A DNA stretch of 64,000 nucleotides from Limihaloglobus sulfuriphilus (lineage in GTDB: Bacteria; Planctomycetota; Phycisphaerae; Sedimentisphaerales; Sedimentisphaeraceae). Where the stretch lies: NCBI RefSeq assembly GCF_001999965.1, contig NZ_CP019646.1, positions 2,294,001-2,358,000 of the forward strand. Direction: 5' to 3'. A model generated the notes under the pieces. The model had not been told where the DNA came from, ran no database searches, and saw only the letters and a program-made list of their open reading frames with translations. A program made the position numbers and the translations under genes. Below are positions 1 through 64,000 of the stretch, in pieces. Within the stretch, counting starts at the first letter, position 1; each line of letters starts with the position of its first letter.

Positions 1-2
1 TT

Positions 3-2750
3 CGATCTGAGTTGAAACAGGATGCGATTGACAATTTGAGAGATAAGTTACATGGTGAGAAAATTGAAGATTACAGACCTTTGGAGCTTGAGATCGGCAC
101 ATTCGATGAAAAGAAAAACACGGCAGAAAAATCGTTCATTGATCATAACCGAGATTGGAAGCCATTTCATCGAGATATGCTTCTTGATTTGCAAGGAAGG
201 TATATCCTAACATCAGATACAGGCAGAGGAAAGACAACTTTCTTAAGACGTCTTCAACTTGATATCATCAAAAAAGACAATGGATTAATTCCTATCTATT
301 TACATGTAAGTGAAATATCTGATTTCAACTTAGGTAAGAAAAAGTTTGAAAGCTTTCTGCGAAATTTATCTGATTTGTTTAAGGACTACGTGAAAGACGC
401 TAAAAGTTTCCTTTTAAAAAATAAAGATAAAATTGTTTTTCTAATTGATGGCCTTGATCAAATTCCCGGGGTTGGATCAGCCTATATAAATGCAGCTGAT
501 GAAATTTTAAAGACAATAAGTAATAGACTTGTCTTAACCTCAAGGCCATTTGCAATAACACAATTAGAACAAAATAGAGATTTAGCTTTTCTTAGGCTCA
601 AACCATTTAGCCCAGATTTAATTGAAGAATATTATGGTGATCACTACGACATAGCAATTGACCTCTGTCATCGCTGTAGAGAAATGTTATCAATTCCAAT
701 GTTGGCTTACATGGTACGCTTATTAATTATTGAGGGGCAAGCTGGAGGAGTAGATAACCGCACACAGCTATATGAACGCTTTATTGATTACTTATTTGAC
801 CCACAAGAATACAAACATGAAAACTTGAATATTAGTGAGAGCAAATTACTTGAGATACGACGTTCATATGAAAAACTGTCTTATGATGCGATCAATAATG
901 AGCCGCCAGATTTACAACAAATACCTTTTGATTTGGCTCATTACTCGGCAAGTGTTGAAGTTGATATTTTATTAAAATTAGGGCTATCACAACTTTATGA
1001 GATAAGAAGAAAAGAAAGGGAAAAAATACTATACTTTTCCCACCAGTCTTTCCAGGAATACCTTGCCGCTGTCCACATAAGCGAACATGAAGATTTGATT
1101 GCGAAGGTACTTAATGAAAAATGGAATCCAAAATGGAAAGAAGTCTTACGTTTCCTTGTAGGCTTGAATCAAGTAAAAGGCAATGAAATTATTGATAGAA
1201 TACTTAACGAAAATGACTTTTTTTTCAGGCCAAAGCTTTTACTGGCTGCCAAATTAGTGCCTGAGACAAAAGTTCCTTTAGCTACCCAAAATATCATTTA
1301 TGACAGATTATTAAAAGTTCCTAAATTTCCAGGCTTTTTCCCTGATCTTGCAAATGCCCTATACCAATCAAATTATACTAGATTTTATTCGATGATAAGA
1401 AGCTTAATAGATCACGGAGAGATAGACCAAGCTGTGGACTTTTTATCTCATTTACATGCGATGAGCTACGACAATGCAACAGAGGACAGAATCATCCATA
1501 AGTTACAATATTATTCATATGAAAATATTATTCACATAGTAAAAAACATTGACATTCAAAAGCTTAATAGAAACAACCAAAAAAAGATTATTTTTTCATT
1601 AATAAACTGTATCAAACTCGGGGATAATACTACATCATTTTCTGCAGCAAAAATACTTAACGACACCCAAATTGATGAATCTATTTTGCACAGACTTCTA
1701 CCTTGTCTTGAACATGAAAACCCTAATGTTGTAATTAAAATAATCAATCTCTTGGGTAAAACAGAATTTCAACATGACGAACTAACACTCCACTTACTTA
1801 GAAAACTCAAAGACACAAATCCAAATATAGTTTTTGAAACAATGGTTACATGTAGAAAGCTAAAGTTATTCGATCTTGATATATCAGAAATGATTTCTTC
1901 TAAGATTTATGATGATCATCTATCTTACGCAGTTATACCTTACGTACTCTACCAAGTTTACCACAAACATGGCATAGAACAAGTTACAGCAAAAATCTTA
2001 GAATTAAGTAAATTAAACATTTACCATATAAGTCACATTATCCTTACATATCTAAAAGCAAATGGACTTGAATGGCTCATATCCCATGATATTCGCTGTG
2101 CCCTATTGCAAGAACCGCATACCGCAAAAAAGATAGATAACAACACTCCACCTATCAAACTAGATCATGTGACTATGGATAAAAAGATGGAATCAACAAT
2201 ACAACCAACGTTTGTTTCTGATCAACAAATTGTAAAAGATAAAATATTTGAAAAGCTGGAAAGACAATTGAGATTCGACGCCCCTGATATTGTAATAGAA
2301 ACTTTGGGGGAAATAGTCTGTTTGGAGACATGTGGAAACACTGAAACTGCTCGTATTGCATTGTTGATGTTAAACGAAAACCCTGAAATCGCAACCGAAG
2401 CACTCTATACAATACTTGACTTGGATCTCTTTAATTCCATTCAACCTCGTATACTTTGTGAAGCTATCGACACTCCAGATTACAAATTAGCGGAAGAACT
2501 GCTGTTTGCAATAGGTAGATACAAATATTACGATAAGAATATTATAGAAAAAATATTTTCAAAATTTATGGATATCTCTGCAATTCTATATAAGCCATTT
2601 GGTTATAATAAGAGCGAATTATCATTCTATACTGACACAAATTTTGCTTGCTATCATTATGGATATTCATTATTTAAATCACTATATTCAAATAACTGTA
2701 TTTTTTTGAATGAAATAAGATGTTTGTTGCAACATAATCAGAATGATTAA
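3..2750 (+). CDS. NACHT-type STAND NTPase with helical-repeat C-terminus (5' truncated)
   Basis: The reading frame is open to the window edge (codons before the TTG at 12 read R-S-E), so the true start probably lies outside. A P-loop TGRGKTTF sits near residue 73 and a Walker B FLIDGLDQIP near residue 145, followed by a TSRP sensor motif; together these define a NACHT/STAND ATPase. After about residue 330 the protein is long and helical, with HEAT-like blocks, as in NLR-like proteins. Members of this family act as intracellular sensors that oligomerise on ATP binding, and bacterial NACHT proteins include anti-phage proteins. Any effector domain would lie at the missing N-terminus, so the output cannot be named. 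The gene is AT-rich and stands alone, followed by a 387-bp gap. The NTPase call is firm; the defence role is inferred. Confidence 0.8.
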   Translation, partial: RSELKQDAIDNLRDKLHGEKIEDYRPLELEIGTFDEKKNTAEKSFIDHNRDWKPFHRDMLLDLQGRYILTSDTGRGKTTFLRRLQLDIIKKDNGLIPIYLHVSEISDFNLGKKKFESFLRNLSDLFKDYVKDAKSFLLKNKDKIVFLIDGLDQIPGVGSAYINAADEILKTISNRLVLTSRPFAITQLEQNRDLAFLRLKPFSPDLIEEYYGDHYDIAIDLCHRCREMLSIPMLAYMVRLLIIEGQAGGVDNRTQLYERFIDYLFDPQEYKHENLNISESKLLEIRRSYEKLSYDAINNEPPDLQQIPFDLAHYSASVEVDILLKLGLSQLYEIRRKEREKILYFSHQSFQEYLAAVHISEHEDLIAKVLNEKWNPKWKEVLRFLVGLNQVKGNEIIDRILNENDFFFRPKLLLAAKLVPETKVPLATQNIIYDRLLKVPKFPGFFPDLANALYQSNYTRFYSMIRSLIDHGEIDQAVDFLSHLHAMSYDNATEDRIIHKLQYYSYENIIHIVKNIDIQKLNRNNQKKIIFSLINCIKLGDNTTSFSAAKILNDTQIDESILHRLLPCLEHENPNVVIKIINLLGKTEFQHDELTLHLLRKLKDTNPNIVFETMVTCRKLKLFDLDISEMISSKIYDDHLSYAVIPYVLYQVYHKHGIEQVTAKILELSKLNIYHISHIILTYLKANGLEWLISHDIRCALLQEPHTAKKIDNNTPPIKLDHVTMDKKMESTIQPTFVSDQQIVKDKIFEKLERQLRFDAPDIVIETLGEIVCLETCGNTETARIALLMLNENPEIATEALYTILDLDLFNSIQPRILCEAIDTPDYKLAEELLFAIGRYKYYDKNIIEKIFSKFMDISAILYKPFGYNKSELSFYTDTNFACYHYGYSLFKSLYSNNCIFLNEIRCLLQHNQND

Positions 2751-3137
2751 ACTCTGTTGTTCCGCCCAATTTAGTTTAAAAACCAACAGATAAGCATAAA
2801 CGCTTTGCTATGAAAATCTTATACCCAAATATGACGTTCCCATTCCAGGGGCTTTATATTCCATTCCACCATATACATAACACATCAACCCACCCCGTTC
2901 CCGGTAGGGAACGCATATAAAATGCACGACCAAATTAGTAACATACCAATAAATACAAAATTAATAATCAAACATATACACCCCAATAATACCAAACAGA
3001 AATCTATAACAATACCTACACCAACCTTTAATCACTCTAAAACATACAGACTTACTTCTATACCTAAAAAAAACACTCCCCCCTAAACAGGTTCAACCTT
3101 TATCTATCCCAACCTACCCATTTCATCCTGATGCAAA
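2751..3137. other. Intergenic gap with G-depleted strand and a short hairpin
   Basis: No gene is seen. A perfect hairpin GTTCCC-GGTA-GGGAAC lies at 2897-2912. From about 2940 to 3090 the + strand has almost no G and is rich in A and C, an unusual strand asymmetry. A TATA-like stretch (CCTTTATCTA, 3098-3107) lies about 35 nt before the next start codon. No strong Shine-Dalgarno is visible before that gene. Confidence 0.5.
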
Positions 3138-3476
3138 ATGGATAAAATCACACTAGAACAATTAACTCAAAAACAACAAAACCAGCTCCAGACTAAAATA
3201 CCTGTGAGCTACAATATCAACGAATATATCAACGACCTAAGCTCCTTTTACGACCAGATCGAGGACGTCATTGAAGAGGCTGAGCAGTACGTTATCAACA
3301 AGGACTACCAGGAGGCCGGAGACGCATACTCCACTGCCGCAAATCTCCTTGAAATCTATCAGGAACTTGGCAAGGGACATCTGCATCGAGCCAATTATCT
3401 TATCGAAGGGCATAACCAGAAACTCGAATACTACATGCCAGAGAGACTCTATGACTCGCTACCATCACAGGAGTAA
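3138..3476 (+). CDS. Small helical protein of the P-x2-Y / P-x-RLY family
   Basis: A 112-aa acidic, probably all-helical protein without signal peptide or membrane segment. It is clearly related to the two small proteins encoded at 19,081 and 19,443. All three share a block P-x2-Y, then Y-I-x-D-[LVI]-S about eight residues on, a Q-I pair, and a C-terminal hydrophobic-P-x-RLY signature (here MPERLYDSL). I do not recognise the family. The gene is convergent with the HARE-HTH gene and separated from it by a hairpin terminator. Start at ATG 3138; the upstream sequence has a TATA-like box but no clear Shine-Dalgarno. Its recurrence beside mobile-element genes suggests element-encoded accessory proteins, but the function is unknown. 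Confidence 0.7.
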   Translation: MDKITLEQLTQKQQNQLQTKIPVSYNINEYINDLSSFYDQIEDVIEEAEQYVINKDYQEAGDAYSTAANLLEIYQELGKGHLHRANYLIEGHNQKLEYYMPERLYDSLPSQE

Positions 3477-3500
3477 TACACCTGAGTTTCCATGAACAAG

Positions 3501-3524
3501 AAAACCCCGACCTAAAGCCGGGGT
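3501..3524 (-). terminator. Intrinsic terminator between convergent genes
   Basis: Stem ACCCCG/CGGGGT (3504-3509 with 3519-3524) with a 9-nt loop. Read on the minus strand it is followed by TTTTCTTG, fitting termination of the HARE-HTH gene that ends at 3549. Confidence 0.6.
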
Positions 3525-3548
3525 CTTGAAAATTCTACTTTTCTTTTT

Positions 3549-4073
3549 CTACTTCTTTAAAGCAAACCTGCCGGGGAGCGTCTTTACAACAAGTGCATCC
3601 TTGCCCTTATTCTTAATCTCACGCAGGAAAGTTGCATAAAGCGTGTTCGCCGGGGTCTTGCCGCCCTTTGCTGGCTTCCATAAGTCCTTTTCCATTGCCT
3701 GCTCAACTATCGCCGCACAGCTCATCGCCATATCCGAATCCTTGAGGATTATTAATGCCACCTCAAAAAGCGATGCTTTTTTCGGAGCCTTCTGCTTATC
3801 CTTGGGACTCGGTTTTGCCTTCGCCTTCTTGCCAGCCTTTGGTTGCGGTGCTTTCTTAGGCTTTTCTGCCTTGGCCTTTGGCTCAGTATTCTTCTCCGGC
3901 TCGGCGGGGCCTTCTAAACGCTCAGGCGTCTTGATATGCACCTTTTTGCCGGTCGCGGTGTTAAGTGCTTCCCAGCCTTCCTTTGCATGCTTGCCGGTAA
4001 TCTTGACGGCTACAGTACGGTTGGTAACCTTTGCAAGGTAGAGTCCATTGATTTTAATCTCTGATTTTTTCAT
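3549..4073 (-). CDS. HARE-HTH domain protein with basic linker
   Basis: A 174-aa protein in three parts. Residues 1-53 form a small beta-rich domain (starts MKKSEIKINGLYLAKV). Residues about 54-100 are a Lys/Pro/Ala-rich, probably disordered linker that should bind nucleic acid non-specifically. The C-terminal 75 residues fit a HARE-HTH winged helix (SLFEVALIIL, then AAIVEQAMEKDLW, then TLYATFLREI and a final GRFAL). HARE-HTH modules are known from restriction, modification and chromatin proteins and have been proposed to read modified DNA. Next to a methyltransferase operon that role would make sense, but this is inference. An AGGAGA Shine-Dalgarno precedes the ATG at a good distance. Confidence 0.7.
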   Translation of the reverse strand: MKKSEIKINGLYLAKVTNRTVAVKITGKHAKEGWEALNTATGKKVHIKTPERLEGPAEPEKNTEPKAKAEKPKKAPQPKAGKKAKAKPSPKDKQKAPKKASLFEVALIILKDSDMAMSCAAIVEQAMEKDLWKPAKGGKTPANTLYATFLREIKNKGKDALVVKTLPGRFALKK

Positions 4074-4187
4074 AATTAGTTCTCCTGTATAGGGTTATCA
4101 AAATATTTACTTTTAACACGACCCGAACTTACATCAATCTCGCAAGGCTATCAAGTCAATTAAGTACTTATTTTGCAATAACTTGCA

Positions 4188-4682
4188 TTATTCTGCATAA
4201 TTCTTTAGATATTCCCTGAGCCTCTCGGGTATATGGTCAAATAACGATACATGCAGCTCTTCAATCCCCTGATATGCATCACTGTATTTACCATTCTCAA
4301 CATCGTTAAGCACATCGGTAAGGTGTTTGACATTCTGTTCGTAATGAAGGGCTAGGCTGGTATCCACCGCCTCGATTGATCTCTCACTTACATACCGGCA
4401 ATACCCGATCCGGTCAGCCAATTGCTCAAGGTCGTCAGAAAAGCCCGGATAAGTATTGGTCTTTCTATATTGTTCAAGCTGTTTTTCAATATCCTCCGCC
4501 GGGATATTCGATGCAAAACCGTAGATATTAATCAGCTCTTCTTTGATATGGCCTAAATCGCCGACATGTGTCCAGTTTAGAATATTGTCGCCCTGATCGA
4601 GTTCCTCCCTTAACAGGCTCATTAGATTACTGATATCCTGCTTCCTGTCGTTATATGTTTGGTTTAGTTTGTCGTCTGTCAT
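4188..4682 (-). CDS. Small acidic helical protein, last gene of the HerA operon
   Basis: A 164-aa, highly acidic, predicted helical protein starting six bases after the HerA-like gene on the same strand, so very likely co-transcribed. An AAAGGG Shine-Dalgarno lies before the ATG. The C-terminus, with a DHIPERLREYL segment, resembles the IPxRLY ending of the small family at 3,138, 19,081 and 19,443. The N-terminal signature of that family is not obvious here, so kinship is only possible. No catalytic motif, signal peptide or membrane segment is visible. It could be a regulatory or adaptor subunit of the ATPase. Confidence 0.6.
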   Translation of the reverse strand: MTDDKLNQTYNDRKQDISNLMSLLREELDQGDNILNWTHVGDLGHIKEELINIYGFASNIPAEDIEKQLEQYRKTNTYPGFSDDLEQLADRIGYCRYVSERSIEAVDTSLALHYEQNVKHLTDVLNDVENGKYSDAYQGIEELHVSLFDHIPERLREYLKNYAE

Positions 4683-4688
4683 TATGAT

Positions 4689-6767
4689 TTACCCTTTGAA
4701 ATACCGGGACTTGTCCTTTAGCACCATCTCAACCCTGCCCTGAATAAGCAGGCCTTTTTTAGCCAGTGTTTTTTCGATCCTTTGCATAGCCATCTCGCTG
4801 GTAGCAACCATTACAACCGTGTCGGCCAACTGGAGACCCTGTGTGAGGTTTTTAACAAAATCCGAGCTACCAGTCTCTATCTCAAAGATAAGCCGCTCTT
4901 GACCCTTTTGTGCGGCAAGGTCGGCAAACCCTGCCCCAACCGGTGCCTCAACCTGAACCGTATAGCCAAGCTCCGCCAACTTCTTTGCATACCGATACTT
5001 CCAGTAGGCATGTTCCATCGATTCCTTACGGAGTTTATTATCCTCGTTAGATGCCTGTATGTGGTCTATAACAAGCCCGACATCAATCCTGCCATTCTTC
5101 TCAGGTTTAACCGGGCTATGAAGCATTGCATCGAGCTTGGTAGGCAAGCCGAACACCCGTTTGCCTTCATCTGCAATCTCGAGTATTACCTTGCGGGTAA
5201 TGCCTACTGCAACCGCTCTCTGTCTGATCCAACCAAGAACAAGTAGCTCCTGTTTGAGTCTGTTGGCCTTGCCAACGCTCAAACCTATACGCTTGTATCT
5301 TACCCTTACTCCATCATCAGGGTGAACAATAATATCATTAACAAGTAGAAGGACACCGTCTTCTACCCCGGCAAAGCCGGTATCAGCAAGCCGACCCCGC
5401 GAACCCCGCCCGGTATCAGTGCAAATGCCCTGACGCTGGGGGAACCGCGGAGATTTGCCCTGGGCCAGCCGAAGCAGCACCTCATCAGTGATCTTACCCT
5501 TGTCAAGTTTCAGGTGATCAAAGCTAACAATAAAGGGTCTCTGCCAGGTGCTTTGGAGTTTTACGATTCCTACACCTATTTCAAGGCGGGTTAAATAGTA
5601 TTTTTCGGTATCGTCAAGCAATGATAATCCTGCCGCCTTTGTTATATCTGCCGGGTCTTTGAGATTCATAATCACACTTGTGTGAACGTTGCCAAGGACT
5701 GTCGGACTTATCTGTGAGGGCTGCTGGTCAACAAGGATTACTCCAATCCCAATCTCCCTTGCCTGTCTTAGAAGTTGCTCGGTCAGTGTCTCGGTTGATC
5801 GCTGGGTTCGATATAGTACATTATGTGCCTCTTCGAGTATTAGTACAAGGCTTAATTTCTCACGCTGACTGCTCGAGAGCTTTACCTGGTATATCCATGA
5901 GAATAGCAATGGAATGATGAATTTTCTGGTTGAGATTGAAAGACTGTCAAGTTCGATTACATTGATCGAAGTTGCAAGTCCTATAGTAAACATCTGCTGT
6001 TCCTTAGAACTTCCTCCCGTAAGGTTTGCCAATTTTAGTTCTTCCAAAGCTCGCATCGCAGTAGTCTTCCAGCCCCTGCTTCGTGATTTATCACTTTTAG
6101 AAGATTCAGATATCAGTTCCAACTCATCAATTAATTGATCCACTGATGGAGCAACCCCGAGTTTCATATTAGCCGAAACAAGAGCCTTCTGAATCAGGCT
6201 TCTTGCCCCATCACCAAGGGTATAGGCCTCAGCCATCACATCAACCACATGCTGAATATAGACATTAAGCTCTACTCCAGGAGGTGGTATAAACGGGTTA
6301 AACGGAAAAGAATTCACCTTTCGCCCGGCTGTATAGACATTAACCTTTTTTGTTACATGCGGCAAAATCTCGCGACCGTTTCGTTTCCAGTCCAGAAAAA
6401 GCGTTGGCATATCTCGACCTATCAACTGCCTGAATATGTTCATCACTATATTACTCTTGCCTGCACCGGAACGTCCAAAAATGGCCGTGTGTTGCAATAG
6501 TTGTTCATAATTAAGTCCAAACACCTGCCGTTTATGATCATACCAGACATTTCCAAGCTTAATCGGTTTATTCGTAATTTTATATGGTGGTAGTGAAAGG
6601 ATCATAGCTTTCCTGGGATCACCGAATATACGGTATGCCGTTGAAATGATCTGTTTTTCAATCAACTGACGCATCGAGATGTCTCCCATATCACGAGCCT
6701 TCATCCAGGTTTTGATCTTATCCGGTATAATCGGCTCAAGCCACCTCGCTAATTTTTCGATGTTCAT
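4689..6767 (-). CDS. HerA-like ATPase with winged-helix and C-terminal nuclease-like domain
   Basis: A 692-aa protein. Walker A GRSGAGKS is at residues 98-105, Walker B VLILEEAH near 308-315, an arginine segment RQAREIG near 334-340 and a DQQPS sensor at about 347. This is the HerA/FtsK/VirB4 DNA-translocase layout. A winged helix follows around residues 455-525 (SVGKANRLKQELLVLGWI). The last 120 residues look like a PD-(D/E)xK nuclease fold: GFAD at 613-616, then FEIETG at 628-633, giving D...E-x-E rather than E-x-K. The start overlaps the preceding stop in ATGA, so translation is coupled. Ring-shaped HerA ATPases pump DNA and team with nucleases in repair and phage defence; here both modules are in one chain. 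Nuclease activity is inferred. A plasmid or virus DNA-transfer ATPase is the alternative. Confidence 0.82.
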   Translation of the reverse strand: MNIEKLARWLEPIIPDKIKTWMKARDMGDISMRQLIEKQIISTAYRIFGDPRKAMILSLPPYKITNKPIKLGNVWYDHKRQVFGLNYEQLLQHTAIFGRSGAGKSNIVMNIFRQLIGRDMPTLFLDWKRNGREILPHVTKKVNVYTAGRKVNSFPFNPFIPPPGVELNVYIQHVVDVMAEAYTLGDGARSLIQKALVSANMKLGVAPSVDQLIDELELISESSKSDKSRSRGWKTTAMRALEELKLANLTGGSSKEQQMFTIGLATSINVIELDSLSISTRKFIIPLLFSWIYQVKLSSSQREKLSLVLILEEAHNVLYRTQRSTETLTEQLLRQAREIGIGVILVDQQPSQISPTVLGNVHTSVIMNLKDPADITKAAGLSLLDDTEKYYLTRLEIGVGIVKLQSTWQRPFIVSFDHLKLDKGKITDEVLLRLAQGKSPRFPQRQGICTDTGRGSRGRLADTGFAGVEDGVLLLVNDIIVHPDDGVRVRYKRIGLSVGKANRLKQELLVLGWIRQRAVAVGITRKVILEIADEGKRVFGLPTKLDAMLHSPVKPEKNGRIDVGLVIDHIQASNEDNKLRKESMEHAYWKYRYAKKLAELGYTVQVEAPVGAGFADLAAQKGQERLIFEIETGSSDFVKNLTQGLQLADTVVMVATSEMAMQRIEKTLAKKGLLIQGRVEMVLKDKSRYFKG

Positions 6768-7201
6768 GGAGTAAGTAGTCTATGCTTGCCGGCGAGGCCG
6801 ATAAGCCGTTCAAGACATCTGCTTTGCCTGTCAAAGAAGTCAATGTCTATACGCTGCCGTCTATCGTCAAGCTGAGAAAGCCTTATCATTAATTGTGCTC
6901 TTCGTGGGTCAGCAGCCCTGACCTTATCTATCCCGAGTGGATGCAGCTGCCCAAGATCGGTGTTAATCTGGCATTCCTGCCTTAGAATCTGCTCCTTGAT
7001 ATGCCTGTGCATCTGTTTTAGCTTGGTTAGCTGCCAGATCACAAGCTGGGTCTCATGTTCAATACCTTTAACTATGCCATCCTTATTAGTCCCTGAATCC
7101 TCGCTGATAATATCGCCGAGTATATCATCGACCTTATCCATAACATTCGTTTGTGCGGGATAACAGGGCGGCTGATTACGGATGTAGTTAAGAGCGTTCA
7201 A
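6764..7201 (-). CDS. Small helical protein between methyltransferase and HerA-like ATPase
   Basis: A 145-aa charged helical protein, probably coiled-coil in its second half (many Arg, Gln, Leu; HIKEQILRQE, RRAQLMIRLSQLDDRRQR). The start chosen is TTG at 7201, because a strong GGAGG Shine-Dalgarno (7210-7214, minus strand) lies eight bases upstream inside the methyltransferase end; no ATG serves as well. It overlaps the HerA-like gene by ATGA. I do not recognise the family. Its fixed place between two DNA-acting enzymes suggests a linker or specificity subunit, but nothing in the sequence proves this. Confidence 0.65.
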   Translation of the reverse strand: MNALNYIRNQPPCYPAQTNVMDKVDDILGDIISEDSGTNKDGIVKGIEHETQLVIWQLTKLKQMHRHIKEQILRQECQINTDLGQLHPLGIDKVRAADPRRAQLMIRLSQLDDRRQRIDIDFFDRQSRCLERLIGLAGKHRLLTP

Positions 7202-7204
7202 AAG

Positions 7205-7942
7205 TTAATCCTCCAGGTCAGACAATCGCTTATTACCCATCTTGATATAGTCCTTATTGAGCTCAAAACCTATGAATCTGCGGCCATGTTTTCGAGATGC
7301 AGCTGCGGTTGTCCCGCCGCCCATAAACGGATCAACCACCAAATCGCCGGGGTTTGAGCTTATCATTACAAGCAGTTCTATGAAATCCTGGGGCTTTTCT
7401 GTAGGATGCTTAGTGTGTTTTTTACCGTTTGTATACACGAATACGTTAATACAGTCCTGCTGGCTTAGAAAATTGAAAGTTACATCCTTATACCCTGAGT
7501 TTTTGCCTTTTGAAGGCTTGGTCAAGTACATGCAAAGCTCAAACCCGCTTCGCCAGTTACGTTTTGAAAAGCTGGGGAGCGGGTTCTTCCTGACCATAGC
7601 AAGCACCCGGCGTAGCTGAAAACCTCTTTCTCTGGCCTTGTGTATAAAGTAGCCATTATCCTCCTGTGCTGTGAACATGTATAATGAACCGCCGGGCTTT
7701 AGCACCCGGTAAGATTCAATCAGTACCCGGCATATTAGAATCTTGTAATCAAACGGATGAAACATATCCCAGTCACCCCATGCTGCCTCAGTGCTTTTTA
7801 GACTTCCCCGCTGAATTGTAAGGGCGTTTGCCGATGCGATGTTATACGGCGGGTCTGTTACAATCAAATCTACGCTATCGTTTTCAAGCTTCTTTAGCCC
7901 TTCAAGGGCATCCATTAGGTGAATTCTATTGATCTCTATCAT
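7205..7942 (-). CDS. Beta-class DNA adenine-N6 (or cytosine-N4) methyltransferase
   Basis: A 245-aa protein with the catalytic motif DPPY at residues 30-33, a KPGGSLYMF segment at 82-90, HPTEKP at 179-184 and the AdoMet-binding motif DPFMGGGTT at 204-212. Motif IV before motif I marks the beta class (N6/N4 amino methyltransferases). DPPY is most often adenine-specific. It would methylate DNA at a short recognition site, protecting it or marking it. The start overlaps the stop of the winged-helix gene in ATGA. No classical restriction enzyme is adjacent. The HerA-like protein with its nuclease-like end is the only candidate partner in the operon. Confidence 0.92.
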   Translation of the reverse strand: MIEINRIHLMDALEGLKKLENDSVDLIVTDPPYNIASANALTIQRGSLKSTEAAWGDWDMFHPFDYKILICRVLIESYRVLKPGGSLYMFTAQEDNGYFIHKARERGFQLRRVLAMVRKNPLPSFSKRNWRSGFELCMYLTKPSKGKNSGYKDVTFNFLSQQDCINVFVYTNGKKHTKHPTEKPQDFIELLVMISSNPGDLVVDPFMGGGTTAAASRKHGRRFIGFELNKDYIKMGNKRLSDLED

Positions 7943-8502
7943 TGTGAAGGTGAGGCTGTTCTCCTGAGCAGTGTCTGGAGCTGTCTACCAAGAACCGTTA
8001 GCTCGTATTCAGGATATACGCCTCTGGTATCAATTGTCCGAATGATATCGCGAGCCTTTAGCATTGGGATATTGTTCCTGATATTGTTGGCACTGATCCT
8101 TGTCTTAGGCAGAATATGGCGTAAGTAGCGTTTGATTCCTGCAGGACTCCTGGGGCTGTCCAGAGCTAAGATTATTGCACTTCGCTGGCTAAAACACACA
8201 TAACCGTAGGCATTCCAGTCGATATCTGGCTCATAATAAGGCTCAATTCTCGGGAAAAGCTGTTTTCGAATAGATTTGCCTGTCTTAGTAAGACCGAACA
8301 GTCTGCTTCTGGTAGCTTTGGGATTCAGGCAAAAAAGCAAACCTGCCTTGTACATTTCTACGATAACATCACTACAGTCACGTCTGCTGATACCCGTCCG
8401 TTTATACAACTGGAAGGCCGTCATGGGCTGAGCGAGCTGTTTTAAGAGTTTCATTCGTCTTAGGCTCTTTAGAAGCCACTGACTGGCCTTGTCAAATTCC
8501 AT
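7939..8502 (-). CDS. Winged-helix DNA-binding protein, first gene of the operon
   Basis: About 187 aa from the ATG at 8502; the frame is open further upstream to 8559. That longer reading was rejected because a TATAAT box lies between the two starts. The N-terminal half reads as a winged helix (FDKASQWLLKSLRRMKLL, then AFQLYKRTGISRRDCSDVI as helix-turn-helix, then a basic wing). A second, similar wing-helix block may follow around residues 110-170. It is likely the operon regulator or a DNA-binding subunit of the methyltransferase/HerA set. It overlaps the methyltransferase start in ATGA. There is no obvious Shine-Dalgarno, which fits a short-leader transcript. Confidence 0.7.
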   Translation of the reverse strand: MEFDKASQWLLKSLRRMKLLKQLAQPMTAFQLYKRTGISRRDCSDVIVEMYKAGLLFCLNPKATRSRLFGLTKTGKSIRKQLFPRIEPYYEPDIDWNAYGYVCFSQRSAIILALDSPRSPAGIKRYLRHILPKTRISANNIRNNIPMLKARDIIRTIDTRGVYPEYELTVLGRQLQTLLRRTASPSQ

Positions 8503-8524
8503 AGAAAAAGCATAATTGCTATTA

Positions 8525-8530
8525 ATTATA
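8525..8530 (-). promoter_or_regulatory. TATAAT box of the methyltransferase/HerA operon
   Basis: TATAAT on the minus strand is centred about 25 nt before the ATG at 8502, with no convincing -35 hexamer. Either a bacterial -10 with a very short leader or a TATA-type box. The IS21-type element is inserted about 40 bp further upstream. Confidence 0.4.
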
Positions 8531-8673
8531 CACTTTGAACCGATTAGGGGAGTGAACATAGAACAACTTGTTAAGCGATAATTACCCTTACCGTCCGGCG
8601 GCGATTAAAATTACTGGAAAATGCTGAATATAGGTTAAACTATCTGAAATCTTGTTAAGTGAGGAGATTTCAG

Positions 8674-10164
8674 ATGGTTACAGACAAGCAGGTAAGGACA
8701 TTATTCAAAATGCAGAACAAACACAGGTTTAAGTATCAGGCGGCTGATGCAGCCGGCATTGGTGTAAAGACCGCCCGTAAGTATCTAAACAGCGGTAAGT
8801 TACCCAGTCAATGCCGTCCGGTTCACAACTGGCGTACCCGCAAGGACCCGTTTGAAGCCGACTGGCCTTATATCGAACAGATGCTGTTTGACAGCCGGGG
8901 TACACTGGAGGTCAAAAGTATATTTGACGATCTTCAGGGCAAATTTCCCGGCAGGTATCAGAATGGTCAATTACGAACGCTTCAGCGTAAAGTCAAGGCC
9001 TGGAAGGCCCTTTACGGCCCATCTAAGGAGGTGTTTTTCTCCCAGCATTATGAACCTGGCCAGTGGTGCTGCTCCGATTTCACCAGCATGAACAAGTTAA
9101 ATATCACGATAGCGGGCCGGCCGTTTGAGCATAAGATATACCACTTTGTGATGTGCTATTCGAACTGGCAATCGTTTTCTATCTGTCCCTCAGAGAGTTT
9201 TGAGAGTCTCTCACAGGGCCTTCAGGACGCTCTATGGAGGCTTGGCGGCGTACCCTGGTATCACAGGACTGATAATCTTACCAGTGCCGTCAAGAAAGTG
9301 GGCAGTCCCGAAATCTTTACGGACAAATACCAGGGGCTTGCCGACCATTACGGATTTGAACCTGTAAAGACCAACCCTGCCAGTCCTCACGAGAACGGAG
9401 ATGTCGAGAAGAGCAACCATCTGTTCAAGAAGGCGGTAGATCAGCATCTTATTATGCGGGGCAGCCGGGATTTTGTGAGTCTTGAAGAATACGAGAAGTT
9501 CCTTCGTAAGATTACGGATCGGATGAACCTCAACAACCATGATCGTCTTCTCGAGGAACTGAAGGTTCTGGGTGATCTTCCGCACCTTCGTTATGACGAC
9601 TTTGAGTCCAGAGAGTGCAAGGTCAGCCGGGCCGGCACCATCCGTCTGCTGCACAACACCTATTCGGTACACAGCAGGCTTGTAGGCGAGACGGTTAATG
9701 TACGTATATATGCCGACAACCTTGAGATCTGGTATGCACAGAGTTGTATCGAAGTTCTACCTCGTCTGCGTGGTGAGAACGGCCACCATATCAACTACAG
9801 GCATATAATCGACCAGCTGGTAAGAAAACCCGGGGCATTTGAGAATTACATTTACAAGGATGATCTGTACCCTTCAAGCATCTTCCGGATAGCTTATGAC
9901 ATACTTCGCGAAGGCCTGAGTATCAGGGAGGCCAACAAGCAGTACCTCAAGATACTTGAACTGGCTGCCAAAGAAGGTGAATCTCTGGTCAATGAGGCTT
10001 TAAGATTCCAGATCAATACCGATGAAAACATCAACTTCGAGGTTGTAAGAGAGTTCGTTGAGGCCGGTACCAGGCCGCCTGATCCGACAGTGGTCTGTAT
10101 CGAACTACCAGAGCCGGCTTATTACGATGCACTGTACGAGGAACCGCTATGCGTATGTCTGTGA
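8674..10164 (+). CDS. istA: IS21-family transposase IstA
   Basis: A 496-aa DDE transposase. The N-terminal helix-turn-helix (about residues 10-50, QAADAAGIGVKTARKYL) binds the element ends. The catalytic core is recognisable from the CSDFTSMN block (first Asp), the HRTDNLTSAV block (second Asp) and the HENGDVEKSNHLFK block (Glu). Start at ATG 8674 because GAGGAG lies nine bases upstream; a GTG start at 8659 would sit over that site. It overlaps istB by 16 bases, the normal IS21 arrangement that couples transposase and helper ATPase. Confidence 0.93.
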   Translation: MVTDKQVRTLFKMQNKHRFKYQAADAAGIGVKTARKYLNSGKLPSQCRPVHNWRTRKDPFEADWPYIEQMLFDSRGTLEVKSIFDDLQGKFPGRYQNGQLRTLQRKVKAWKALYGPSKEVFFSQHYEPGQWCCSDFTSMNKLNITIAGRPFEHKIYHFVMCYSNWQSFSICPSESFESLSQGLQDALWRLGGVPWYHRTDNLTSAVKKVGSPEIFTDKYQGLADHYGFEPVKTNPASPHENGDVEKSNHLFKKAVDQHLIMRGSRDFVSLEEYEKFLRKITDRMNLNNHDRLLEELKVLGDLPHLRYDDFESRECKVSRAGTIRLLHNTYSVHSRLVGETVNVRIYADNLEIWYAQSCIEVLPRLRGENGHHINYRHIIDQLVRKPGAFENYIYKDDLYPSSIFRIAYDILREGLSIREANKQYLKILELAAKEGESLVNEALRFQINTDENINFEVVREFVEAGTRPPDPTVVCIELPEPAYYDALYEEPLCVCL

Positions 10165-10910
10165 ACAAACATCTAACAGAGCTGCTAAAGGAGCTTCATC
10201 TGCCGGTATTCAGGGAATACTATCAGGAGTTGGCTAAGAAGGCCGCGGCGGATGAGCTTAGTTATGAGGAATACCTCTTTGAGCTTGCTCAGCGGGAATG
10301 TGAGCTTCGTCGTGTGAATAAGGTCGCCCGGCTTGTAAAGGCATCAAAGCTGCCGCTGAAAAAAACGCTTGATACGTTTGAGCTTAACCGGCTGCCGCTG
10401 AAGATACGCAGACAGGTCAAGGTGCTTGCAGAAGGCGGCTTCGCAGACCGCAGGGAGAACATACTGGCCTTCGGCAAGCCCGGCAGCGGCAAGACACACC
10501 TGCTATGCGGTATATGCCATGCTCTTGCCCGGCAGGGAAGGAAGGTGTACTTCGGCACCTGTGACCTGATGGTGCAGGGACTGTTGAGGGCTAAAGAAGA
10601 GCTTGTGCTGGACAAGCTGCTCAAGAAGCTTGGGAAGTTCGATGTGCTGATGATCGATGACTTCGGATACGTCAAGCAGAACCGTGAGGAGATGGAAGTG
10701 CTGTTTACCCTGCTGGCATACCGGTATGAACGCGGCAGTGTACTGATCACCAGTAACCTGCCGTTCAGCAAGTGGGAGGTGATCTTCAAGGATCCAATGA
10801 CCACCGCTGCCGCTATCGACCGGCTGGTGCACCACAGCGTGATACTGGAACTCAACGTGCCCAGCTACAGGGCAGAACAGGCCAGAAAACGCAAGAAACA
10901 GGGGCAATAA
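10149..10910 (+). CDS. istB: IS21-family helper ATPase IstB
   Basis: A 253-aa AAA+ ATPase of the DnaC/IstB type. Walker A is FGKPGSGKTHL near residues 104-114, Walker B VLMIDDFGY near 167-175, and a sensor ITSNLPF near 202. IstB remodels target DNA and stimulates IstA. The gene overlaps the 3' end of istA. It is quite divergent from the IstB at 21,027-21,794, so the two IS21-type elements are not recent copies of each other. Confidence 0.93.
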   Translation: MRMSVNKHLTELLKELHLPVFREYYQELAKKAAADELSYEEYLFELAQRECELRRVNKVARLVKASKLPLKKTLDTFELNRLPLKIRRQVKVLAEGGFADRRENILAFGKPGSGKTHLLCGICHALARQGRKVYFGTCDLMVQGLLRAKEELVLDKLLKKLGKFDVLMIDDFGYVKQNREEMEVLFTLLAYRYERGSVLITSNLPFSKWEVIFKDPMTTAAAIDRLVHHSVILELNVPSYRAEQARKRKKQGQ

Positions 10911-10927
10911 CGTCCGATAAAAATTTT

Positions 10928-10945
10928 TGCCCCCCATGGGGGGCA
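10928..10945 (+). terminator. GC-rich 18-bp palindrome after istB
   Basis: TGCCCCCCATGGGGGGCA is a perfect palindrome 18 bases after the istB stop. An A/T-run lies before it, not after it, so it could stop transcription coming from the right or block transcription or translation rather than act as a classical terminator. Confidence 0.45.
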
Positions 10946-11034
10946 CCCCCAGAGGAACTTAACCATGAGAAACAATCCCACACTTAAAGGGAAATTTAAT
11001 TGTCGCTGAAGGAATTTTTACTTGACGTCGAACA

Positions 11035-11376
11035 CAACTTGAAATACACCATGAATTTGCCCCTGAATAGTTACAACTTAACATCTAAATGTGGAAAAAG
11101 TCAAATTTTAAGGCTGTTGCGGTTAACGAGTGGTAAATGTTTACACTTGAAACTAGCATGATTCTTTCACTGCAAACATAAAATACTATTTTTTAGAGTC
11201 ATAATTCCGCTAACTGTGGAAGGGTTTTTACTTGACATTATATCTAATTTTAATATTCTATACTTTATATCGAGTCAGCTGATGAATTCTATTTTTATCG
11301 TTTGAGTTGCCTCTAAGAAATATTCAGTTTTCTTTAGCTGTTAATCTAGAGCTTATTTAATTTCAGGAGATTAAAC
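11035..11376. promoter_or_regulatory. Intergenic region with sigma70-like promoter for the 74-aa gene
   Basis: No gene is seen. A TTGACA at 11232-11237 and TATTCT at 11254-11259 (16-bp spacer) point right, leaving a leader of about 110 nt. The segment GGAAGGGTTTTTACTTGAC around the -35 closely resembles GAAGGAATTTTTACTTGAC in the right end of the neighbouring IS21-type element. Confidence 0.45.
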
Positions 11377-11601
11377 ATGGATTTACATCACGACAAATTT
11401 GGAAATGGCATTTCTCAAGGGCAAGGAATGGGAAGAAGTACAGATTACATCAAGGATTTTTCCAATGGTTCGTTACATGTTCACGCTCCTAATGGAATCG
11501 TTACTGGAGCTAACTTCAATGGACAGCCAATTTCAAATTATGAAGCTGCTATACTTGATCTAGGAATGGGCAAAGTCCGCAAAGATACTGGAAACTTCTA
11601 A
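11377..11601 (+). CDS. Small glycine-rich hypothetical protein
   Basis: A 74-aa protein rich in Gly, Asn and His near the start (MDLHHDKFGNG) with no transmembrane segment or signal peptide. An AGGAG Shine-Dalgarno stands at the right distance from the ATG and a sigma70-like promoter lies upstream, so it is probably expressed. Neither the family nor the function is recognised. It is convergent with the next gene. Confidence 0.55.
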   Translation: MDLHHDKFGNGISQGQGMGRSTDYIKDFSNGSLHVHAPNGIVTGANFNGQPISNYEAAILDLGMGKVRKDTGNF

Positions 11602-11629
11602 AATCAAATTAGAGCAAGGGGCATTTGAC

Positions 11630-11896
11630 TTATTTGAATGTCCTTTGCTTTTTTTCTAATTTGCTCAAAATATTTTTTATATCTTTTCTGCTTAATCTAT
11701 TTCTGGAAATTGCCTGAGCATTTTTAATCGCAAATGCTACTTCCGCTGAAAGCACGTAATATCCACTGCAATATTTTTGGAGCAATTCTTCTGCATTTTC
11801 AACGACATTTGCACGATTATCTCCAGATAGATAATTCTTATACAAACTAATAAAATCTCTAATGGCTTCCTTCTCAATTTCAGTAAAAACACCCAT
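11630..11896 (-). CDS. Small hypothetical helical protein
   Basis: An 88-aa charged protein, mainly helical, with a basic C-terminus (SRKDIKNILSKLEKKQRTFK). Convergent with the 74-aa gene; no good Shine-Dalgarno is visible before the ATG. No family recognised. Confidence 0.45.
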   Translation of the reverse strand: MGVFTEIEKEAIRDFISLYKNYLSGDNRANVVENAEELLQKYCSGYYVLSAEVAFAIKNAQAISRNRLSRKDIKNILSKLEKKQRTFK

Positions 11897-12018
11897 ATGA
11901 CATAATAACAGTGCCTTGTTTATATTATTATCTGGTATTAAGATTATGGCATGTTTATTGATTCATACTAATCAAATCGGTAGTTCATTTATAAATGGAC
12001 TCAATCCAACATTGGATT

Positions 12019-12204
12019 ATGAAAACCATTAATCAATGCAAACAGTGCAAGCATCCGTTGCGACTCGGACAGAATGTAATTAAACTTGAGGTTGGAGTAA
12101 TCGGCCCTCGAAATTTCATCAGCCTTGATAATGAAATGTTTTTTTGTAGTAAGGAGTGTTTGAGATCGTTTATAGGAGTAACATATAAAAAACTACAACT
12201 GTAG
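12019..12204 (+). CDS. Small zinc-binding (treble-clef-like) protein
   Basis: About 62 aa from ATG 12019 (the frame also allows ATG 11995). A C-x2-C pair (CKQCKHP) and a later C-x3-C pair (FFCSKECLRSF) make a four-cysteine zinc site of the MYM/TRASH-like treble-clef kind. No other domain is visible. It could be a DNA- or protein-binding adaptor. It stands alone between two minus-strand genes. Confidence 0.5.
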   Translation: MKTINQCKQCKHPLRLGQNVIKLEVGVIGPRNFISLDNEMFFCSKECLRSFIGVTYKKLQL

Positions 12205-12236
12205 CTTCTAAGAGTTACATATGTCAGCAAAAATCA

Positions 12237-12713
12237 TTATACAAGGCGATATGAACCCATAAAAATATTTACATATACACAGGAATTATGCTCAACATCA
12301 ATTAAACAATGTCTCATAGGTTCATTCGGACTACTTGATTTATTTGCAATATCCACCCTCAATTTCCCTTTATCTGGCTCAACTCCCATTAGAAAAGAAA
12401 GATACCGTGGCAATTTCCCCTTTGTTTCACCTTTTTGAGATATAACTCGATCCATCCTTCGAATCTCACGTTCACTTGCAATAACGATTGCACGGACATA
12501 CTGCTTAAGATATGAATTAGAGATAAAATCAAGCATGCCATCCTTTATCTCTATATATTCAAACGAAAAGTCTTGCATTTTGGGGTCTTCCTTCATATAC
12601 TTTCCCGACCTACAGAGAGAACTAATAGTTTTTTGACATTGCCGAGAATCTTTCGAATTAAATTCGCATTCAACTTCAAACCATTGTTCTATGGAATCAT
12701 TTAACCTTTTCAT
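12237..12713 (-). CDS. Hypothetical protein
   Basis: A 158-aa soluble protein with mixed alpha/beta character and no motif that I recognise. It begins MKRLNDSIEQWF and ends with beta-rich segments (HCLIDVEHNSCVYVNIF). It lies 128 bp downstream of the receiver-domain gene on the same strand and could be read through from it, but no coupling is visible. Confidence 0.45.
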   Translation of the reverse strand: MKRLNDSIEQWFEVECEFNSKDSRQCQKTISSLCRSGKYMKEDPKMQDFSFEYIEIKDGMLDFISNSYLKQYVRAIVIASEREIRRMDRVISQKGETKGKLPRYLSFLMGVEPDKGKLRVDIANKSSSPNEPMRHCLIDVEHNSCVYVNIFMGSYRLV

Positions 12714-12841
12714 GGGGTGTGCCTATTTGATTAATTTACAATTAATTATTTAAATAATTTTTCATATTAGCACGGTAAAGAACTTAAGTAAAAATAATGC
12801 AAAGAACTTTATACTAGTTAAAATCCAAACTCACAAAGCTA

Positions 12842-13243
12842 TTATTTAATCATTCTTATCAATTCTTGAATACATTCATCAAGCATTTCTGGTGCAGCCC
12901 CATCCATTTTGTTTACATATTTCGTCGCTTTACATGCATAAAATTCATGTAGGGCTACTTCGTCATCATAAGCTGTTATAAAAATTGTTTTTATCTTAGG
13001 ATATCTCGTATTAATATACGAAATTACTAAAGCTCCATCTTGATTAGATGGATCATTAGAAAGTTTGTAGTCAACAATTGCAAAATCTATTGTTTCTTGA
13101 TGTTCATCAAGTTTAACTTTTGCTTCTTTTAAGCTTTGAGCTGTAATTACCTCACAGTCATTCAACTCACATAAGTCAGTATTTGTATTGATCTGACCTT
13201 CCAAATCGTCAACAATTAAAACGACAATTTTATCTTCAATCAT
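12842..13243 (-). CDS. Stand-alone response-regulator receiver protein
   Basis: A 133-aa CheY-like receiver without output domain. The acidic pair is in VDD near residue 11, the phospho-acceptor Asp in AIVDYKL near residue 57, Thr in FITAYD near 92 and Lys in YVNKMD near 113. It starts 11 bases after the sensor kinase stop on the same strand and is surely its partner or a phosphorelay intermediate. With no DNA-binding domain it must act by protein contact. Confidence 0.82.
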   Translation of the reverse strand: MIEDKIVVLIVDDLEGQINTNTDLCELNDCEVITAQSLKEAKVKLDEHQETIDFAIVDYKLSNDPSNQDGALVISYINTRYPKIKTIFITAYDDEVALHEFYACKATKYVNKMDGAAPEMLDECIQELIRMIK

Positions 13244-13254
13244 CTTGGTTTTCC

Positions 13255-15732
13255 TTATAGAGGTATATTAATATTAAATTTATAGTTTGAATCTGGCCGC
13301 ATACACTCAATAGAACCTTTGTGTTTTTTTATAATCCTTTTAATGATAGCGAGGCCTAATCCTGTTCCGCTTTTTCGTGTAGTATAATTTTTTTCAAAGA
13401 TTCGCATTCTATCTTCATTTGGTATAACCTGGCAATTGTCAGTAAATTTAATTGCATGATAATTCCCTTCTTGAGAAATCTCTAATTTTATTTTTACATC
13501 TGAATTATTTGACATATTAATGGAATTTATTGTTAGTTCCTTAAAAACTTGCAAAAAAAGAGTTTCATCAACCATAATTGTCTCTATTTTTAATTCATTT
13601 AAGAAATCAAAGCAATCCTCGTCAATTAATGAAAGAATTGAGTGAAATATTAATTTCTCGAGATTAACAGGTTTTATGGTGGGATCTATTTTGCCATAAA
13701 GTAATTTTAGATCATTTAACATGTTAAGAGAACTTATTATTGACTTCTTAACAGTGGGAGATTTTTGCTTCCAAAAAGAATTCATTAGCCTTCCCTTTTT
13801 ACAAATCTTATCCAAGTAAAAGACAGAATTATTAATTGTGTCAATCTCATTTCCTATTCTGTGTGACATCGTGCGAGAAAAGTCCACCCAACTTTGTTCA
13901 TATTTGTCTAAAAACTCCCTGACGTCACTAAAACCGTGAACAATATCAACGCATGTCTGCAAGATTATATCTTGACACATTTGGCTGATACCTCCATCCG
14001 CTTGCGGTCTAACTGCACTTACTAATTTTTTATCTCTGACAGCAAAAACAAAAATATAATGCAATTTGTTTGCCAATGGTACCGCTGTGAAATAATAACA
14101 TGCACCTCTAGGTATTTTTAGTCTCTGATCAGAGATTGCCTTAAAAAACAACCCTGTAAGAACTTTCATAAAAGGATTTTTTAAAAATGAATTATCCGAC
14201 GTTTTGGCAGCGTCTACTTGTTTCTTTAATAAATCATGCAAATCCTCTTCTTCTGAACAAAATAATAAATATGGAACAGGATGTTGCTGTAATTGTTCTA
14301 TTGATGCGGTGTCAAGTGCTCCTAATGAGATTCCGGGCGAATCTATGATTTGCTTATTTTCATTATGACTCATTGCTGTTACGAGTACTTCTTCAGACTC
14401 AGCACTCCATTCGAGAAGGTACGCTGATTCAAATGCCCAAAACTCTCGCATTCTATCAAGAATATCGGGTACTGTAGTTGAAAAAAATTCAGGGTTATTT
14501 CTATCTGCATTAATTCGACCTAATAATTCTTGTTTAAAACTTGACTCAGACAGCCTTCGTATATTGTTGTATTGTGATTTAGCTATTCTTTCAATCATTG
14601 CACTTTTTTGTTCAAAAAGCTCACAATTTAATGAAGATTCATTATTGCCACTGGTTTTTTGATCTGATAGAATACTATTACGTATATTCTCTAATTCACT
14701 TTTTGCCGATGACAGGAACGGGTATTTTTCTATTAACTCATTAATGGGTCTGAGGTCACTCAATTTTGATAGGCGTTGCCCTGTAACGGCAGTGGCAATT
14801 AAGTGATCATGAACTATTATAGGTTTGGCATATTCCGTAAATCCAGCGTAACACTCATGTTCAACCACATCTCTCTCTTTACTCTTGTTCCATTTCGTTT
14901 CTACTTTTGCAAGTAGTTCTGCATCAGAAATAAAGCAGGGATCATATTGCTTTCTGTATTCTAAAATTTCAGGACACACAGTCCAATTAATATTAGTATC
15001 AACAATATTATTTATTTTCGCGGAACAATCATTTATATCACACTTTTGACATGAAATGAGATTGGGATTGTCATGAATAAATAATTCTAGTATTTTACTG
15101 TATACTGCCTGCCTACAGGTTGAACAAAATTTACGATAGCCACGCGGAACAGAAAAAGTAGAACTCTTTACATCAACTGGAAACCAATTGCACATTGTAT
15201 CTAATTTTGAAGCACCTGCAATATATACAGTATAAGGCGCCCCAATTTCGGTTCCAATACCTTCGCAAGCATTAACTAAAAATTCGGTATTTACAAAATG
15301 ACTTAATTTAATATCTTTTTGGCGAATTACATTCTGCGCGCAAAACAACGCGCAGACAAAATCAGGCCATCTATCATTATCTCGATGAGAATGCTTATAC
15401 AAGCGAAAATCTCTTTTCATAGACCACGACTTAGGTATATCAATCTGATTCAAAGCATCTTTTTCATTTGGAAAAACAAAAGCTTCAAATCGAGCTGGAC
15501 ATTCCCATTGTTTCCGTTTACATCTAAACAATTTCTCATGCTCAAAAGTATCAGGGGTAGAGGTTAGTCCATCTAGAATCGCTCTAAACTCATCTTCAGA
15601 TCTGATAGCTATTTCGTCAGGATTACACATATAATCATTCCACTCAAAACAGTGTGGGCAACGAATAGAAAAACCGTTATTATTCAATTCAAAAGCTTCC
15701 AATATCCAAATAAAGTCTTGTGAAAATTGCAT
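13255..15732 (-). CDS. Hybrid-input sensor histidine kinase with PocR-like ligand domain
   Basis: An 825-aa soluble kinase. The N-terminus has cysteine pairs (CPHC near residue 25, later CKRKQWEC) suggesting a zinc ribbon. Around residues 185-320 the pattern KFCSTCRQA, SCQKCDINDC and YAGFTEYAKPIIV...TGQ is that of a PocR sensory domain, which binds small ligands. A GAF-like region follows (about 400-600). The phospho-accepting His is in FSRTMSHRIGNE near residue 635. The ATPase domain ends the chain, with the N-box around TINSINMSNN and the G-box SGTGLGLAI near 785. No membrane segment is visible, so the signal is cytoplasmic. It forms a two-gene unit with the receiver protein. Confidence 0.8.
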   Translation of the reverse strand: MQFSQDFIWILEAFELNNNGFSIRCPHCFEWNDYMCNPDEIAIRSEDEFRAILDGLTSTPDTFEHEKLFRCKRKQWECPARFEAFVFPNEKDALNQIDIPKSWSMKRDFRLYKHSHRDNDRWPDFVCALFCAQNVIRQKDIKLSHFVNTEFLVNACEGIGTEIGAPYTVYIAGASKLDTMCNWFPVDVKSSTFSVPRGYRKFCSTCRQAVYSKILELFIHDNPNLISCQKCDINDCSAKINNIVDTNINWTVCPEILEYRKQYDPCFISDAELLAKVETKWNKSKERDVVEHECYAGFTEYAKPIIVHDHLIATAVTGQRLSKLSDLRPINELIEKYPFLSSAKSELENIRNSILSDQKTSGNNESSLNCELFEQKSAMIERIAKSQYNNIRRLSESSFKQELLGRINADRNNPEFFSTTVPDILDRMREFWAFESAYLLEWSAESEEVLVTAMSHNENKQIIDSPGISLGALDTASIEQLQQHPVPYLLFCSEEEDLHDLLKKQVDAAKTSDNSFLKNPFMKVLTGLFFKAISDQRLKIPRGACYYFTAVPLANKLHYIFVFAVRDKKLVSAVRPQADGGISQMCQDIILQTCVDIVHGFSDVREFLDKYEQSWVDFSRTMSHRIGNEIDTINNSVFYLDKICKKGRLMNSFWKQKSPTVKKSIISSLNMLNDLKLLYGKIDPTIKPVNLEKLIFHSILSLIDEDCFDFLNELKIETIMVDETLFLQVFKELTINSINMSNNSDVKIKLEISQEGNYHAIKFTDNCQVIPNEDRMRIFEKNYTTRKSGTGLGLAIIKRIIKKHKGSIECMRPDSNYKFNINIPL

Positions 15733-16376
15733 TTATGTTGATTTTACATCAGCAAAGAACCAAAGTCCAATACTTTTTAGTTTTTTTTGCACCCAACAAA
15801 AAATGCAACATAAGCTTTTAATCAGCAACACCTTACGGCTAAGGCTGCAATTATAAACATTTTTGTCTGTGTTGAAAATTGCACAGATTTATATAAGATA
15901 CTATAAACGGTTAAATACTATCTGCTTATTTCGGAACATTTATATTCCAGTTACAACTTATCTGATCTAAAATAAACGCACAAAAACAACCAATTAAGTA
16001 CGGGAAACTAGCTGCATTGCCCGAATACATCAGCCGGTTACTGGTATACCCATTTAAGACCCATAATCCAAAATATTTCTAATATCATTATGTTGCAAAT
16101 TGCTTAACCGGTTGAAAATTTATATATTACCTCAGACAATCCATGCGCAATATTTATATTTGTGCTGCTACAGACTTAGTAACACAATGAACCAAAAATA
16201 TAAACAACCAAATAGGGGTGTAAAACGAGCAACAACGCTCGAATACAGTAGCCCCCCGGAGGCATTTACATTTCAGCGCAAAAGCCCCTTTTACTACCTG
16301 GCAGTGTTTGCCGACGTATATAACCGCCCAAACGGGTTGATTTATTATAAAATCAAAAGCAATACGAGGTGGTTAT
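15733..16376. other. Long AT-rich gap before the integrase, with TATA-like boxes
   Basis: No convincing gene. A short frame at 16187-16387 (about 66 aa, from ATG 16187) overlaps the integrase start and has no ribosome site; it is left unannotated. TATA-like boxes occur near 16119 (TTTATATATTA), 16317 (GTATATAA) and 16341 (TTTATTATAA, about 31 nt before the integrase ATG). A small hairpin CGAGC-AACAAC-GCTCG lies near 16227. The region may hold the integrase promoter or an attachment/regulatory site. Confidence 0.4.
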
Positions 16377-17501
16377 ATGAAGACTGAATATAGGATGTAT
16401 GGCCGTGATTCTGAAAAACTCGCTGACTCTATTTCTGATGCTGACAATAAGATACTGGCCGGCTATCTGCGTTACTGCTCAACTACTGCGGGTCCTAAAA
16501 AAGTCAATGATTATCGGCGATACATGTTGCAGTTTATGGATGTTATTGAAAAACCCCTTGATAAAATCACGAAAGATGATGCTATTGATTTTTGGGCTTT
16601 AGTGAATCATTCAACTCATGAACTCCAAACCAAGATAATGATGCGAAGGACTGTGAAGCGTTTCTTAAAATGGTTTTATCGTGACCTTGATATGCTTGAG
16701 GCTTTGAAAAATACAAAGGGGCCTTTAGTTAACCCCAAGAAAATAAATAAGAGTGTGTTGTTCAAACCAGATGAGATAAGACGAATGCTTCATGCTGCTG
16801 AACGAATACGAGACAAAGCATTATTGATGCTTTTAGTAGAAACTGGCGCTCGCCCGCAGGAGATACGTGACTTGAAATGGGGTGATGTGAATTTGGATGA
16901 AAAAGAAGTACATTTATATTCCTCCAAAACTGCCCGAGATCGGGATTTGCCGATACTTCATTCGTTTCCCTATATATTTCACTGGTACGAAAATTGGGCC
17001 TTCCCCGATCCTATGGCAGAAGATTATGTGTTTCCGGCATTGGTGAAACACTATTCTTCACGGAATAAATCAATTTCAACCAGCTACATGAATCGGATAA
17101 TTCAATCACTAGCAAACAAAGCAGGTGTAAATCGGAGAGTAAATACATATCTACTCAGACATACAAGGCTTACCGAAGTGTATAAGCTCGGGGTCAAAGG
17201 GGTTGAACACAATAAATTTGCAGGTCATACACCGGGAAGTAAACATCAAAATGTATATGTGCATCTTGATAATCGTGACCTTAAACAGGCTCTGATGAAA
17301 AATGTATATTCGAAGGATGTAGCTGTAGCTAATGAGAACTTTCAAACTCAACCTGTAAACAACACCGGCACAGCCTCGATCCAAATGATCCAACAACAAA
17401 TGCTCTTCCTCCAGCAGGAGCTATTAAAGCTCCAGGCGGTTGATGTCGCCGGTGGGGCGGCAAACCGTCCAAAGCAACAATTGCCCTGCAATATAATTTA
17501 G
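16377..17501 (+). CDS. Tyrosine recombinase (integrase)
   Basis: A 374-aa recombinase. The N-terminal 100 residues are a SAM-like core-binding domain. The catalytic part shows the first Arg in TGARPQEIRDL near residue 163, HTR within LLRHTRLTEVY near 262, His in FAGHTPGSKH near 285 and the nucleophile Tyr in QNVYVHL near 297. The tail beyond about residue 320 is Gln-rich and variable. This is a XerC/XerA-type integrase that would mobilise the surrounding element. A GAGGTGG Shine-Dalgarno stands close (4 nt) before the ATG. Downstream are an inverted repeat across the stop codon and a terminator. Confidence 0.9.
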   Translation: MKTEYRMYGRDSEKLADSISDADNKILAGYLRYCSTTAGPKKVNDYRRYMLQFMDVIEKPLDKITKDDAIDFWALVNHSTHELQTKIMMRRTVKRFLKWFYRDLDMLEALKNTKGPLVNPKKINKSVLFKPDEIRRMLHAAERIRDKALLMLLVETGARPQEIRDLKWGDVNLDEKEVHLYSSKTARDRDLPILHSFPYIFHWYENWAFPDPMAEDYVFPALVKHYSSRNKSISTSYMNRIIQSLANKAGVNRRVNTYLLRHTRLTEVYKLGVKGVEHNKFAGHTPGSKHQNVYVHLDNRDLKQALMKNVYSKDVAVANENFQTQPVNNTGTASIQMIQQQMLFLQQELLKLQAVDVAGGAANRPKQQLPCNII

Positions 17502-17517
17502 TACAGGGAATTGTTGC
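17474..17517. repeat. Inverted repeat across the integrase stop codon
   Basis: Arms GCAACAATTGCCCTG (17474-17488) and CAGGGAATTGTTGC (17504-17517) pair with one bulged base around a 15-nt AT-rich loop that contains the stop codon. Possible recombination core site or RNA hairpin; no T-run follows. Confidence 0.6.
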
Positions 17518-17519
17518 GC

Positions 17520-17564
17520 ACAAAATTTAGAAAGCCGTCTTTTTACGGCCCATTTTGTCTTTTA
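17520..17564 (+). terminator. Terminator hairpin after the integrase
   Basis: Stem GCCGT/ACGGC (17534-17538 with 17545-17549) nested in outer arms ACAAAAT/ATTTTGT, followed by CTTTTAC. The outer arms make it workable in both directions. Confidence 0.55.
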
Positions 17565-17618
17565 CATTTATTACCTCCTAAAATCAATTTTGATATACGA
17601 CAGGTTAAACCTGAAGTC

Positions 17619-17861
17619 TCAGTCCAACCATTTACTCAGATTTTCTCTTTGGTCTTTTAGTTTTGGCGTATCGCCTTCCTTAATAATTGATTTCTTTGCA
17701 CCTGCAATAGCTCGAGTTATTTGTTCAGGGTTATTACAAGGGGATGCTCCTCCGTACAATTTTCCCGCATAACTCACAGAAGTAAATTCTTGCCCTAATT
17801 TATCCAGGCATGAATAAGTATGCCCCTCTGAGACTACGATTTCTACTATTGCCATATTCAT
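17619..17861 (-). CDS. Small protein coupled to the RadC-like gene
   Basis: An 80-aa protein starting MNMAIVEIVVSEGHTYSCL, with a beta-rich N-terminal half and basic C-terminal half. Its ATG overlaps the RadC-like stop in ATGA, so the two are translated together. I do not recognise the family. A role as partner of the JAMM protein is only suggested by position. Confidence 0.55.
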   Translation of the reverse strand: MNMAIVEIVVSEGHTYSCLDKLGQEFTSVSYAGKLYGGASPCNNPEQITRAIAGAKKSIIKEGDTPKLKDQRENLSKWLD

Positions 17862-18271
17862 CCCCTCTCATAGCATTTCACGGAATAAAATTCCTTTTCG
17901 TTGAATATCAAGAAATCAAGTATTGTAATGTGAAGTATATCGCCGGCTTTTCTTAATTGCTTGAAAATCCTGACATCCTCATTTGATGGCTCTAAATTTC
18001 CACTCGGATGGTTATGAGCTATCGCTATATTTGAGGCTTTCTTCAAAAGAACATTTCTAAATATATTTTTGGGGTCAATTGCACAACATGAAACACCGCC
18101 TTTGAAAAGTATCTCGTAGTCTATTATATTGTTACGGGTATCCAGATAAAATATTATACAATTCTCCTGGTAGTGGTCGATCTTGATTTCTTTTGTCTGC
18201 TTGAACAGGTCTTTGGGGCTTTCAATATGATTATTTCGTCCGCCCTCTTTTAACACAAATATTTCTTTCAT
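17858..18271 (-). CDS. RadC-like JAMM/MPN domain protein (no HhH domain)
   Basis: A 137-aa protein that is just the JAB/MPN half of RadC. The zinc motif reads AHNHPSGNLEPSNED (H-x-H-P-S-G-x5-S-x2-D) near residues 95-110, with an upstream Glu possible in the DYEILFKGG region. The helix-hairpin-helix N-terminus of chromosomal RadC is absent. Such short RadC proteins are common on plasmids, integrative elements and phages. Their activity is unsettled. A GAAGG Shine-Dalgarno lies eight bases before the ATG. It fits with the integrase as part of one mobile element. Confidence 0.82.
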   Translation of the reverse strand: MKEIFVLKEGGRNNHIESPKDLFKQTKEIKIDHYQENCIIFYLDTRNNIIDYEILFKGGVSCCAIDPKNIFRNVLLKKASNIAIAHNHPSGNLEPSNEDVRIFKQLRKAGDILHITILDFLIFNEKEFYSVKCYERG

Positions 18272-18296
18272 TTTAGTAAACCTTCGCCCCGCCCGG

Positions 18297-18351
18297 AATA
18301 TTTTTCCCTAAAGGGGCTTAATTCAAAATTTTGGCCCCTTTGGGAAATATT
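18297..18351. repeat. Long imperfect inverted repeat upstream of the RadC-like gene
   Basis: Arms at 18297-18317 and 18334-18351 (AATATTT..CCC.AAAGGGGC and its complement) pair over about 18 bp with two small bulges around a 16-nt loop. It lies 26 bp upstream of the RadC-like start, in promoter or leader position. Confidence 0.6.
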
Positions 18352-18520
18352 ACAATAAATAAGATTCTCAAATGACTATGTGTGTCAGCACTGAGAACTG
18401 TAGGAAAAAGCTAGAACCTGCCTAAGTTGGTTTCTATTTTTTAATGGAAAGCAACAATTTAGCAGTTCGTAAGCCCGAAAGTTCGCTAATATTCAATATG
18501 GCATTAAATACAAGAAGCAT

Positions 18521-18577
18521 GCTGGGGAGTCTGAGAATTGAATGTCGCAAAAGACATGTATTCGAAATGCCCCCAGC
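18521..18577. ncRNA. Possible structured RNA or regulatory hairpin
   Basis: Outer stem GCTGGGG (18521-18527) with CCCCAGC (18571-18577), inner stem ATGTC-GCAAAA-GACAT (18542-18557). The 397-bp gap from 18272 to 18668 has no gene. No family of RNA is recognised and the strand is uncertain. Confidence 0.35.
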
Positions 18578-18668
18578 CAAAAGACATTAAGCAGTTCTTC
18601 GACTACTGACCACCCTATTCGGTTCATTATTCATAAATCATATATTAATATCATTACTGTGATTTACA

Positions 18669-19091
18669 ATGGGAGATTTAATCAAATCAACAAGCATTGA
18701 TTCTTTAATGGATCAACACGCAAAACAGGTATTTAAAACTGGCGATAATGCTGCACTAAAAGTTGTTTTAAACATGGCATACGATATGGGCATGCTCCGA
18801 GGTATCAGTTCTCATCCTCGCTACACTGAAATTGAGATTCAAGGAATGTCAGGACATTACGCAATTTTGAGCCGAAAACCATACTCTAATATGATTGATG
18901 TTGAGATTCTAACACCGGAAGTTGAGGTGAAAAGCAGTATTCCCGCAGATGATATTGCTCAAAGGTTAGTTGCAGCACAGCACGTTTATTCTGAGCTTGA
19001 AGATGTAAAAGATAATTTCTATGGCCTGGACTCGTATATTCGTCCTTTTGAACATATAACATACTTTGGAGGTAGCAAAATTGGACTCTGA
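18669..19091 (+). CDS. Hypothetical protein upstream of the small-helical pair
   Basis: A 140-aa soluble protein with mixed structure and no known motif (starts MGDLIKSTSIDSLM). A TATA-like TATATTAATA is centred about 25 nt before the ATG and no Shine-Dalgarno is visible, suggesting a nearly leaderless message. Its 3' end contains the GGAGGT ribosome site and start codon of the following gene, so the three genes from 18,669 to 19,802 form an operon. Confidence 0.6.
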   Translation: MGDLIKSTSIDSLMDQHAKQVFKTGDNAALKVVLNMAYDMGMLRGISSHPRYTEIEIQGMSGHYAILSRKPYSNMIDVEILTPEVEVKSSIPADDIAQRLVAAQHVYSELEDVKDNFYGLDSYIRPFEHITYFGGSKIGL

Positions 19092-19443
19092 TGGCGATCC
19101 CAGGCTTCCTGCTAGACTGGTATATCATCATCTAAACGAACAGCAACGAGAGTTTCTTAAATCTAAACTGCCGGAGAATTACCCGCTTCGTGACTACATC
19201 AGAGATGTCTCAGAACTGGAGTTTCAGATCGGCGAAATGGTAAGAGATGCACAATATCAAATCGAGTCACAGGAATATCTTGAAGCGAGCATGATGTTGT
19301 CCGGAGTTGCAGATATGCATGACATTTATACAGTTCTTCAGCGAGGAAAACCTGATTCGGCAAGAGTTTTAGCTAAGCACCTTGAAGAACAGGTAACAGA
19401 CTATATTCCGCCACGGCTTTATGACCGGCTATTTCGAGGGTGA
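19081..19443 (+). CDS. Small helical protein of the P-x2-Y / IPxRLY family
   Basis: About 120 aa from the TTG at 19081, chosen because GGAGGT (19068-19073) stands seven bases upstream; no ATG is available near. It shares with its neighbour and with the 3,138 gene a LPENYPLRDYIRDVSELEF-type block, QI at the end of that block, and the C-terminal IPPRLYDRLF signature. No known family or catalytic residues are recognised. It overlaps the gene before by 11 bases and the next by TGATG. Confidence 0.7.
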   Translation: MDSDGDPRLPARLVYHHLNEQQREFLKSKLPENYPLRDYIRDVSELEFQIGEMVRDAQYQIESQEYLEASMMLSGVADMHDIYTVLQRGKPDSARVLAKHLEEQVTDYIPPRLYDRLFRG

Positions 19444-19802
19444 TGGGCAAGATGACAATTTATCTACCACGCAAACTTGTCTATGAAGAATTGAGTGATG
19501 AACAGAGGGCATACTTGCAAGAACGAATACCGGATAATTATAATCTTAGGGAGTATATCCGGGACATTTCTGAGCTTGAAGAGCAGATCGGAAGTCTATC
19601 TTTGGAAGCAAGAGAGTTTGCAGAATCCAAAAACTATACACTTGCGGGAATGACCTATCTTGACATAACTGATTTAGATAAGATTTACAATACGCTTAGA
19701 GTCGGTAATACAATTGCAGCAAAGAAACTAATTGATGAGCTTGAAACTGCTAATCGGGAGCGGATTCCGAGCAGGCTCTATAGGAAATTCTATGAGGAGT
19801 AA
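19443..19802 (+). CDS. Small helical protein of the P-x2-Y / IPxRLY family, tandem paralogue
   Basis: A 119-aa paralogue of the preceding protein: IPDNYNLREYIRDISELEEQI in the middle and IPSRLYRKFYEE at the end. The ATG at 19443 overlaps the preceding stop as TGATG (ATG 19452 and GTG 19440 are alternatives). The protein is acidic and helical, without membrane segments. The tandem pair plus the single copy at 3,138 shows a small expanded family in this island. Function unknown. Confidence 0.7.
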   Translation: MGKMTIYLPRKLVYEELSDEQRAYLQERIPDNYNLREYIRDISELEEQIGSLSLEAREFAESKNYTLAGMTYLDITDLDKIYNTLRVGNTIAAKKLIDELETANRERIPSRLYRKFYEE

Positions 19803-19926
19803 ACTTTGCATTAGGCGTAATATTTATAAGCGTAATGTCGTTGGAATAGCATATGATTGCATGTTAAACCTCGCAATTTTTTGTTTCACAAAAAATTTTA
19901 GTTTGTGAATTAAGAAATTGAAAGGA

Positions 19927-19969
19927 TTTGACTTTCACCCCCTGAAAAATCGAGGGGGTAAAAGCCAAA
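19927..19969 (+). repeat. Strong hairpin just before the IS110-type transposase
   Basis: ACCCCCT/AGGGGGT core (19937-19943 with 19953-19959) extended by TTGACTTT/AAAGCCAA, about 15 bp in all, ending 17 bases before the transposase ATG. It may block outside transcription or translation, or belong to the element's non-coding end. Confidence 0.6.
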
Positions 19970-21026
19970 TTCCAAAGAGGATAAAATGTTATCAGAACTA
20001 AAATATAAATGTTGTGTAGGATTGGACGTACACAAAAAATTTATCTATTGTTATGCAATGGATAATGAAGGTGAATTACTTTTTGAAAAAAAAGTAAACA
20101 ATGATCCATATGAATTGGATAAATTTTTCACAAGAATAAGTAAGGATTCTAAAATTGCTTTGGAATCTTGTAGTTGTTGGGAATACGTTTATGATTACCT
20201 TATAGATAAAGGATTTACTAATGTACAATTAGCAAATCCCTCAAGAGTAGGATTAATTATTTCATCAAAGAAAAAAACAGACAGACATGATGCAAAAGCC
20301 TTAGCAGATTTAGTCAGAACAAATCTGCTACCAAAAAGTTATGCTCCCTCTCACATAATAAGAGAACAAAGACAAATAACAAGATATCGAGCATCGCTTG
20401 GAAGAATAAAAGGCATAATCAAAAACAAGATTCATGCTATATTAACAAGAAAAGGTATCAAAAATCCGTATGATAACATTTTCACAGAGAAAGGAATTGA
20501 ATTCCTTCAGTCTTTGGATCTTGATTGGACTGAAAGACTTCAGATTGATGATTATATCGGAATTTTAAGACACTTAAGTCATAAATCCAAAAAATCAGAG
20601 CAAATGATTAAGGATTATGCTGAGCAGAATCCTTTTGCAAAATTGCTAATAAGTATACCAGGGGTTGCACCTTATTCGTCAATTTCGATATTAGGAGAAA
20701 TTGGAGAAATCAAAAGATTTAGTAATGCAAGAAAGTTAACTTCCTTTGCAGGATTAAACCCTTCGGTTTATCAATTGTCAATCGGCGCTTTAAATTAGGT
20801 CACTATGAGCGCGTTCAAAATGGGTCAGTTAAACCAGTTGTTATTTACTATTTTTAGTTTCATTTGTCAAGTTGGATTTGGATAAAACGATTATTTTCGA
20901 CGTTATTGGGCAGATACGCCAGGCCTGTTTCGCCCGGACCGGCGGCCGGGTGAGAATGGGCCACCCAAAAAGCTCGTCGGAACCTGGCCGCCGCAAGCCG
21001 GGCGGGACAGGCCGGTTAAGACTGAG

Positions 21027-21794
21027 TCAGCCTTCATGGCCGGCTCTTTTCTCACAGGCACCATGCTCGGCACGGTCCTTGAGACGGTAGCTGCGGCCTG
21101 TGATGTTGATGATCTCAGCATGATGCAAAAACCTGTCCAGGATTGCGGTTGCCGATGGTACATCACCAATGAGCTTGCCCCAGTCTTCCAGCGGCCTGTT
21201 GGAGGTCATCATCGTGGATTTGTTTTCATATCGCCGCATAATGATCTCCAGCAGATACTCGCCGCAGCGTTTTGGCAGATGCTTGATGCCCATGTCATCG
21301 ATTATCAGCAGCTCCGGCTTGAGATATCTGTTCATTACCTTATCCTGACAGGCAAAGGCATCTTCGTGCAGAAAATCCCTGGCAACATCAAATATCGAGC
21401 GGTACCGCACAGCCATGCCTGCCTTGACTGCCTGATAGCCTATCGCCTGACACAAATGACTCTTGCCCACACCCGGAGGGCCAAGCAGCAGAACATCAAC
21501 GCCCTCACTGATAAAGCGGCATGTGGCCATATCAAATATCCGGCTTCTTTTAATCGAAGTATTGAACTGCCAGTCAAACTCCTCCAGTGTCTTGAGTTCT
21601 CTAAACCCGGCAGCCTTAATACCCCTTTGGATCTGGCGATGCTTTCTGACCAGCATCTCATCCTGCAGGATCAGTTCTAAAAACTCAGCATGAGTGAGGC
21701 TGTTGCCGGCTGCCTCCTGCAATCGAACTTCAAGTGTCTCAAGCATACCTGACAACCTTAGTGATTTTAATGTGTTATGCAGTGAATTGTTCAT
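21027..21794 (-). CDS. istB: IS21-family helper ATPase IstB
   Basis: A 255-aa AAA+ ATPase. Walker A is LLGPPGVGKSHL near residue 105, Walker B LLIIDDMGI near 167 and sensor MTSNRPLEDWG near 202. The C-terminus keeps the ITGRSYRLKDR segment typical of IstB. It follows istA by 34 bases on the same strand. Together with the flanking repeats it marks an apparently functional element. Confidence 0.95.
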   Translation of the reverse strand: MNNSLHNTLKSLRLSGMLETLEVRLQEAAGNSLTHAEFLELILQDEMLVRKHRQIQRGIKAAGFRELKTLEEFDWQFNTSIKRSRIFDMATCRFISEGVDVLLLGPPGVGKSHLCQAIGYQAVKAGMAVRYRSIFDVARDFLHEDAFACQDKVMNRYLKPELLIIDDMGIKHLPKRCGEYLLEIIMRRYENKSTMMTSNRPLEDWGKLIGDVPSATAILDRFLHHAEIINITGRSYRLKDRAEHGACEKRAGHEG

Positions 21795-21828
21795 AATAAT
21801 CTGCTCCTGAATAAGTTATGATTATTGT

Positions 21829-23328
21829 TCAGCCCAGAACCTCTCTTACGAATTCTCCGTAACTGGAGATATCTCTGATAATAGGGTGCTCATCTATAAA
21901 TTCCATCTGGAGCTGCCTGTCACCGCCGTGTTTAATAATACTCCTGATGGTCTTCAATCGAAAAGCATTGTGGCTTAACGCTATTTTACATGCATTATCG
22001 ATTTTGTTACCTTTATAGGTATTGGTCATATTCAGCAAGCCCAGAAGTACGCGGATACCAGGTATTCCTCTGGCCTCAAGCATCTGCAGGGCCCATCTCT
22101 CGGCATTGTCACCTATCAGACTGACTCGTTCAAGCATCCATACAACGCCGTTTTCTATCTTTGTTCTTTTCTCTGAATGAATATGTCCGTCCTGAGTCTG
22201 GAATCTGCCCGGCTCAACTTTAGCGTGAACAACAATCTGCTCCATGCTGCGGTTAAATACTCTTACCATATGGCCGTCCCATCTTGCCCATACCTTGCGG
22301 CCGGTATATTCCGGAGGCACCGAGTAATAGGTCCTCTCTACCTCTATATGGCCGTCCCTGTGAACGGACCGCTGAGCTTCTGTAAATGAAGGAAACCTTC
22401 CAACCGGAAGCCTCAATAAAGCAGGCTTTTCCTGTTCTGTGAACAATTTGCCTACCTGCTTGCGGGTAGTGCCGTGAATACGGGTATCGGCAATACGGCT
22501 CTCCCAGCTGAGAAGAAACTGATTCTGCTCTGAGAGGCTCTTAAAGCTGCGGCCCTTGAGGGCGTTATTTTTGACATATGCTACTGCTTTTTCAACCTTA
22601 CCCTTGTGTCTTGGGGTATACGGCTTACAGGGTAAAATGGCGGTACCGTAATGACGGCAGAATGACACTATTTTTGGGTGTATCTCAGGATCATACCAGT
22701 CAGCTTTGTTTACAGCAGCTTTAAGATTATCTATTATCAGTGTTTGCGGAACACCGCCAAAGTGGTGAAAAGCGTTTTCCAGGCAATTTATAAAGTTATC
22801 GCCGGTCTGCCTGAAAACTGCCTCGCTGTAGGATTTACGGGAGAAGCTAAGCACTACCCGTATTACATGAGTTCTTTTTCGTCTGCCATCTTTCGTTATT
22901 ACCGGTGCACCCGTACCAAAATCTATCTGAGCCTCTTCACCGGGCCTGCATTCAAGACGCCTGAACGGAACAGGCGAATTTTTACTGAGGCGGTTGACAA
23001 ACCTGCGAACGCTGTGGTAGCTGACATCAGAGCCGTGGTCGTCACGAAGATCCTGCCATATACGCCGGCGGCTGAGCCCCATATCCAGCTTGTTCTTAAT
23101 TATTTCACGGTAAGGCTCACAATTGCTTACCGGACCGGTTGAGCTTTGGGCCACCGACCCGGGAGGCGCGTTAGTGACCTGTTTTGAATTATCATTGTCT
23201 GATTTTGCATACTTACGCACCGTATCCAGGTGGATGCCAAGCTCTCTGGATATACGCCTGCAAGACCAGTTACGCTCTCTTAATGTCTGTATTACACTTC
23301 TTTTAGTCATTTTTAGATAGTTCGCCAT
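21829..23328 (-). CDS. istA: IS21-family transposase IstA
   Basis: A 499-aa transposase. The helix-turn-helix near residues 12-45 reads SVIQTLRERNWSCRRISREL; a second lies near 75-110. The DDE core has Asp in EAQIDFGTG near 133, Asp in TLIIDNLKAA near 203 and Glu in RHKGKVEKAVAYV near 245. The C-terminal Mu-like beta-barrel follows (YYSVPPEYTGRKVWAR). Start at ATG 23328. It is a different IS21 lineage from the element at 8,569. Confidence 0.95.
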   Translation of the reverse strand: MANYLKMTKRSVIQTLRERNWSCRRISRELGIHLDTVRKYAKSDNDNSKQVTNAPPGSVAQSSTGPVSNCEPYREIIKNKLDMGLSRRRIWQDLRDDHGSDVSYHSVRRFVNRLSKNSPVPFRRLECRPGEEAQIDFGTGAPVITKDGRRKRTHVIRVVLSFSRKSYSEAVFRQTGDNFINCLENAFHHFGGVPQTLIIDNLKAAVNKADWYDPEIHPKIVSFCRHYGTAILPCKPYTPRHKGKVEKAVAYVKNNALKGRSFKSLSEQNQFLLSWESRIADTRIHGTTRKQVGKLFTEQEKPALLRLPVGRFPSFTEAQRSVHRDGHIEVERTYYSVPPEYTGRKVWARWDGHMVRVFNRSMEQIVVHAKVEPGRFQTQDGHIHSEKRTKIENGVVWMLERVSLIGDNAERWALQMLEARGIPGIRVLLGLLNMTNTYKGNKIDNACKIALSHNAFRLKTIRSIIKHGGDRQLQMEFIDEHPIIRDISSYGEFVREVLG

Positions 23329-23709
23329 AAAGACCTCCGTTATATTTTCGATAATATCGATAATATAACGACTCTAAGGCAAAAACTTCCTTTCAAAATG
23401 ACCTATTTTGACCCGCTCATTACTGACCTGTTTTCAGCGCCGCTTAACAATCAATCAGCAGATAGATGTAACACAGGGCATATATCAAAACAAGGAAGTA
23501 AGCATCTTAGATGGATGCTTGGGCAATGTGCAAACATTGCAATAATGCATGATAGCACATTAGCAAAAATATATCACAGAATAAAAAAAAGAAGAGGACA
23601 CAATATTGCAATAACTGCAATTGCAAGAAAAATGTTAACTTACATTTACCAAATGTTGGAATGTGGAATAACATACCAACAACTTCAAATTCACAAGAAA
23701 GCATCATAG

Positions 23710-23924
23710 GCCTCCTGTTTTGCTCATAGTCCTCTGCATCTATGCACGACTGACATTATGATTAGGAGATGCTTGAGACGACCGCAATAGTGGTATAAGA
23801 AAGGAAGTTTCCTTTCCGAACGACCGGATAGATGAATGTCGTAAAGCCTTTTTGTGAGGTAGTAATTTAAATGAAAAGTAATAAAAAGAACACAAGCTAT
23901 AAAAATGAGCGAGGTTTAACATAG
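23710..23924 (+). ncRNA. Structured non-coding end of the IS110 element (candidate bridge RNA)
   Basis: After the transposase stop there are 215 bp without a gene but with strong pairing potential: GAAAGGAA-GT-TTCCTTTC near 23798-23815 and ACGAC..ACATT near 23747 with AATGTCGT near 23835. IS110-family elements encode their guide RNA in a non-coding end (downstream in the IS1111 group, upstream in the IS110 group). Element borders were not defined, so the call is tentative. Confidence 0.35.
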
Positions 23925-24155
23925 ATGATCAGAGTAATATTCTTATTGAGTTTATTGGGAGTATGTTTCTTTGTTGTCGGATGCACGTCAAATAATATTG
24001 AGGTAACCAATGTAACTGAGAATAATTCTGATGAGTTATCTCAGAATAGCAATAGTCAACAACATGAAAATATAGCTGAAGAATCTGATTACTACCCCGA
24101 CATGTCTTACTCGGGAAGTCTTTTTAATGATGGGGATATAAAGCATATCGACTAA
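23925..24155 (+). CDS. Small lipoprotein
   Basis: A 76-aa precursor with a hydrophobic signal segment and lipobox VVGC (Cys near residue 20), so about 56 residues remain after cleavage. The mature part is very rich in Asn, Glu and Ser and lacks any recognisable domain. A GAGGT ribosome site lies nine bases upstream. It would be anchored on the periplasmic face of a membrane. Function unknown. Confidence 0.6.
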   Translation: MIRVIFLLSLLGVCFFVVGCTSNNIEVTNVTENNSDELSQNSNSQQHENIAEESDYYPDMSYSGSLFNDGDIKHID

Positions 24156-24278
24156 AGTCGGTTTCAAACATAAGATTTAAATATCTGATATAAACCCAAA
24201 TCATTTCAATATCTGTAATTAAAACGGGTGGAAAGGTTGAGCCACCCCTAAAAAGGGTAAACAATAAAACAGGCTCAT

Positions 24279-24752
24279 TTAATATTGCTGGAATATGATA
24301 CTTCTCATTGAAGAACCTACTGACTCATCAACCAACTTAAGATAATCTATAAAACCTTCAAGCTCAGACTCTTGAAATCGACTAACAAGATATTCATAGC
24401 GTTTTGAACCGAACTTCTTAATCTCAGAAAGTTCATCTGCACCTTCTTCTGTGAGTTTAATAAGTTTTTCTCTACTATCCCCATTCTCATTCCGATGTTT
24501 CTCAATAAGACCAGCATGAACTAACTTTTCAACTAAATCATTTACCGAACTTGTCGCCATACCAAATATTATACCCAATTCTTTCTCAGTCAATGAATCG
24601 TAATTGTCCGCTAATTCTAAAATTAAGATTTGTTTTCCACTGTATTTAGGTTTTCTTGCGGCATTTGAAGATTGCCATTCTTTTAAGATCCTAGTCTTCA
24701 AGGATATATCGAATATTAGTTCCAAAACATCTGCCAAAACATTATTTCTCAT
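24279..24752 (-). CDS. MarR-family transcriptional regulator
   Basis: A 157-aa protein with the MarR winged helix: LTEKELGIIFGMATSSVNDLVEKLVHAGLIEKHRNENGDSRE spans the recognition helix and wing (residues about 54-95). Long helices at both ends serve dimerisation. MarR proteins are dimeric repressors that release DNA on ligand binding. An inverted repeat next to a divergent consensus promoter lies just upstream, a likely operator controlling this gene and the small gene at 25,029. Confidence 0.85.
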   Translation of the reverse strand: MRNNVLADVLELIFDISLKTRILKEWQSSNAARKPKYSGKQILILELADNYDSLTEKELGIIFGMATSSVNDLVEKLVHAGLIEKHRNENGDSREKLIKLTEEGADELSEIKKFGSKRYEYLVSRFQESELEGFIDYLKLVDESVGSSMRSIIFQQY

Positions 24753-24789
24753 TATTACCTCATTACTTTAAGATGGTTTGCCGTAAAAT

Positions 24790-24850
24790 ATTCCGAATAA
24801 GCTAATATATTTCGGAATTTATTTGACACTCGTCGATATATATATATAAT
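24790..24850 (+). promoter_or_regulatory. Sigma70-type promoter with adjoining inverted-repeat operator
   Basis: Perfect arms ATTCCGAA (24790-24797) and TTCGGAAT (24811-24818) are followed directly by TTGACA (24823-24828), a 16-bp spacer and TATAAT (24845-24850), reading right. A MarR dimer on the repeat would cover the -35 region and also the start side of its own gene. Confidence 0.7.
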
Positions 24851-25028
24851 CATAATAAAATATTACAAGGTTAATTTGCGATTGATCATCAAAAAATCGC
24901 TACTTTTTGATGGTAGTTAACTGCGTAGCGGAGAGAGGATAAGATTACAATAACATGCTTTCGTAGCCCTATATTGTTTATAGAGGGTATAAAATCAACT
25001 GTAATTCTATAATATGAAAGGTCATGAG

Positions 25029-25226
25029 ATGTTGACTCCAGATGATTATCAAATCCAGATGCGTGATATTGCAAAATCGTACGACATGATTTCCCAAAAT
25101 CCGGCCCTATCTAAAACACACCTTGGCGATTTTGCTAGGGCAAGACTAGACACACTTGATAGAACTGTGAACCCTACCGGCCCTAATGTTCCATTGGTCA
25201 ATAGCCTTGAAAATCTAGTCAGGTAA
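25029..25226 (+). CDS. Small hypothetical protein under the divergent promoter
   Basis: A 65-aa protein (70 aa if ATG 25014 is used). ATG 25029 is preferred because GAAAGG stands seven bases upstream. No motif is recognised; the C-terminal half has several prolines (NPTGPNVPLVNSL). It is expressed from the consensus promoter next to the MarR operator and followed by a strong hairpin, so it is a one-gene unit likely repressed by the MarR protein. Confidence 0.6.
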   Translation: MLTPDDYQIQMRDIAKSYDMISQNPALSKTHLGDFARARLDTLDRTVNPTGPNVPLVNSLENLVR

Positions 25227-25232
25227 ATTAGA

Positions 25233-25266
25233 TTCCCTCCCTGCTTAACCAAAGGCAGGGAGGGAA
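25233..25266. terminator. Strong hairpin between convergent genes
   Basis: A 12-bp perfect stem TTCCCTCCCTGC/GCAGGGAGGGAA with a 10-nt loop between the 65-aa gene and the convergent gene at 25,283. No long U-run on either side, but the position fits a shared terminator. Confidence 0.6.
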
Positions 25267-25282
25267 ATATGTAGATGCCAGA

Positions 25283-25612
25283 TTAATTCATATCTAGTTC
25301 TGAAAAATACATACTAATCAAATCATAGCCACTTAGGTTAGCACAACTCCAACATATACTTACACATCTGTTGGTTGTTAAAAATATGTATGAAAAATGG
25401 CTACTATCCATAGAGTATGTCCTTGTTTTAACATCCTTCGAATTAAGACCGCTTGCAAGTTTCAAACTACGCTGTTCATATCTTAGATCTCGACAAAAAC
25501 CAAGTTTTTGAACCAAGTCTTCCAGGAACAATATCTCATCACAACTAATCTGCTCAATATATATACCACAACCAGTTACGGAGTTATTATCCTTAATTTT
25601 TATGACATCCAT
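25283..25612 (-). CDS. Hypothetical protein
   Basis: About 109 aa from ATG 25612 (a TTG at 25630 is possible). It has eight cysteines, two of them in a C-W-S-C pair near the end (SICWSCANLSG), which could be redox-active or metal-binding. No signal peptide or known domain is recognised. Convergent with the 65-aa gene. Confidence 0.45.
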   Translation of the reverse strand: MDVIKIKDNNSVTGCGIYIEQISCDEILFLEDLVQKLGFCRDLRYEQRSLKLASGLNSKDVKTRTYSMDSSHFSYIFLTTNRCVSICWSCANLSGYDLISMYFSELDMN

Positions 25613-25742
25613 ACACCTACTATTATTCAATCATATATATATTTTTAGCATAATAAGAATGTAACATATACAATACATTTTTCTCTTTACACATCATTTG
25701 CCCCAAACAATATGCAGGTTTCTTACAATCTAAATCGCAACC

Positions 25743-25750
25743 TTTATATA
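25743..25750 (+). promoter_or_regulatory. TATA-like box before the large surface protein gene
   Basis: TTTATATA is centred about 26 nt before the ATG at 25773; no Shine-Dalgarno and no -35 hexamer are seen. This spacing and sequence match an archaeal TATA box with a leaderless transcript, although a bacterial -10 cannot be excluded. Confidence 0.4.
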
Positions 25751-25772
25751 ACCCAAAACCTGAAGTTAAAGA

Positions 25773-28700
25773 ATGAGGGGTATCTTTGTATTAATTGGGG
25801 CAATTATAGTTCTATCCGTATCCACTTACGGCTACGACTACAATGCTTCGGTCGAATCTGATTACCAAACTATCCTTGCCCACGATAACATCACCTTCAT
25901 GCTCAATATCACAAACAGTAGCGGGAACACCGCCCTTGGACTTAACTGTAACACGAGCCTTAACAACTGGACGACCAACCACTCAATGAGCTATAATGCT
26001 GCAAACAGACTCTACCAGGCGTTTATCGAAGATGTACCTGCAACCACCCAAATACAATACAACTGCGGAGAAGGACAGCAGGTATTAGAGCAAACAATAT
26101 ATGAAAGATGGAGCGTTAGATGGCAGCTTGACCGTCCTGCCATGCGATCTATTGAAAACAACATTTTACTGGAAACCTACGAGTACGATTTTAGTCGTAA
26201 CAGGATTAATGCCCAGGAATGTAACTATACCCTTGATGGAATACCAGGAGCATTTACCGGTAGAAATACAACCTTCCCGGTAAATTTCAACGAAAGCGGT
26301 GAGGTGGAACTTATCTTTGATTGCAACTACACAATTTCGGGCGATATGATATGGCCAGACAATATAACAGTGGTGGAGTTTGAGCCGCAGTTAACCGAAA
26401 TCGCACCACCGTTTGGACAGGTAACCGCTTCAGACTTTAAGCTCGGCAATTATGATTTCAATCTTGACGGGTATGATGACCTAATCGTCCTTGGCGATGA
26501 TCTAAGGATATATGCGGGACCGGATTATAATACGGTTTCTTATCAGAACACCGATTTTGATTCAGATTATGACTTTGTAGTATCTGACGTTGATTCAGAT
26601 GGAAACGGAGACATTCTCCTTGGAAAGCTCAACATTGAAACCGAAACCAATATCACACTACTTACGTTTGAGAATAGTTTTTCCTTTTCAAGTTCAATAT
26701 TGCATACTAACCAGTTTATACGAGCATTTGGTCCGGTGAACTTCAACAATGATTTTGACCGTGATATTCTGATAATCAGCGGGGATGGCAATGTGAATTT
26801 AAGTTATTTGATTGGTCCTGAATTAACGGCTTCTAATGAGTTTGAAATAATACAGGATTGTGACGACTTCCATATACTTGATATCAATAAGGATTTCAAG
26901 GAAGACCTTATATGTTTACGAGACTTTAGCGGTTTTGGATATACACGCCTGAGTATCATGCTAAACGACGGCTACGAAGACGCTTCCTTTAGTTCTTTTT
27001 CATACAACCTTCATGACATCGTTGACTCTAAGATACTCATTGCCAACCTCGACGATGATGAGCAGTATGAGATTGCGGTTACTGCAAGCAATATAACCGT
27101 TTATGACGTTAACTTCTCAGACGAGACCTTACATAAGAAAACCAGTATGGCGGATGTATTCATGCTCTGGGCAATCGGTTCCGGCGACTCAACCAATACC
27201 AATATGCCGGAACTGCTTGCTCTTTACTATGATGGTGATACCAGTCCTGCTGACAATAGTTTAGGAGTTTTTTATGACAACTTGACTAGCGAGTATTCCG
27301 TCAACAGTACAACATTCTTTAATTCATTAGCGTATATTGACATTGACGGGGATAGCGACACCGATATCCTTACTGGACACCAGACAGGAGACAGAGATAT
27401 CACTTTATGGAACAATAGTATTGATATTTACGTTGAAAACAACCTTAGTCATAGTTTCTCCATAAGCATTGCGGACGCCTCCGAGGGTGTGGTGAACGAA
27501 TCGGTTTCCGATCAGGCGGCATTTACTCTGATGGCTAACGCTGCCTGGTCGGTCGCTGACCATTTCATTCATGCAGAGTTCGCAACCCACGAATTTAGGA
27601 ACGACGTATTTGATTCAAGACTAAATCGCAAATACTATTTGACCAATAGTGATGGTAATTACACCTTCAATACATCCAACTACGATGAATACACAGTCTC
27701 GGTCTGGCCAGTAACCTATGCTGGAATACTTGCAAGCCCTATAACAGCATCTAAACTCAATTCTGAATGTGTCTATGTTCCGGGGAATAACTGGATAATT
27801 GACGTCTTTTGTAGTGGGTATTCAGGCGACAACTGGAAATATTTTGATTTGAATACATCTTCATTTATTGCAAGCAATACCCAGGTTGAATGGAATCATG
27901 TCAATGCTACCGGTAATTCATATTTGTTTAATCACACTACGGATACTATAACTAATTCGCTATTCAACAATATTAGCAATCTAAGTTTTGTTGGAAATAC
28001 AAACCGGCTTTTGGATAACATCACGTTTTCAGACGTCAATATTTCCATAACGAATGCGAGTCTCAATATATCTGATTCTTCGTTTGAAGACTGCTCAATC
28101 ATTGCACAGGATGCAGTACTGTATCTGGAAGATACGAGTTTGCCATCAAGCATCAGCCTGAGAAGCAGCAGTTCTTTTGAAGTTTATAGCCTTACAAACA
28201 TATCATTTACAGATGGCCAGAATCCGGTTTATAGATCAGGAACATTCAATAATTCTCTTGAAGAAACTTCTTTTAGTTCAACATCATCAGTGAAGAGATA
28301 TTGGCAGACTCGTGTCAATAATACTGAGTTGAATTATACCTTCGCGTTTGATGAAGATTTTGCATACCTGCCTAACAGCATTACTATTTCCAATTTTACA
28401 AGGATGCAAGTAATTCAGCTAAACAGCACTGGTTTGCCTTACTGGGATTATTCTGTTAATGGATCGTATCAAACAGATTTTAGAAATTATAGTCTTTTGA
28501 ATGGAATTGAGGATATTTCTGGAGTAAAATTATCCGTTGGTGATAACCTGAATATTACATTACAAACAAGCGAGAATTATTCAGGCCTTAATTTATCCAG
28601 TGGTTTTTATCAGACCGCAAATGGCTTTAATCTATCTTTGCCGGGTACTTATACTGTGAGTATGATAGTTGGTTCTATTGAATCGCCAATAATTCTTAAG

Positions 28701-29255
28701 GACGGCAGTGTCACAACCGATTTATCATACACCTCTGGCAATGTAATCGGTACTGCAACAGCCGGGAACTATGAGATTGTTAATAACGTCAGTTTGTCGG
28801 TTAATATCCCAGACAGATCACCGGGAAATCCTTTTGATATTGAAGTCAATTATACAGACTATTTCGGGCAGAATGATCGGTCAGGCAACTGTTCGCTTGC
28901 CGTTGACGGGCAGGATTCGGCCTTTAGTGGCGTTGTTTTAGGAGAAGGCGTATATAACTACCTGATCGAGTGCGACTCGCCGGATCTGCCGTACATCAAC
29001 CAAAGCGGTGAGATTATAACTTCAAATAGAATAGTCCTGGCAAGGTACGAAATGGACAATGATGCTCACTATTCAATTGTAATTATTGACGGAGAACCAA
29101 CTGTAATCATGTCTGAAACTTCAACTGAGGATTATTATGCATACAATCAAAACGGGGTTTATGAAGACTATATAAGAAAACGAGAGTCTCCCCATCCTTT
29201 CTCATGGGCAGGGAGAATTTTAAACACAGTAACTAACTACTTAATCACACGATAG
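25773..29255 (+). CDS. Large secreted surface protein with FG-GAP-like repeats and many N-glycosylation sequons
   Basis: A 1,160-aa protein with signal peptide MRGIFVLIGAIIVLSVSTYG. Residues about 220-560 hold at least six calcium-loop repeats of FG-GAP/VCBS type (DFNLDGYDDLIVL, DVDSDGNGDILLG, DIDGDSDTDILTG). Residues about 700-860 look like a beta-helix or stacked beta strands. Asn-X-Ser/Thr sequons are strikingly frequent along the whole chain (NITF, NITN, NWTT, NHTT and many more), as in archaeal surface glycoproteins. No C-terminal anchor or sorting signal is seen. It probably binds surfaces or ligands outside the cell. The sequon density and the TATA-like promoter suggest acquisition from an archaeon; alternative: a bacterial Asn/Thr-rich adhesin. 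Confidence 0.75.
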   Translation: MRGIFVLIGAIIVLSVSTYGYDYNASVESDYQTILAHDNITFMLNITNSSGNTALGLNCNTSLNNWTTNHSMSYNAANRLYQAFIEDVPATTQIQYNCGEGQQVLEQTIYERWSVRWQLDRPAMRSIENNILLETYEYDFSRNRINAQECNYTLDGIPGAFTGRNTTFPVNFNESGEVELIFDCNYTISGDMIWPDNITVVEFEPQLTEIAPPFGQVTASDFKLGNYDFNLDGYDDLIVLGDDLRIYAGPDYNTVSYQNTDFDSDYDFVVSDVDSDGNGDILLGKLNIETETNITLLTFENSFSFSSSILHTNQFIRAFGPVNFNNDFDRDILIISGDGNVNLSYLIGPELTASNEFEIIQDCDDFHILDINKDFKEDLICLRDFSGFGYTRLSIMLNDGYEDASFSSFSYNLHDIVDSKILIANLDDDEQYEIAVTASNITVYDVNFSDETLHKKTSMADVFMLWAIGSGDSTNTNMPELLALYYDGDTSPADNSLGVFYDNLTSEYSVNSTTFFNSLAYIDIDGDSDTDILTGHQTGDRDITLWNNSIDIYVENNLSHSFSISIADASEGVVNESVSDQAAFTLMANAAWSVADHFIHAEFATHEFRNDVFDSRLNRKYYLTNSDGNYTFNTSNYDEYTVSVWPVTYAGILASPITASKLNSECVYVPGNNWIIDVFCSGYSGDNWKYFDLNTSSFIASNTQVEWNHVNATGNSYLFNHTTDTITNSLFNNISNLSFVGNTNRLLDNITFSDVNISITNASLNISDSSFEDCSIIAQDAVLYLEDTSLPSSISLRSSSSFEVYSLTNISFTDGQNPVYRSGTFNNSLEETSFSSTSSVKRYWQTRVNNTELNYTFAFDEDFAYLPNSITISNFTRMQVIQLNSTGLPYWDYSVNGSYQTDFRNYSLLNGIEDISGVKLSVGDNLNITLQTSENYSGLNLSSGFYQTANGFNLSLPGTYTVSMIVGSIESPIILKDGSVTTDLSYTSGNVIGTATAGNYEIVNNVSLSVNIPDRSPGNPFDIEVNYTDYFGQNDRSGNCSLAVDGQDSAFSGVVLGEGVYNYLIECDSPDLPYINQSGEIITSNRIVLARYEMDNDAHYSIVIIDGEPTVIMSETSTEDYYAYNQNGVYEDYIRKRESPHPFSWAGRILNTVTNYLITR

Positions 29256-29257
29256 CT

Positions 29258-29953
29258 TTATTCCTTTTTTCTTGAAGCTGCAATTGCAGCAAGACCAGTT
29301 AACATTAGTCCTGCAGTTGCAGGTTCTGGAACAACATTTACAGCATATCCATCAGCTGGATAAATGTTCATAGCTGTTCTTTGAGCTGTTGCCATATCTT
29401 CAATGGTTCTGTTTTGATCTAATCCAAGTGTATAGCCATTCAATAATGAATCTGCAATACCAAGATCAACCTCTTTTGCAAGGCCATCGTCCCAGTAAAC
29501 GTAAGTTACTCCTGGAATCAAACCATTGTGAGTAAAATAGACAGTTCCATCATCACGAACATCAGCATCCCAGCCTAAGCCTTGATTATCAAGGTTTCCA
29601 ATACCCGCTCCTAGAAGCTTGTCATTTTTAGCACCGTTGATAAAGTCAGACATGTTGTTAGCATCATTACCGTCATCGCTGTAAGTTGAGACATTATGTG
29701 GTAAATCTGCGATTTGAGTCAATAAATCTGAATAATCAATAACACCTTCATTAAGTGCATCACGAGTATTATTTCTAACATAGGCTGATACTTCCCATGA
29801 ATCAGAATAGTGATGTGGATCAGGCTGAGTTAAAGTGATATGCCTTGGAGTATATGTCTTATGTAGATCCATCTGTCCTGCCTTTAAATTTGGCGTGAGT
29901 GCGGCAGCTGAAATCATTGCTGCCGTTGCGATTTTTTTAAGTAGTCCTTTCAT
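29258..29953 (-). CDS. PEP-CTERM sorted exported protein
   Basis: A 231-aa protein with a signal peptide (MKGLLKKIATAAMISAAA) and a C-terminal VPEPATAGLMLTGLAAIAASRKKE: Pro-Glu-Pro, hydrophobic helix, basic end. That is the PEP-CTERM signal, processed by an exosortase in bacteria with exopolysaccharide matrices. The mature part is hydrophilic, Asp/Asn-rich, with no enzyme motif. An AGAGGT ribosome site precedes the ATG. It is convergent with the surface-protein gene, only two bases apart. Exosortase genes are not in the window. Confidence 0.82.
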   Translation of the reverse strand: MKGLLKKIATAAMISAAALTPNLKAGQMDLHKTYTPRHITLTQPDPHHYSDSWEVSAYVRNNTRDALNEGVIDYSDLLTQIADLPHNVSTYSDDGNDANNMSDFINGAKNDKLLGAGIGNLDNQGLGWDADVRDDGTVYFTHNGLIPGVTYVYWDDGLAKEVDLGIADSLLNGYTLGLDQNRTIEDMATAQRTAMNIYPADGYAVNVVPEPATAGLMLTGLAAIAASRKKE

Positions 29954-30066
29954 TATAGATACCTCTTAGCTTTGAAGAATTCCTTTGTACTTATAAATTT
30001 TATCCCTGTTACCACCGTCAAGGGAACAAGGAGGTGATTTGGGTGAATTCATTCTTCTACCCGCTC

Positions 30067-30357
30067 CTATAATTTGAATTTCGGATAATAATAATCTTGG
30101 TATGAACGGTGGTTATTGCCTAACAAACCAAGATTTATTAATAGATTTACACACTTGGTACCATCACCATCTTTTAGATTAAAATAGGATTTGAAGAAAC
30201 ATCCTAAAGCCCCTTTTATTTCATTAGAACTGTTTGGATTTAAACTGCTCCAGGCAATCCTGATCAAATCTTTCCCTGACATCGTCAAGATGTGTTCTAC
30301 GTCCTCGAATTCTACAGGAGACGAAGGACGCACATAGTTAATCTGTCCAATTTGCAT
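30067..30357 (-). CDS. Small hypothetical protein
   Basis: A 96-aa protein (MQIGQINYVRPSSPVEFED) with no recognisable domain, one possible amphipathic helix (LTMSGKDLIRIAWSSL) and a Tyr-rich tail. AAAGGA stands seven bases before the ATG. It lies 69 bp downstream of the integrase on the same strand and may be co-transcribed with it. Confidence 0.55.
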   Translation of the reverse strand: MQIGQINYVRPSSPVEFEDVEHILTMSGKDLIRIAWSSLNPNSSNEIKGALGCFFKSYFNLKDGDGTKCVNLLINLGLLGNNHRSYQDYYYPKFKL

Positions 30358-30426
30358 AATTATTCCTTTCGATAAATGTAATTATTGTGAATATCCTGTA
30401 ATTGATGTTTCTGATTCAACCGGGCA

Positions 30427-31161
30427 CTAATCTGCATAAAGCCGATTCAATGCATTCTCCATGTCAGGCATCATCACATCAGCATACACTTGGGTCGTTG
30501 AAATTCTGGCGTGGCCAAGCTGTTTTTGAACCAAACGCAGGTTCCAGTCTCCTGCTTTAAGCAAAAAACAGGCGTAAGTGTGCCTCAAACAGTGAATCGA
30601 GTAGCAGGATTTGAGCCCCGCCCTTTGAGCATTACGTTTGAACATACGTTGAAGGCCTCTGGTGGACATATGCCCACCCGTTGACCGAGATACGATCAAA
30701 GGAGCTTCCGGCTCAAGCGACTCACCCATTTGTGCCTTCCAGTCCAGGTATTCGAGACAATGATCTTTAAACTCACCATTGAAGTAGACGATCCGTTTCT
30801 TGCTGCCCTTGCCACACCTGACGATTACCGAACATAAATGGCCGTCAAGAAACAAGTCTCCGCACTTAAGGTCAGCAATTTCCTGCACTCTAAGGCCGGT
30901 CATCATGGCAAGATGGATGGCAAAATAGTCCCTGATACCAAAATACAGCCCTTTTTGCCGATACTTTTTGGCTCTGCGGGCAACGGTGCTGAGCAAAATG
31001 TCAGCTTCTGCCTTGTCCATGTACTTGTTTGGCTCTAAAACCCAGTCATTTGAAATCATTTTTTTTGGTTCATATTTCTGTCCTTTCGCTTTGTTTCGCA
31101 TTGATCGCGATACATGAACATAAAGAAAGTATATTCGGAAACTTAAATAATTTATGGACAA
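30427..31161 (-). CDS. Tyrosine recombinase (integrase), short form
   Basis: A 244-aa recombinase. Catalytic residues are visible: Arg in TGLRVQEIADL, Lys in the CGKGSKKR beta hairpin, HxxR in CLRHTYACFLL, His in LGHARISTTQVY and the nucleophile Tyr in the same segment. The N-terminal core-binding domain is short or missing (ATG 31101 would give about 224 aa), so the enzyme is smaller than the XerC/D standard. It resembles integrases of integrons and small elements. It marks a second mobile-element end beside the Avs-like locus. Confidence 0.87.
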   Translation of the reverse strand: MSINYLSFRIYFLYVHVSRSMRNKAKGQKYEPKKMISNDWVLEPNKYMDKAEADILLSTVARRAKKYRQKGLYFGIRDYFAIHLAMMTGLRVQEIADLKCGDLFLDGHLCSVIVRCGKGSKKRIVYFNGEFKDHCLEYLDWKAQMGESLEPEAPLIVSRSTGGHMSTRGLQRMFKRNAQRAGLKSCYSIHCLRHTYACFLLKAGDWNLRLVQKQLGHARISTTQVYADVMMPDMENALNRLYAD

Positions 31162-31593
31162 TCAGATAGGATTCTTTATACTATTGCGTAATGTGGCCGT
31201 AAAATATTTTTTTGCGGCTATTGCCTTATGGCTGAATTTTGATGCCAGGCGGCCTTAAGTGTTTTTTTATGATGCATTTACGTAAGCGTCAAATTATTTT
31301 CTATCAAAGTACAGATTTCGCGATTTTTCTGCACATTTATTACAAATTGTTTATTCTTTTGAGGGGATTGACAATCAAACACTTCATAATATAATCGTAA
31401 GTACTTAAACTAAAATGCTATGTGTTGTTTAAACTAATTAGTTTAGATGGTGGTTTTTTCAAAAGTTCACCTATGACTACAATGTGAGTTATTTGAGCAG
31501 AATTGTCTTTTTATACTCATATTTCGAGCATAACTAACGAACTATTATTGTAGAGATAATAATGCTTTTAAATGATAAAGAAGGATTTGCTTC
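31162..31593 (+). promoter_or_regulatory. Promoter region of the Avs-like gene pair
   Basis: No gene. TTGACA (31368-31373) and TATAAT (31390-31395) with a 16-bp spacer point to the Avs-like gene and leave a leader of about 190 nt. A perfect 16-bp palindrome TAAACTAATTAGTTTA (31430-31445) lies in the early leader. Near 31195-31220 a GCCGTAAAA/TTTTGCGGC-type hairpin could end or block transcription. Confidence 0.6.
31430..31445. repeat. 16-bp palindrome, candidate operator
   Basis: Perfect palindrome TAAACTAATTAGTTTA about 30 bp downstream of the likely transcription start of the Avs-like operon; a related half-site (TTAAACTAA) lies at about 31405. Confidence 0.5.
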
Positions 31594-34500
31594 ATGGGCA
31601 AGAAAAAAACAATAGATGGCGCAAAAGAAGCTGTTACCGGCTATGAATTCCAATTTGTCTGGACTGCAAGGCGATGCCTGTCAATGTTGAAACATAATTC
31701 TAATATCCAACAAGTTTGCGTTGAAAGCATGGCATATAAAGATGAGATAGATTTTGGTCAAGGCCCTGAAACTTTTTTAGGAGTAGATACATCCGAGTAT
31801 CATGGTGGAAAGACCTTTAGTAAGGCAAGCAAAATTATAATATCTCAATTGAAATGCGGAATAAGCAAATCAAACAAACAATGGACTATATCCCAAACAT
31901 GTCAAAAGAAGAGAAGTTTGAGATCATCGGTTATTGGACGACTATCTTCTACATTCGAAGGATATTACAAGAAGAAATCCCCAAAGGTTATCGCCCAAAA
32001 ACTTCGCTTGCAAATCGTTTCTAACCGTGGATTAAATATTAAGTCTCAAAAACTCGTATCCAAAGCACAGAACTTGCTTAATCGCAATATGGGCAAACCA
32101 AATAAGTGGCGATTTGCCAAACTAAAACAATCTGGCTTTTCTATAAATGAAAAAGCGGAGTTAGAGAAACTATACAAAGCGTCAGGTTTGGCTAGCAATG
32201 CTTTTTGTGTGTTTTTATCTTGTTTAGATTTAAGTAAATTGGGTATTGAATCTCCTATCCTACAACGGATTCATCTTGAAGAGGAAATCAAAACATTTGA
32301 CAGGGCATTTCATAATAGTGTACTGCTAAAACTGTGTGATCTGATAAGAGAATTTGTTCAAAAAGATGGTGGAACAATAACAATTGACAATGTCCTCAGT
32401 TGCTTTAATACCAACAAAGATAATTTTTTTCCTGCTCCATGTCTGATCGAATCACCTTCACTCCTTATTGAAACAGAAGATTGTCAAAGTTTAGCAAAAC
32501 TCATTGCAAATCCGGATACAAATAAATTACTAGTTCACGGGGAAGCCGGGATTGGAAAGTCTTTAACGATGAAATCCTTGCAGAAATATTTGCCTCAAGG
32601 TTCTGTCAGCGTAGTTTATGATTGCTATGCTGGTGGAAAAACGGAGACTCCGAATAAATACCGATTTCCAGATGAGGTTTTATGTACTCAACTAGTAAAT
32701 GAGTTATCTTTGTTGGTTGAACAGAATGTTTATCTTATAAGAAACCGCACTGACCAGATTGATGCTTGGAACACACTTGAATTAGCTATCAATAAAGCCG
32801 CAGAAAAACTATCCAGGCAAAATGCACTTCTTGTATTAATTGTAGACGCTGCTGATAATGCAGTCGATTCCTATGATAGAAATAAAGAAATTACTGATTT
32901 CAAAAGCTTTATTCCAAAACTCTGGAATATATCTTTACCGAAAAATGTCAAGTTAGTATACACATGCCGAACATTCAGAAAATCAAAATTAAAAGCTCCA
33001 AAAGGCATTAAAGATTTTAAATTAAAGGGTTTCACCAAAAACAATTCGACTGAATATCTTCACAACTATTTTCCACATGCTGCCCCTGAAATTGGAAGCG
33101 ATTTTCACGATAAGACATGCGGCGTACCACGACATCAAAATTATTGGCTGGAAGAATTACATAAAAAATGTAAGTCTGACGCTTTTGCTGAAATTAAAAC
33201 GACAAAAATCTTTGGTCTGACAGATTTATACAACGATTGGTTGATGTCGGCAGAAACGGTTTTACCCTCTAAAGTATCAAGTAAAAAAGTAATAAGTTTG
33301 CTAAGAGTGGCAGCTAGCCCTATTTCGATATCAGTAATTTCTAATTGCCTGGGCATAGAAGAAGAAACAGTATTAGCATTTTGTCAGGGATTGGGACCGG
33401 GGATTGTTTTAAATGACCAAAAAGAACTTCGTTTTCGAGATGAAGATTACGAAACATTTCTTGATGAAAAGCTAAAAGGCACTGACATCAAAGTTGCGCA
33501 TGACGCACTTTCGCACCATTGTTTAAGAACAATAGAATCTGATGTCTATAGCGTTAAATATGCATGTATGCATTTATTTAATGCGGAGAGACATGAGGAA
33601 TTACTTAGGATTGTCACAGGAAAATCAGGAATTAATTTTATTGATAATCCTATTGAGCAAACAGTGTGCGAACAAGATCGTATGATTTATGCATTTAAAA
33701 GTGCCGCAATTCTAAATAATTCTACAGCGGCACTACAATTATTATTTGAAGTTGGACGAATCAACAGGACAGATTATGTTTTAAGTGAAACAATGACAAG
33801 TTTTCCAGAACTAGTTATTCAACACAGTTCATATCAAACATTGGAAAATAGTTTGCAGAAAAATAATAGCCATAGCGGGAACATTTATTTTCGAATTGCA
33901 GCGGAACTCTCTAAAACCACACATAATAGAAATGTTGCAGAATCTAATTATGCAAAAGGGAAAGCATGGCTTCAGCTTCATATAACAGAAATGAAGAAAC
34001 ACGATTGGCGAGGATTTCAGTATACTATTAAGGACAGTGCAGCAGAAGCTCTTGCAGCAATGAGCCTTTATGGCATAAAGCAGGCTAAACAAGTTTTGCG
34101 TTGCTGGGTCAACTCCAATGATAGACTTCAAAGTATATATGAGTTCTTCAAACGGCTTAGTATCCAAAATGATCGCAGTTATGTATTAAAAACATTCAAC
34201 AACTTCTCATCCTCTACATTGGATATGGTTGCTGCTATTGCAGGAATGTATGAGGTTGGATACAAGCCCTCAAAAACCAAAATTGAACAACTCACTATAA
34301 AATTACAAAAATGGTTTTTAAAAAATCGCAATAATCACGATGAAATTGGACTTTGGATTATTTCATTCCTTGAATTAGCAGCCAAAGTCGGTGTTTCGAA
34401 AACAATATTATTAGATATTATCAAATATGTAAATCTACAAAACAACAATAGTATATACCGTTGGTTATCTGTAAATGAGTGGTATGACCATCACCATATG

Positions 34501-37500
34501 TTTGCTAAATTTTTGGCATTTAAAAGTACCTTGAAAAATGAAAATTTAAGAATAGAGGAATTATTCCCAAAAGACATAGAGAAATTCAATTCTAGTAGTT
34601 ATAGTAGCTCTTCAGAATATCAGAGAAGTATAAGACAAATAAAATTACTACTTCCAGTATACACATTTATATCTGAATCTTTTTTAAAGAACCGTTCAAT
34701 AAATACTATAACTAATCAGCTAAAGAAATTAATCAGCAATTGGACACAAAATAGATACAAACATTGGGATAGACATGAACCGCTATACGAAGTTTTTGTT
34801 ACGAATGCCATCAATATATTAGTCAAGACTAACGGTTCAGAACCAACATTAGTTGACCAGTTACTAGAACCCTGTAAAGATATCATAGGATATAACCCAT
34901 GTAACCTCTATTTATCAGTAGCTGACTTATTGTCACGTCGAAAAGAATACCACGATATAGCATTGGAACTTATTGGTAAAGTCAAAACTGAATGGTGTAA
35001 AAAAGATTTTCGTGCCTCAGATACTGTTCAACGACTTATGAAATGTTCAGTTATTCTAAGTCATATTGATATGGACATATCAAAGCAATACTTTGATGAT
35101 GCATTTGTTGCAGCTTCTGGGATTGATGATGATGCGTCATACTATCTCAAAAGCTTAGCGAACCTTTCAGAATATTGCTCACATCAAACACCTATAGAAG
35201 AGCGTTCTTTAGTAGCAAAAAAACTTAAAGTTGCAATTGAGCAATACTGGCCAATAATGGAAGAGGAAGAGCGTATTCCCTGGGATGAATATGTTAAAGC
35301 AATTGCCACACTCGATTCAAATATAGGCTTAAATGCAGTTTATGAAATGGACAAAAAAGGTTGGTTGGATATTACTCAAGTATCATCCAAATTTGCTTCT
35401 GGTCTTATAACAGGCAAACAGATAGATCAAATATATTCTCATGCATTTCACCAGTTCAACACTATAGACAAAAACTATTTGTGTAATTCACTAAAGGTTC
35501 TTAAAGGAATATCATCTGAGAACCCGATAATCACTACCCAATTATTCGAAAGAGTTGCCAACGATATTAGGCGAGATTCACCGATTGAAGAACGTTCATA
35601 TCTATGCAATCAACTAGCAATATGGGGCAAGTATAACAATATGCCTCCTGCTCTGATTAAGGAATTAACAAATAGTTATGTCTTTTATGAAAAAAGAGAA
35701 AACTGGATTAACACTGATCATGACAATCAAATCAAAACCGAAAAACATATTGACCTTAGTGAAAAATGGTTAATAAAGGCAAAAGCCAGAGGCTCTGATA
35801 AATTAGTCATTTTAAAAGGAATCATAGAGGACAATGATTTGTTGGGAGAGCAAATAATATCTTTAGTTGTTGAAATCAGCCAATTCATTCGAGGTAGCAA
35901 AAGAATTGCTTTTCTTAATATTCTAACCAGCCAGATTCCAGATTCATTTAGCTATTACCGAACCATATTGCCGAATATACTAAATAATCTGATCACCAAG
36001 TGGTGTGAAACCCCTGGAATATCAGAATGGGCAAAAGAAAATATCCCACTATATATAGATAACAATTTTAATGACATACTTGGCTACGACTATGATATTT
36101 CACCGCATTTCCGAGATCTGATTGAAAATCAAGTATTTTCAAACGATGAACGAACTAATGTTATACTTCCAGCTCTGGCAAATAACGCACCACAGCTATC
36201 TGCTCGATCAGCATATAAAACGGCATGTTTATTAGGACGTTATTTATCCGAAGATAAACTTGTGTCAACCCTTCAAATATTACTAAAAAAAACGCCCTCT
36301 CCAGCTGATAATCTAGAGGAAAACAACATTTCCAATTTGGCTAAATTCATTTACAAATTATTAGAACAGCCGGATAATCGTATGCGTTGGCGAGTTTTTC
36401 ATGTAGCACGGAACATGTTATACTTAAGACCAGAACCTCTACTAGCCGAGCTTGTCAATCTAACTTTCAGTAAAGAAGGTAAAATGTGGATGTCTGCACG
36501 AGAGTGGCTATTGTTTCTTTTACTCCATATTGCACACATAAACCCTAAATCGCTTCTTCACTATGCTCCAAGAATATACGAACATGCCTCTGACCCAGAT
36601 TTTCCACATGCCGGCATGCAGGAGCTCGCGAAAAGAACCTTAATGATTCTCCAAAGATTTAACGGTTCACTTTTGACAAATAAACAATTTAATTATTTAT
36701 CGCTTTTAAACGAGCCACGTCATGTGATTTGGCCGAAACAAAATAGGTATACTCGCCGTGGAAAACACCCAAATCCTGACAAAAAATGGCGTTTTTCTTT
36801 TGATACCATGGACACATTTCCATACTGGTATTCACCACTCGGGCACTGTTTCGGCCTGCATAGATGCGATGTAGCAGTACGAGCAGAGTCTTGGATATGC
36901 GACAAATGGAAAGTCACCTCAAATGACTGTATGAAATATTCGCATAAAAAAGTACGAGGAACTGATTATAATTTATTTGGACATCGACACGGATCACATC
37001 CTACAATTGAAACACTTTCAACATACATTGAACGTCATGCTATGCATATGGCAGCAGGAGAAATGATTCGTGAATTACCAATTACACCTGAACCATCTGA
37101 TGAATATGGTAGTTGGGGATATTGGATATCAAGAAATTGTTTTGATGCAGACCCTCTTGTTACCTGCGATCTACATTGTCCAGTGCCATTACACAGATTT
37201 ATGCATGGCGTCCCAGATATTGACATAAATCCAAGTGAAGCTTTAACTATGGACTTTTTTTCAGATCAACTTTATGGGCTTATTGGAAAGTGTAATACAG
37301 AATGGCTGACCATAAGTGGATATTACACTGTAAGAATCTCAAACCATTCGTTTACTATAAGTATCGAATCAGCGTTGGTCACAGCAAAAACCGCAAGAGC
37401 TTTGGGGAGAGCAATGCTGTCATCTGAATATCCCCAATCGATAGGTATTCCTGAATTTAAAATATCCTATCAACACAATGTCAGTGAAATAGAAACACAA

Positions 37501-37989
37501 CTCATAAACACTGAAAACAAAGAGTTCTTTGAGCCTATTGATTATATTTCACAAGAAGGGTTTGAGCTATCCCCTTTTACTACAGAATTTCATACTGAGC
37601 GTAGTATGCATACAATGGATCCAACAAGCAAAGGTTTGCCACGCGACTGGAGTCTCCCATCATATGACTTTATTCAAAAGGAAAGACTCAAAAGAGAACC
37701 AGATAAACTCACATACAAAACCACAAAAGGCGATATTGTTGTAAAACCTGAGTCATGGGAAGAAGGTGATTACAATGAGATGTATGATAATCGAACGACT
37801 CATGGTCACCGTCTAAATATCAAGAAAGAGCACATCTTAAGTTACCTTGAAAAAATCAATAAAGACTTGCTTATAAGGATAATAATCAGAAAACACAATG
37901 ACACTATAAAAGATCCAAAGGAATATGATCATGGCCAAGCAAAAATCTTCATCCTCCGTCAAAATGGTAAAATTGAAAAAATGGGATGA
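31594..37989 (+). CDS. Avs-like STAND ATPase with Cap4/DUF4297-like nuclease N-terminus
   Basis: A 2,131-aa protein. Residues about 10-230 look like the Cap4/DUF4297 nuclease: GYEFQFVWTARR near the start, then acidic DEIDF (near 51), VDTSEYHGG and IISQLKCG (near 83-90), the D...Q-x-K pattern of that PD-(D/E)xK group. Walker A HGEAGIGKSLTM is near 315-326 and Walker B LLVLIVDAADNAVD near 411-424; STAND sensor helices follow. The remaining 1,500 residues are helical repeats and a globular C-terminus. This matches Avs proteins, which bind phage terminase or portal proteins through the C-terminal part and then cut DNA. AAGGA lies upstream of the ATG. The type is uncertain, since the long C-terminus and small partner gene do not fit a type I can name. 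Confidence 0.82.
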   Translation: MGKKKTIDGAKEAVTGYEFQFVWTARRCLSMLKHNSNIQQVCVESMAYKDEIDFGQGPETFLGVDTSEYHGGKTFSKASKIIISQLKCGISKSNKQWTISQTCQKKRSLRSSVIGRLSSTFEGYYKKKSPKVIAQKLRLQIVSNRGLNIKSQKLVSKAQNLLNRNMGKPNKWRFAKLKQSGFSINEKAELEKLYKASGLASNAFCVFLSCLDLSKLGIESPILQRIHLEEEIKTFDRAFHNSVLLKLCDLIREFVQKDGGTITIDNVLSCFNTNKDNFFPAPCLIESPSLLIETEDCQSLAKLIANPDTNKLLVHGEAGIGKSLTMKSLQKYLPQGSVSVVYDCYAGGKTETPNKYRFPDEVLCTQLVNELSLLVEQNVYLIRNRTDQIDAWNTLELAINKAAEKLSRQNALLVLIVDAADNAVDSYDRNKEITDFKSFIPKLWNISLPKNVKLVYTCRTFRKSKLKAPKGIKDFKLKGFTKNNSTEYLHNYFPHAAPEIGSDFHDKTCGVPRHQNYWLEELHKKCKSDAFAEIKTTKIFGLTDLYNDWLMSAETVLPSKVSSKKVISLLRVAASPISISVISNCLGIEEETVLAFCQGLGPGIVLNDQKELRFRDEDYETFLDEKLKGTDIKVAHDALSHHCLRTIESDVYSVKYACMHLFNAERHEELLRIVTGKSGINFIDNPIEQTVCEQDRMIYAFKSAAILNNSTAALQLLFEVGRINRTDYVLSETMTSFPELVIQHSSYQTLENSLQKNNSHSGNIYFRIAAELSKTTHNRNVAESNYAKGKAWLQLHITEMKKHDWRGFQYTIKDSAAEALAAMSLYGIKQAKQVLRCWVNSNDRLQSIYEFFKRLSIQNDRSYVLKTFNNFSSSTLDMVAAIAGMYEVGYKPSKTKIEQLTIKLQKWFLKNRNNHDEIGLWIISFLELAAKVGVSKTILLDIIKYVNLQNNNSIYRWLSVNEWYDHHHMFAKFLAFKSTLKNENLRIEELFPKDIEKFNSSSYSSSSEYQRSIRQIKLLLPVYTFISESFLKNRSINTITNQLKKLISNWTQNRYKHWDRHEPLYEVFVTNAINILVKTNGSEPTLVDQLLEPCKDIIGYNPCNLYLSVADLLSRRKEYHDIALELIGKVKTEWCKKDFRASDTVQRLMKCSVILSHIDMDISKQYFDDAFVAASGIDDDASYYLKSLANLSEYCSHQTPIEERSLVAKKLKVAIEQYWPIMEEEERIPWDEYVKAIATLDSNIGLNAVYEMDKKGWLDITQVSSKFASGLITGKQIDQIYSHAFHQFNTIDKNYLCNSLKVLKGISSENPIITTQLFERVANDIRRDSPIEERSYLCNQLAIWGKYNNMPPALIKELTNSYVFYEKRENWINTDHDNQIKTEKHIDLSEKWLIKAKARGSDKLVILKGIIEDNDLLGEQIISLVVEISQFIRGSKRIAFLNILTSQIPDSFSYYRTILPNILNNLITKWCETPGISEWAKENIPLYIDNNFNDILGYDYDISPHFRDLIENQVFSNDERTNVILPALANNAPQLSARSAYKTACLLGRYLSEDKLVSTLQILLKKTPSPADNLEENNISNLAKFIYKLLEQPDNRMRWRVFHVARNMLYLRPEPLLAELVNLTFSKEGKMWMSAREWLLFLLLHIAHINPKSLLHYAPRIYEHASDPDFPHAGMQELAKRTLMILQRFNGSLLTNKQFNYLSLLNEPRHVIWPKQNRYTRRGKHPNPDKKWRFSFDTMDTFPYWYSPLGHCFGLHRCDVAVRAESWICDKWKVTSNDCMKYSHKKVRGTDYNLFGHRHGSHPTIETLSTYIERHAMHMAAGEMIRELPITPEPSDEYGSWGYWISRNCFDADPLVTCDLHCPVPLHRFMHGVPDIDINPSEALTMDFFSDQLYGLIGKCNTEWLTISGYYTVRISNHSFTISIESALVTAKTARALGRAMLSSEYPQSIGIPEFKISYQHNVSEIETQLINTENKEFFEPIDYISQEGFELSPFTTEFHTERSMHTMDPTSKGLPRDWSLPSYDFIQKERLKREPDKLTYKTTKGDIVVKPESWEEGDYNEMYDNRTTHGHRLNIKKEHILSYLEKINKDLLIRIIIRKHNDTIKDPKEYDHGQAKIFILRQNGKIEKMG

Positions 37990-38644
37990 AATAGCAAAAC
38001 TTGGAGAAGAAATTGTCAAAACACTTAGTATTAACCCCAACAATAGCCTTTTACAGATCTGGATGTCTCACTACATAGCAGAATTAATCGAAAAGGAAAA
38101 GACCGCCAAAAGCAAAAGGAGCCGTAATCAAATCAGAAAAGAGTGCTCTGATTTGATTACACGCTTGTGGATGATACGATATAAATATGACCCAAATGAT
38201 CCAATTTACTCCCTAGAACAAAATCTTAAAATCCTCGTCGGCAAAAACCCTTTAAAAAAAGCACTTGTAAACGCTTCAATTGAACCAAATAATATTGATG
38301 AAAATATGCAGTCAGAAGGAGGTGGTTTTGAACATCTCATAGCTTCTATTATCAAATTATCTGAAAAAGAAAAAGAGATTATTATGGCGGCCTTAACGGC
38401 AGATGTTTCTGAGGAAGAAGTACTCTCTTATTCCTCAGATAATATGCAAGATAAAAATGAATTTACATTGAACATCAAAACTCTAATCAATTACAGAGAC
38501 AGAATCCTAAATAGCGACAATATGCTCAAAGGTATTATTCAAGCTGAGTCGGATGTAGAAAGAATGGATAAAATGATTAAGGCCCTCAGCAAAACTAACA
38601 AACAAAGACAAGATATAATAAAAAAAATGAAGACTTATTCATGA
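37931..38644 (+). CDS. Small helical partner of the Avs-like ATPase
   Basis: About 237 aa from ATG 37931, which has AAAGGA eight bases upstream (an ATG at 37925 is also possible). It overlaps the 3' end of the ATPase gene by 59 bases in another frame, strong evidence for co-expression. It is soluble, charged, and probably all helical, with coiled-coil-like ends (MDKMIKALSKTNKQRQDIIKKMK). No enzyme motif or known domain is recognised. It could be a regulator, inhibitor or accessory sensor for the ATPase. Confidence 0.75.
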   Translation: MAKQKSSSSVKMVKLKKWDEIAKLGEEIVKTLSINPNNSLLQIWMSHYIAELIEKEKTAKSKRSRNQIRKECSDLITRLWMIRYKYDPNDPIYSLEQNLKILVGKNPLKKALVNASIEPNNIDENMQSEGGGFEHLIASIIKLSEKEKEIIMAALTADVSEEEVLSYSSDNMQDKNEFTLNIKTLINYRDRILNSDNMLKGIIQAESDVERMDKMIKALSKTNKQRQDIIKKMKTYS

Positions 38645-39086
38645 GATTATTCGAGCAAAAAGAAACCATTTCATTGTAAGGTTACGAGGAACAGCAAACT
38701 TGCCTGAGCGATTTGGTGATAAGGGTGATTGATTTTACTAAGGCCAGGCAGTGTCTTTGAGAAATAATTAACTTGAGCAGCATTGCACGCCTGATTTAGA
38801 GGAGTAAGGCTAAGTAATCTGACCCAAGTTCACCTTTCTACCCTGTTACGAACTATTAAGACCCGGCAAGTCTCGTTTGTCATCGATTGTAAACACAGCC
38901 CTAATATTCAGATTATTCCGGTAGGATTACTGTGGTAATTAATGTGTAAAAAACACAATACATGAAACTAACATCTTTCTTATTGACATTACCTGAAAAT
39001 ATCTAAAATCAGGTTTTATTCGGGAACTTGTTTTTGGTTTTCGAAAAGTAATTAATGATTTTAATATTTTACTTTTAGGACAGATA
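38645..39086 (+). promoter_or_regulatory. Intergenic region with promoter-like hexamers before the RHS locus
   Basis: No gene is seen. TTGACA (38983-38988) and TAAAAT (39004-39009, 15-bp spacer) point right. An inverted repeat ACCTGA-N12-TCAGGT (38991-39014) overlaps the spacer and -10 and could be an operator. The left part (38700-38900) looks like decayed sequence with no readable gene. Confidence 0.45.
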
Positions 39087-40145
39087 ATGTTGAATTTTAA
39101 AGCTCAACCATATTGGGGATTAGTAACTCTGACTGTATTGTGTTTAATAGCGTCTCCATCATCAATATTCGCTGACCATTATTGCAAAGACAAATTTCCT
39201 GACTGGAAGTTAGAGGGTGACAACTTTTCAACAGATTGCAGTATTCGACCTCATTATTATACTGTTTTCAGAGATTTGTATTTTTCAAGAGAGTGCCAAA
39301 ATGGCACTTGTGACTCAACTATTAACCCACACCACACCTTTGGTTTGACTGATACGGAAGACACTAGGAAACATTATAGCTTTCTAAGAATATTTGCCAA
39401 AGACTCTTATGACAGTTGTGTAGGTAATGATATCTATGATGGAGAATTACTTAGCGGTTCAGAAATGGAATACTACTGGAATCATTGTTATCTGGGATGT
39501 GTTGATTTTTACGAAGAACTACCTTATCCTAATTATTACTTTAACCTTTTTATTTGTGATCCAATTGAAGGTTTTAGTTTAATGGGCGGGTGGGACGCTG
39601 AATACGAATGCAAACTTGATGAAAATGATGATACAGTTGCAATATATAATTTTAAAGGAAAAGTAGGAGAAACCTTAGGTAATCATACAATCCATTCGAC
39701 CATTGAAGAAGAAGTAACAGTCACAGCAATCTTTGATCGTCCAGAGGCTTGCTTACCAACTCCCGAGCTTAGTAGGAGCAAATACCAAACGACAGTCAAT
39801 GTCAAATCAAAAGACGGTTCCTGCTGTCCTCTCGGTAAGACACAAACGATTATACTGAGCTGTAGTGAGGCGGATCATGTTAGAATCTTAGAGCAGCCCA
39901 CTGGAGGTGAATTATACAAGGTAAATATTTCAGAAAGCGATCTATCTCAATGTGATGAATCAGGATGTGGGGGAAACAGTGTAAAAGTTGTATTAGAACC
40001 GCTCAACAACATGGTTAAGTACGAAAAGAAAAAAACAGAAACCGCAACCCTGTCTTGCGTATTTTATGATTTTGCCGGTAATGAAATTAAATCAGGCACT
40101 GCTTCTGTAGAATTTGTGTTAACCTGTCCGCCGGAAAACAAATAA
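39087..40145 (+). CDS. Cysteine-rich secreted protein upstream of the RHS gene
   Basis: A 352-aa protein with signal peptide (hydrophobic stretch WGLVTLTVLCLIASPSSIFA) and more than 20 cysteines in the mature part, presumably disulphide-bonded outside the cytoplasm. The C-terminal 130 residues are beta-rich (SKYQTTVNVKSKDGSCCPLG). No enzyme motif is recognised. It lies 45 bp before the RHS start on the same strand, so it is likely co-expressed and may help its export or act with it at the surface. AGGA before the ATG supports the start. Confidence 0.6.
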   Translation: MLNFKAQPYWGLVTLTVLCLIASPSSIFADHYCKDKFPDWKLEGDNFSTDCSIRPHYYTVFRDLYFSRECQNGTCDSTINPHHTFGLTDTEDTRKHYSFLRIFAKDSYDSCVGNDIYDGELLSGSEMEYYWNHCYLGCVDFYEELPYPNYYFNLFICDPIEGFSLMGGWDAEYECKLDENDDTVAIYNFKGKVGETLGNHTIHSTIEEEVTVTAIFDRPEACLPTPELSRSKYQTTVNVKSKDGSCCPLGKTQTIILSCSEADHVRILEQPTGGELYKVNISESDLSQCDESGCGGNSVKVVLEPLNNMVKYEKKKTETATLSCVFYDFAGNEIKSGTASVEFVLTCPPENK

Positions 40146-40190
40146 CATACCTTGTCCTTTATTTAAACATTCACATTGATTGAGATTATC

Positions 40191-43100
40191 ATGAAAAAAA
40201 TAATATTCTTTATTACTATATTCGCTACTCTAAACCTTTGTAACGGTGCTGAAATTTCTGTTGGCAGATTAAAGTATTCCATCGAACCCGGCACCAACCC
40301 TATAAACCAGCTCCCTTCAGCGGAAGTTTACACTGATCAGAATAACGATAAATGGGAGACTATCCGTTTTCCCGGAACTGTATATTTCTACAATGTTGAA
40401 GAGGGATATTATCCCGGTTGGAGTTCTGAGTACCAGGCTGCTTCAGACACTGTTAAAGTAACAAGCCCCAGAGGTTATATCTATATATTTGAACATAGCG
40501 ACGGAAACTCCTACCGGCTTAAAACAATAACCAATGCAAATAACGAAGTTGAAGACAGGTATGTCTATGACAGCAACGATGGACTAATATATCGTATTTA
40601 TGACGGAGATGCAACTGCAATAAATCCCTGTTATATTGAGTTTCAGTATAACACAAACAGAACTCAAATAACTTCTATAACTGCTGTTGACCAAAGTGTT
40701 TCAAGCTCTTCTGGAACCAACTATTCCCGCAGTTACACCATCAATTATGACACTAACGACAGAGTTAGCTCTATCACCAATTCCGGGGCTTCGGGGTGTG
40801 GATGCTCAGGCGGCGGCGATGATTGGATTGTTGAGGTGCTTGATGCTGATGAAAATCTTATTGAAGAACAAAACTCTGTCGGAAGCACTCTTTATACTTA
40901 TGAATACGGTACTACTCAAGGCCAGCCGGATTACAACAAGCTGATTGCCAAACGCAATGCAGACGGCAAAATGGTTATGAAGTACGAATATGAGAATCTG
41001 GCCGGCGGCGGCCGCAAAGAAAAGGTTTATGAATGTGTTGAGGCCGAGCTCGCAACAGAAACTGAACCTGAAAGCTACATATACCGCTATTCTGAAACGG
41101 TTTATGATTCAGAAGGTGCGATGGAATCAGTGAGTGTATTTAAGGAAGAAAGGGACAGCACAGATACTACACATAATTCAACAAGCTATACAACCACTTA
41201 CCTTTATGATGGCACAACTTATACTACTATACCTGATGGGGGAAGTGCTTCCGGGGAAAGAACAGTTGAAATATACAACAGTGATTATCAGCTAACTGAA
41301 AACAGGGAATATGATTCAAGCGATAACTATCGTAAGACACAAGACATATATTACTACACAAGCGGCTCAGCCGATGGTTTTGAAAAATACAACACAGATT
41401 TAAGGGAATTAAAGACTTACAGCGTATATACCGATGACAGTGGAAACCCCACTACGCTTCTCCAAAAACAATATGAAAATTACGATCCAGACAACTATAC
41501 CCAAAAAACCTACCGTAAATATGGCTATGATTCTCAAAACCGGTTGACTACCGAAACACTCAAAATTGACGATGTATCCGGCGGAGATGATTCCGCCGAC
41601 ACCACACTTCAAACACTGCACTATGAATATGACAGCTATGGCAACATAAACAAGGAATACCTGAACAATCTTTCTAACAGAAGCAACCCGGATGCTCTTG
41701 TCACCGAGTATGTTTATAACGCGTTCGGCGATCTTGTCTGGCAGATAAGCCCTGCGGGCGTTGTTACCGGCAGAGTGTATGATTCGGCTTCGCGGGTTAC
41801 TGATGAGTTTGTGCTTGCCGGCGGTATTACTACATTCAACGCATACAAAGACCCTCAAACCGGCCTTGACCCAAATCCGCTTAATTGGGATCTGGCCCTG
41901 ATAACTGTTATCAGCCAGACTAAATATGAATATCACTCACTTACCGGCAAGAGAGAGTATGTAAAGATTGCTTTATGTGATGGTTCTTTTCCGTTCGACT
42001 CACCAGACAACTGGAACATAATCCAATACGGTTACGATCTGTATGGACGTAAGACATCCGAAATTCGCGGTTACGGAGTAGATAACCTTACTACTACCTA
42101 TGCTTATAACCTCCAGGATGAAGTAGTTTTAACTACCGATCCTGCAAACAAAAAAACTCTAACGATCAGGGGCGGCCGGGGGCTTACAAAAGAAGTTCAA
42201 CTAATTGACGCAAACGACAGTCAGAACAAAATCATCACTTCTTACATCTACGACAACCGGGGCAGACTTGAGCAGACGTTAGTAAACAATACTATAATAA
42301 AGAGTTATGAGTATGACGATTACGGCAGAACTGAAAAGGAATACAACGGCAACAATGATGGCTCGGCTGCTGACTATACTCCATATCACGTTGAATACAC
42401 CTACCAGGGTGATACTGACGATGCGGCTATTGAAACTGTATGGGACGAAGATTTAACCGGTCAAACGGTTGCAGTCTCCAAGACGTTTAAGTACTATGAC
42501 ATCCTGGGTCAGGTGGTTTTTGAACAAAATTATTCAGACCCTTCAATGGCTGATTCTCTTGAGGATAGTTACACTTTTTATCAGTATGACAGCCTTGGCA
42601 ATATGATAGTTAAGGCGGGGGTTGGCGTTGGCAACTACTGCTCTGTTGATCCTTATTGGGGAATCCCGGTTTATAACTCGTCTTTCTATACAGACAATGG
42701 AGAGATTTACTCTGATTATCCGTCATCATCGCAGACAGGCGATATTATCGAATTATTCAAATATGACGGCAACGGTCTGCTCATTGGCCGCATCAAAGGA
42801 TATGCACCAAACATCTTAGATGAATTATACGATTATAACACATCAACGACACTCTATGAGGGATTATTTGAATGCAGCCTTGATGACTTTGAGACCTATA
42901 TTAACGATATAAATCCAGACCTGCACTACACTCGTTATCAATACATCAACGGCCGGCTTGATAACGAAAGCATATACACTGAACTTGTTGACAATGGTTC
43001 GGGGTCTTTTATACTGGATTTTGTTGAGACCTCGCGATACAGCTACGATACGGGCGGTCGCAGAGATACTGTTACCCGTATGGGCGGCGTTGTTTATGAA

Positions 43101-46004
43101 AAGACTCTCAACTCAGCCGGACAGGTAATCGAGCAAGTCGTTACAGACAGCGATACCACTATTCTGCGACGCGAACAGGTATATTATGATATTCTTGGTC
43201 GAAAAATACGTGAAGCAGTTTTCAAAGACCCTGACCAAACAATATTAGACCTGAGCCTGGATAAGGTAACAGACTATGAATACAATACTTGCGGCCAACT
43301 CTGTAAGAAAAAAGTCGCCACAGGAGAAACAACACTTTTCATGCAGTTCCCAATAGTTGAACTCCTTCCGATAACCGACGACACTACAATTACTTACGAT
43401 GGTTTCGGGCGCAAATATACTGTTACAGATGCTGCCGGGAATTGTGAAACACTCAACTATGACCCTGTTACCGGAAAAATTGCAACCCGAAGCAGACTTT
43501 CTGTAAGCGAGATTACAGGCGTAAATGATGTTACTGTAGTTGAAGCATTCGGTTATGACCCGGCATCCCGCCTGATAAGCAAGGCAGAGACAGGCTTTAC
43601 AGGGACTGCAACCTATGCTTACCATGGAGGCAATCTTGTCAGGGAAACTCTCTTTGACGGGACGGTAAACGAATACATCTATGACGGGTTTGGCAATATG
43701 ATTGAAGCTATAAAAGATGTTGATATGGGAGTGCAGGGCAAAACATACGTAGAACAATACACCGATTGGAATTATGACAGGCTTGGCAGGCAATACGAGA
43801 TTACAGCCTACACAGACGGTAATTCTACTGCCAACGCTGAAACAACAACCTACACGTACGATTATATGGATAATATTACGCAGGTTGAATATGATGACGG
43901 CAGCGGTATCCGTTATTACTACAACAAGTTGGGCAATACAGAGGTCAGGGTTGTGCTCGATGATGTCAGCGACCCGGACTCTGACGGCGTTGAGACCGAA
44001 TACAGCTACGATGCCGGGGGGTTCCTTGCCGAGAAGAACAATATTGATTATGCTCTTCCGCAAGACCCCGAAGACCCACTTATCCGTGAATCGCGTCCAT
44101 GGTGTGTTTACGGCCATGACGGGCTTGGCAGGCTCGTCAGTACATGGCTGCTCGATACCGGTGGTCAGCAGATGGACTTTTCGCTGTATCAGTGCGGATA
44201 TGACGGTCTTGGCAATGTTGAATGGACACAGGACGGTTTCTGGAGCGGGGCCGGTGTGAGTTATGAGTATTACAGCGATGGCCGGTTGAAATCTGTTACC
44301 GGGCCTTCGGGGCTTACGACATACTACAATCGTGACGAGATTGGCCGCGTCGTCAGCATTGAAGACAACTCCAATCTGCTTACCCAGTACGGCTATGTCG
44401 GCGGCAGGGTCGTTGATACGTACCTGGGCGAGAGCGGGTTTATGGCTGCCGGCAGTATTGACGCCCGCGGGCGTATCGGTCAGGAGGCCGTTTACGATAC
44501 TGTAAGTCAACAGAACGTATGGGTGAATGCATACACCTATCAGCCCCAGACCGACAGGCTTTCGAGCAAGACGATTGGAAGTGATGTTGACAGCTACGGT
44601 TATGATGACCTTGGGCGGCTGGAGAGCTATGATTCCGAGATATTCGGTATCAACAATATCAGCTACTCACTCAACGATATCGGCGAAGAGACGGCAGCGC
44701 CGTCTGATAATTATGTTTACGGGCTTGACGGCGAGGGCCGCGTAAAACGTGTCGGGTTATCTACTTCTGATACCAACAGCAACGGCATATTGGACGAGAG
44801 CGAGGCTGCTTTTGCTCTCTATACCTATGACTCGCTTGGCCGGCGGATAAAGAAGGCGGTGGACGTTGATGACGGCTCCGGTGGCACAGAAACCTTGACT
44901 ACGTGGTTTGTGTATGATATGATTGGCAACGTGATAACAGAATGTAAAGAGTCTGATACCGGCAGTGTGAGCTGGAGCCATGAGTACGTTTACTCTGACG
45001 ACTCGCGGGCGGTGTATATGCGCAGGCCGCGGACGAAGACTAACCCGGACTGGGCCGATTATGACAACTTCATTTCTACTGGCCTCTACGATTTTGCGGA
45101 GGCGTGGCTTTGTTATCCCTCGTGCAGTCAGACGGTTCTAACGGCGTGGGATTCTAATTCAGACGACCGCGTTGACTTTGAGGACCTTGGGGCGGTACTG
45201 TCAGATATTGACGGCGACTGGGAAGAAAACAGCCGCCTTCTCGCAACTGACTACCGCGGCAGCGTCATCGGCATTGTAACCGCCGACCAAACTGCGATAG
45301 AGCCAATCTACTACGATGCCTGGGGGAATTCAGTAATTCAGACAGGCACAGACCTCGACGGGCTTAATGTCCTCTGGAACGGCTACTACTCTGATGCCGA
45401 TACGGGGAATTACTATCTCAAAAACAGATATTACTCGCCGGTCGAGAGGAAATTCCTGACAGAAGATCCCCACGGCGTTAATCCCGATGGAAACTGGAAT
45501 AACAGGTTCAGTATTTTAAACCAATATGCCGATGGTGCAGGTTTAGATGTTTACGCTGGGCATGACCCGGTCAATGGTAGGGATGATTGGGGGTTGGCTT
45601 GTGGTGTTGTCGTGAAACGAACAACATCAAGAGGTAGCACAGGTGAAAACAGAGGTCATGAGTGGATTTCATGGCAAGGAGGTTCAATAAGCTTTTGGCC
45701 CAACGGGGCAGGACAACCAGGTAAAGAATGGTCCGTTTTCTCTCCAGATCCATTAGATGGGCACTTTTTGTATACGACTCTTTGGTCCACTAAGCAACGT
45801 AAAAGGGGAAATCTTAGATGGGGGGGAGGAAAAGGCACATCGTGCAAGTGTGCAACCTGCAAAGATATAGTTTCTTGTGTGAGTTCATCCCCTGATCCGG
45901 GTTGGCAAAGTTTTTCTATGATAAATAACTGTCGAAGATATACTCGTAGAACAATAAAAGGTTGTTGTTTAAAACGTGAATTTATATTTATGGGAGGTTG
46001 GTAA
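40191..46004 (+). CDS. RHS/YD-repeat secreted protein with variable C-terminal tip
   Basis: About 1,937 aa from ATG 40191, giving signal peptide MKKIIFFITIFATLNLCNGA. The bulk is YD repeats (YEYDSYGN, YGYDLYGRKT, YEYDDYGRTE and many more) that build the RHS cocoon. Two EF-hand-like loops are inserted late: DTNSNGILDESE and DSNSDDRVDFED. The RHS core motif is ...RYYSPVERKFLTEDPHG near residue 1,750, then DPVNGRDDWGL. The last 135 residues are a variable tip of toxin type with a GHEWISW block, a CATCKD pair and a final NNCRRYTRR segment. RHS tips are usually released toxins. The next gene is a lipoprotein in the immunity position. Surface or secreted; a glue role is the alternative. Confidence 0.88.
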   Translation: MKKIIFFITIFATLNLCNGAEISVGRLKYSIEPGTNPINQLPSAEVYTDQNNDKWETIRFPGTVYFYNVEEGYYPGWSSEYQAASDTVKVTSPRGYIYIFEHSDGNSYRLKTITNANNEVEDRYVYDSNDGLIYRIYDGDATAINPCYIEFQYNTNRTQITSITAVDQSVSSSSGTNYSRSYTINYDTNDRVSSITNSGASGCGCSGGGDDWIVEVLDADENLIEEQNSVGSTLYTYEYGTTQGQPDYNKLIAKRNADGKMVMKYEYENLAGGGRKEKVYECVEAELATETEPESYIYRYSETVYDSEGAMESVSVFKEERDSTDTTHNSTSYTTTYLYDGTTYTTIPDGGSASGERTVEIYNSDYQLTENREYDSSDNYRKTQDIYYYTSGSADGFEKYNTDLRELKTYSVYTDDSGNPTTLLQKQYENYDPDNYTQKTYRKYGYDSQNRLTTETLKIDDVSGGDDSADTTLQTLHYEYDSYGNINKEYLNNLSNRSNPDALVTEYVYNAFGDLVWQISPAGVVTGRVYDSASRVTDEFVLAGGITTFNAYKDPQTGLDPNPLNWDLALITVISQTKYEYHSLTGKREYVKIALCDGSFPFDSPDNWNIIQYGYDLYGRKTSEIRGYGVDNLTTTYAYNLQDEVVLTTDPANKKTLTIRGGRGLTKEVQLIDANDSQNKIITSYIYDNRGRLEQTLVNNTIIKSYEYDDYGRTEKEYNGNNDGSAADYTPYHVEYTYQGDTDDAAIETVWDEDLTGQTVAVSKTFKYYDILGQVVFEQNYSDPSMADSLEDSYTFYQYDSLGNMIVKAGVGVGNYCSVDPYWGIPVYNSSFYTDNGEIYSDYPSSSQTGDIIELFKYDGNGLLIGRIKGYAPNILDELYDYNTSTTLYEGLFECSLDDFETYINDINPDLHYTRYQYINGRLDNESIYTELVDNGSGSFILDFVETSRYSYDTGGRRDTVTRMGGVVYEKTLNSAGQVIEQVVTDSDTTILRREQVYYDILGRKIREAVFKDPDQTILDLSLDKVTDYEYNTCGQLCKKKVATGETTLFMQFPIVELLPITDDTTITYDGFGRKYTVTDAAGNCETLNYDPVTGKIATRSRLSVSEITGVNDVTVVEAFGYDPASRLISKAETGFTGTATYAYHGGNLVRETLFDGTVNEYIYDGFGNMIEAIKDVDMGVQGKTYVEQYTDWNYDRLGRQYEITAYTDGNSTANAETTTYTYDYMDNITQVEYDDGSGIRYYYNKLGNTEVRVVLDDVSDPDSDGVETEYSYDAGGFLAEKNNIDYALPQDPEDPLIRESRPWCVYGHDGLGRLVSTWLLDTGGQQMDFSLYQCGYDGLGNVEWTQDGFWSGAGVSYEYYSDGRLKSVTGPSGLTTYYNRDEIGRVVSIEDNSNLLTQYGYVGGRVVDTYLGESGFMAAGSIDARGRIGQEAVYDTVSQQNVWVNAYTYQPQTDRLSSKTIGSDVDSYGYDDLGRLESYDSEIFGINNISYSLNDIGEETAAPSDNYVYGLDGEGRVKRVGLSTSDTNSNGILDESEAAFALYTYDSLGRRIKKAVDVDDGSGGTETLTTWFVYDMIGNVITECKESDTGSVSWSHEYVYSDDSRAVYMRRPRTKTNPDWADYDNFISTGLYDFAEAWLCYPSCSQTVLTAWDSNSDDRVDFEDLGAVLSDIDGDWEENSRLLATDYRGSVIGIVTADQTAIEPIYYDAWGNSVIQTGTDLDGLNVLWNGYYSDADTGNYYLKNRYYSPVERKFLTEDPHGVNPDGNWNNRFSILNQYADGAGLDVYAGHDPVNGRDDWGLACGVVVKRTTSRGSTGENRGHEWISWQGGSISFWPNGAGQPGKEWSVFSPDPLDGHFLYTTLWSTKQRKRGNLRWGGGKGTSCKCATCKDIVSCVSSSPDPGWQSFSMINNCRRYTRRTIKGCCLKREFIFMGGW

Positions 46005-46006
46005 GA

Positions 46007-46477
46007 ATGAAAACACTTATTTTGTCTATAATAAGTCTATTTTCCTTTTTATTTCATGGATGCTATGAAAATAGTGATCTATACGGTAATACGAATATAG
46101 TATTTAAATGTGAAGGAAATCGTGTTCTATTAAACTTGGAACAGCAACAAAAACAAAGTGGGAATTCTACCATTATTACTGATTATATGGTAATTAAGGA
46201 AAGTTTGATTTTGTATAAAGATCGTTCGTATGAATGGGATTTTACAACAGAAAAATTAGGCAAAAAATCTTATAAAGGTATTCTACCTATACATGATTTT
46301 TCAATGTTAGTTGATTTACTTGATAAATCAGATTTTAAGAAAGAAAATGGCTTTTTGATCTATAGACATAATATGAAAGATAGTTCCCAATTTCTTCCAA
46401 AAAGTATAGCGATTCTGTGTAAATACATATATGACCAGCATATTGTTTCTGAATCTGCGAATTTGGCCGGCGGATAA
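46007..46477 (+). CDS. Lipoprotein in immunity position, 3' end replaced by RHS-like DNA
   Basis: About 156 aa from ATG 46007, preceded by GGAGG at a good distance just after the RHS stop. Lipobox FLFHGC (Cys near residue 19). The mature part has no known domain. Position directly after a variable RHS tip suggests an immunity protein acting in the periplasm. From about 46463 the DNA is a copy of the RHS gene (see 44836), so the last residues (NLAGG) come from that copy and the original end is probably lost. Whether the shortened protein works is unknown. Confidence 0.6.
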   Translation: MKTLILSIISLFSFLFHGCYENSDLYGNTNIVFKCEGNRVLLNLEQQQKQSGNSTIITDYMVIKESLILYKDRSYEWDFTTEKLGKKSYKGILPIHDFSMLVDLLDKSDFKKENGFLIYRHNMKDSSQFLPKSIAILCKYIYDQHIVSESANLAGG

Positions 46478-47472
46478 AGAAGGCGGTGGACGTTGATGAC
46501 GGCTCCGGCGGCACAGAAACCTTGACTACGTGGTTTGTGTATGATATGATGGGCAACGTGATAACAGAATGTGAACAGACAGATACCGGCAGTATTGGCT
46601 GGACTCGTGAGTACGTTTACTCTGACGGCTCGCGGGCGGTTTATATGCGCAGGCCGCATGTGCTGGGGCCGATTGCCGACTGGAACGGGTATGTCTCGTT
46701 TATCAGCAGCGGTATCGAGGATTTCGCCGCGGCCTGGCTGTGTGATTCGAGTTGTGAGCCGGCCGTTCTAACGGCGTGGGATCTCAACGATGACGGCTAT
46801 ATCGACCTGACAGATTTCGGCATGGAGGTTGCAAGTTTCAGCGGTGCATGGCAAAGCGAAAGCCGCCTGCTCGCAACCGACTACCGCGGCAGCGTCATCG
46901 GCATTGTAACCGCCGACCAGACAGCGATAGAGCCGATCCACTATGACGCCTGGGGAAATTCAGTAATCAACACAGGCACTGACCTCGACGGGCTTAGTAT
47001 TCTCTGGAACGGATACTACCACGACTATGAGACGGGGAACTACTACCTCAAGAACAGATACTATTCTCCAGTTGAAAGAAGGTTCATAACAGATGACCCG
47101 CATGGTGTTAATCCAGATGGAAATTGGAACAATCAATTTAACATCCTAAAACAATACGTGGATGGCTTTGGTTTAGACGTTTACGCTAATCATGACCCTG
47201 TAAATGGTTTTGACCCGTGGGGATTGCTTGATGGCAATGAATATCTTAAGTGTACAGATAAATGTGACGAAAAGCTCAAATCATACCCACTTAAAACAGC
47301 AATTGATGCTTGTCATACGTGTTGCATGTTGTTTGCTTTTAATAGTAAAGTTGCTACATCAGAAGAAGCTGGGGCTTTCTGTGTGCAAAGCTCTATGCAG
47401 TGTCACAAACCTTTCAAGAAGACTAGATGGAAATGGTGGTATAAACTGATAGGATGGCTAACTGGAAAATGA
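46463..47472 (+). pseudogene. Displaced RHS C-terminal cassette with a different tip
   Basis: Begins abruptly with sequence nearly identical to 44836 onward (TTGGCCGGCGGATAAAGAAG...) and encodes the same last YD/EF-hand/core region (RYYSPVERRFITDDPHG, EF-hand DLNDDGYIDLTDF), then DPVNGFDPWGL and an unrelated tip of about 82 aa with several cysteines (CTDKCDEKL, CHTCCML) and a basic, Trp-rich end. There is no ATG, signal peptide or ribosome site; a GTG at 46486 is the first possible start. This is the layout of orphan RHS tips, which become expressed by recombination into the main gene. Confidence 0.85.
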
Positions 47473-47500
47473 ACTAGTAAACTCATAAGGGTATATAACT

Positions 47501-47986
47501 ATGCGAAAAATTTTAATTTTCTCTATATTATGTGTGTTATTTGCCGTGCAGAGCTGCAAAGAAAATAGACTTATAAATCTTCGAAAAGAGTTGCTAATAG
47601 ACGATGATAATTACATCAGATTGTATATTCAATCTTTCAATGATATGGAAGCTAATCTAAAGCGGCAAGAAGAAATCAAATATGAGATAAAGGGCAAATT
47701 GTCTGGAAAAAAATTTAGTAAGATTTATCAAGGCATCAGCATTGCAGATTTTCAGATGTGGAATGACAAAATTGTACTTTTTTCACTAAACGGTTTTCTG
47801 TTGTATAATCCGTTTACCAATCAAGATGAATGGATATATAAGAATGAACATACTTTCATACGTCATCCTCTTGTAGAAATTGACGACGACACCGGCAATA
47901 TATACGCTTTTTGCAGCCTTTACCCTGAAATGAATAAAATATTGTTGGCTATTAATATACACAAAAAAACAGCTTCCACATTGTAG
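47501..47986 (+). CDS. Lipoprotein, likely immunity protein of the displaced RHS tip
   Basis: A 161-aa protein with a signal segment and lipobox AVQSC (Cys near residue 19). It begins 28 bases after the orphan tip. The mature part looks beta-rich (FSLNGFLLYNPFTNQDEWIYK), reminiscent of a small propeller blade set, without a family that I can name. The repeated pattern tip-lipoprotein, tip-lipoprotein in this locus argues for immunity, but this is inference. Confidence 0.6.
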   Translation: MRKILIFSILCVLFAVQSCKENRLINLRKELLIDDDNYIRLYIQSFNDMEANLKRQEEIKYEIKGKLSGKKFSKIYQGISIADFQMWNDKIVLFSLNGFLLYNPFTNQDEWIYKNEHTFIRHPLVEIDDDTGNIYAFCSLYPEMNKILLAINIHKKTASTL

Positions 47987-49385
47987 TTGTCAACCGTAAG
48001 TCGAACACCCGTAAATTGTCATTTTTGCTTTGATTTGCTCTTTCATAAGTTAATAGAGTGACGGATATTCATGGCTCAATGAAATCATCGTAAGACGACA
48101 GCTACTCAAAAGGCCCTTTTAATTGCCATATTTCAGTGTCAGGGCGTACATTCCCCGCAATCATTAGTATTACCAATGAATTTAAACGAGATTAACCGGC
48201 GGATTTCAAACGGTAGCCTGTTACTCGGGTCTGGCTGAAATATCGTCTTTCAATATTTGCCGGAACCGTCTTGGCATCACGTGCCGGTGCTTCAGGCAAG
48301 TTGCCGAAGAATACATCATCCGGACGCTTGCCGTCTAATGACATATGCGGCCGCCAGGTATTGTACCAAAGCTGGAATTTATCACAAAGCTCTTGTAAAT
48401 GATCAATCCCTCTTATGATCGGAACCCGATTGAGCCATTCTGATTTTAGTGTTCTATTAACTCTTTCAGTTACCGCAATTGAACCGTGCTTACCTATGGC
48501 ACCAAGCCTATGCTTAATATTATAGTGCCGCAGACATTCAGCGAACGCCTCAGATATAAATACACTTCCCTGATCAGATATGAGATGCTTTGGCGAACCA
48601 TATTTATCAATCGCCTCGTCCATGATATTGATAACCCAACCTGCATTGGGCCCCTCCAATGGGGCAGCAGCGACAACCTTACGGGAGAAGTGATCAATGA
48701 TAACACATACATGCACGGCGAACAGTCCCCACTTGCGAACCACGGTAGTATCTATTGACCAGACATGGTTTGGATACCATGCCGGTATCTGCCGAGCCTC
48801 TGGCTTATCTATCTTCTTCTTTGAAGACATCTTTGGCCGGTTCTTCGGTTCCGGCCTGTTGAGTATATTGCGAGAAGTTGAAGCCGCCAGGAATATCCCA
48901 AGCAATTTAAGTTGGTTGGCAATTCTATGCCGTCCCCAGCCAGTATTAGCTCTTGCAATCTCCCAGACAAGGGAAACAACATCATCAGGTGTCTTGTTCG
49001 CCGGCACATGATTCTTGCTTTTCTCTTCAATTCGTTTAAGCCAGCGATAATAAGTTGATTTGGCAACTCCAAGATGCTTCGATATTTTATTTCTCGCTAT
49101 CTGGTAATTCTCCATGTAGAAAATAACATACAATTTCTCACGCAGAGAATATCGTTTGCCTTGTGGTTCTTTAGAATTAGCTTTCAGCAGAATAGAGTTC
49201 TGCATTTGAAGCTGTTCAACCTTATTACGCAGAAACAAAATCTCCTTATCCTTTTCATCAACATTCATCCGGGCAAGCCTTTTAAGGCTTTTCTTGCGAA
49301 TACGCCCCGAAAAGCCGGCAGCAATCACAACCGCTTTTAATATCAAACCACCAGCATAGTTGACAATCTCAAAATTAGAATTCAT
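47987..49385 (-). mobile_element. IS3/IS481-like element (borders approximate)
   Basis: One DDE transposase gene plus 205 bp of downstream non-coding sequence that starts GTTGTCAACCGTAAGTCGAACACC. The same non-coding end recurs at 60,823-61,083 with the last codons of the transposase. The right border is not defined; no clear inverted repeat was found upstream of the gene. Confidence 0.6.
48192..49385 (-). CDS. IS3/IS481-type DDE transposase
   Basis: A 397-aa single-frame transposase. The helix-turn-helix SKHLGVAKSTYYRWLKRI lies near residue 105; a coiled-coil/leucine-rich segment precedes it (DKEILFLRNKVEQLQMQN). The rve core has Asp in VWSIDTTVV near 210, Asp in LISDQGSVF near 272 and Glu in AVTERVNRTLKSEW near 308, followed by WYNTWRPHMSLDGKRP. 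This is the OrfB type of integrase domain, fused with its HTH in one frame, so no programmed frameshift is needed. Confidence 0.9.
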   Translation of the reverse strand: MNSNFEIVNYAGGLILKAVVIAAGFSGRIRKKSLKRLARMNVDEKDKEILFLRNKVEQLQMQNSILLKANSKEPQGKRYSLREKLYVIFYMENYQIARNKISKHLGVAKSTYYRWLKRIEEKSKNHVPANKTPDDVVSLVWEIARANTGWGRHRIANQLKLLGIFLAASTSRNILNRPEPKNRPKMSSKKKIDKPEARQIPAWYPNHVWSIDTTVVRKWGLFAVHVCVIIDHFSRKVVAAAPLEGPNAGWVINIMDEAIDKYGSPKHLISDQGSVFISEAFAECLRHYNIKHRLGAIGKHGSIAVTERVNRTLKSEWLNRVPIIRGIDHLQELCDKFQLWYNTWRPHMSLDGKRPDDVFFGNLPEAPARDAKTVPANIERRYFSQTRVTGYRLKSAG

Positions 49386-49510
49386 GGCCTTTCCTGATAC
49401 ATTGTATAAATGGTTACATTATAATCATTTATCGTTTTCTGTCTAAACTTGCAAAATTTTTGATATTTCATATAATAGCTGATAATTTATGATTATAAAT
49501 AGGAACAAAT

Positions 49511-50272
49511 ATGCTGAAATTTCCCGGAGGAAATAATAAACATAAGGCTCAAGAGCTTGTATATGAAGCAATGGATTGCATTTACCATGATGAGGACAAA
49601 GCATTGGGACTATGTCGTAAAGCCTTGAAACTTTACCCGAACTGTATTGATGCCCTTGTTATGATAGCAGAGGTTGAATGTCAGACCATTGCCGCATATG
49701 CAAATGCCATGGAAAAGGCTGTAGAAGCCGGTCGCAGTGAACTTGGGGCTAAATGCTTCAAAGAAGACAAGGGATATTTCTGGGGACTGTTGGAGACACG
49801 TCCGTTTATGCGTGCAATGATGCAGCTCGCAACAAGTTACAAGCTTATGGGTAAACGATATTTAAGTAAGGCCATTGCCATTTTTGAAGAGATGCTTGAA
49901 CTGAACCCCAATGATAATCAAGGAGTCAGAGACATATTGGTCGATTGCTATCTTGCAGATAAATCGTACGATAAAGCCGGCAAACTTATCAAGCAATACG
50001 AAGAAAATTCATTAGCAGTATTCAACTGGGCACGGGTTCTTTTAGCTTATGCAACAGAAGGAAAAGAAGCTGCTGATAAAGAATTCAAATCTGCAAAGAA
50101 ACAAAATGAATACGTAGCCAGATATTTAAGCGGCAAAAAACGGGTTCCCAAGGAAGAACCTCAATATTACTCTCCCGGCGATGTATCTGAGGCCATCTAT
50201 TGTTGCAGGGTTTTGAAAGAGGCGTGGAAAAGTCACCCTGAAGCTAAACTCTGGTTAAAATCAAAATGTTAG
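49511..50272 (+). CDS. TPR-repeat protein (ST7-like)
   Basis: A 253-aa soluble protein of tetratricopeptide type. Helical repeats are visible at residues 10-50 (HKAQELVYEAMDCIYHD, then ALGLCRKALKLYPNCIDALV) and 105-170 (AIAIFEEMLELNPNDNQGVRDILVDCYL). It resembles the ST7/TPR family found in many bacteria. AGGAAC stands seven bases upstream of the ATG. It lies between an IS3/IS481-like gene and a tRNA-like fragment, and the second copy of this unit at 60.8 kb lacks it, so it may be a passenger of the unit. Role: protein-protein adaptor; partner unknown. Confidence 0.72.
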   Translation: MLKFPGGNNKHKAQELVYEAMDCIYHDEDKALGLCRKALKLYPNCIDALVMIAEVECQTIAAYANAMEKAVEAGRSELGAKCFKEDKGYFWGLLETRPFMRAMMQLATSYKLMGKRYLSKAIAIFEEMLELNPNDNQGVRDILVDCYLADKSYDKAGKLIKQYEENSLAVFNWARVLLAYATEGKEAADKEFKSAKKQNEYVARYLSGKKRVPKEEPQYYSPGDVSEAIYCCRVLKEAWKSHPEAKLWLKSKC

Positions 50273-50432
50273 GGGTGGCACCGCAAAATAACCGGTGTCA
50301 CTTTGGTGTCACTCTCCAGTGTGTCCCGACTGTACTTTGAGTGAGTATTAGAGTGTATCCTGACTGTACTGCCAGATTTTAAGCCAAAACACGACTATAA
50401 ACCCTTATTTAACAATGACTTACAACCTATCC

Positions 50433-50480
50433 AAGGGACTGAAAATCCGTGTGTCGGCGGTTCAAATCCGCCCCTGCCCA
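50433..50480 (+). other. tRNA 3'-end-like fragment (attachment-site remnant)
   Basis: The T-arm GGCGG-TTCAAAT-CCGCC (50456-50472) is perfect and followed by CCTGCCCA, like an acceptor 3' strand plus discriminator. GGGACTGAAAATCCG upstream looks like an anticodon arm. The 5' half is missing, so it is not a functional tRNA. Such 3' fragments are left by integrases that use tRNA genes. A degraded relative lies at 61,230-61,262. Confidence 0.5.
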
Positions 50481-50844
50481 TTTCTTTTAAATCCCCATTT
50501 TTAGCATTATAAAGCGGGTTTCTTGTGTCGTTAAGGCTGTTTTTGGGGACCACTTCCAACCCCTTTGAAAGTTCGTATAAGTTCGCTTTTCCCCGCACTT
50601 GGTCGTCATTTGAGCCACAAATCTGCCCAATAGGTTCTGTATCACATGTCCCGGTAGCCTTGGCAGTTTGTTTACGGTCTGTTGTTTCAGACAATTTCGG
50701 CAGGTGCTGTAGTTGTCAAGCGGGTGTCGGACCACCTAAAATACGTTTGATGACTTAAAAATAAGGTTTTATTACTTTAAAAGTAATCTTCGATTTGGAC
50801 TTAAATGCATGCTTTTCATTCCTACATAGATAGACACTTGGCTT

Positions 50845-52837
50845 TTAACCCCAATTTCTCACTTAGGTCTCGAAACCGGTAAAAATAAAAATATTTTCGA
50901 TGTTTCTGGCCTTTGAGGGGTGTTTCGATTCTGGATTTGGCTTTGGTACAGACCTGCCCTATTGCATAGGTGAATTTCTATGCGATAATTTGGGTATGTA
51001 TTTGAAAAAGCACAGGCGTAAAAAGAACGGTAAATGCAACACCTATTACAGTATTGCTGAGAAGCGGAAGGTCTCCGGTAATCGGCATGTGGAGAAGGTG
51101 GTTCTTTACCTTGGTGAGATCAGCGACTCTCAAAAGAAGGCCTGGCAGAGATCAATTGAGATAATCAACGAAGATAACAAACCTGTACACAAAACCCTTT
51201 TTGCTTTTGATCAGGACAACCAGAGCTGTCACGATGTTGATACGATACCGGTTAACATCTCAAAGATGAGACTGGAACGACCGCGTAGGTTTGGCGATTG
51301 CTGGCTGGCTTCTGAGATGTGGGATCAGCTTGGTTTTGACCGCTTCTGGTCAGAGCGGATTGATACAGACAGATCGCCGGTCGCATTCTCAAAAGTCCTC
51401 AAGTTGCTTACGGTGAGCAGGCTGATAAAACCTTCTGCCGAATACTTTGTCCATCAGCACTGGTTCAGCCAGAGTGCTATGGACGCCATCCTTGATTGTG
51501 ATTTTGAGATTGCCGAGAAAAACAGGCTCTACCGTTGTCTTGACCGTATCCTTCCATACAAAGACGAACTTTGCAAATACCTTAAAGACACCTGGCAAGG
51601 AATGTTCAACCTTGAGTACGACATCCTGCTCTATGATATCACCAGCACGTATTTCGAGGGGCTATGCAAGCAGAATCCCAAGGCAGAATTCGGCCACAGC
51701 AAAGACAGACGCAGTGATTGCAGACAGGTGCTGATAGCCCTTGTTGTTACGCCGGAGGGCTTTCCTCTTGACTATGAAGTACTTCAGGGAAATACATCTG
51801 AAAAGACGACATTAAGACCCCTGCTCAACAAGATAGAAACAATGTACGGCAAGGCCAACAGGGTCTGGCTGATGGACAGGGGCATACCAACGGAAGCTAC
51901 GCTCAAGTTCATGCGTAAGAACAATATAAGCTATCTTGTTGGCACACCCCGCAGACAGCTCGATGATTATAGCAGTGAACTTTCTCAAAAGGACTGGGAG
52001 CAGGTAAACAGCAGTGTTCATGTGAAATACATCGAAAAAGAGGGCGAATGCTATGTCCTTGCCAGGAGCAGGGATCGTATGCAAAAGGAGAGGGCCATGC
52101 GTAAAAGAAAACTGCGTAAATATCTTGACGGACTTGAAAAACTCAAGGGATATCGCAATTATGAACGTTTTTATAAACGCCTTGGGGCTTTGCAATCGCA
52201 GGCCGGTAAAGCTTATAGATGTGTGGAGCTCAATATTCCGGGGCAAAAGGAGCGGATTGAAGCCGGCGAATTCAGGTATCACATAAACCGGCAGAAATAC
52301 CGTGATATGATCTATCGTGACGGCAAGTACTTTTTGCGGACCAATCAGAAGGGCAAGGATGGTAAGGCACTCTGGAATGAGTATATGCTGCAGTGCAACG
52401 TTGAGCAGTCTTTCAGAGAACTCAAGAGTGATCTTGGCATTCGCCCTGTATATCACCATAAAGAAGAGCGTGTTGATGCCCATATCTTTGTGGCGTTTAT
52501 AAGTTATTGCCTGCAGGTGACATTGCGGCATAAGCTGCGGGTGAGTGCCTGCGGCCTGACCGCACAGGCTGCCCTGGAAACGATGAGCCGTATCCAGATG
52601 CTTGATGTGACATTTGAAACACTTGACGGTCGGTACCTCTTGATGGAGAGGTACACCGAGCCCGAGGCAGATCAGCGTCTGATACTGCACCACCTGAACA
52701 TGGATCTGCCGCTGCAGAAGCCACCCAAAATATACAGCAGCCAGGTCAAAGATTAAGACCCCCTTTGGCGACACACCAACACCGCGGGCGCTACCATAAA
52801 CCCTGTTTTACACCCCTAAGTGAGAAATTGGGGTTAA
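50845..52837 (+). mobile_element. IS1634-like insertion sequence
   Basis: Perfect 23-bp terminal inverted repeats TTAACCCCAATTTCTCACTTAGG (50845-50867) and its complement (52815-52837). TTAA at both outer edges may be a target duplication. One transposase gene fills the interior. The element appears complete. Confidence 0.93.
50996..52756 (+). CDS. IS4/IS1634-type DDE transposase
   Basis: A 586-aa transposase from ATG 50996 (MYLKKHRRKKNGKCNTYYSI). The longer frame back to 50900 lacks the usual family start and crosses the likely promoter. DDE residues: Asp in LLYDITSTYFEG near 217, Asp in VWLMDRGIPTE near 292 and Glu in CNVEQSFRELKSDL near 470. The long insertion between the second Asp and the Glu is normal for the IS1634 group. 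The enclosing perfect inverted repeats suggest recent activity. Confidence 0.93.
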   Translation: MYLKKHRRKKNGKCNTYYSIAEKRKVSGNRHVEKVVLYLGEISDSQKKAWQRSIEIINEDNKPVHKTLFAFDQDNQSCHDVDTIPVNISKMRLERPRRFGDCWLASEMWDQLGFDRFWSERIDTDRSPVAFSKVLKLLTVSRLIKPSAEYFVHQHWFSQSAMDAILDCDFEIAEKNRLYRCLDRILPYKDELCKYLKDTWQGMFNLEYDILLYDITSTYFEGLCKQNPKAEFGHSKDRRSDCRQVLIALVVTPEGFPLDYEVLQGNTSEKTTLRPLLNKIETMYGKANRVWLMDRGIPTEATLKFMRKNNISYLVGTPRRQLDDYSSELSQKDWEQVNSSVHVKYIEKEGECYVLARSRDRMQKERAMRKRKLRKYLDGLEKLKGYRNYERFYKRLGALQSQAGKAYRCVELNIPGQKERIEAGEFRYHINRQKYRDMIYRDGKYFLRTNQKGKDGKALWNEYMLQCNVEQSFRELKSDLGIRPVYHHKEERVDAHIFVAFISYCLQVTLRHKLRVSACGLTAQAALETMSRIQMLDVTFETLDGRYLLMERYTEPEADQRLILHHLNMDLPLQKPPKIYSSQVKD

Positions 52838-52862
52838 GTCGCAAGTAACTCGTGAGACAAAA

Positions 52863-53158
52863 CTAAGCCAATGTAACCCTAAGCTGTCTGCCAAGACATT
52901 GAGCAGCCTTATCGAGAGTCTGCAAAGTTATAGATTCACAATTAGGGTCAAGCAGACGATTTAATGCGCTGCGTGAAGTATGCATCCGCTGAGCCATGCT
53001 GGTCTTTGATATGTGTTGCCTTTGCATTTCTTCGACAATCTGCATTGCCAGAACCCGTTTGGTCGCCGCAAGGGTAGATTCTTCGTAGATATTCTCTTCA
53101 CGAAGAAAAAAACATCAAAAGAAGATCCCAACGGAGATTTATCTGTATTTTTTGCCAT
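52863..53158 (-). pseudogene. XRE-type antitoxin gene with a frameshift
   Basis: The N-terminal part starts at 53158 (MAKNTDKSPLGSSFDVF). The helix-turn-helix part is in another frame (IVEEMQRQHISKTSMAQRMHTSRSALNRLL, ending at 52863). Restoring one base in the run of seven A (53106-53112 on the plus strand) joins both into about 99 aa. The HTH belongs to the HigA/XRE antitoxin type. It follows a toxin remnant directly, in higB-higA order. Mutation is more likely than programmed slippage because the toxin is also broken. Confidence 0.75.
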
Positions 53159-53160
53159 GT

Positions 53161-53268
53161 TTATTTTCCTTTGCTGAGTGCTTTTTGGATTTCTTTTTTC
53201 CGTCTGCGAGCAATATCCATATCAGCCGCCGGTGTTTTCTGCTGTTTCTTAATAAATCCATGAAGCTG
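53161..53268 (-). pseudogene. C-terminal remnant of a HigB/Gp49-type toxin
   Basis: The last 35 codons (HGFIKKQQKTPAADMDIARR...KEIQKAL) match the end of Gp49/HigB-like RNase toxins. The N-terminal part is gone: from about 53268 the DNA is a fragment of the RAYT element. Loss of the toxin explains the free decay of the antitoxin gene. Confidence 0.65.
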
Positions 53269-53495
53269 ATATGCTGAAAAAGATGTCGCACTGATCGAAA
53301 ACTCACTAAAACGCGGTGCACCGCTTGGTGAAACAGAATGGGTAAAGAAAACCGCCAAAGACCTTTTGCTCGAATCAACAATAAACAAACGGAGCAGGCC
53401 GTTTAAAAAGGACTATGATGAATAACACTTTGACAAAACAAGCCCTAAGCGCGTGTAAAGCACTGCTAATAAATGAGTTGCGTTATTACTGTAAA
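53268..53495 (+). repeat. 3' fragment of the RAYT element
   Basis: Matches 60,033-60,250: the last codons of the RAYT gene with one missing G (frameshift), the palindrome GCGGTGCACCGC, and the following MNNT-leader open frame (53,418 onward), here continuing for about 45 codons before a stop. Not functional as a transposase. Confidence 0.8.
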
Positions 53496-53679
53496 ACAAA
53501 GTTCTCTTCTGAGCTGATTCATTTTGCCATCAAGCACGGCATTGTTACCATTTAAGCACCTGTAAAAAATTCACTCCAAACCTCGTAATTTCACGAGTAG
53601 CATTCCTTTTTATTTCCCTTATAATTTTGAATTTTGCTCTTGCAGTAAAAAAAGTTTTTCACAAAGGCGCGATTGTGCT

Positions 53680-54108
53680 ATGGAAAATAAATGTATTGTT
53701 CTTGCCGATAAACATCAGAACATCCTTGAAGGCCTTCACGGACTGCTCGAAAGCGTATTTGCCAGCGTGGTGATGATCGCCGATCAGCCGTCATTGGTCG
53801 AAGCTTTAAATAAGATTCATCCGCAATTTGCCATTATTGATTTGCCCTTACTGGGTCATGTCGAATTAGATACAGCCTGCAAACTCCACAAACGTTTTCC
53901 TGATATAAAAATTTTCATTCTGAGCGATTACGATGAGCCCTGAATTGCGGATGATGTTATATCGTCAGGCGCTTCGGACTTTGTCCTGAATCAATATGCC
54001 GGCACGGATTTGTTTGAAGCCATTCAAAGTGTGAAGAAAGGGAAAACTTTTATCTCGCCGGCGGGGAAAAACAGATACGATTCACAAGAAAAAATGGGAG
54101 ATAATTAA
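53680..54108 (+). pseudogene. Response-regulator receiver gene with an in-frame stop
   Basis: A CheY-like receiver: ADKHQNILEGL at the start, phospho-acceptor Asp in AIIDLPLLG, Ser/Asp in FILSDYDEP, then TGA at 53941 and, in the same frame, IADDVISSGASDFVLNQYAG to the stop at 54106. Without the TGA the protein would be 142 aa, a single receiver ending two bases before the next gene. Either a recent nonsense mutation or a stop that is read through; the former is far more likely. Confidence 0.7.
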
Positions 54109-54109
54109 C

Positions 54110-54946
54110 ATGAGAAAAGTATCCAGATATTCAACTGTGTTTCTGTTTGTGATGATGATTTCCATCTCAGCTTACTCTGAGAGCCAACCACAGACGACAG
54201 ACGATTGGGAGATTCGGTTAATGCCGTATTTCTGGATGCCTTCGCTGGATGCAGAAGGAACTGTCGGCGGGCCTTTAGGCGGAAGCCTTTCAGGTAATAT
54301 CGATTTGAGTTTTGGCGATGTTCTGGATTATCTTAATTTTACAGCCATGGGACGTATGGAGGCATGGAACGGAAAGTGGGGACTGACCTTTGACGGGATT
54401 TTTATGAATTTGGGTGCAGACGGAAGTTTTCAAGGTCGCAGAGGATTTGTTGATTTCAGTTTGGATGCGGATATCCGGCTGGGCATGGCGGATTTCGGAT
54501 TAACCTACCGTCTCTTTGAAGAGCGATTTGGCAATGATAACCTGCAACGTTTTGTGTTTGAGCCATACGGGGGCCTTCGATATTCCTATCTGAAAGAGGA
54601 AATTGATTTGAATATCAACATTGCCGGAGTCGGTTCTGCCGGACAAACACTGGGTACCTCTGAGGATTGGGTGGAGCCGTTTATCGGAGGTCGAGTCATT
54701 TGGGATTTGAATGACACATGGTCGCTTAATGTAAGAGGTGACGCCGGCGGATTTGGAATCGGCAGCGCATCGGATCTGACCTGGCAGATACTTGGAGGCG
54801 TGGATTGTAAATTATCAAAAAATACGACCCTTAATATGGGCTATCGTTATGTAGAACTCGACTACAGCCACGGCAGCGGTTCCGATGAACTTGGAATTGA
54901 TTTACGGGCACAAGGTCCATATCTGGGCCTGACGATTTTGTTTTGA
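54110..54946 (+). CDS. Outer-membrane beta-barrel protein
   Basis: A 278-aa precursor with a signal peptide (VFLFVMMISISAYS). The mature part consists of alternating beta strands with Trp/Tyr/Phe at their ends (WEIRLMPYFWMPSLDA, GGLRYSYLKEEIDL, LNMGYRYVELDYSHG) and ends in Phe (YLGLTILF), the signature of Bam-assembled barrels. Probably 8-12 strands. It starts one base after the broken receiver gene and precedes the DUF1254 genes with moderate spacing, so it likely belongs to the same transferred cluster. Ligand unknown. Confidence 0.7.
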   Translation: MRKVSRYSTVFLFVMMISISAYSESQPQTTDDWEIRLMPYFWMPSLDAEGTVGGPLGGSLSGNIDLSFGDVLDYLNFTAMGRMEAWNGKWGLTFDGIFMNLGADGSFQGRRGFVDFSLDADIRLGMADFGLTYRLFEERFGNDNLQRFVFEPYGGLRYSYLKEEIDLNINIAGVGSAGQTLGTSEDWVEPFIGGRVIWDLNDTWSLNVRGDAGGFGIGSASDLTWQILGGVDCKLSKNTTLNMGYRYVELDYSHGSGSDELGIDLRAQGPYLGLTILF

Positions 54947-54988
54947 GGCTAAAATTGACATAATAGTATCTTTAATGAAAGAAAAAAA

Positions 54989-56407
54989 ATGAAAACATCA
55001 TTAATCAAGAGACTTGTTTGTACGGTTGCATTGCTTTTGTGCTTGTCGTTTGTGGGAGCCTATGCCCAGACTGCGGCTGGGGTTTCCGTTCAGGAAGCGC
55101 GTGCCATTGCCAAGGATGCCTACGTTTACGGCTTCCCGCTGGTTGACGGCTACCGCATCCTGCACGCCTACTTCGTGGACCGCGACAATCCCGAATACAA
55201 GGCGCCCTGGAACCAGATCAAGAACATCCCCCGCGTCTATACGCCCGACGACAAGGCGGTGCAGACGCCCAACTCGGACACGCCCTATTCCTTCCTGGGC
55301 ATGGACCTGCGAGCCGAGCCCATCGTACTCACCGTGCCACCGATCGAGAAGGGCCGCTACTTCAGCATCCAGCTCGTGGACCTTTACACCCACAACTTCG
55401 ACTACATCGGCAGTCGAGCCACGGGCAACGGTGGAGGCAGCTTCCTCATCGCCGGGCCGGGCTGGAATGGCGAGGTGCCCGCGGGAGTGACAAAGGTGAT
55501 GCGCTCGGAGACCGAGCAGGCGCTGGCCATCTATCGCACCCAGCTTTTCAACCCGGGCGACCTCGACAAGGTGAAGGCGATCCAGACGGGCTACAAGGCG
55601 CAGCCACTTTCGACATTCCTCGGCCAGTCCGGGCCCAAGACGGCGCCGGCGATCGATTTCATCAAGCCGCTCACACCGGAGACGCAGAAGACCTCGCCGG
55701 AGTTCTTCAATGTGCTGAACTTCGTGCTGAAGTTCTGCCCGACAGTTCCATCCGAAAAGGAGCTCATGGCGCGTTTCGCCGGGATTGGCATCGGTGCGGG
55801 CAAGAGCATCGATACGAGCAAGCTCTCCCCCGAGATCAAGGAGGCCATCGAGCAAGGAATGGCCGACGCCTGGACCGAGATGGCGAAACTGAAGAAGCGA
55901 TTCGATGCGGGGGAAGTGAAATCCGGCGACGTGTTCGGGACGCGGGAGTACTTGAAGAACAATTATCTCTATCGCATGACGGCCGCCGCACTCGGTATCT
56001 ACGGCAATTCGAAGCAGGAAGCGATGTATCCCCTGTATGCGGTCGACGCCGACGGCCAGAAGCTGGACGGCGCCAAGAGCCGTTACACGCTACGCTTCGC
56101 GCCGGGTCAGTTGCCGCCCGTCAGCGCATTCTGGTCGCTCACCATGTATCAGCTGCCGGAGAGCCTGCTGGTGGCCAATCCCATCGACCGCTATTTGCTG
56201 AACTCACCAATGTTGCCGCAGTTCAAGAAAGATGCCGACGGCGGACTGACCTTGCTCATCCAGAATGAATCCCCTGGCGTGGACAAGGAATCCAACTGGC
56301 TGCCCGCGCCCAAGGGCCCGTTCTTCATGGCCATGCGACTCTACTGGCCGGCAGAAGCAGCGCTCGACGGCACATGGAAAGCCCCCGCACTGAACAAGGT
56401 GAAATAG
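54989..56407 (+). CDS. DUF1254/DUF1214 periplasmic protein
   Basis: A 472-aa precursor. The signal peptide ends at ...GAYAQ. DUF1254 (about residues 50-170: YVYGFPLVDGYR, TPNSDTPYSFLGMDL, FSIQLVDLYTHNFDYIG) is followed by DUF1214 (about 350-465: RYTLRFAPGQLPPVSAFWSLTMY). Biochemical role is unknown for the family; members are exported and often occur in clusters. The base composition changes sharply inside the gene: the signal-peptide codons are AT-rich like the host, the rest is very GC-rich with C/G-ending codons. That suggests a foreign mature domain joined to a local leader, or host-adapted leader codons. Confidence 0.85.
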   Translation: MKTSLIKRLVCTVALLLCLSFVGAYAQTAAGVSVQEARAIAKDAYVYGFPLVDGYRILHAYFVDRDNPEYKAPWNQIKNIPRVYTPDDKAVQTPNSDTPYSFLGMDLRAEPIVLTVPPIEKGRYFSIQLVDLYTHNFDYIGSRATGNGGGSFLIAGPGWNGEVPAGVTKVMRSETEQALAIYRTQLFNPGDLDKVKAIQTGYKAQPLSTFLGQSGPKTAPAIDFIKPLTPETQKTSPEFFNVLNFVLKFCPTVPSEKELMARFAGIGIGAGKSIDTSKLSPEIKEAIEQGMADAWTEMAKLKKRFDAGEVKSGDVFGTREYLKNNYLYRMTAAALGIYGNSKQEAMYPLYAVDADGQKLDGAKSRYTLRFAPGQLPPVSAFWSLTMYQLPESLLVANPIDRYLLNSPMLPQFKKDADGGLTLLIQNESPGVDKESNWLPAPKGPFFMAMRLYWPAEAALDGTWKAPALNKVK

Positions 56408-56428
56408 ACAATGCAGAAAGGAAAATTC

Positions 56429-57937
56429 ATGAAACCAAACATTACCATACTGACTCTCACGGCCGCGCTGGTCGTATCGAGTGCCCACGCACAGTCCAAC
56501 CCTGCCCGTGAAGCGGCGAAAACGAAGGCGGCTTCGATTCCGGACAAGGTCCAGACCGTGGCCGGCGAACTCGAATTTTTGGATGGTGTCCCCATCGGGA
56601 AAACCAACGACCGCGTCTATGACTACCTGACTCGTGCGCGGGCGCTCTCGGTTTACCTCGACAACATCGGTGCGGTATCCATCTACTGCGTCCTTGCGGG
56701 CATGGCCGAACAGGGTGCCGATGCGCCGAACAAGGTCGCCCTCTGGAGAAAACTGATGGATTCCCGGACGCCGGTCATCACCTCCAACACATCGACGATG
56801 TATGCCTACGCCCCGACGGATCTGGCTAACGACGGCCCGACGGTCATCGAGATCCCGCCCGGCATGCTCGGCTTCCTCAACGACGCCTGGCAGCGATATG
56901 TCGGCGACATGGGGATGGCCGGTTCGGACAGAGGACAGGGAGGGAAGTACCTCGTCATCCCGCCCGGTTACGAGGGTGTGATTCCGGACGGCTACTTCCT
57001 GCTGGAGCCGCCAACCAACCGGAATTTCCTTTTCCTGCGCGGATCCATCAAGGACGGCCTGGAAGCGGCGGTCGAAAACTTCCAAAAAGGGCTGAAGATC
57101 TATCCGCTCAAGGATGCCGCCAATCCGGCGCCCACCGAGTTGGTCAATATGTCCGGCCGGGCGTTCAGCACCATCTTCCCGAGCAATCTTAAATACTACG
57201 AGATCCTGAACGACATCGTGCAGCATGAACCGGTCGATGCGGTCAATCCGGAAGTCCGGGGATACATGGCCTCGATCGGTATCGTCAAAGGCAAGCCCTT
57301 CAATCCCGACGAGCGGATGAAAATGCTTCTGGAAGAGGCTGCGGTGCTTGGAAACGCTGCCGGACGCTCCATCACCTACGATCCAAGGATCGACGGCGTC
57401 AAGATTTATCCGGATTCGAAGAGCAACTGGGTAATGGCTTACGCCAACAAGAACACCTCTTTCGAAGCGGATGGCATCATGAATCTCGATGCACGGGTGC
57501 TCTTCTACTACAACGCCGGAGGCGTCACGCCTGCGATGGCGTTGACCCGCCCGGGTGCCGGTTCGGACTACGCCCTGGCCGTGCTGGACAACAACGACCA
57601 GCCTTTCGATGGATCGAAGACCTATAAGCTGCATCTGCCGCCGAACGTGCCGGTCAACAACTTCTGGGCGGTCACGATGTACGACACCCAGACCCGCTGC
57701 CAGCTTCAGACCAGCCAACTCTTTCCAACGAAAGGCAGTCTGACCGAGGGGGTGCAGAAAAATGAAGATGGCTCCTACGACCTCTATTTTGGCCCGAAAG
57801 CCCCGGAAGGCAAAGAAGGCAACTGGCTGGAAACGATCCCTGGCAAAAGCTGGTTCTGCATTCTGCGCATGTACGGTCCGCTGGAGCCATGGATCAACAA
57901 GACCTGGCGTCCCAGCGAGATTGAACTTGTGAAGTAA
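56429..57937 (+). CDS. DUF1254 periplasmic protein, second copy
   Basis: About 502 aa from ATG 56429, which has AGAAAGGAAA upstream; signal peptide MKPNITILTLTAALVVSSAHAQ. It keeps the DUF1254 block (VYDYLTRARALSVYLDN, SNTSTMYAYAPTDL) and DUF1214 end (YKLHLPPNVPVNNFWAVTMYDTQTR), but is only distantly similar to the preceding gene. It lies 21 bases after it and is as GC-rich, so both came together. Exported; function unknown. Confidence 0.85.
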   Translation: MKPNITILTLTAALVVSSAHAQSNPAREAAKTKAASIPDKVQTVAGELEFLDGVPIGKTNDRVYDYLTRARALSVYLDNIGAVSIYCVLAGMAEQGADAPNKVALWRKLMDSRTPVITSNTSTMYAYAPTDLANDGPTVIEIPPGMLGFLNDAWQRYVGDMGMAGSDRGQGGKYLVIPPGYEGVIPDGYFLLEPPTNRNFLFLRGSIKDGLEAAVENFQKGLKIYPLKDAANPAPTELVNMSGRAFSTIFPSNLKYYEILNDIVQHEPVDAVNPEVRGYMASIGIVKGKPFNPDERMKMLLEEAAVLGNAAGRSITYDPRIDGVKIYPDSKSNWVMAYANKNTSFEADGIMNLDARVLFYYNAGGVTPAMALTRPGAGSDYALAVLDNNDQPFDGSKTYKLHLPPNVPVNNFWAVTMYDTQTRCQLQTSQLFPTKGSLTEGVQKNEDGSYDLYFGPKAPEGKEGNWLETIPGKSWFCILRMYGPLEPWINKTWRPSEIELVK

Positions 57938-58058
57938 GTTGTTTTCGATTCTGGAACCCGCTGGCTGCTTAGGTTGCAGAAAGCGGCTAGCGTGGTTTGC
58001 TGAATCGTAATATCTGAAACGAATCGCTCGTCATCAAAAAAGAATAGAAAAAAAGAAT

Positions 58059-58403
58059 ATGAATCCAACAAAGCACAAACTCTTCGCAGGAGCGCTGGCC
58101 ACGGCTGTCGCTGTCACTCTGTTCACCAGCTGCGCCGCCAAGGACGACGCTGTTTCCGAGGCCAAGAAATCGGGAAAAGTTCGTCCTGGCATCGCCGAAA
58201 TCAAGGCTATTGCCGAGGAGGGCTTCATCTACGGGCTGCCGATCGTCATGAACTATGCAGTGATGCAGGAGTTCTCGGTTGACACAAACTCGGGGCAGTT
58301 CAAGGCGCCGTTCAACACCATGTGGAACGATGCCGCTAGCCTGCATACAATTTGCAGAGGTGTAGCTTATAAATCAGTCCAGTTTTTCAGAAAAGAAATA
58401 TAA
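58059..58403 (+). pseudogene. Truncated third DUF1254 gene
   Basis: Starts as a lipoprotein (lipobox LFTSC) with the first DUF1254 strand (EGFIYGLPIVMNYAVMQEF, FKAPFNTMWND) and then breaks at about 58345. The sequence turns from GC-rich to AT-rich and ends after 20 unrelated residues. About 350 residues of the family are missing, so a deletion joined this fragment to the next gene's upstream region. Confidence 0.75.
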
Positions 58404-58421
58404 AATGGAAAGAAAAAAACA

Positions 58422-59264
58422 ATGAGAAGACAAAAAACAATGAGGATGTTATGGGTGGCGATTTTGATGAGCTTTACATCAATGATTGCAATGGCCGCTG
58501 ACGAGGGCCAGTCCAAACCGAAAGGTGAACCGAGTGCCACAGACCTGGCCAAGAAGGCGCAAAACCCAGTGGCGGATATGATCAGTTTGCCGTTTCAGTG
58601 GAACAGCTACTTTGAAACGGGCCCCAAAGGCAAGACACAAAATGCGATCCTAATCCAACCAGTTATCCCGATCACTTTGAATGAGGACTGGAACTTTATT
58701 ACTCGCCCCATTATCCCCCTGGTGGAAATGCCCCCGCTGATCGACGGTCAAAACCGAAACCATGGTTTGGGCAATGTCCAGTTCCAGGGTTTCTTTTCGC
58801 CGAAAGAACCTGTCAATGACTGGATTATCGGTTTTGGGGCGTATCTGGAATTTCCGACAAAGTCGGGTCCTGATGGACGATTCGGTTCGGATAACTGGTC
58901 TGCAGGACCTGCCTTTGTGGCACTTCAAATGAAGGGTCAGTGGGTGTATGGTGCACTTATTTCCCAACTCTGGTCTTACTCTGGAAATGATCCGGAGGTC
59001 AATCTCACCAGTATCCAGCCGTTTCTCAATTATAACATGGCCGATGGATGGTATCTGTCGGCTTCCCCGGTCATTACGGCCAACTGGTCGGCTGACAGCA
59101 GCGAAACATGGACCATTCCCATCGGCGGCGGCATTGGCAAGGTTTTCAAAGTTGGAAAACAGCCGGTCAATGCAGCCATAAAAGCATATCACAATGTGGA
59201 ATCCCCTCGGGCCGGTGCGGACTGGCAGTTGCAGTTTCAAATCCAATTTTTATTTCCAAAATAA
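58422..59264 (+). CDS. Exported beta-barrel-like protein
   Basis: A 280-aa precursor with signal peptide (MLWVAILMSFTSMIAMAA). The mature part shows repeated amphipathic strands (NAILIQPVIPITLNEDWNFI, WIIGFGAYLEFPT, WLYLSASP-like segments) and ends QFQIQFLFPK. It resembles exported proteins often annotated as neuromedin U-like or transporter, frequently found beside DUF1254 genes. GGAAAG precedes the ATG. Composition is nearer the host than the DUF1254 genes. Confidence 0.65.
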   Translation: MRRQKTMRMLWVAILMSFTSMIAMAADEGQSKPKGEPSATDLAKKAQNPVADMISLPFQWNSYFETGPKGKTQNAILIQPVIPITLNEDWNFITRPIIPLVEMPPLIDGQNRNHGLGNVQFQGFFSPKEPVNDWIIGFGAYLEFPTKSGPDGRFGSDNWSAGPAFVALQMKGQWVYGALISQLWSYSGNDPEVNLTSIQPFLNYNMADGWYLSASPVITANWSADSSETWTIPIGGGIGKVFKVGKQPVNAAIKAYHNVESPRAGADWQLQFQIQFLFPK

Positions 59265-59288
59265 CAAAAGGACACGAGCTCCATCTAT

Positions 59289-59458
59289 GGGGTTAATTAA
59301 AAGGGTTAGTGGGGTTAATTAAAAGGGTTAGGACTCTTTGTTTTATAAGTTGATGTTTTACAATTGCTTATATTTTATTTTCGAGGGTTAATTAAAAGGG
59401 TTGGGGGTCTTTGTTTTATAAGTTGATGTTTTACAGTTGCTTATATTTTATTTTCGAG
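59289..59458. repeat. Direct repeats upstream of the RAYT gene
   Basis: Three copies of a 20-mer GGGTTAATTAAAAGGGTT (starting 59289, 59311, 59385) and two near-identical 71-bp units (59315-59385 and 59388-59458). They fill the gap between the beta-barrel gene and the transposase promoter. Confidence 0.88.
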
Positions 59459-59465
59459 TTTATTA

Positions 59466-59494
59466 TTGACATAAGTATTATAAGCTCGTATAAT
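59466..59494 (+). promoter_or_regulatory. Consensus sigma70 promoter of the RAYT gene
   Basis: TTGACA (59466-59471), 17-bp spacer, TATAAT (59489-59494): a perfect match. Transcription should start near 59501, only about three bases before the ATG at 59504, so the message is almost leaderless. Confidence 0.75.
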
Positions 59495-59503
59495 CGCAAT
59501 ATT

Positions 59504-60178
59504 ATGCCACGTCCAAAGCGTAAAATCAAAGGCGGTTACTGTTACCATGTACTCAATCGTGCCAACGGCAGGCTGCGTATATTCAAAAAGCGAGATGACT
59601 TTCTGGCGTTCGAGCGGATTCTCTGCGAATCGCAGGAGCGGATCAATATAAAAATCTACGGCTGGTGCATTATGAGCAATCACTGGCATCTGCTGCTGGA
59701 GCCGTGCGGCGATGGCGATCTCTCAGCGTTCATGCACTGGTTAACCGTTACCCATACCATGCGGCATCATTCTTCACACGGCACCTCCGGCACGGGCCAC
59801 ATTTACCAGGGCTCATTCAAGAGTTTTCCCGTACAACAAAATCATATAACTCGCATCCTGCGATATATCGAGGCAAACCCGCTCAAAGCGAAGATGGTCG
59901 ATGATGCAGGCGACTACCGCTGGAGCAGTTTCGGCTGCCATATCGGCAGGCCCAATCCAGATATTCCATTCAGAGTGAGCGAATTGCCGGTTAAGCTGCC
60001 GCGAAACTGGAAATATCTTGTCCACCGTGATATGCTGAAAAAGGATGTCGCACTGATCGAAAACTCACTAAAACGCGGTGCACCGCTTGGTGAAACAGAA
60101 TGGGTAAAGAAAACCGCCAAAGGCCTTTTGCTCGAATCAACAATAAACAAACGGGGCAGGCCGTTTAAAAAGGACTAA
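59504..60178 (+). CDS. REP-associated tyrosine transposase (RAYT, Y1/HUH type)
   Basis: A 224-aa protein from ATG 59504 (MPRPKRKIKGGYCYHVLNRA). The earlier frame start at 59411 lies in repeats and before the promoter. HUH motif NHWHLLLEP near residue 60 and the catalytic Tyr in RILRYIEANPLKA near 120; DYRWSSFG follows. RAYTs nick single-stranded DNA at REP hairpins and are usually domesticated single-copy genes. Here its 3' end is duplicated downstream and once more at 53.3 kb, showing rearrangement. No Shine-Dalgarno, in keeping with the nearly leaderless transcript. Confidence 0.9.
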   Translation: MPRPKRKIKGGYCYHVLNRANGRLRIFKKRDDFLAFERILCESQERINIKIYGWCIMSNHWHLLLEPCGDGDLSAFMHWLTVTHTMRHHSSHGTSGTGHIYQGSFKSFPVQQNHITRILRYIEANPLKAKMVDDAGDYRWSSFGCHIGRPNPDIPFRVSELPVKLPRNWKYLVHRDMLKKDVALIENSLKRGAPLGETEWVKKTAKGLLLESTINKRGRPFKKD

Positions 60179-60503
60179 GATGAATAATACTTTTACAAAA
60201 CAAACATTAGATTCATGTAAGACACTGCTAATAAACGAGTTGCGTTATGACTGAAAAACAAAGAGTCTCAACCCCTTTAATTCCCCCCTAAAACGCGGTG
60301 CACCGCTTGGTGAAACAGAATGGGTAAAGAAAACCGCCAAAGACCTTTTGCTCGAATCAACAATAAACAAACGGGGCAGGCCGTTTAAAAAGGACTAAGA
60401 TGAATAACACTTTTATAAAACAAGCATTAGGTGCGTGTAAGACACTGTTAATAAATGAGTTGCGTTACAACTGCAAAACAAAGAGTCTCAACCCCTTTAA
60501 TTC
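60067..60503 (+). repeat. Tandem duplication of the RAYT 3' end
   Basis: A unit of about 217 bp (60067-60284 and 60288-60503) from CTAAAACGCGG, with the palindrome GCGGTGCACCGC, through the RAYT stop and a following MNNT-leader frame to TCAACCCCTTTAATTC. The first copy of the leader frame ends early; the second continues into the 140-aa gene. Confidence 0.88.
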
Positions 60504-60822
60504 TCACATTATTGGTTTTCTTGTAATATTACTGTGCATCGGATTGTGCGTTTTGTGCATGTATTCTCTAAATAAAAAAAATAAAAGCCAGAGGTGTATT
60601 GTCAGTCTCACTTTCAATGATATGCATATAAAAGTTGAAGATGAGTATTCTCATACTTACGAGTGTTTTATAGATGAAATTCAGTTAATAAAAATCGGAG
60701 ATATCGGATATCAGATAAATATTGCAAATCAAGTTCAATTTAGGCATATAGAAAAACTGTCGAATTGGCCATGCCTTAATTATATTTTAAAGCAAAAGCA
60801 TAAGGAGAAAGAAACAGGTTGA
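60400..60822 (+). CDS. Small single-pass membrane protein after the RAYT repeats
   Basis: A 140-aa protein. The N-terminus MNNTFIKQALGACKTLLINE is repeated, with small changes, after each copy of the RAYT end (60,181 and 53,418). A transmembrane helix (IIGFLVILLCIGLCVLCMY) spans about residues 38-56; the C-terminal 80 residues are a soluble, beta-rich domain. No family recognised. The repeated N-terminus shows that the duplicated unit carried the beginning of this gene. Confidence 0.6.
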   Translation: MNNTFIKQALGACKTLLINELRYNCKTKSLNPFNSHIIGFLVILLCIGLCVLCMYSLNKKNKSQRCIVSLTFNDMHIKVEDEYSHTYECFIDEIQLIKIGDIGYQINIANQVQFRHIEKLSNWPCLNYILKQKHKEKETG

Positions 60823-61266
60823 AGTTGTCAACCGTAAGTCGAACACCTGTAAATCGACAATTTTGACTTGATTTGCTCTTTCATAAGTTAATAGAGTGAC
60901 GGATATTCATGGCTCAATGAAATCACTGTAAGACGACAGCTACTCAAAAGGGCCTTTTAATTGCCATATTTCAGTGTCAGGGCGTACATTCCCCGCAATC
61001 ATTAGTATTACCAATGAATTTAAACGAGATTAACCGGCAGATTTCAAACGGTAGCCTGTTACTCGGGTCTGGCTGAAATATCGATTATCCTCGGCAAAAC
61101 CGGTGTCACTTTGGTGTCACTCTCCAGTGTGTCCCGACTGTACTTTGAGTGAATATTAGAGTGCATTCCGACTGCACCACCAGATTCTAAGCCAAAAATA
61201 GCCTGTAAATCTCTATTTTACAATAACTTACAACTACCTAAGGGACTAAAAATCCGTGTGTCGGGG
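60823..61266. mobile_element. Deleted copy of the 47,987-50,460 unit
   Basis: 60,823-61,083 repeats the non-coding end and last 18 codons of the IS3/IS481-like element (minus strand). It is joined directly at about 61,084-61,095 to a copy of 50,287-50,455 (AAAACCGGTGTCACTTTGG ... AAAATCCGTGTGTCGG). About 2 kb, including most of the transposase and the TPR gene, is missing. No gene remains in this stretch up to 61,392. Confidence 0.85.
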
Positions 61267-61392
61267 GGGGACAATAATGATTAAAATGTTTTGTGAAGAC
61301 AAATTTTGATGATACAATGACATGGAAATCAAGCGGTTTTGATCAGATGTGAAAATTTCTTTTCTACTAATATTGAATGGCAGGAGAATATT

Positions 61393-62502
61393 ATGGTTTA
61401 TAAAATAGAAAATTTCATAGCAGTTGCAGAAAAGTACAATGCATCCGACCTGCATTTGTCTGTCAATGATCATCCGCGCATACGGATTAATGGAAAACTC
61501 AGAACATTGTCAGGAGAAGGGTCAACTCTCACAAAAGAAAATATTGAAAGTATTATTCAGTCCATACAGGAGGGCACCCAAAAGGAACGAAGTATGCAAC
61601 TCCTTGAAACGAATGGTTCTGTAGATTATGCTTACCAAATATCTTTAGGCGGAAAGCCGCTGAGATATCGTTGTCAGGTTTATCGTTCCATGGGCAGGAT
61701 TTCTATCGCAATGCGGCGGATCAAATATAACATTCCGACATTTTCAGAATTAAGGCTCCCGGAGATTTATGAAAACCTGATGAAAAACACCGAGCAGAAA
61801 GGGATAATTATTGTTGGCGGAGAGACCGGCAGTGGAAAATCATCAACCTTAGCCGCAATGATAGGTTATCTGGGCAGACGTCCTGATAAACACATTGTTA
61901 CCATTGAAGATCCTGTTGAATATATCTTTCGAGATACAAAAGGCTTGATACATCAGAGGGAGATGGGGCTGGATTTTCCGAAATATTCAGAAGCTCTTCG
62001 AGCTGTGTTGAGAGAGGATCCGAATATTATTATGATTGGAGAGATGCGAGACGCCGAGACGGTGCATGCTGCGATTAAAGCCGCTGAAACAGGCCATCTT
62101 GTGTTGACTTCACTTCATACCGCTACTGCAGCATGGACTTTTAGCCGAATTCTGAATTTCTTCAAGGAAGCTGAACATGATGCGGTAAGGCTCAATCTGA
62201 GTTATAATCTCCTTGCTATTATGAACCAGATGCTGATTCCTTCTGAACAGGAATCTGTCGGGCTTATCCCTGCAACAGAAGTATTTATTAACACCCCCGG
62301 TGTCAGGCAATATCTTCGGGAAAAGGAAAAGGAATCTCAAATTTCTGATGTCATCAAAGAGGGACATGATGGTATGCACAGTTTCAACATGTCTTTAGCC
62401 CGATTAATTAAAGAAGGCCATATAGGGGTCACTCAGGCAGAGGCTTATTCTCATAACCCCCAGGAACTTGAGATGCTTGTTAAGATCACAGACAACAGAT
62501 AA
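61393..62502 (+). CDS. pilT: PilT-family type IV pilus retraction ATPase
   Basis: About 369 aa from ATG 61393, which has AGGAG eight bases upstream (a longer frame from 61339 lacks a site). Walker A GGETGSGKSSTL is near residue 142, the Asp box TIEDPVEYIF near 170, Walker B IIMIGEMRD near 218 and the His box TGHLVLTSLHT near 238: the full PilT/PilU set. The hexameric ATPase removes pilin subunits and powers twitching. AVLREDPNI and GMRD-like EMRDAET are typical. No other pilus gene is in the window. PilU is an alternative. Confidence 0.9.
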   Translation: MVYKIENFIAVAEKYNASDLHLSVNDHPRIRINGKLRTLSGEGSTLTKENIESIIQSIQEGTQKERSMQLLETNGSVDYAYQISLGGKPLRYRCQVYRSMGRISIAMRRIKYNIPTFSELRLPEIYENLMKNTEQKGIIIVGGETGSGKSSTLAAMIGYLGRRPDKHIVTIEDPVEYIFRDTKGLIHQREMGLDFPKYSEALRAVLREDPNIIMIGEMRDAETVHAAIKAAETGHLVLTSLHTATAAWTFSRILNFFKEAEHDAVRLNLSYNLLAIMNQMLIPSEQESVGLIPATEVFINTPGVRQYLREKEKESQISDVIKEGHDGMHSFNMSLARLIKEGHIGVTQAEAYSHNPQELEMLVKITDNR

Positions 62503-62822
62503 ATAAAACCGGATCAGTAATTTTCCGGACTTCGGCGGTTTTGCTGGAGATCCTGGCGTATGAGACAAGGGGTAAAACTTACTTTCTTTGTAAAAACAAT
62601 ATCAACAATTATTTACAAGACAGTGTGCCGTTAATCGGCCTTAGCAAATTCTGCTGTTACCGACCCGCGCGAACAGTATTGCCTGCTGCAATTTTAATTG
62701 ACAGTAAGGCTATGTAACAATATAAGGACAGCTTCACCCCCATGCGGAAGAAAAAAGCCCCGGAAAAACATCCGGGGCCCTGGGTATCAAAATGCGAAAT
62801 TATTTTGATTATTAATTTCTAA
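62503..62822 (-). terminator. Intergenic region with the hcp terminator
   Basis: No gene. On the minus strand, stem GCCCCGGA/TCCGGGGC (62757-62778) with a 6-nt loop is followed by six T (62751-62756): a clear intrinsic terminator for hcp. The rest of the gap shows no recognisable feature. Confidence 0.85.
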
Positions 62823-64000
62823 TCAGCCAAGTATCTCAGCAAGATCTTCGTCTGCTGTCTTTATAGGTGCTATGTTGAAGTTTTCAACCAGCACATTCAG
62901 TACCGCGGGACTAACGAATGCCGGCAGGGTTGGGCCCAGCTTCATGTTCTTTATGCCCAGATGCAGCAGCGTCAAGAGTATGCAGACGGCCTTCTGCTCG
63001 TACCAGCTTAGTATAATCGAGAGCGGCAGGTCGTTAACGCCGCAGTCAAACGCCTCTGCCAGTGCGCCGGCGATCTTGATTGCCGAGTAGGCATCGTTGC
63101 ACTGACCAATATCCAGCAGACGCGGGATACCGCCGATATCGCCGAACTCGAGCTTGTTGAAGCGGTACTTGCCGCACGCCAGTGTCAGGATAACGCAGTC
63201 ATCGGGCACTTTCTGTGCAAACTCGGTATAGTAGTTTCTGCCGCTCTTGGCCCCGTCGCATCCGCCAACGAGGAAGAAATGGCGAATCTTGCCGGCCTTG
63301 ACCGCGTCAATAACAGTCGGAGCCACGCTCATAACCGCGTTGCGGCCGAAACCGATTGTGATTGTCTTTTCAGGGGCGTCTTCTGTGAAGCCTTCTTCTG
63401 CCAGAGCCGCCTCGATAACCGGCGTAAAGTCCTTGTCAGCGATATGGGTAACGCCCGGCCAGGCTACCAGGCCTGTTGTGAAGATACGTGCCTTGTATGT
63501 CTCGGCGGGTTTCTGGATACAGTTGGTAGTCATCAGGATAGCTCCGGGGAACTCGTCGAATTCCTTCTTCTGATCCTGCCATGCCCCGCCGTAGTTACCG
63601 GCAAGGTGCGGGTATTTTTTCAGTTCCGGATACGCCAGACACGGCAGCATCTCGCCGTGTGTATAGATGTTTATGCCCTTGTCCTTTGTCTGCTCAAGCA
63701 GGATAGCCAGGTCTTTGAGGTCATGGCCTGATACGAGGATAGCCTTGCCTTTCTTCGGTGTTACCCTGACAACTGTCGGCTCGGGATGGCCGTAGGTACC
63801 GGTGTTTGCCTCGTCGAGCATCTCCATCACTCGGAGGTTGACCTCCCCTACCTTCAGCGCCATCGCTGTAAGCGCATCTGCGTCGCGGCCTTCATCGGCT
63901 GTAAGGAAATTAAGAGCCTCGTGAATAAATTTGTAAACTTCCGGATCGCTGATTCCCAGAATCGCAGCGTGGTCAGCGTATGCAGCCATGCCTTTTAGCC
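62823..64000 (-). CDS. hcp: Hydroxylamine reductase / hybrid-cluster protein Hcp (5' truncated)
   Basis: The frame runs out of the window ([11 protein letters not shown] at the edge is internal Hcp sequence), so the N-terminal part with the first Fe-S cluster is missing. About 390 residues are present. Hybrid-cluster ligands are recognisable: HDLKD, EMLPCL (Glu, Cys), [24 protein letters not shown] and IGQCNDAYS. Hcp reduces nitric oxide or hydroxylamine and protects anaerobes from nitrosative stress; S-nitrosylation is another known activity. A strong terminator follows. It is the most housekeeping-like gene here. Confidence 0.95.

Follow-up and report, generated by a model that had tools for sequence, protein, structure and literature searches.

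Does the six-gene operon at positions 3549 to 8502 of the 64,000-nt window (the whole stretch of Limihaloglobus sulfuriphilus DNA that was analysed) encode a new DNA-modification and defence system, or does it belong to a mobile element? A sequence-only reading had proposed the former, in which a methyltransferase marks self and a HerA-nuclease attacks unmarked DNA, and had named a DNA-transfer module of a mobile element as the main alternative. An ORF check of the window recovered all six ORFs where they had been placed, all on the minus strand, in the order wHTH, beta-class DNA methyltransferase (MTase), small1, HerA-like ATPase, small2 and HARE-HTH. ATGA overlaps join wHTH to MTase and small1 to HerA, the gaps are 3 nt between MTase and small1 and 6 nt between HerA and small2, and HARE-HTH follows small2 after 114 nt. 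A consensus scan alone predicts a terminator-like hairpin (12-bp stem) directly 3' of HARE-HTH (3501..3527, minus strand), so the six genes may share one transcript that ends there. An IS21 element, to which the earlier reading had not referred, starts about 100 bp or less 5' of the wHTH start and may have displaced the operon's native promoter. No transmembrane segments were predicted in any of the six operon proteins, no type IIG restriction-modification enzyme was recognised among the six genes by Pfam, and neither Rfam nor tRNA searches across the window gave a match.

Pfam, a family alignment and an AlphaFold model indicate that the HerA-like translocase (4689..6767, minus strand; 692 aa) is fused to a winged helix and a PD-(D/E)xK nuclease. 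Its HerA/FtsK ATPase domain (residues 69-420; 5508..6563, minus strand) matches DUF87/HerA (PF01935) with 42.1 bits against a cut-off of 23.2, and carries the Walker A motif GRSGAGK; with its HerA-like fold this places it in the HerA branch of the HerA/FtsK superfamily. The top Foldseek matches of the ATPase are HerA 4d2i and DndH-C, with VirB4 also matched; SIR2-HerA, DUF4297-HerA and DndH are also among the nearest folds of the protein. The AlphaFold model, built from a profile of 30 relatives (mean pLDDT 85), shows in order a short helical N-terminus with no HAS-barrel match, the ATPase (about 69-420), a disordered linker, a winged-helix-like domain, a second linker and the nuclease domain. 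The winged-helix-like domain (residues about 470-540; 5148..5360, minus strand; secondary structure from AlphaFold, pLDDT about 81-90) is an addition to the earlier description. The best NCBIfam match of the whole protein is the DNA-import ATPase CedD (PMC11868833), at 3e-25 and below the model cut-off. None of the antiphage HerA models reaches its cut-off (NF042943, HerA_antiphage, gives 47 bits against 800), and the operon contains no SIR2 or DUF4297 partner.

A PD-(D/E)xK fold had been suggested for the C-terminus from a D...E-x-E block, and modelling bears this out. Residues 584-683 (4719..5018, minus strand) form an a-b-b-b-a-b fold in the AlphaFold model, with a pLDDT of 91 when modelled alone. 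Most of its closest neighbours among solved folds are PD-(D/E)xK enzymes, including EndoMS, Can2, BamHI (Z 7.4), Hjc, FokI and McrC. The motif is D-x12-E-x-E (D616, E629-x-E631), and H586, W589, E607, D616, E629 and E631 are invariant in 28/28 domain-bearing relatives, among which domain identity is 18-44%; two members of a sister clade, L078 and L081, do not have the domain. E631 is a third acidic residue where PD-(D/E)xK enzymes usually have lysine, and BamHI likewise has E in place of the usual K. A profile search of solved structures with this domain gave nothing significant, the best match being a Cas4 nuclease (E 0.049) with the catalytic motif aligned. The modelled PD-(D/E)xK fold is well supported, and nuclease activity of the domain is likely.

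The gene upstream of the MTase, wHTH, encodes a protein with two winged-helix-like parts (7939..8502, minus strand, in an ORF open to 8559). Its start is probably 8502, as given earlier, because relatives align from there, and it shares 33-40% identity with the corresponding proteins of six relatives. The two small proteins of the sequence-only reading fared differently. Small1 (6764..7201, minus strand, with a TTG start, or ATG at 7141), a predicted helical coiled-coil partner of HerA, belongs to a conserved family with 20-23% identity to its relatives, and a profile comparison shows weak similarity with the partner protein found in the sister HerA clade. Small2 (4188..4682, minus strand; 164 aa) is represented by its own copy alone: database scans found no relatives, and six-frame searches of 22 close HerA loci placed it in one.

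The distribution of the HerA-like protein and its neighbours points to the core of a mobile element. Relatives with both halves conserved are 41-45% identical across the whole alignment and have a patchy spread (15/98 order relatives and 16/392 of the phylum sample, with multiple HerA copies in some genomes). The family alignment retrieved 34 named genome loci, mostly from planctomycete MAGs, and the scattered members from other phyla may include binning errors. This search found no HerA locus on viral contigs, scanning viral and genome contigs with one HerA sequence found nothing, and plasmid and phage collections held no close HerA relative. Among the 22 close loci, which are mostly planctomycete, a tyrosine recombinase was found in 17 (two weak), a small zinc-finger-like protein in 16, wHTH in 17 and small1 in 17, compared with MTase in 3, HARE in 3, small2 in 1 and terminase in none; these counts come from six-frame profile searches, with several loci ending at a contig edge and some profile seeds drawn from the same loci. 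Locus L127 is a bare core of wHTH, small1 and HerA with overlapping frames, and in other copies unrelated cargo genes, varying by copy, lie between the core genes. Because wHTH, small1 and the HerA-nuclease recur with the integrase and the zinc protein, and MTase and HARE are rare, the module resembles a mobile-element core rather than a defence unit. On balance, the operon probably serves as motor module in a family of integrative elements that carry a tyrosine recombinase and occur mainly in Planctomycetota; MTase and HARE are accessory to it.

Both partners of this core are also present in the window. The tyrosine recombinase of the element family (PF00589) lies at 16377..17501 on the plus strand, and the zinc-finger-like protein at 11995..12204 on the plus strand. 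In relatives the latter is the divergent neighbour of wHTH; in the window the IS21 element separates the two. The operon is contained in a 58.8-kb island bounded by repeats of tRNA-Phe. In the organism's own complete genome (G000), the tRNA-Phe gene at G000:2285595-2285667 is adjoined by an integrase gene; attL (G000:2285623-2285669) falls outside the window, and attR, an exact 47-bp copy of the 3' half of the tRNA gene, is at 50436..50482 on the plus strand. The 39-bp core of this repeat has no further occurrence in the genome at ≤3 mismatches. An arm-type-like tandem repeat, GGTGTCACTTTGGTGTCACT, lies near attR (50294..50313, plus strand) and recurs both at attL and, at 61102, by a degenerate second attR. 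Over the 83 kb searched, paired GGTGTCACT repeats stand only beside the two island ends and a degenerate third repeat copy at 61243, as would be expected of integrase arm sites, which we infer them to be. The integrase at tRNA-Phe belongs to a different branch from the HerA-family integrase, and the latter is internal, which indicates that the island is composite. A search for direct repeats enclosing an inner HerA element together with its integrase (16377-17501) found none, and the inner ends were not located. In relatives, an integrase beside the HerA module adjoins tRNA genes for Val (L039, L061), Gly (L033) and Met (L037, where the match to the family integrase is only weak); flanking repeats were seen for the own composite island only, and a tRNA-adjacent integrase for four relatives. 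Several integrases and IS elements lie in the island, as do NACHT genes, of which one weakly matches the Cap4 nuclease.

The MTase (7205..7942, minus strand) is a predicted beta-class N6/N4 enzyme that matches PF01555 (N6_N4_Mtase) with 132 bits (cut-off 26.7) and holds DPPY and DPFMGGGT motifs. HARE-HTH (3549..4073, minus strand) matches PF05066 with 41.6 bits (cut-off 25.9) and has an N-terminal domain of about 60 aa. The domains named earlier for MTase, HerA and HARE-HTH all score above curated Pfam cut-offs. The window MTase sits between wHTH and small1, and its type recurs once: in L055 a 57% identical MTase likewise immediately precedes small1-HerA. The order and phylum samples yielded no other homologue at E≤1e-40. 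The HerA proteins of the window and L055 are about 42% identical, and the HerA tree leaves their sisterhood unsettled, so that one old gain of the MTase followed by losses and two separate gains both fit.

MTase and HARE-HTH occur in the identical three of the 22 close loci, a coincidence with a chance of 1 in 1540 if the loci are independent, the test having been set after the data were seen. HARE homologues are present in 36/392 phylum genomes, mostly without HerA; the idea that HARE is a generic multi-copy host protein was rejected for the own genome, where it is single copy. We examined 20 loci with the full HARE-HTH architecture (L161-L180) from 9 genomes, with 9/20 being copies in one genome. 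A PF01555-related MTase lies within 1.2 kb in 19/20 of them (8/9 by genome), and a phage large terminase (PF20454 type) is close by in at least 16/20. These counts support the sequence-only reading in placing the two together, and HARE-HTH of this type behaves as a prophage gene, accompanied by a methyltransferase and close to a motor for DNA packaging. These gene neighbourhoods support a real link between MTase and HARE, the pair standing beside predicted DNA pumps and not in a conserved restriction operon. HARE-HTH proteins have long been proposed as readers of modified DNA. The position of the pair beside terminase in prophage-like loci and beside HerA here suggests a substrate-marking role.

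Among the other explanations, a restriction-modification-like defence carried as cargo survives best. The MTase would mark self, the HerA-nuclease would thread and cut unmarked DNA, and HARE would discriminate modified DNA. HerA combined with a nuclease is a recurrent antiphage theme, and SIR2-HerA, DUF4297-HerA and DndH are near in fold; MTase stands directly 5' of small1-HerA in two diverged lineages, and NACHT genes share the island. However, no MTase was found in 19/22 close HerA loci, so in most carriers the nuclease must spare unmarked host DNA; the scores of all antiphage HerA models are below cut-off, and the core travels with an integrase instead. We consider this explanation unlikely. 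The co-occurrence counts do not support a conserved MTase-HerA defence unit, nor the joint conservation of methyltransferase and nuclease expected of restriction-modification or BREX-like defence. Of the marking-and-attack scheme the translocase-nuclease fusion and the MTase within the operon stand, but its free-standing character is weakened.

A second possibility is a HerA/FtsK capture system that acts against invaders without modification, in which wHTH and small1 would recognise foreign DNA or competing elements, for the HerA-nuclease to degrade, guarding the niche of the element, with MTase and HARE as unrelated cargo. It draws on the sister HerA clade, whose neighbours are a coiled-coil partner, an Orc/CDC6-like AAA+ ATPase and a membrane protein, a neighbourhood that resembles the Orc/CDC6-HerA-REase-wHTH systems (PMC10853773). 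An apparent membrane-protein cluster match in L083 was judged spurious once the sequence was read. The close clade, however, is tied to an integrase, with no Orc/CDC6 gene seen there, and the nuclease domain is missing in some sister members (L078, L081); a capture function appears improbable. That the genes are mere neighbours without joint function, piled up by mobile elements at one tRNA with MTase and HARE left from a decayed prophage, would suit a composite island holding multiple integrases and IS elements and the prophage nature of HARE homologues elsewhere, but is very improbable given the overlapping frames on one strand with a terminator-like hairpin only after HARE, the repeated MTase-small1-HerA order in L055, and the sharing of MTase and HARE by the same three loci.

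The motor-module reading, which the sequence-only reading had held as its main alternative, fits better: the core comes with an integrase and the island is bounded by tRNA repeats, yet no relaxase or type IV secretion (VirB4/VirD4) genes were recognised by Pfam among the island proteins scanned, which cover part of its ORFs. HerA would, as inferred from its family, be a hexameric pump for double-stranded DNA that small1 and the wHTH protein dock on element DNA, and the fused nuclease would trim or cut the DNA being moved. The work done would be DNA transfer (donation). The phage-like MTase and HARE-HTH would have been added to the window copy; methylation by the MTase probably falls on the DNA of the element itself and would shield it against restriction, its own nuclease or both, and HARE probably binds modified DNA. 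Counted against transfer are the lack of a membrane segment in the six proteins and of recognised relaxase or type IV secretion genes. Counted against the element reading as such is the company of the sister clade, an Orc/CDC6-like ATPase with a membrane protein; since these neighbourhoods lie near the anti-invader systems of PMC10853773, the HerA-nuclease may have a defence role. The operon is most fittingly classed as the motor operon belonging to integrative elements, with MTase and HARE as an accessory pair, not as a new free-standing restriction system. The elements form an apparently undescribed family, ranging over Planctomycetota and scattered other phyla, whose only recognised DNA-processing machine is a predicted HerA pump fused to a PD-(D/E)xK nuclease.

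Among characterised systems, the nearest parallel to this family is the integrative element ICETh1 of Thermus thermophilus. As described in PMC5365140 and PMC7767461, ICETh1 is inserted at a tRNA 3' end between 47-bp repeats and encodes, in a tight operon, a 392-aa integrase, the HerA-like TdtA, a NurA-family nuclease and a PF01555 methylase; this TdtA transjugation element makes its host donate DNA. As there described, ICETh1 shares with the present island the tRNA 3'-end site, 47-bp direct repeats and a tyrosine recombinase of about 390 aa, and with the operon a HerA-like ATPase, a nuclease and a PF01555 methylase; donation by the operon would follow TdtA and NurA. That the repeats are equally long is surely chance, but the shared list of parts is not trivial. 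TdtA is likened to this HerA by description and parts list, not by sequence. The ICETh1 nuclease is a separate NurA-family protein, whereas here it is fused to HerA in one chain; ICETh1 needs a type IIG restriction enzyme, absent from the six genes here; TdtA is membrane-bound, whereas the six proteins have no predicted transmembrane segment; and ICETh1 measures 14.9 kb compared with the composite 58.8-kb island. The wHTH, small1, zinc and HARE proteins present here are not described for ICETh1 in the passages of PMC5365140 and PMC7767461 considered here. If DNA is moved, Thermus-like relaxase-free gene transfer would be more widespread than thought.

The Orc/CDC6-HerA/FtsK-REase capture systems, which are mobile and read as anti-invader (PMC10853773), share HerA, a nuclease of restriction-endonuclease fold, winged helices and a mobile context with the operon. 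Their Orc/CDC6-like gene has a counterpart in the sister clade, whereas the close clade has the integrase, zinc protein and small1 in its place. SIR2-HerA (Nezha) and DUF4297-HerA likewise combine a HerA-family ATPase with an effector enzyme, but here there is no SIR2 or DUF4297 effector, the nuclease is at the C-terminus, and the N-terminus is short and helical without a HAS-barrel match. The Streptomyces conjugation ATPase TraB is a single dsDNA pump with a winged helix that needs no type IV secretion system. In being a single pump with a winged helix it is similar to the HerA-like protein, but TraB is not known to have a nuclease domain and is membrane anchored (partly PMC5365140). The planctomycete prophage-like loci L161-L180 have the same HARE-HTH architecture beside a PF01555 methyltransferase and a DNA-pumping motor with a nuclease; there the motor is a phage terminase, here it is HerA, and the MTase of L161, the one examined, carries a ParB_N domain. 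As a tentative and rather doubtful extension, MTase and HARE-HTH might be an interchangeable mark-and-read cassette that names the pump's own DNA, for terminase in planctomycete prophages and for the HerA-nuclease here, in which case packaging and transfer would share epigenetic substrate selection. Since HARE-HTH adjoins both DNA methyltransferases and DNA pumps in two settings that are unrelated, its proposed reader role can be tested concretely in bacteria.

Genes for ubiquitin-like conjugation (Ubl, ThiF/E1, JAB and a possible E2) are recurrent neighbors of HerA in both the close and the sister clades, and were identified at loci L052, L054, L061, L067, L083, L042, L044 and L081. A second, distant HerA-like gene, encoding 672 aa, lies left of the window at another locus of the same genome (L049), inside the same tRNA-Phe island. 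This gene and its partner, which encodes a 195-aa protein, adjoin two other genes (L049:12064-17647): one is E2-like (PF14462), and the other encodes a ThiF/E1 protein whose N-terminus is JAB-like. In the sister clade (L042, L046, L048, L050, L051, L072, L074, L076 and L081), a coiled-coil partner gene is located immediately upstream of HerA, and a multi-pass membrane protein is often present. An Orc/CDC6-like AAA+ ATPase is also linked to this clade.

Two NACHT proteins are encoded in the island (window 31594-37989 and 12-2750). The larger, of 2131 aa, shows a weak Cap4 nuclease match at its N-terminus, and a relative of the smaller one is encoded close to HerA at locus L033. A family of small helical proteins is present in three island copies (window 3138-3476, 19066-19443 and 19440-19802). 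A partial duplication (window 44836-47141) affects the gene for a large YD-repeat (Rhs-like) protein, in the region encoding its C-terminal portion.

The zinc-protein gene and the wHTH operon are divergent neighbors in relatives. Here, an IS21 insertion (window 8569-10910) lies between them, and the operon may have lost its native promoter through this insertion. Two right ends with common arm repeats occur in tandem (window 50294-50482 and 61102-61264). The tRNA repeat is broken in the second, suggesting that an older element is piled on the same site.

In planctomycete prophage-like loci (L161-L180), genes encoding a (ParB_N-)MTase, a HARE-HTH protein and the terminase large subunit adjoin each other, for example at L161:7147-12611. 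A single genome (G437) contains nine copies of this cluster.

Follow-up and report, generated by a model that had tools for sequence, protein, structure and literature searches.

A displaced and probably decaying Rhs tip cassette in Limihaloglobus sulfuriphilus

Within the window analysed here, a stretch of 64,000 nucleotides of Limihaloglobus sulfuriphilus, the end of an Rhs gene is followed by a second copy of its core end that carries another tip and another lipoprotein-like gene, which raises the question of whether this second copy is a reserve that can be switched on or the remains of an earlier gene end. We consider it very probable that the locus has undergone C-terminal displacement and that the tip-2 cassette is silent and decaying, with putative toxin and immunity roles for the tips and their partners. 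The features of the locus are as follows, in window coordinates.

39087..40145, + strand: Cys-rich secreted partner protein of 352 aa, immediately 5′ of the Rhs gene, with no tip here
40191..46004, + strand: full-length Rhs/YD-repeat protein with a Sec-type signal sequence, starting at ATG 40191 (RHS_repeat PF05593, YD repeat, Rhs_assc_core TIGR03696)
44836..45596, + strand: conserved 3′ core of the Rhs gene, the parent repeat copy, with DDWGL at its end
45597..46001, + strand: tip 1, 135 aa, of a GH...C family, with a weak PPPDE-like link via a relative
46007..46477, + strand: tip-1 partner, membrane-targeted and lipoprotein-like, presumed immunity gene, whose stop codon comes from the repeat
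46463..47226, + strand: displaced core copy (Rhs_assc_core) without ATG, with an in-frame stop 5′ of it at 46450
47227..47469, + strand: tip 2, 81 aa, Cys-rich, four helices predicted
47501..47986, + strand: tip-2 partner, lipoprotein-like, 3′ end truncated at ~47982
47982..48245, no strand assigned: edge of a repeated element cutting the second lipoprotein gene (other copy at 60819-61083, 96%)
48192..49385, − strand: rve-type transposase gene adjoining the truncated end

The Pfam model PF05593 matches the Rhs protein at E 3e-8, and the NCBIfam model TIGR03696 scores 32.6 bits on the main core (cut-off 32.5) and 41.7 bits on the displaced copy. Both tips begin directly after the last D-x-W-G-L of the core, whose final D, W, G and L are invariant in all 12 rows of the core alignment, and GC content, 52% for the core, is as low as 27% for the first partner gene. 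Repeats and a core, with unlike tips joined at a fixed boundary, are traits of an Rhs/YD-repeat polymorphic toxin, and the layout resembles the polymorphic toxin systems described in Zhang 2012 (PMC3482391), where a constant carrier bears an exchangeable C-terminal toxin and immunity cassette and planctomycetes are listed among the bearers.

The original prediction had described the DNA from 46463 as an almost exact repeat of the core end. The repeat is real, but it is this close only at its start: 46463-46657 copies 44836-45030 with 92.8% identity over 195 nt (E 5e-78), the stretch after it aligns at 47-62% only, and 46861-47208 copies 45231-45578 at 80.2%. The longest exact runs are 46, 41 and 41 nt. 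The junction at 46463 is sharp, and the DNA 5′ of it shows no relation between the copies. It had further been predicted that the two copies end in unlike tips, with a lipoprotein gene behind each, and that the second copy lacks a start signal; both tips are indeed followed by a small gene for a membrane-targeted protein, and the displaced frame has a TGA at 46450 and no ATG, the earliest possible start being GTG 46486. ATG 46007, preceded by GGAGG, opens the first lipoprotein-like gene, whose stop codon at 46475-46477 lies within the repeat. A core fragment with another tip and a small gene, situated 3′ of the main gene and lacking both an ATG and an export signal, has the make-up of an orphan cassette, apart from the possible GTG start. 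Since tip 2 is present once in the genome, solely in the displaced copy, the assembly holds no recombined form.

In the history that we infer, in its direction as well as its age, an incoming unit made of the core 3′ end, tip 1 and partner gene 1 would have entered an Rhs gene formerly ending in tip 2 by recombination within its core, and tip 2 with its partner would have been pushed 3′ as a silent cassette starting at 46463. The 195 nt at 93% would then be the duplicated tract, with the drop in identity near 45031 as the likely crossover. The full-length Rhs protein would be exported by its Sec-type signal, its tip would act in the envelope of rivals, and the adjacent membrane-anchored protein would protect the producer. 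If the repeats crossed over, tip 2 could in principle be restored, though its partner gene is now truncated.

Displaced cassettes are not confined to this locus. The same genome has 11 Rhs core matches, and behind its second Rhs gene (2580 aa) lie three displaced cassettes, of which two are split by IS21- and IS66-type elements. Four relatives carry displaced cassettes as well (G019 with three, G044, G025 and G006). Nine junctions from two genomes lie at -14 to +80 nt relative to the stop codon of the partner gene ahead of them, and five junctions (array A and one other locus) start within ~5 nt of one same codon; a fixed site-specific recombination site is not claimed, as the window junction and three G019 junctions fall elsewhere.

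The view of a tip and the gene behind it as one cassette finds support across genomes. The pairing count covers 27 tip/partner loci picked by hand, with a similarity threshold of E<0.01; loci whose tip or carrier is ambiguous or incompletely read were left out (G172, G232, the second G021 locus, L107, L109, the G025 array (L101), G078, G086, G004 and locus L016), and the first locus of G006 counts once, using either of its two lipoproteins. There are 34 similar tip pairs and 8 similar partner pairs, and all 8 partner pairs, which are non-independent in that one family is common to three loci of one genome, fall within the tip pairs. Shuffling gave a mean overlap of 0.78 and a maximum of 5, with 0 of 20000 shuffles reaching 8. 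The remaining tip pairs (26 of 34) are without partner similarity, implying that partners either diverge more quickly or are sometimes not retained. As far as sequence comparison goes, tip and next gene thus behave as cognate pairs, supporting their reading as a putative toxin with its immunity protein.

The partners themselves are mostly directed to the membrane. A strong hydrophobic N-terminal segment is found in 25 of 28 partner ORFs (both lipoproteins of the first G006 locus included) vs 11 of 48 control ORFs, in line with the extracytoplasmic target expected from the earlier suggestion that lipoprotein immunity would place the toxic target in the periplasm. The strict lipobox pattern of bacterial lipoproteins is present in partner 2 and in partners in G006, G009 and G025; partner 1, with His at -2, departs from it. 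A homologue of partner 1 adjoins a tip-1 relative in G006 (E 1.8e-6). The second lipoprotein gene stops where the repeated element starts, and because this element begins inside the gene at ~47982, the protein is without the 34 C-terminal residues found in the other copy of the genome. This other copy is also broken, its 5′ end being cut and an insertion sequence splitting it. An intact linked immunity gene, a trait of working orphans, is therefore absent, and given this truncation the displaced tip-2 cassette looks like a decayed orphan cassette, a relic more than a ready switch.

Neither tip could be assigned to a family of its own. Tip 1 was compared with the PPPDE, or permuted papain-like, peptidases, for which a match to the family model and a His-then-Cys order are expected: tip 1 itself matches no family, one relative matches Peptidase_C97 weakly (E 0.0027; 18 bits, below the cut-off of 29.2), and G-H and C are invariant in all seven aligned rows. 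Structure prediction from three sequences gave no usable fold for tip 1 (pLDDT 33), PDB sequence searches with the tip and with its family returned no usable match, and a scan of the named genomes with the tip-1 alignment found two loci, corresponding to those of G009 and G006. Tip 2 has no usable family match and no relative among 161 genomes of the order, so that its pairing with lipoprotein 2 is a putative one. Predicted alone, it folds into four helices with moderate confidence (pLDDT 75); PDB matches to this model number 46 at E<=10 and none at E<=0.001. Neither the tips nor the partners had a usable match in PHROGs or PADLOC, the one weak PHROG match being to tip 2 (E 0.069).

Could the second cassette nevertheless be a ready switch, as originally predicted, in which recombination between the repeats cuts out tip 1 and the gene behind it, bringing tip 2 into expression alongside a functional partner? 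In its favour, loss of one repeat unit would preserve the frame, exact matches 46 and 41 nt long are available, and a switch from main to orphan tip was shown in Salmonella over a repeat of 522 bp at 95% (Koskiniemi 2014, PMC3967940). Against it, lipoprotein 2 is short by 34 residues and its other copy is broken; moreover, the repeat falls below that of Salmonella in both length and identity, and the deletion would also lose immunity to the former self, so that we regard such a switch as unlikely. Translation of the displaced frame from GTG 46486 as an intracellular toxin-antitoxin module is favoured by an AAGAAGG a few bases 5′ of the GTG and by a report on Salmonella Rhs (PMC7043789), but the partner is membrane-targeted rather than cytoplasmic, and tip 2 is Cys-rich as expected of an extracytoplasmic protein, making this highly improbable.

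Two further readings dispense with incoming cassettes or with toxins. The two cores are adjacent and in direct orientation, as they would be if the gene end had simply been duplicated in tandem and the copies had then diverged, with tips replaced later; yet the two tips, and likewise the two partners, are dissimilar at E<0.01, GC differs, and related tips occur with related partners in other families of the order, so this origin is quite unlikely. A reading of the tips as structural ends, and of the next genes as coding for envelope proteins, agrees with the lack of a toxin family match, but is very unlikely given that the tips switch completely at a fixed boundary behind a conserved core, that tip and partner families are co-inherited, and that the tip-1 family keeps its invariant G-H and C. 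C-terminal displacement with a decaying tip-2 cassette remains our preferred reading.

This kind of cassette (Jackson 2009) and the switch (Salmonella, PMC3967940) are already published. In Jackson 2009 (PMC2935791), enterobacterial rhs loci have, as here, a full-length gene followed by core fragments with other tips and a GC-poor 3′ region, and displacement by recombination is likewise proposed, together with arrays of dissociated tips. Unlike these, the present locus has a Sec-type signal, no T6SS sheath gene was found, the partners are mostly membrane-anchored, and the core has D-x-W-G-L at its end where theirs has DPxG. VipB/TssC (PF05943) was not found in the genome (E. coli control positive), which does not fit a T6SS-delivered Rhs effector, and delivery would take another route. 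Salmonella Typhimurium LT2 rhs (PMC3967940) shares a main and an orphan tip with a linked small gene, a direct core repeat (522 bp at 95% vs 195 nt at 93% here) and an orphan without export signal; at the present locus the orphan partner gene is truncated, and no switching is seen. The Neisseria MafB/MafI islands (PMC4287609) have a Sec-exported toxin and displaced C-terminal cassettes each having an immunity gene, near-identical cassettes there having identical or near-identical immunity genes; MafB is without repeat domains, unlike the Rhs protein here, and the likeness drawn is one of architecture. PPPDE and LRAT are not mentioned in the available portion of Zhang 2012 (PMC3482391). The locus extends displaced Rhs tip cassettes to an Rhs protein with putative Sec export and mainly membrane-anchored partners, in a genome where no T6SS sheath gene was detected, and its clear tip/partner pairs offer candidates for envelope-targeting toxins.

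The gene immediately 5′ of the Rhs gene points to another carrier of the same tips, undescribed so far. We tentatively suggest that one pool of tip and membrane-immunity cassettes may circulate in the order between two unrelated Sec-exported carriers, Rhs and this Cys-rich protein with a C-terminal displacement of its own, although we hold this as somewhat less than probable. The 39087..40145 protein has no Pfam or NCBIfam match. At carrier level it occurs in 2 of 161 genomes of the order and, among phylum genomes, in 1 of 372, namely the window's own; four more genomes, and one more place in the genome of the window, match only the tip portion of the carrier query. Its homologue in G019 (33% identity, E 5e-17) bears at its C-terminus a tip from the tip-1 family, and membrane-protein genes come next. 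This G019 carrier, too, has a displaced cassette, with a repeat of 145 bp at 97%, and the tip of that cassette starts with an Rhs-like D-x-W-G-L boundary.

A genuine displaced Rhs cassette, now decayed and a variant of a type already known, begins at 46463. It repeats the region from 44836 onward far beyond chance (44836-45030 versus 46463-46657, 92.8% identity over 195 nt, E 5e-78) and its junction is sharp. The original prediction of an almost exact repeat holds for this tract only, since the core-copy alignment falls to 47-62% before a second matching tract (45231-45578 versus 46861-47208, 80.2%) and stands at 68% toward the tips. Pfam and NCBIfam models matched RHS repeats in the full-length copy and the Rhs-associated core in both copies, each of which ends in the core boundary D-x-W-G-L and then, as had been proposed, continues into a different tip.

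Features at the ends of the two core copies
45597-46001: tip 1, 135 aa, directly after D-x-W-G-L of the full-length Rhs gene
47227-47469: tip 2, 81 aa, directly after D-x-W-G-L of the displaced core copy
47501-47986: partner 2, the presumed immunity gene behind tip 2

The displaced copy was also expected to have no start signal; its frame indeed follows a stop at 46450 and has no ATG, although GTG at 46486 is the earliest possible start. Within the core, at 45106-45213 (and in core alignment A4), a stretch carries WLC-x-P-x-C and a dockerin/EF-hand-like D-x-N-x-D-x-x-I-D-x-x-D run; few parts of the core are less conserved between the window copies.

The reading frame would be preserved if the core copies recombined. 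The gene behind tip 1, partner 1, opens with ATG at 46007, preceded by GGAGG and a short distance past the Rhs stop codon (46002-46004); its own stop codon is supplied by the repeat. The main evidence against the ready switch of toxin and immunity once proposed comes from partner 2. Some 166 kb away on the same chromosome, another copy (locus L064, chromosome position 2175196) is 97.9% identical over 47521-47944 and 100% over 47936-47982, and runs 34 residues further; because these residues are absent from the window and a repeated element (other copy 60819-61083, 96%) starts at about 47982, where the similarity stops, the window gene is truncated. The L064 copy is broken as well, its 5′ end cut and its frame split by an insertion sequence. 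In Salmonella an orphan tip was brought back into use by recombination over 522 bp at 95%, according to PMC3967940, whereas the window offers a shorter 195 nt at 93%. Given this shorter repeat and the truncated partner gene, a working switch between tips 1 and 2 appears quite improbable. In the displacement model of Jackson 2009 (PMC2935791), which the window anatomy fits, a core-tip-immunity unit arrives and recombines with the resident core, and the old tip is shunted downstream; on our own reading, the 195-nt tract would then correspond to what was duplicated, with the crossover where it ends. Beside partner 2, positions 47982 and 50708 carry a near-identical 15-base direct repeat. The stretch 47982-50735 is a possible mobile segment with transposase and TPR genes, and 60819-61264 looks like two parts of it with the middle missing.

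Of more interest than the switch are the wider array system and a second carrier gene. The genome (one contig, 3,868,357 bases) holds 11 core matches, including a second Rhs locus on the minus strand (chromosome 1401586-1421199), where an Rhs gene of 2580 aa, its N-terminus signal-like, is accompanied by three displaced cassettes, two of them interrupted by IS21-type and IS66-type transposon genes, and by a remnant of about 45 nt at the end. Other fragments sit at 391 kb, 1606 kb and 2824 kb. Five displaced cores, at this second locus (L012/L013) and at L014:7211, all start at one parent-core codon, give or take about 5 nt, and are preceded by unrelated DNA; the window junction and three junctions in the relative G019 lie elsewhere. 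Direct repeats also occur just before a lone Rhs fragment of L014 (L014:3062-5052, 998 bp, 99.3%, taking in a secreted-protein gene's 3′ end) and adjoining an Rhs fragment at 1.60 Mb (L016:1-10001, 1.9 kb, 98.5%).

The core was found in 10 of 98 genomes searched at E<=1e-10 and in 10 of 397 genomes of the class at E<=1e-15 (own included in the former count), and displaced cassettes were read in G019 (three behind the parent), G044, G025 and G006. Comparison of 27 hand-chosen tip/partner loci (E<0.01) gave 34 pairs of similar tips and 8 of similar partners; every one of the 8 falls among the similar tips, a number reached in 0 of 20000 label shuffles (mean 0.78, maximum 5). Counting against pairing, partner similarity was undetectable in 26 of the 34 tip pairs. 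A tip in the second Rhs locus is related to a G019 tip, and a G044 tip likewise to a G019 tip, in both cases with related partners and across families of the order. A search with partner 1 hit 2 of 161 genomes (own included), the other being G006 (E 1.8e-6), where the related lipoprotein sits behind a tip-1 relative.

A strong hydrophobic N-terminal segment is present in 25 of 28 partner ORFs versus 11 of 48 control ORFs from the window; by eye, many partners look less like lipoproteins than like proteins spanning the membrane once or several times. A lipobox pattern occurs in partner 2 and in partners from G006, G009 and G025, and is absent from partner 1. These features fit a tip target that may lie in the envelope. 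Inspected by eye, the Rhs proteins show Sec-type signals, and type VI delivery is unlikely since a search of the genome for VipB/TssC found none; the nearest Sec-exported parallel is MafB of Neisseria (PMC4287609).

Relatives of tip 1 occur in 5 of 294 genomes of the phylum (own included), and all seven rows of the family alignment keep a G-H and a later C. One member matches the PPPDE peptidase model (E 0.0027); as this match is below the model's cut-off, the idea of a permuted papain-like cysteine hydrolase is no more than a lead. A small secreted protein carries a tip-1 relative in G009, with a lipoprotein gene behind it.

The gene at 39087-40145, directly before the Rhs gene, encodes a Cys-rich secreted protein. 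Its homologue in G019 (33%, E 5e-17), likewise encoded upstream of that genome's Rhs gene, continues into a tip of the tip-1 family; membrane-protein genes come next, and this carrier has a displaced cassette of its own, marked by a 145-bp repeat (97.2%). The window protein stops where the G019 tip starts. Such a second carrier of tips, predicted from two genomes, would be the most novel part of the system. Directly upstream of the Rhs locus lies an anti-phage defence pair, Avs3a-like (31594-37989, E 2.5e-115) and Avs3b-like (37925-38644, E 7.5e-12), with NACHT and Cap4-nuclease matches in the large protein.
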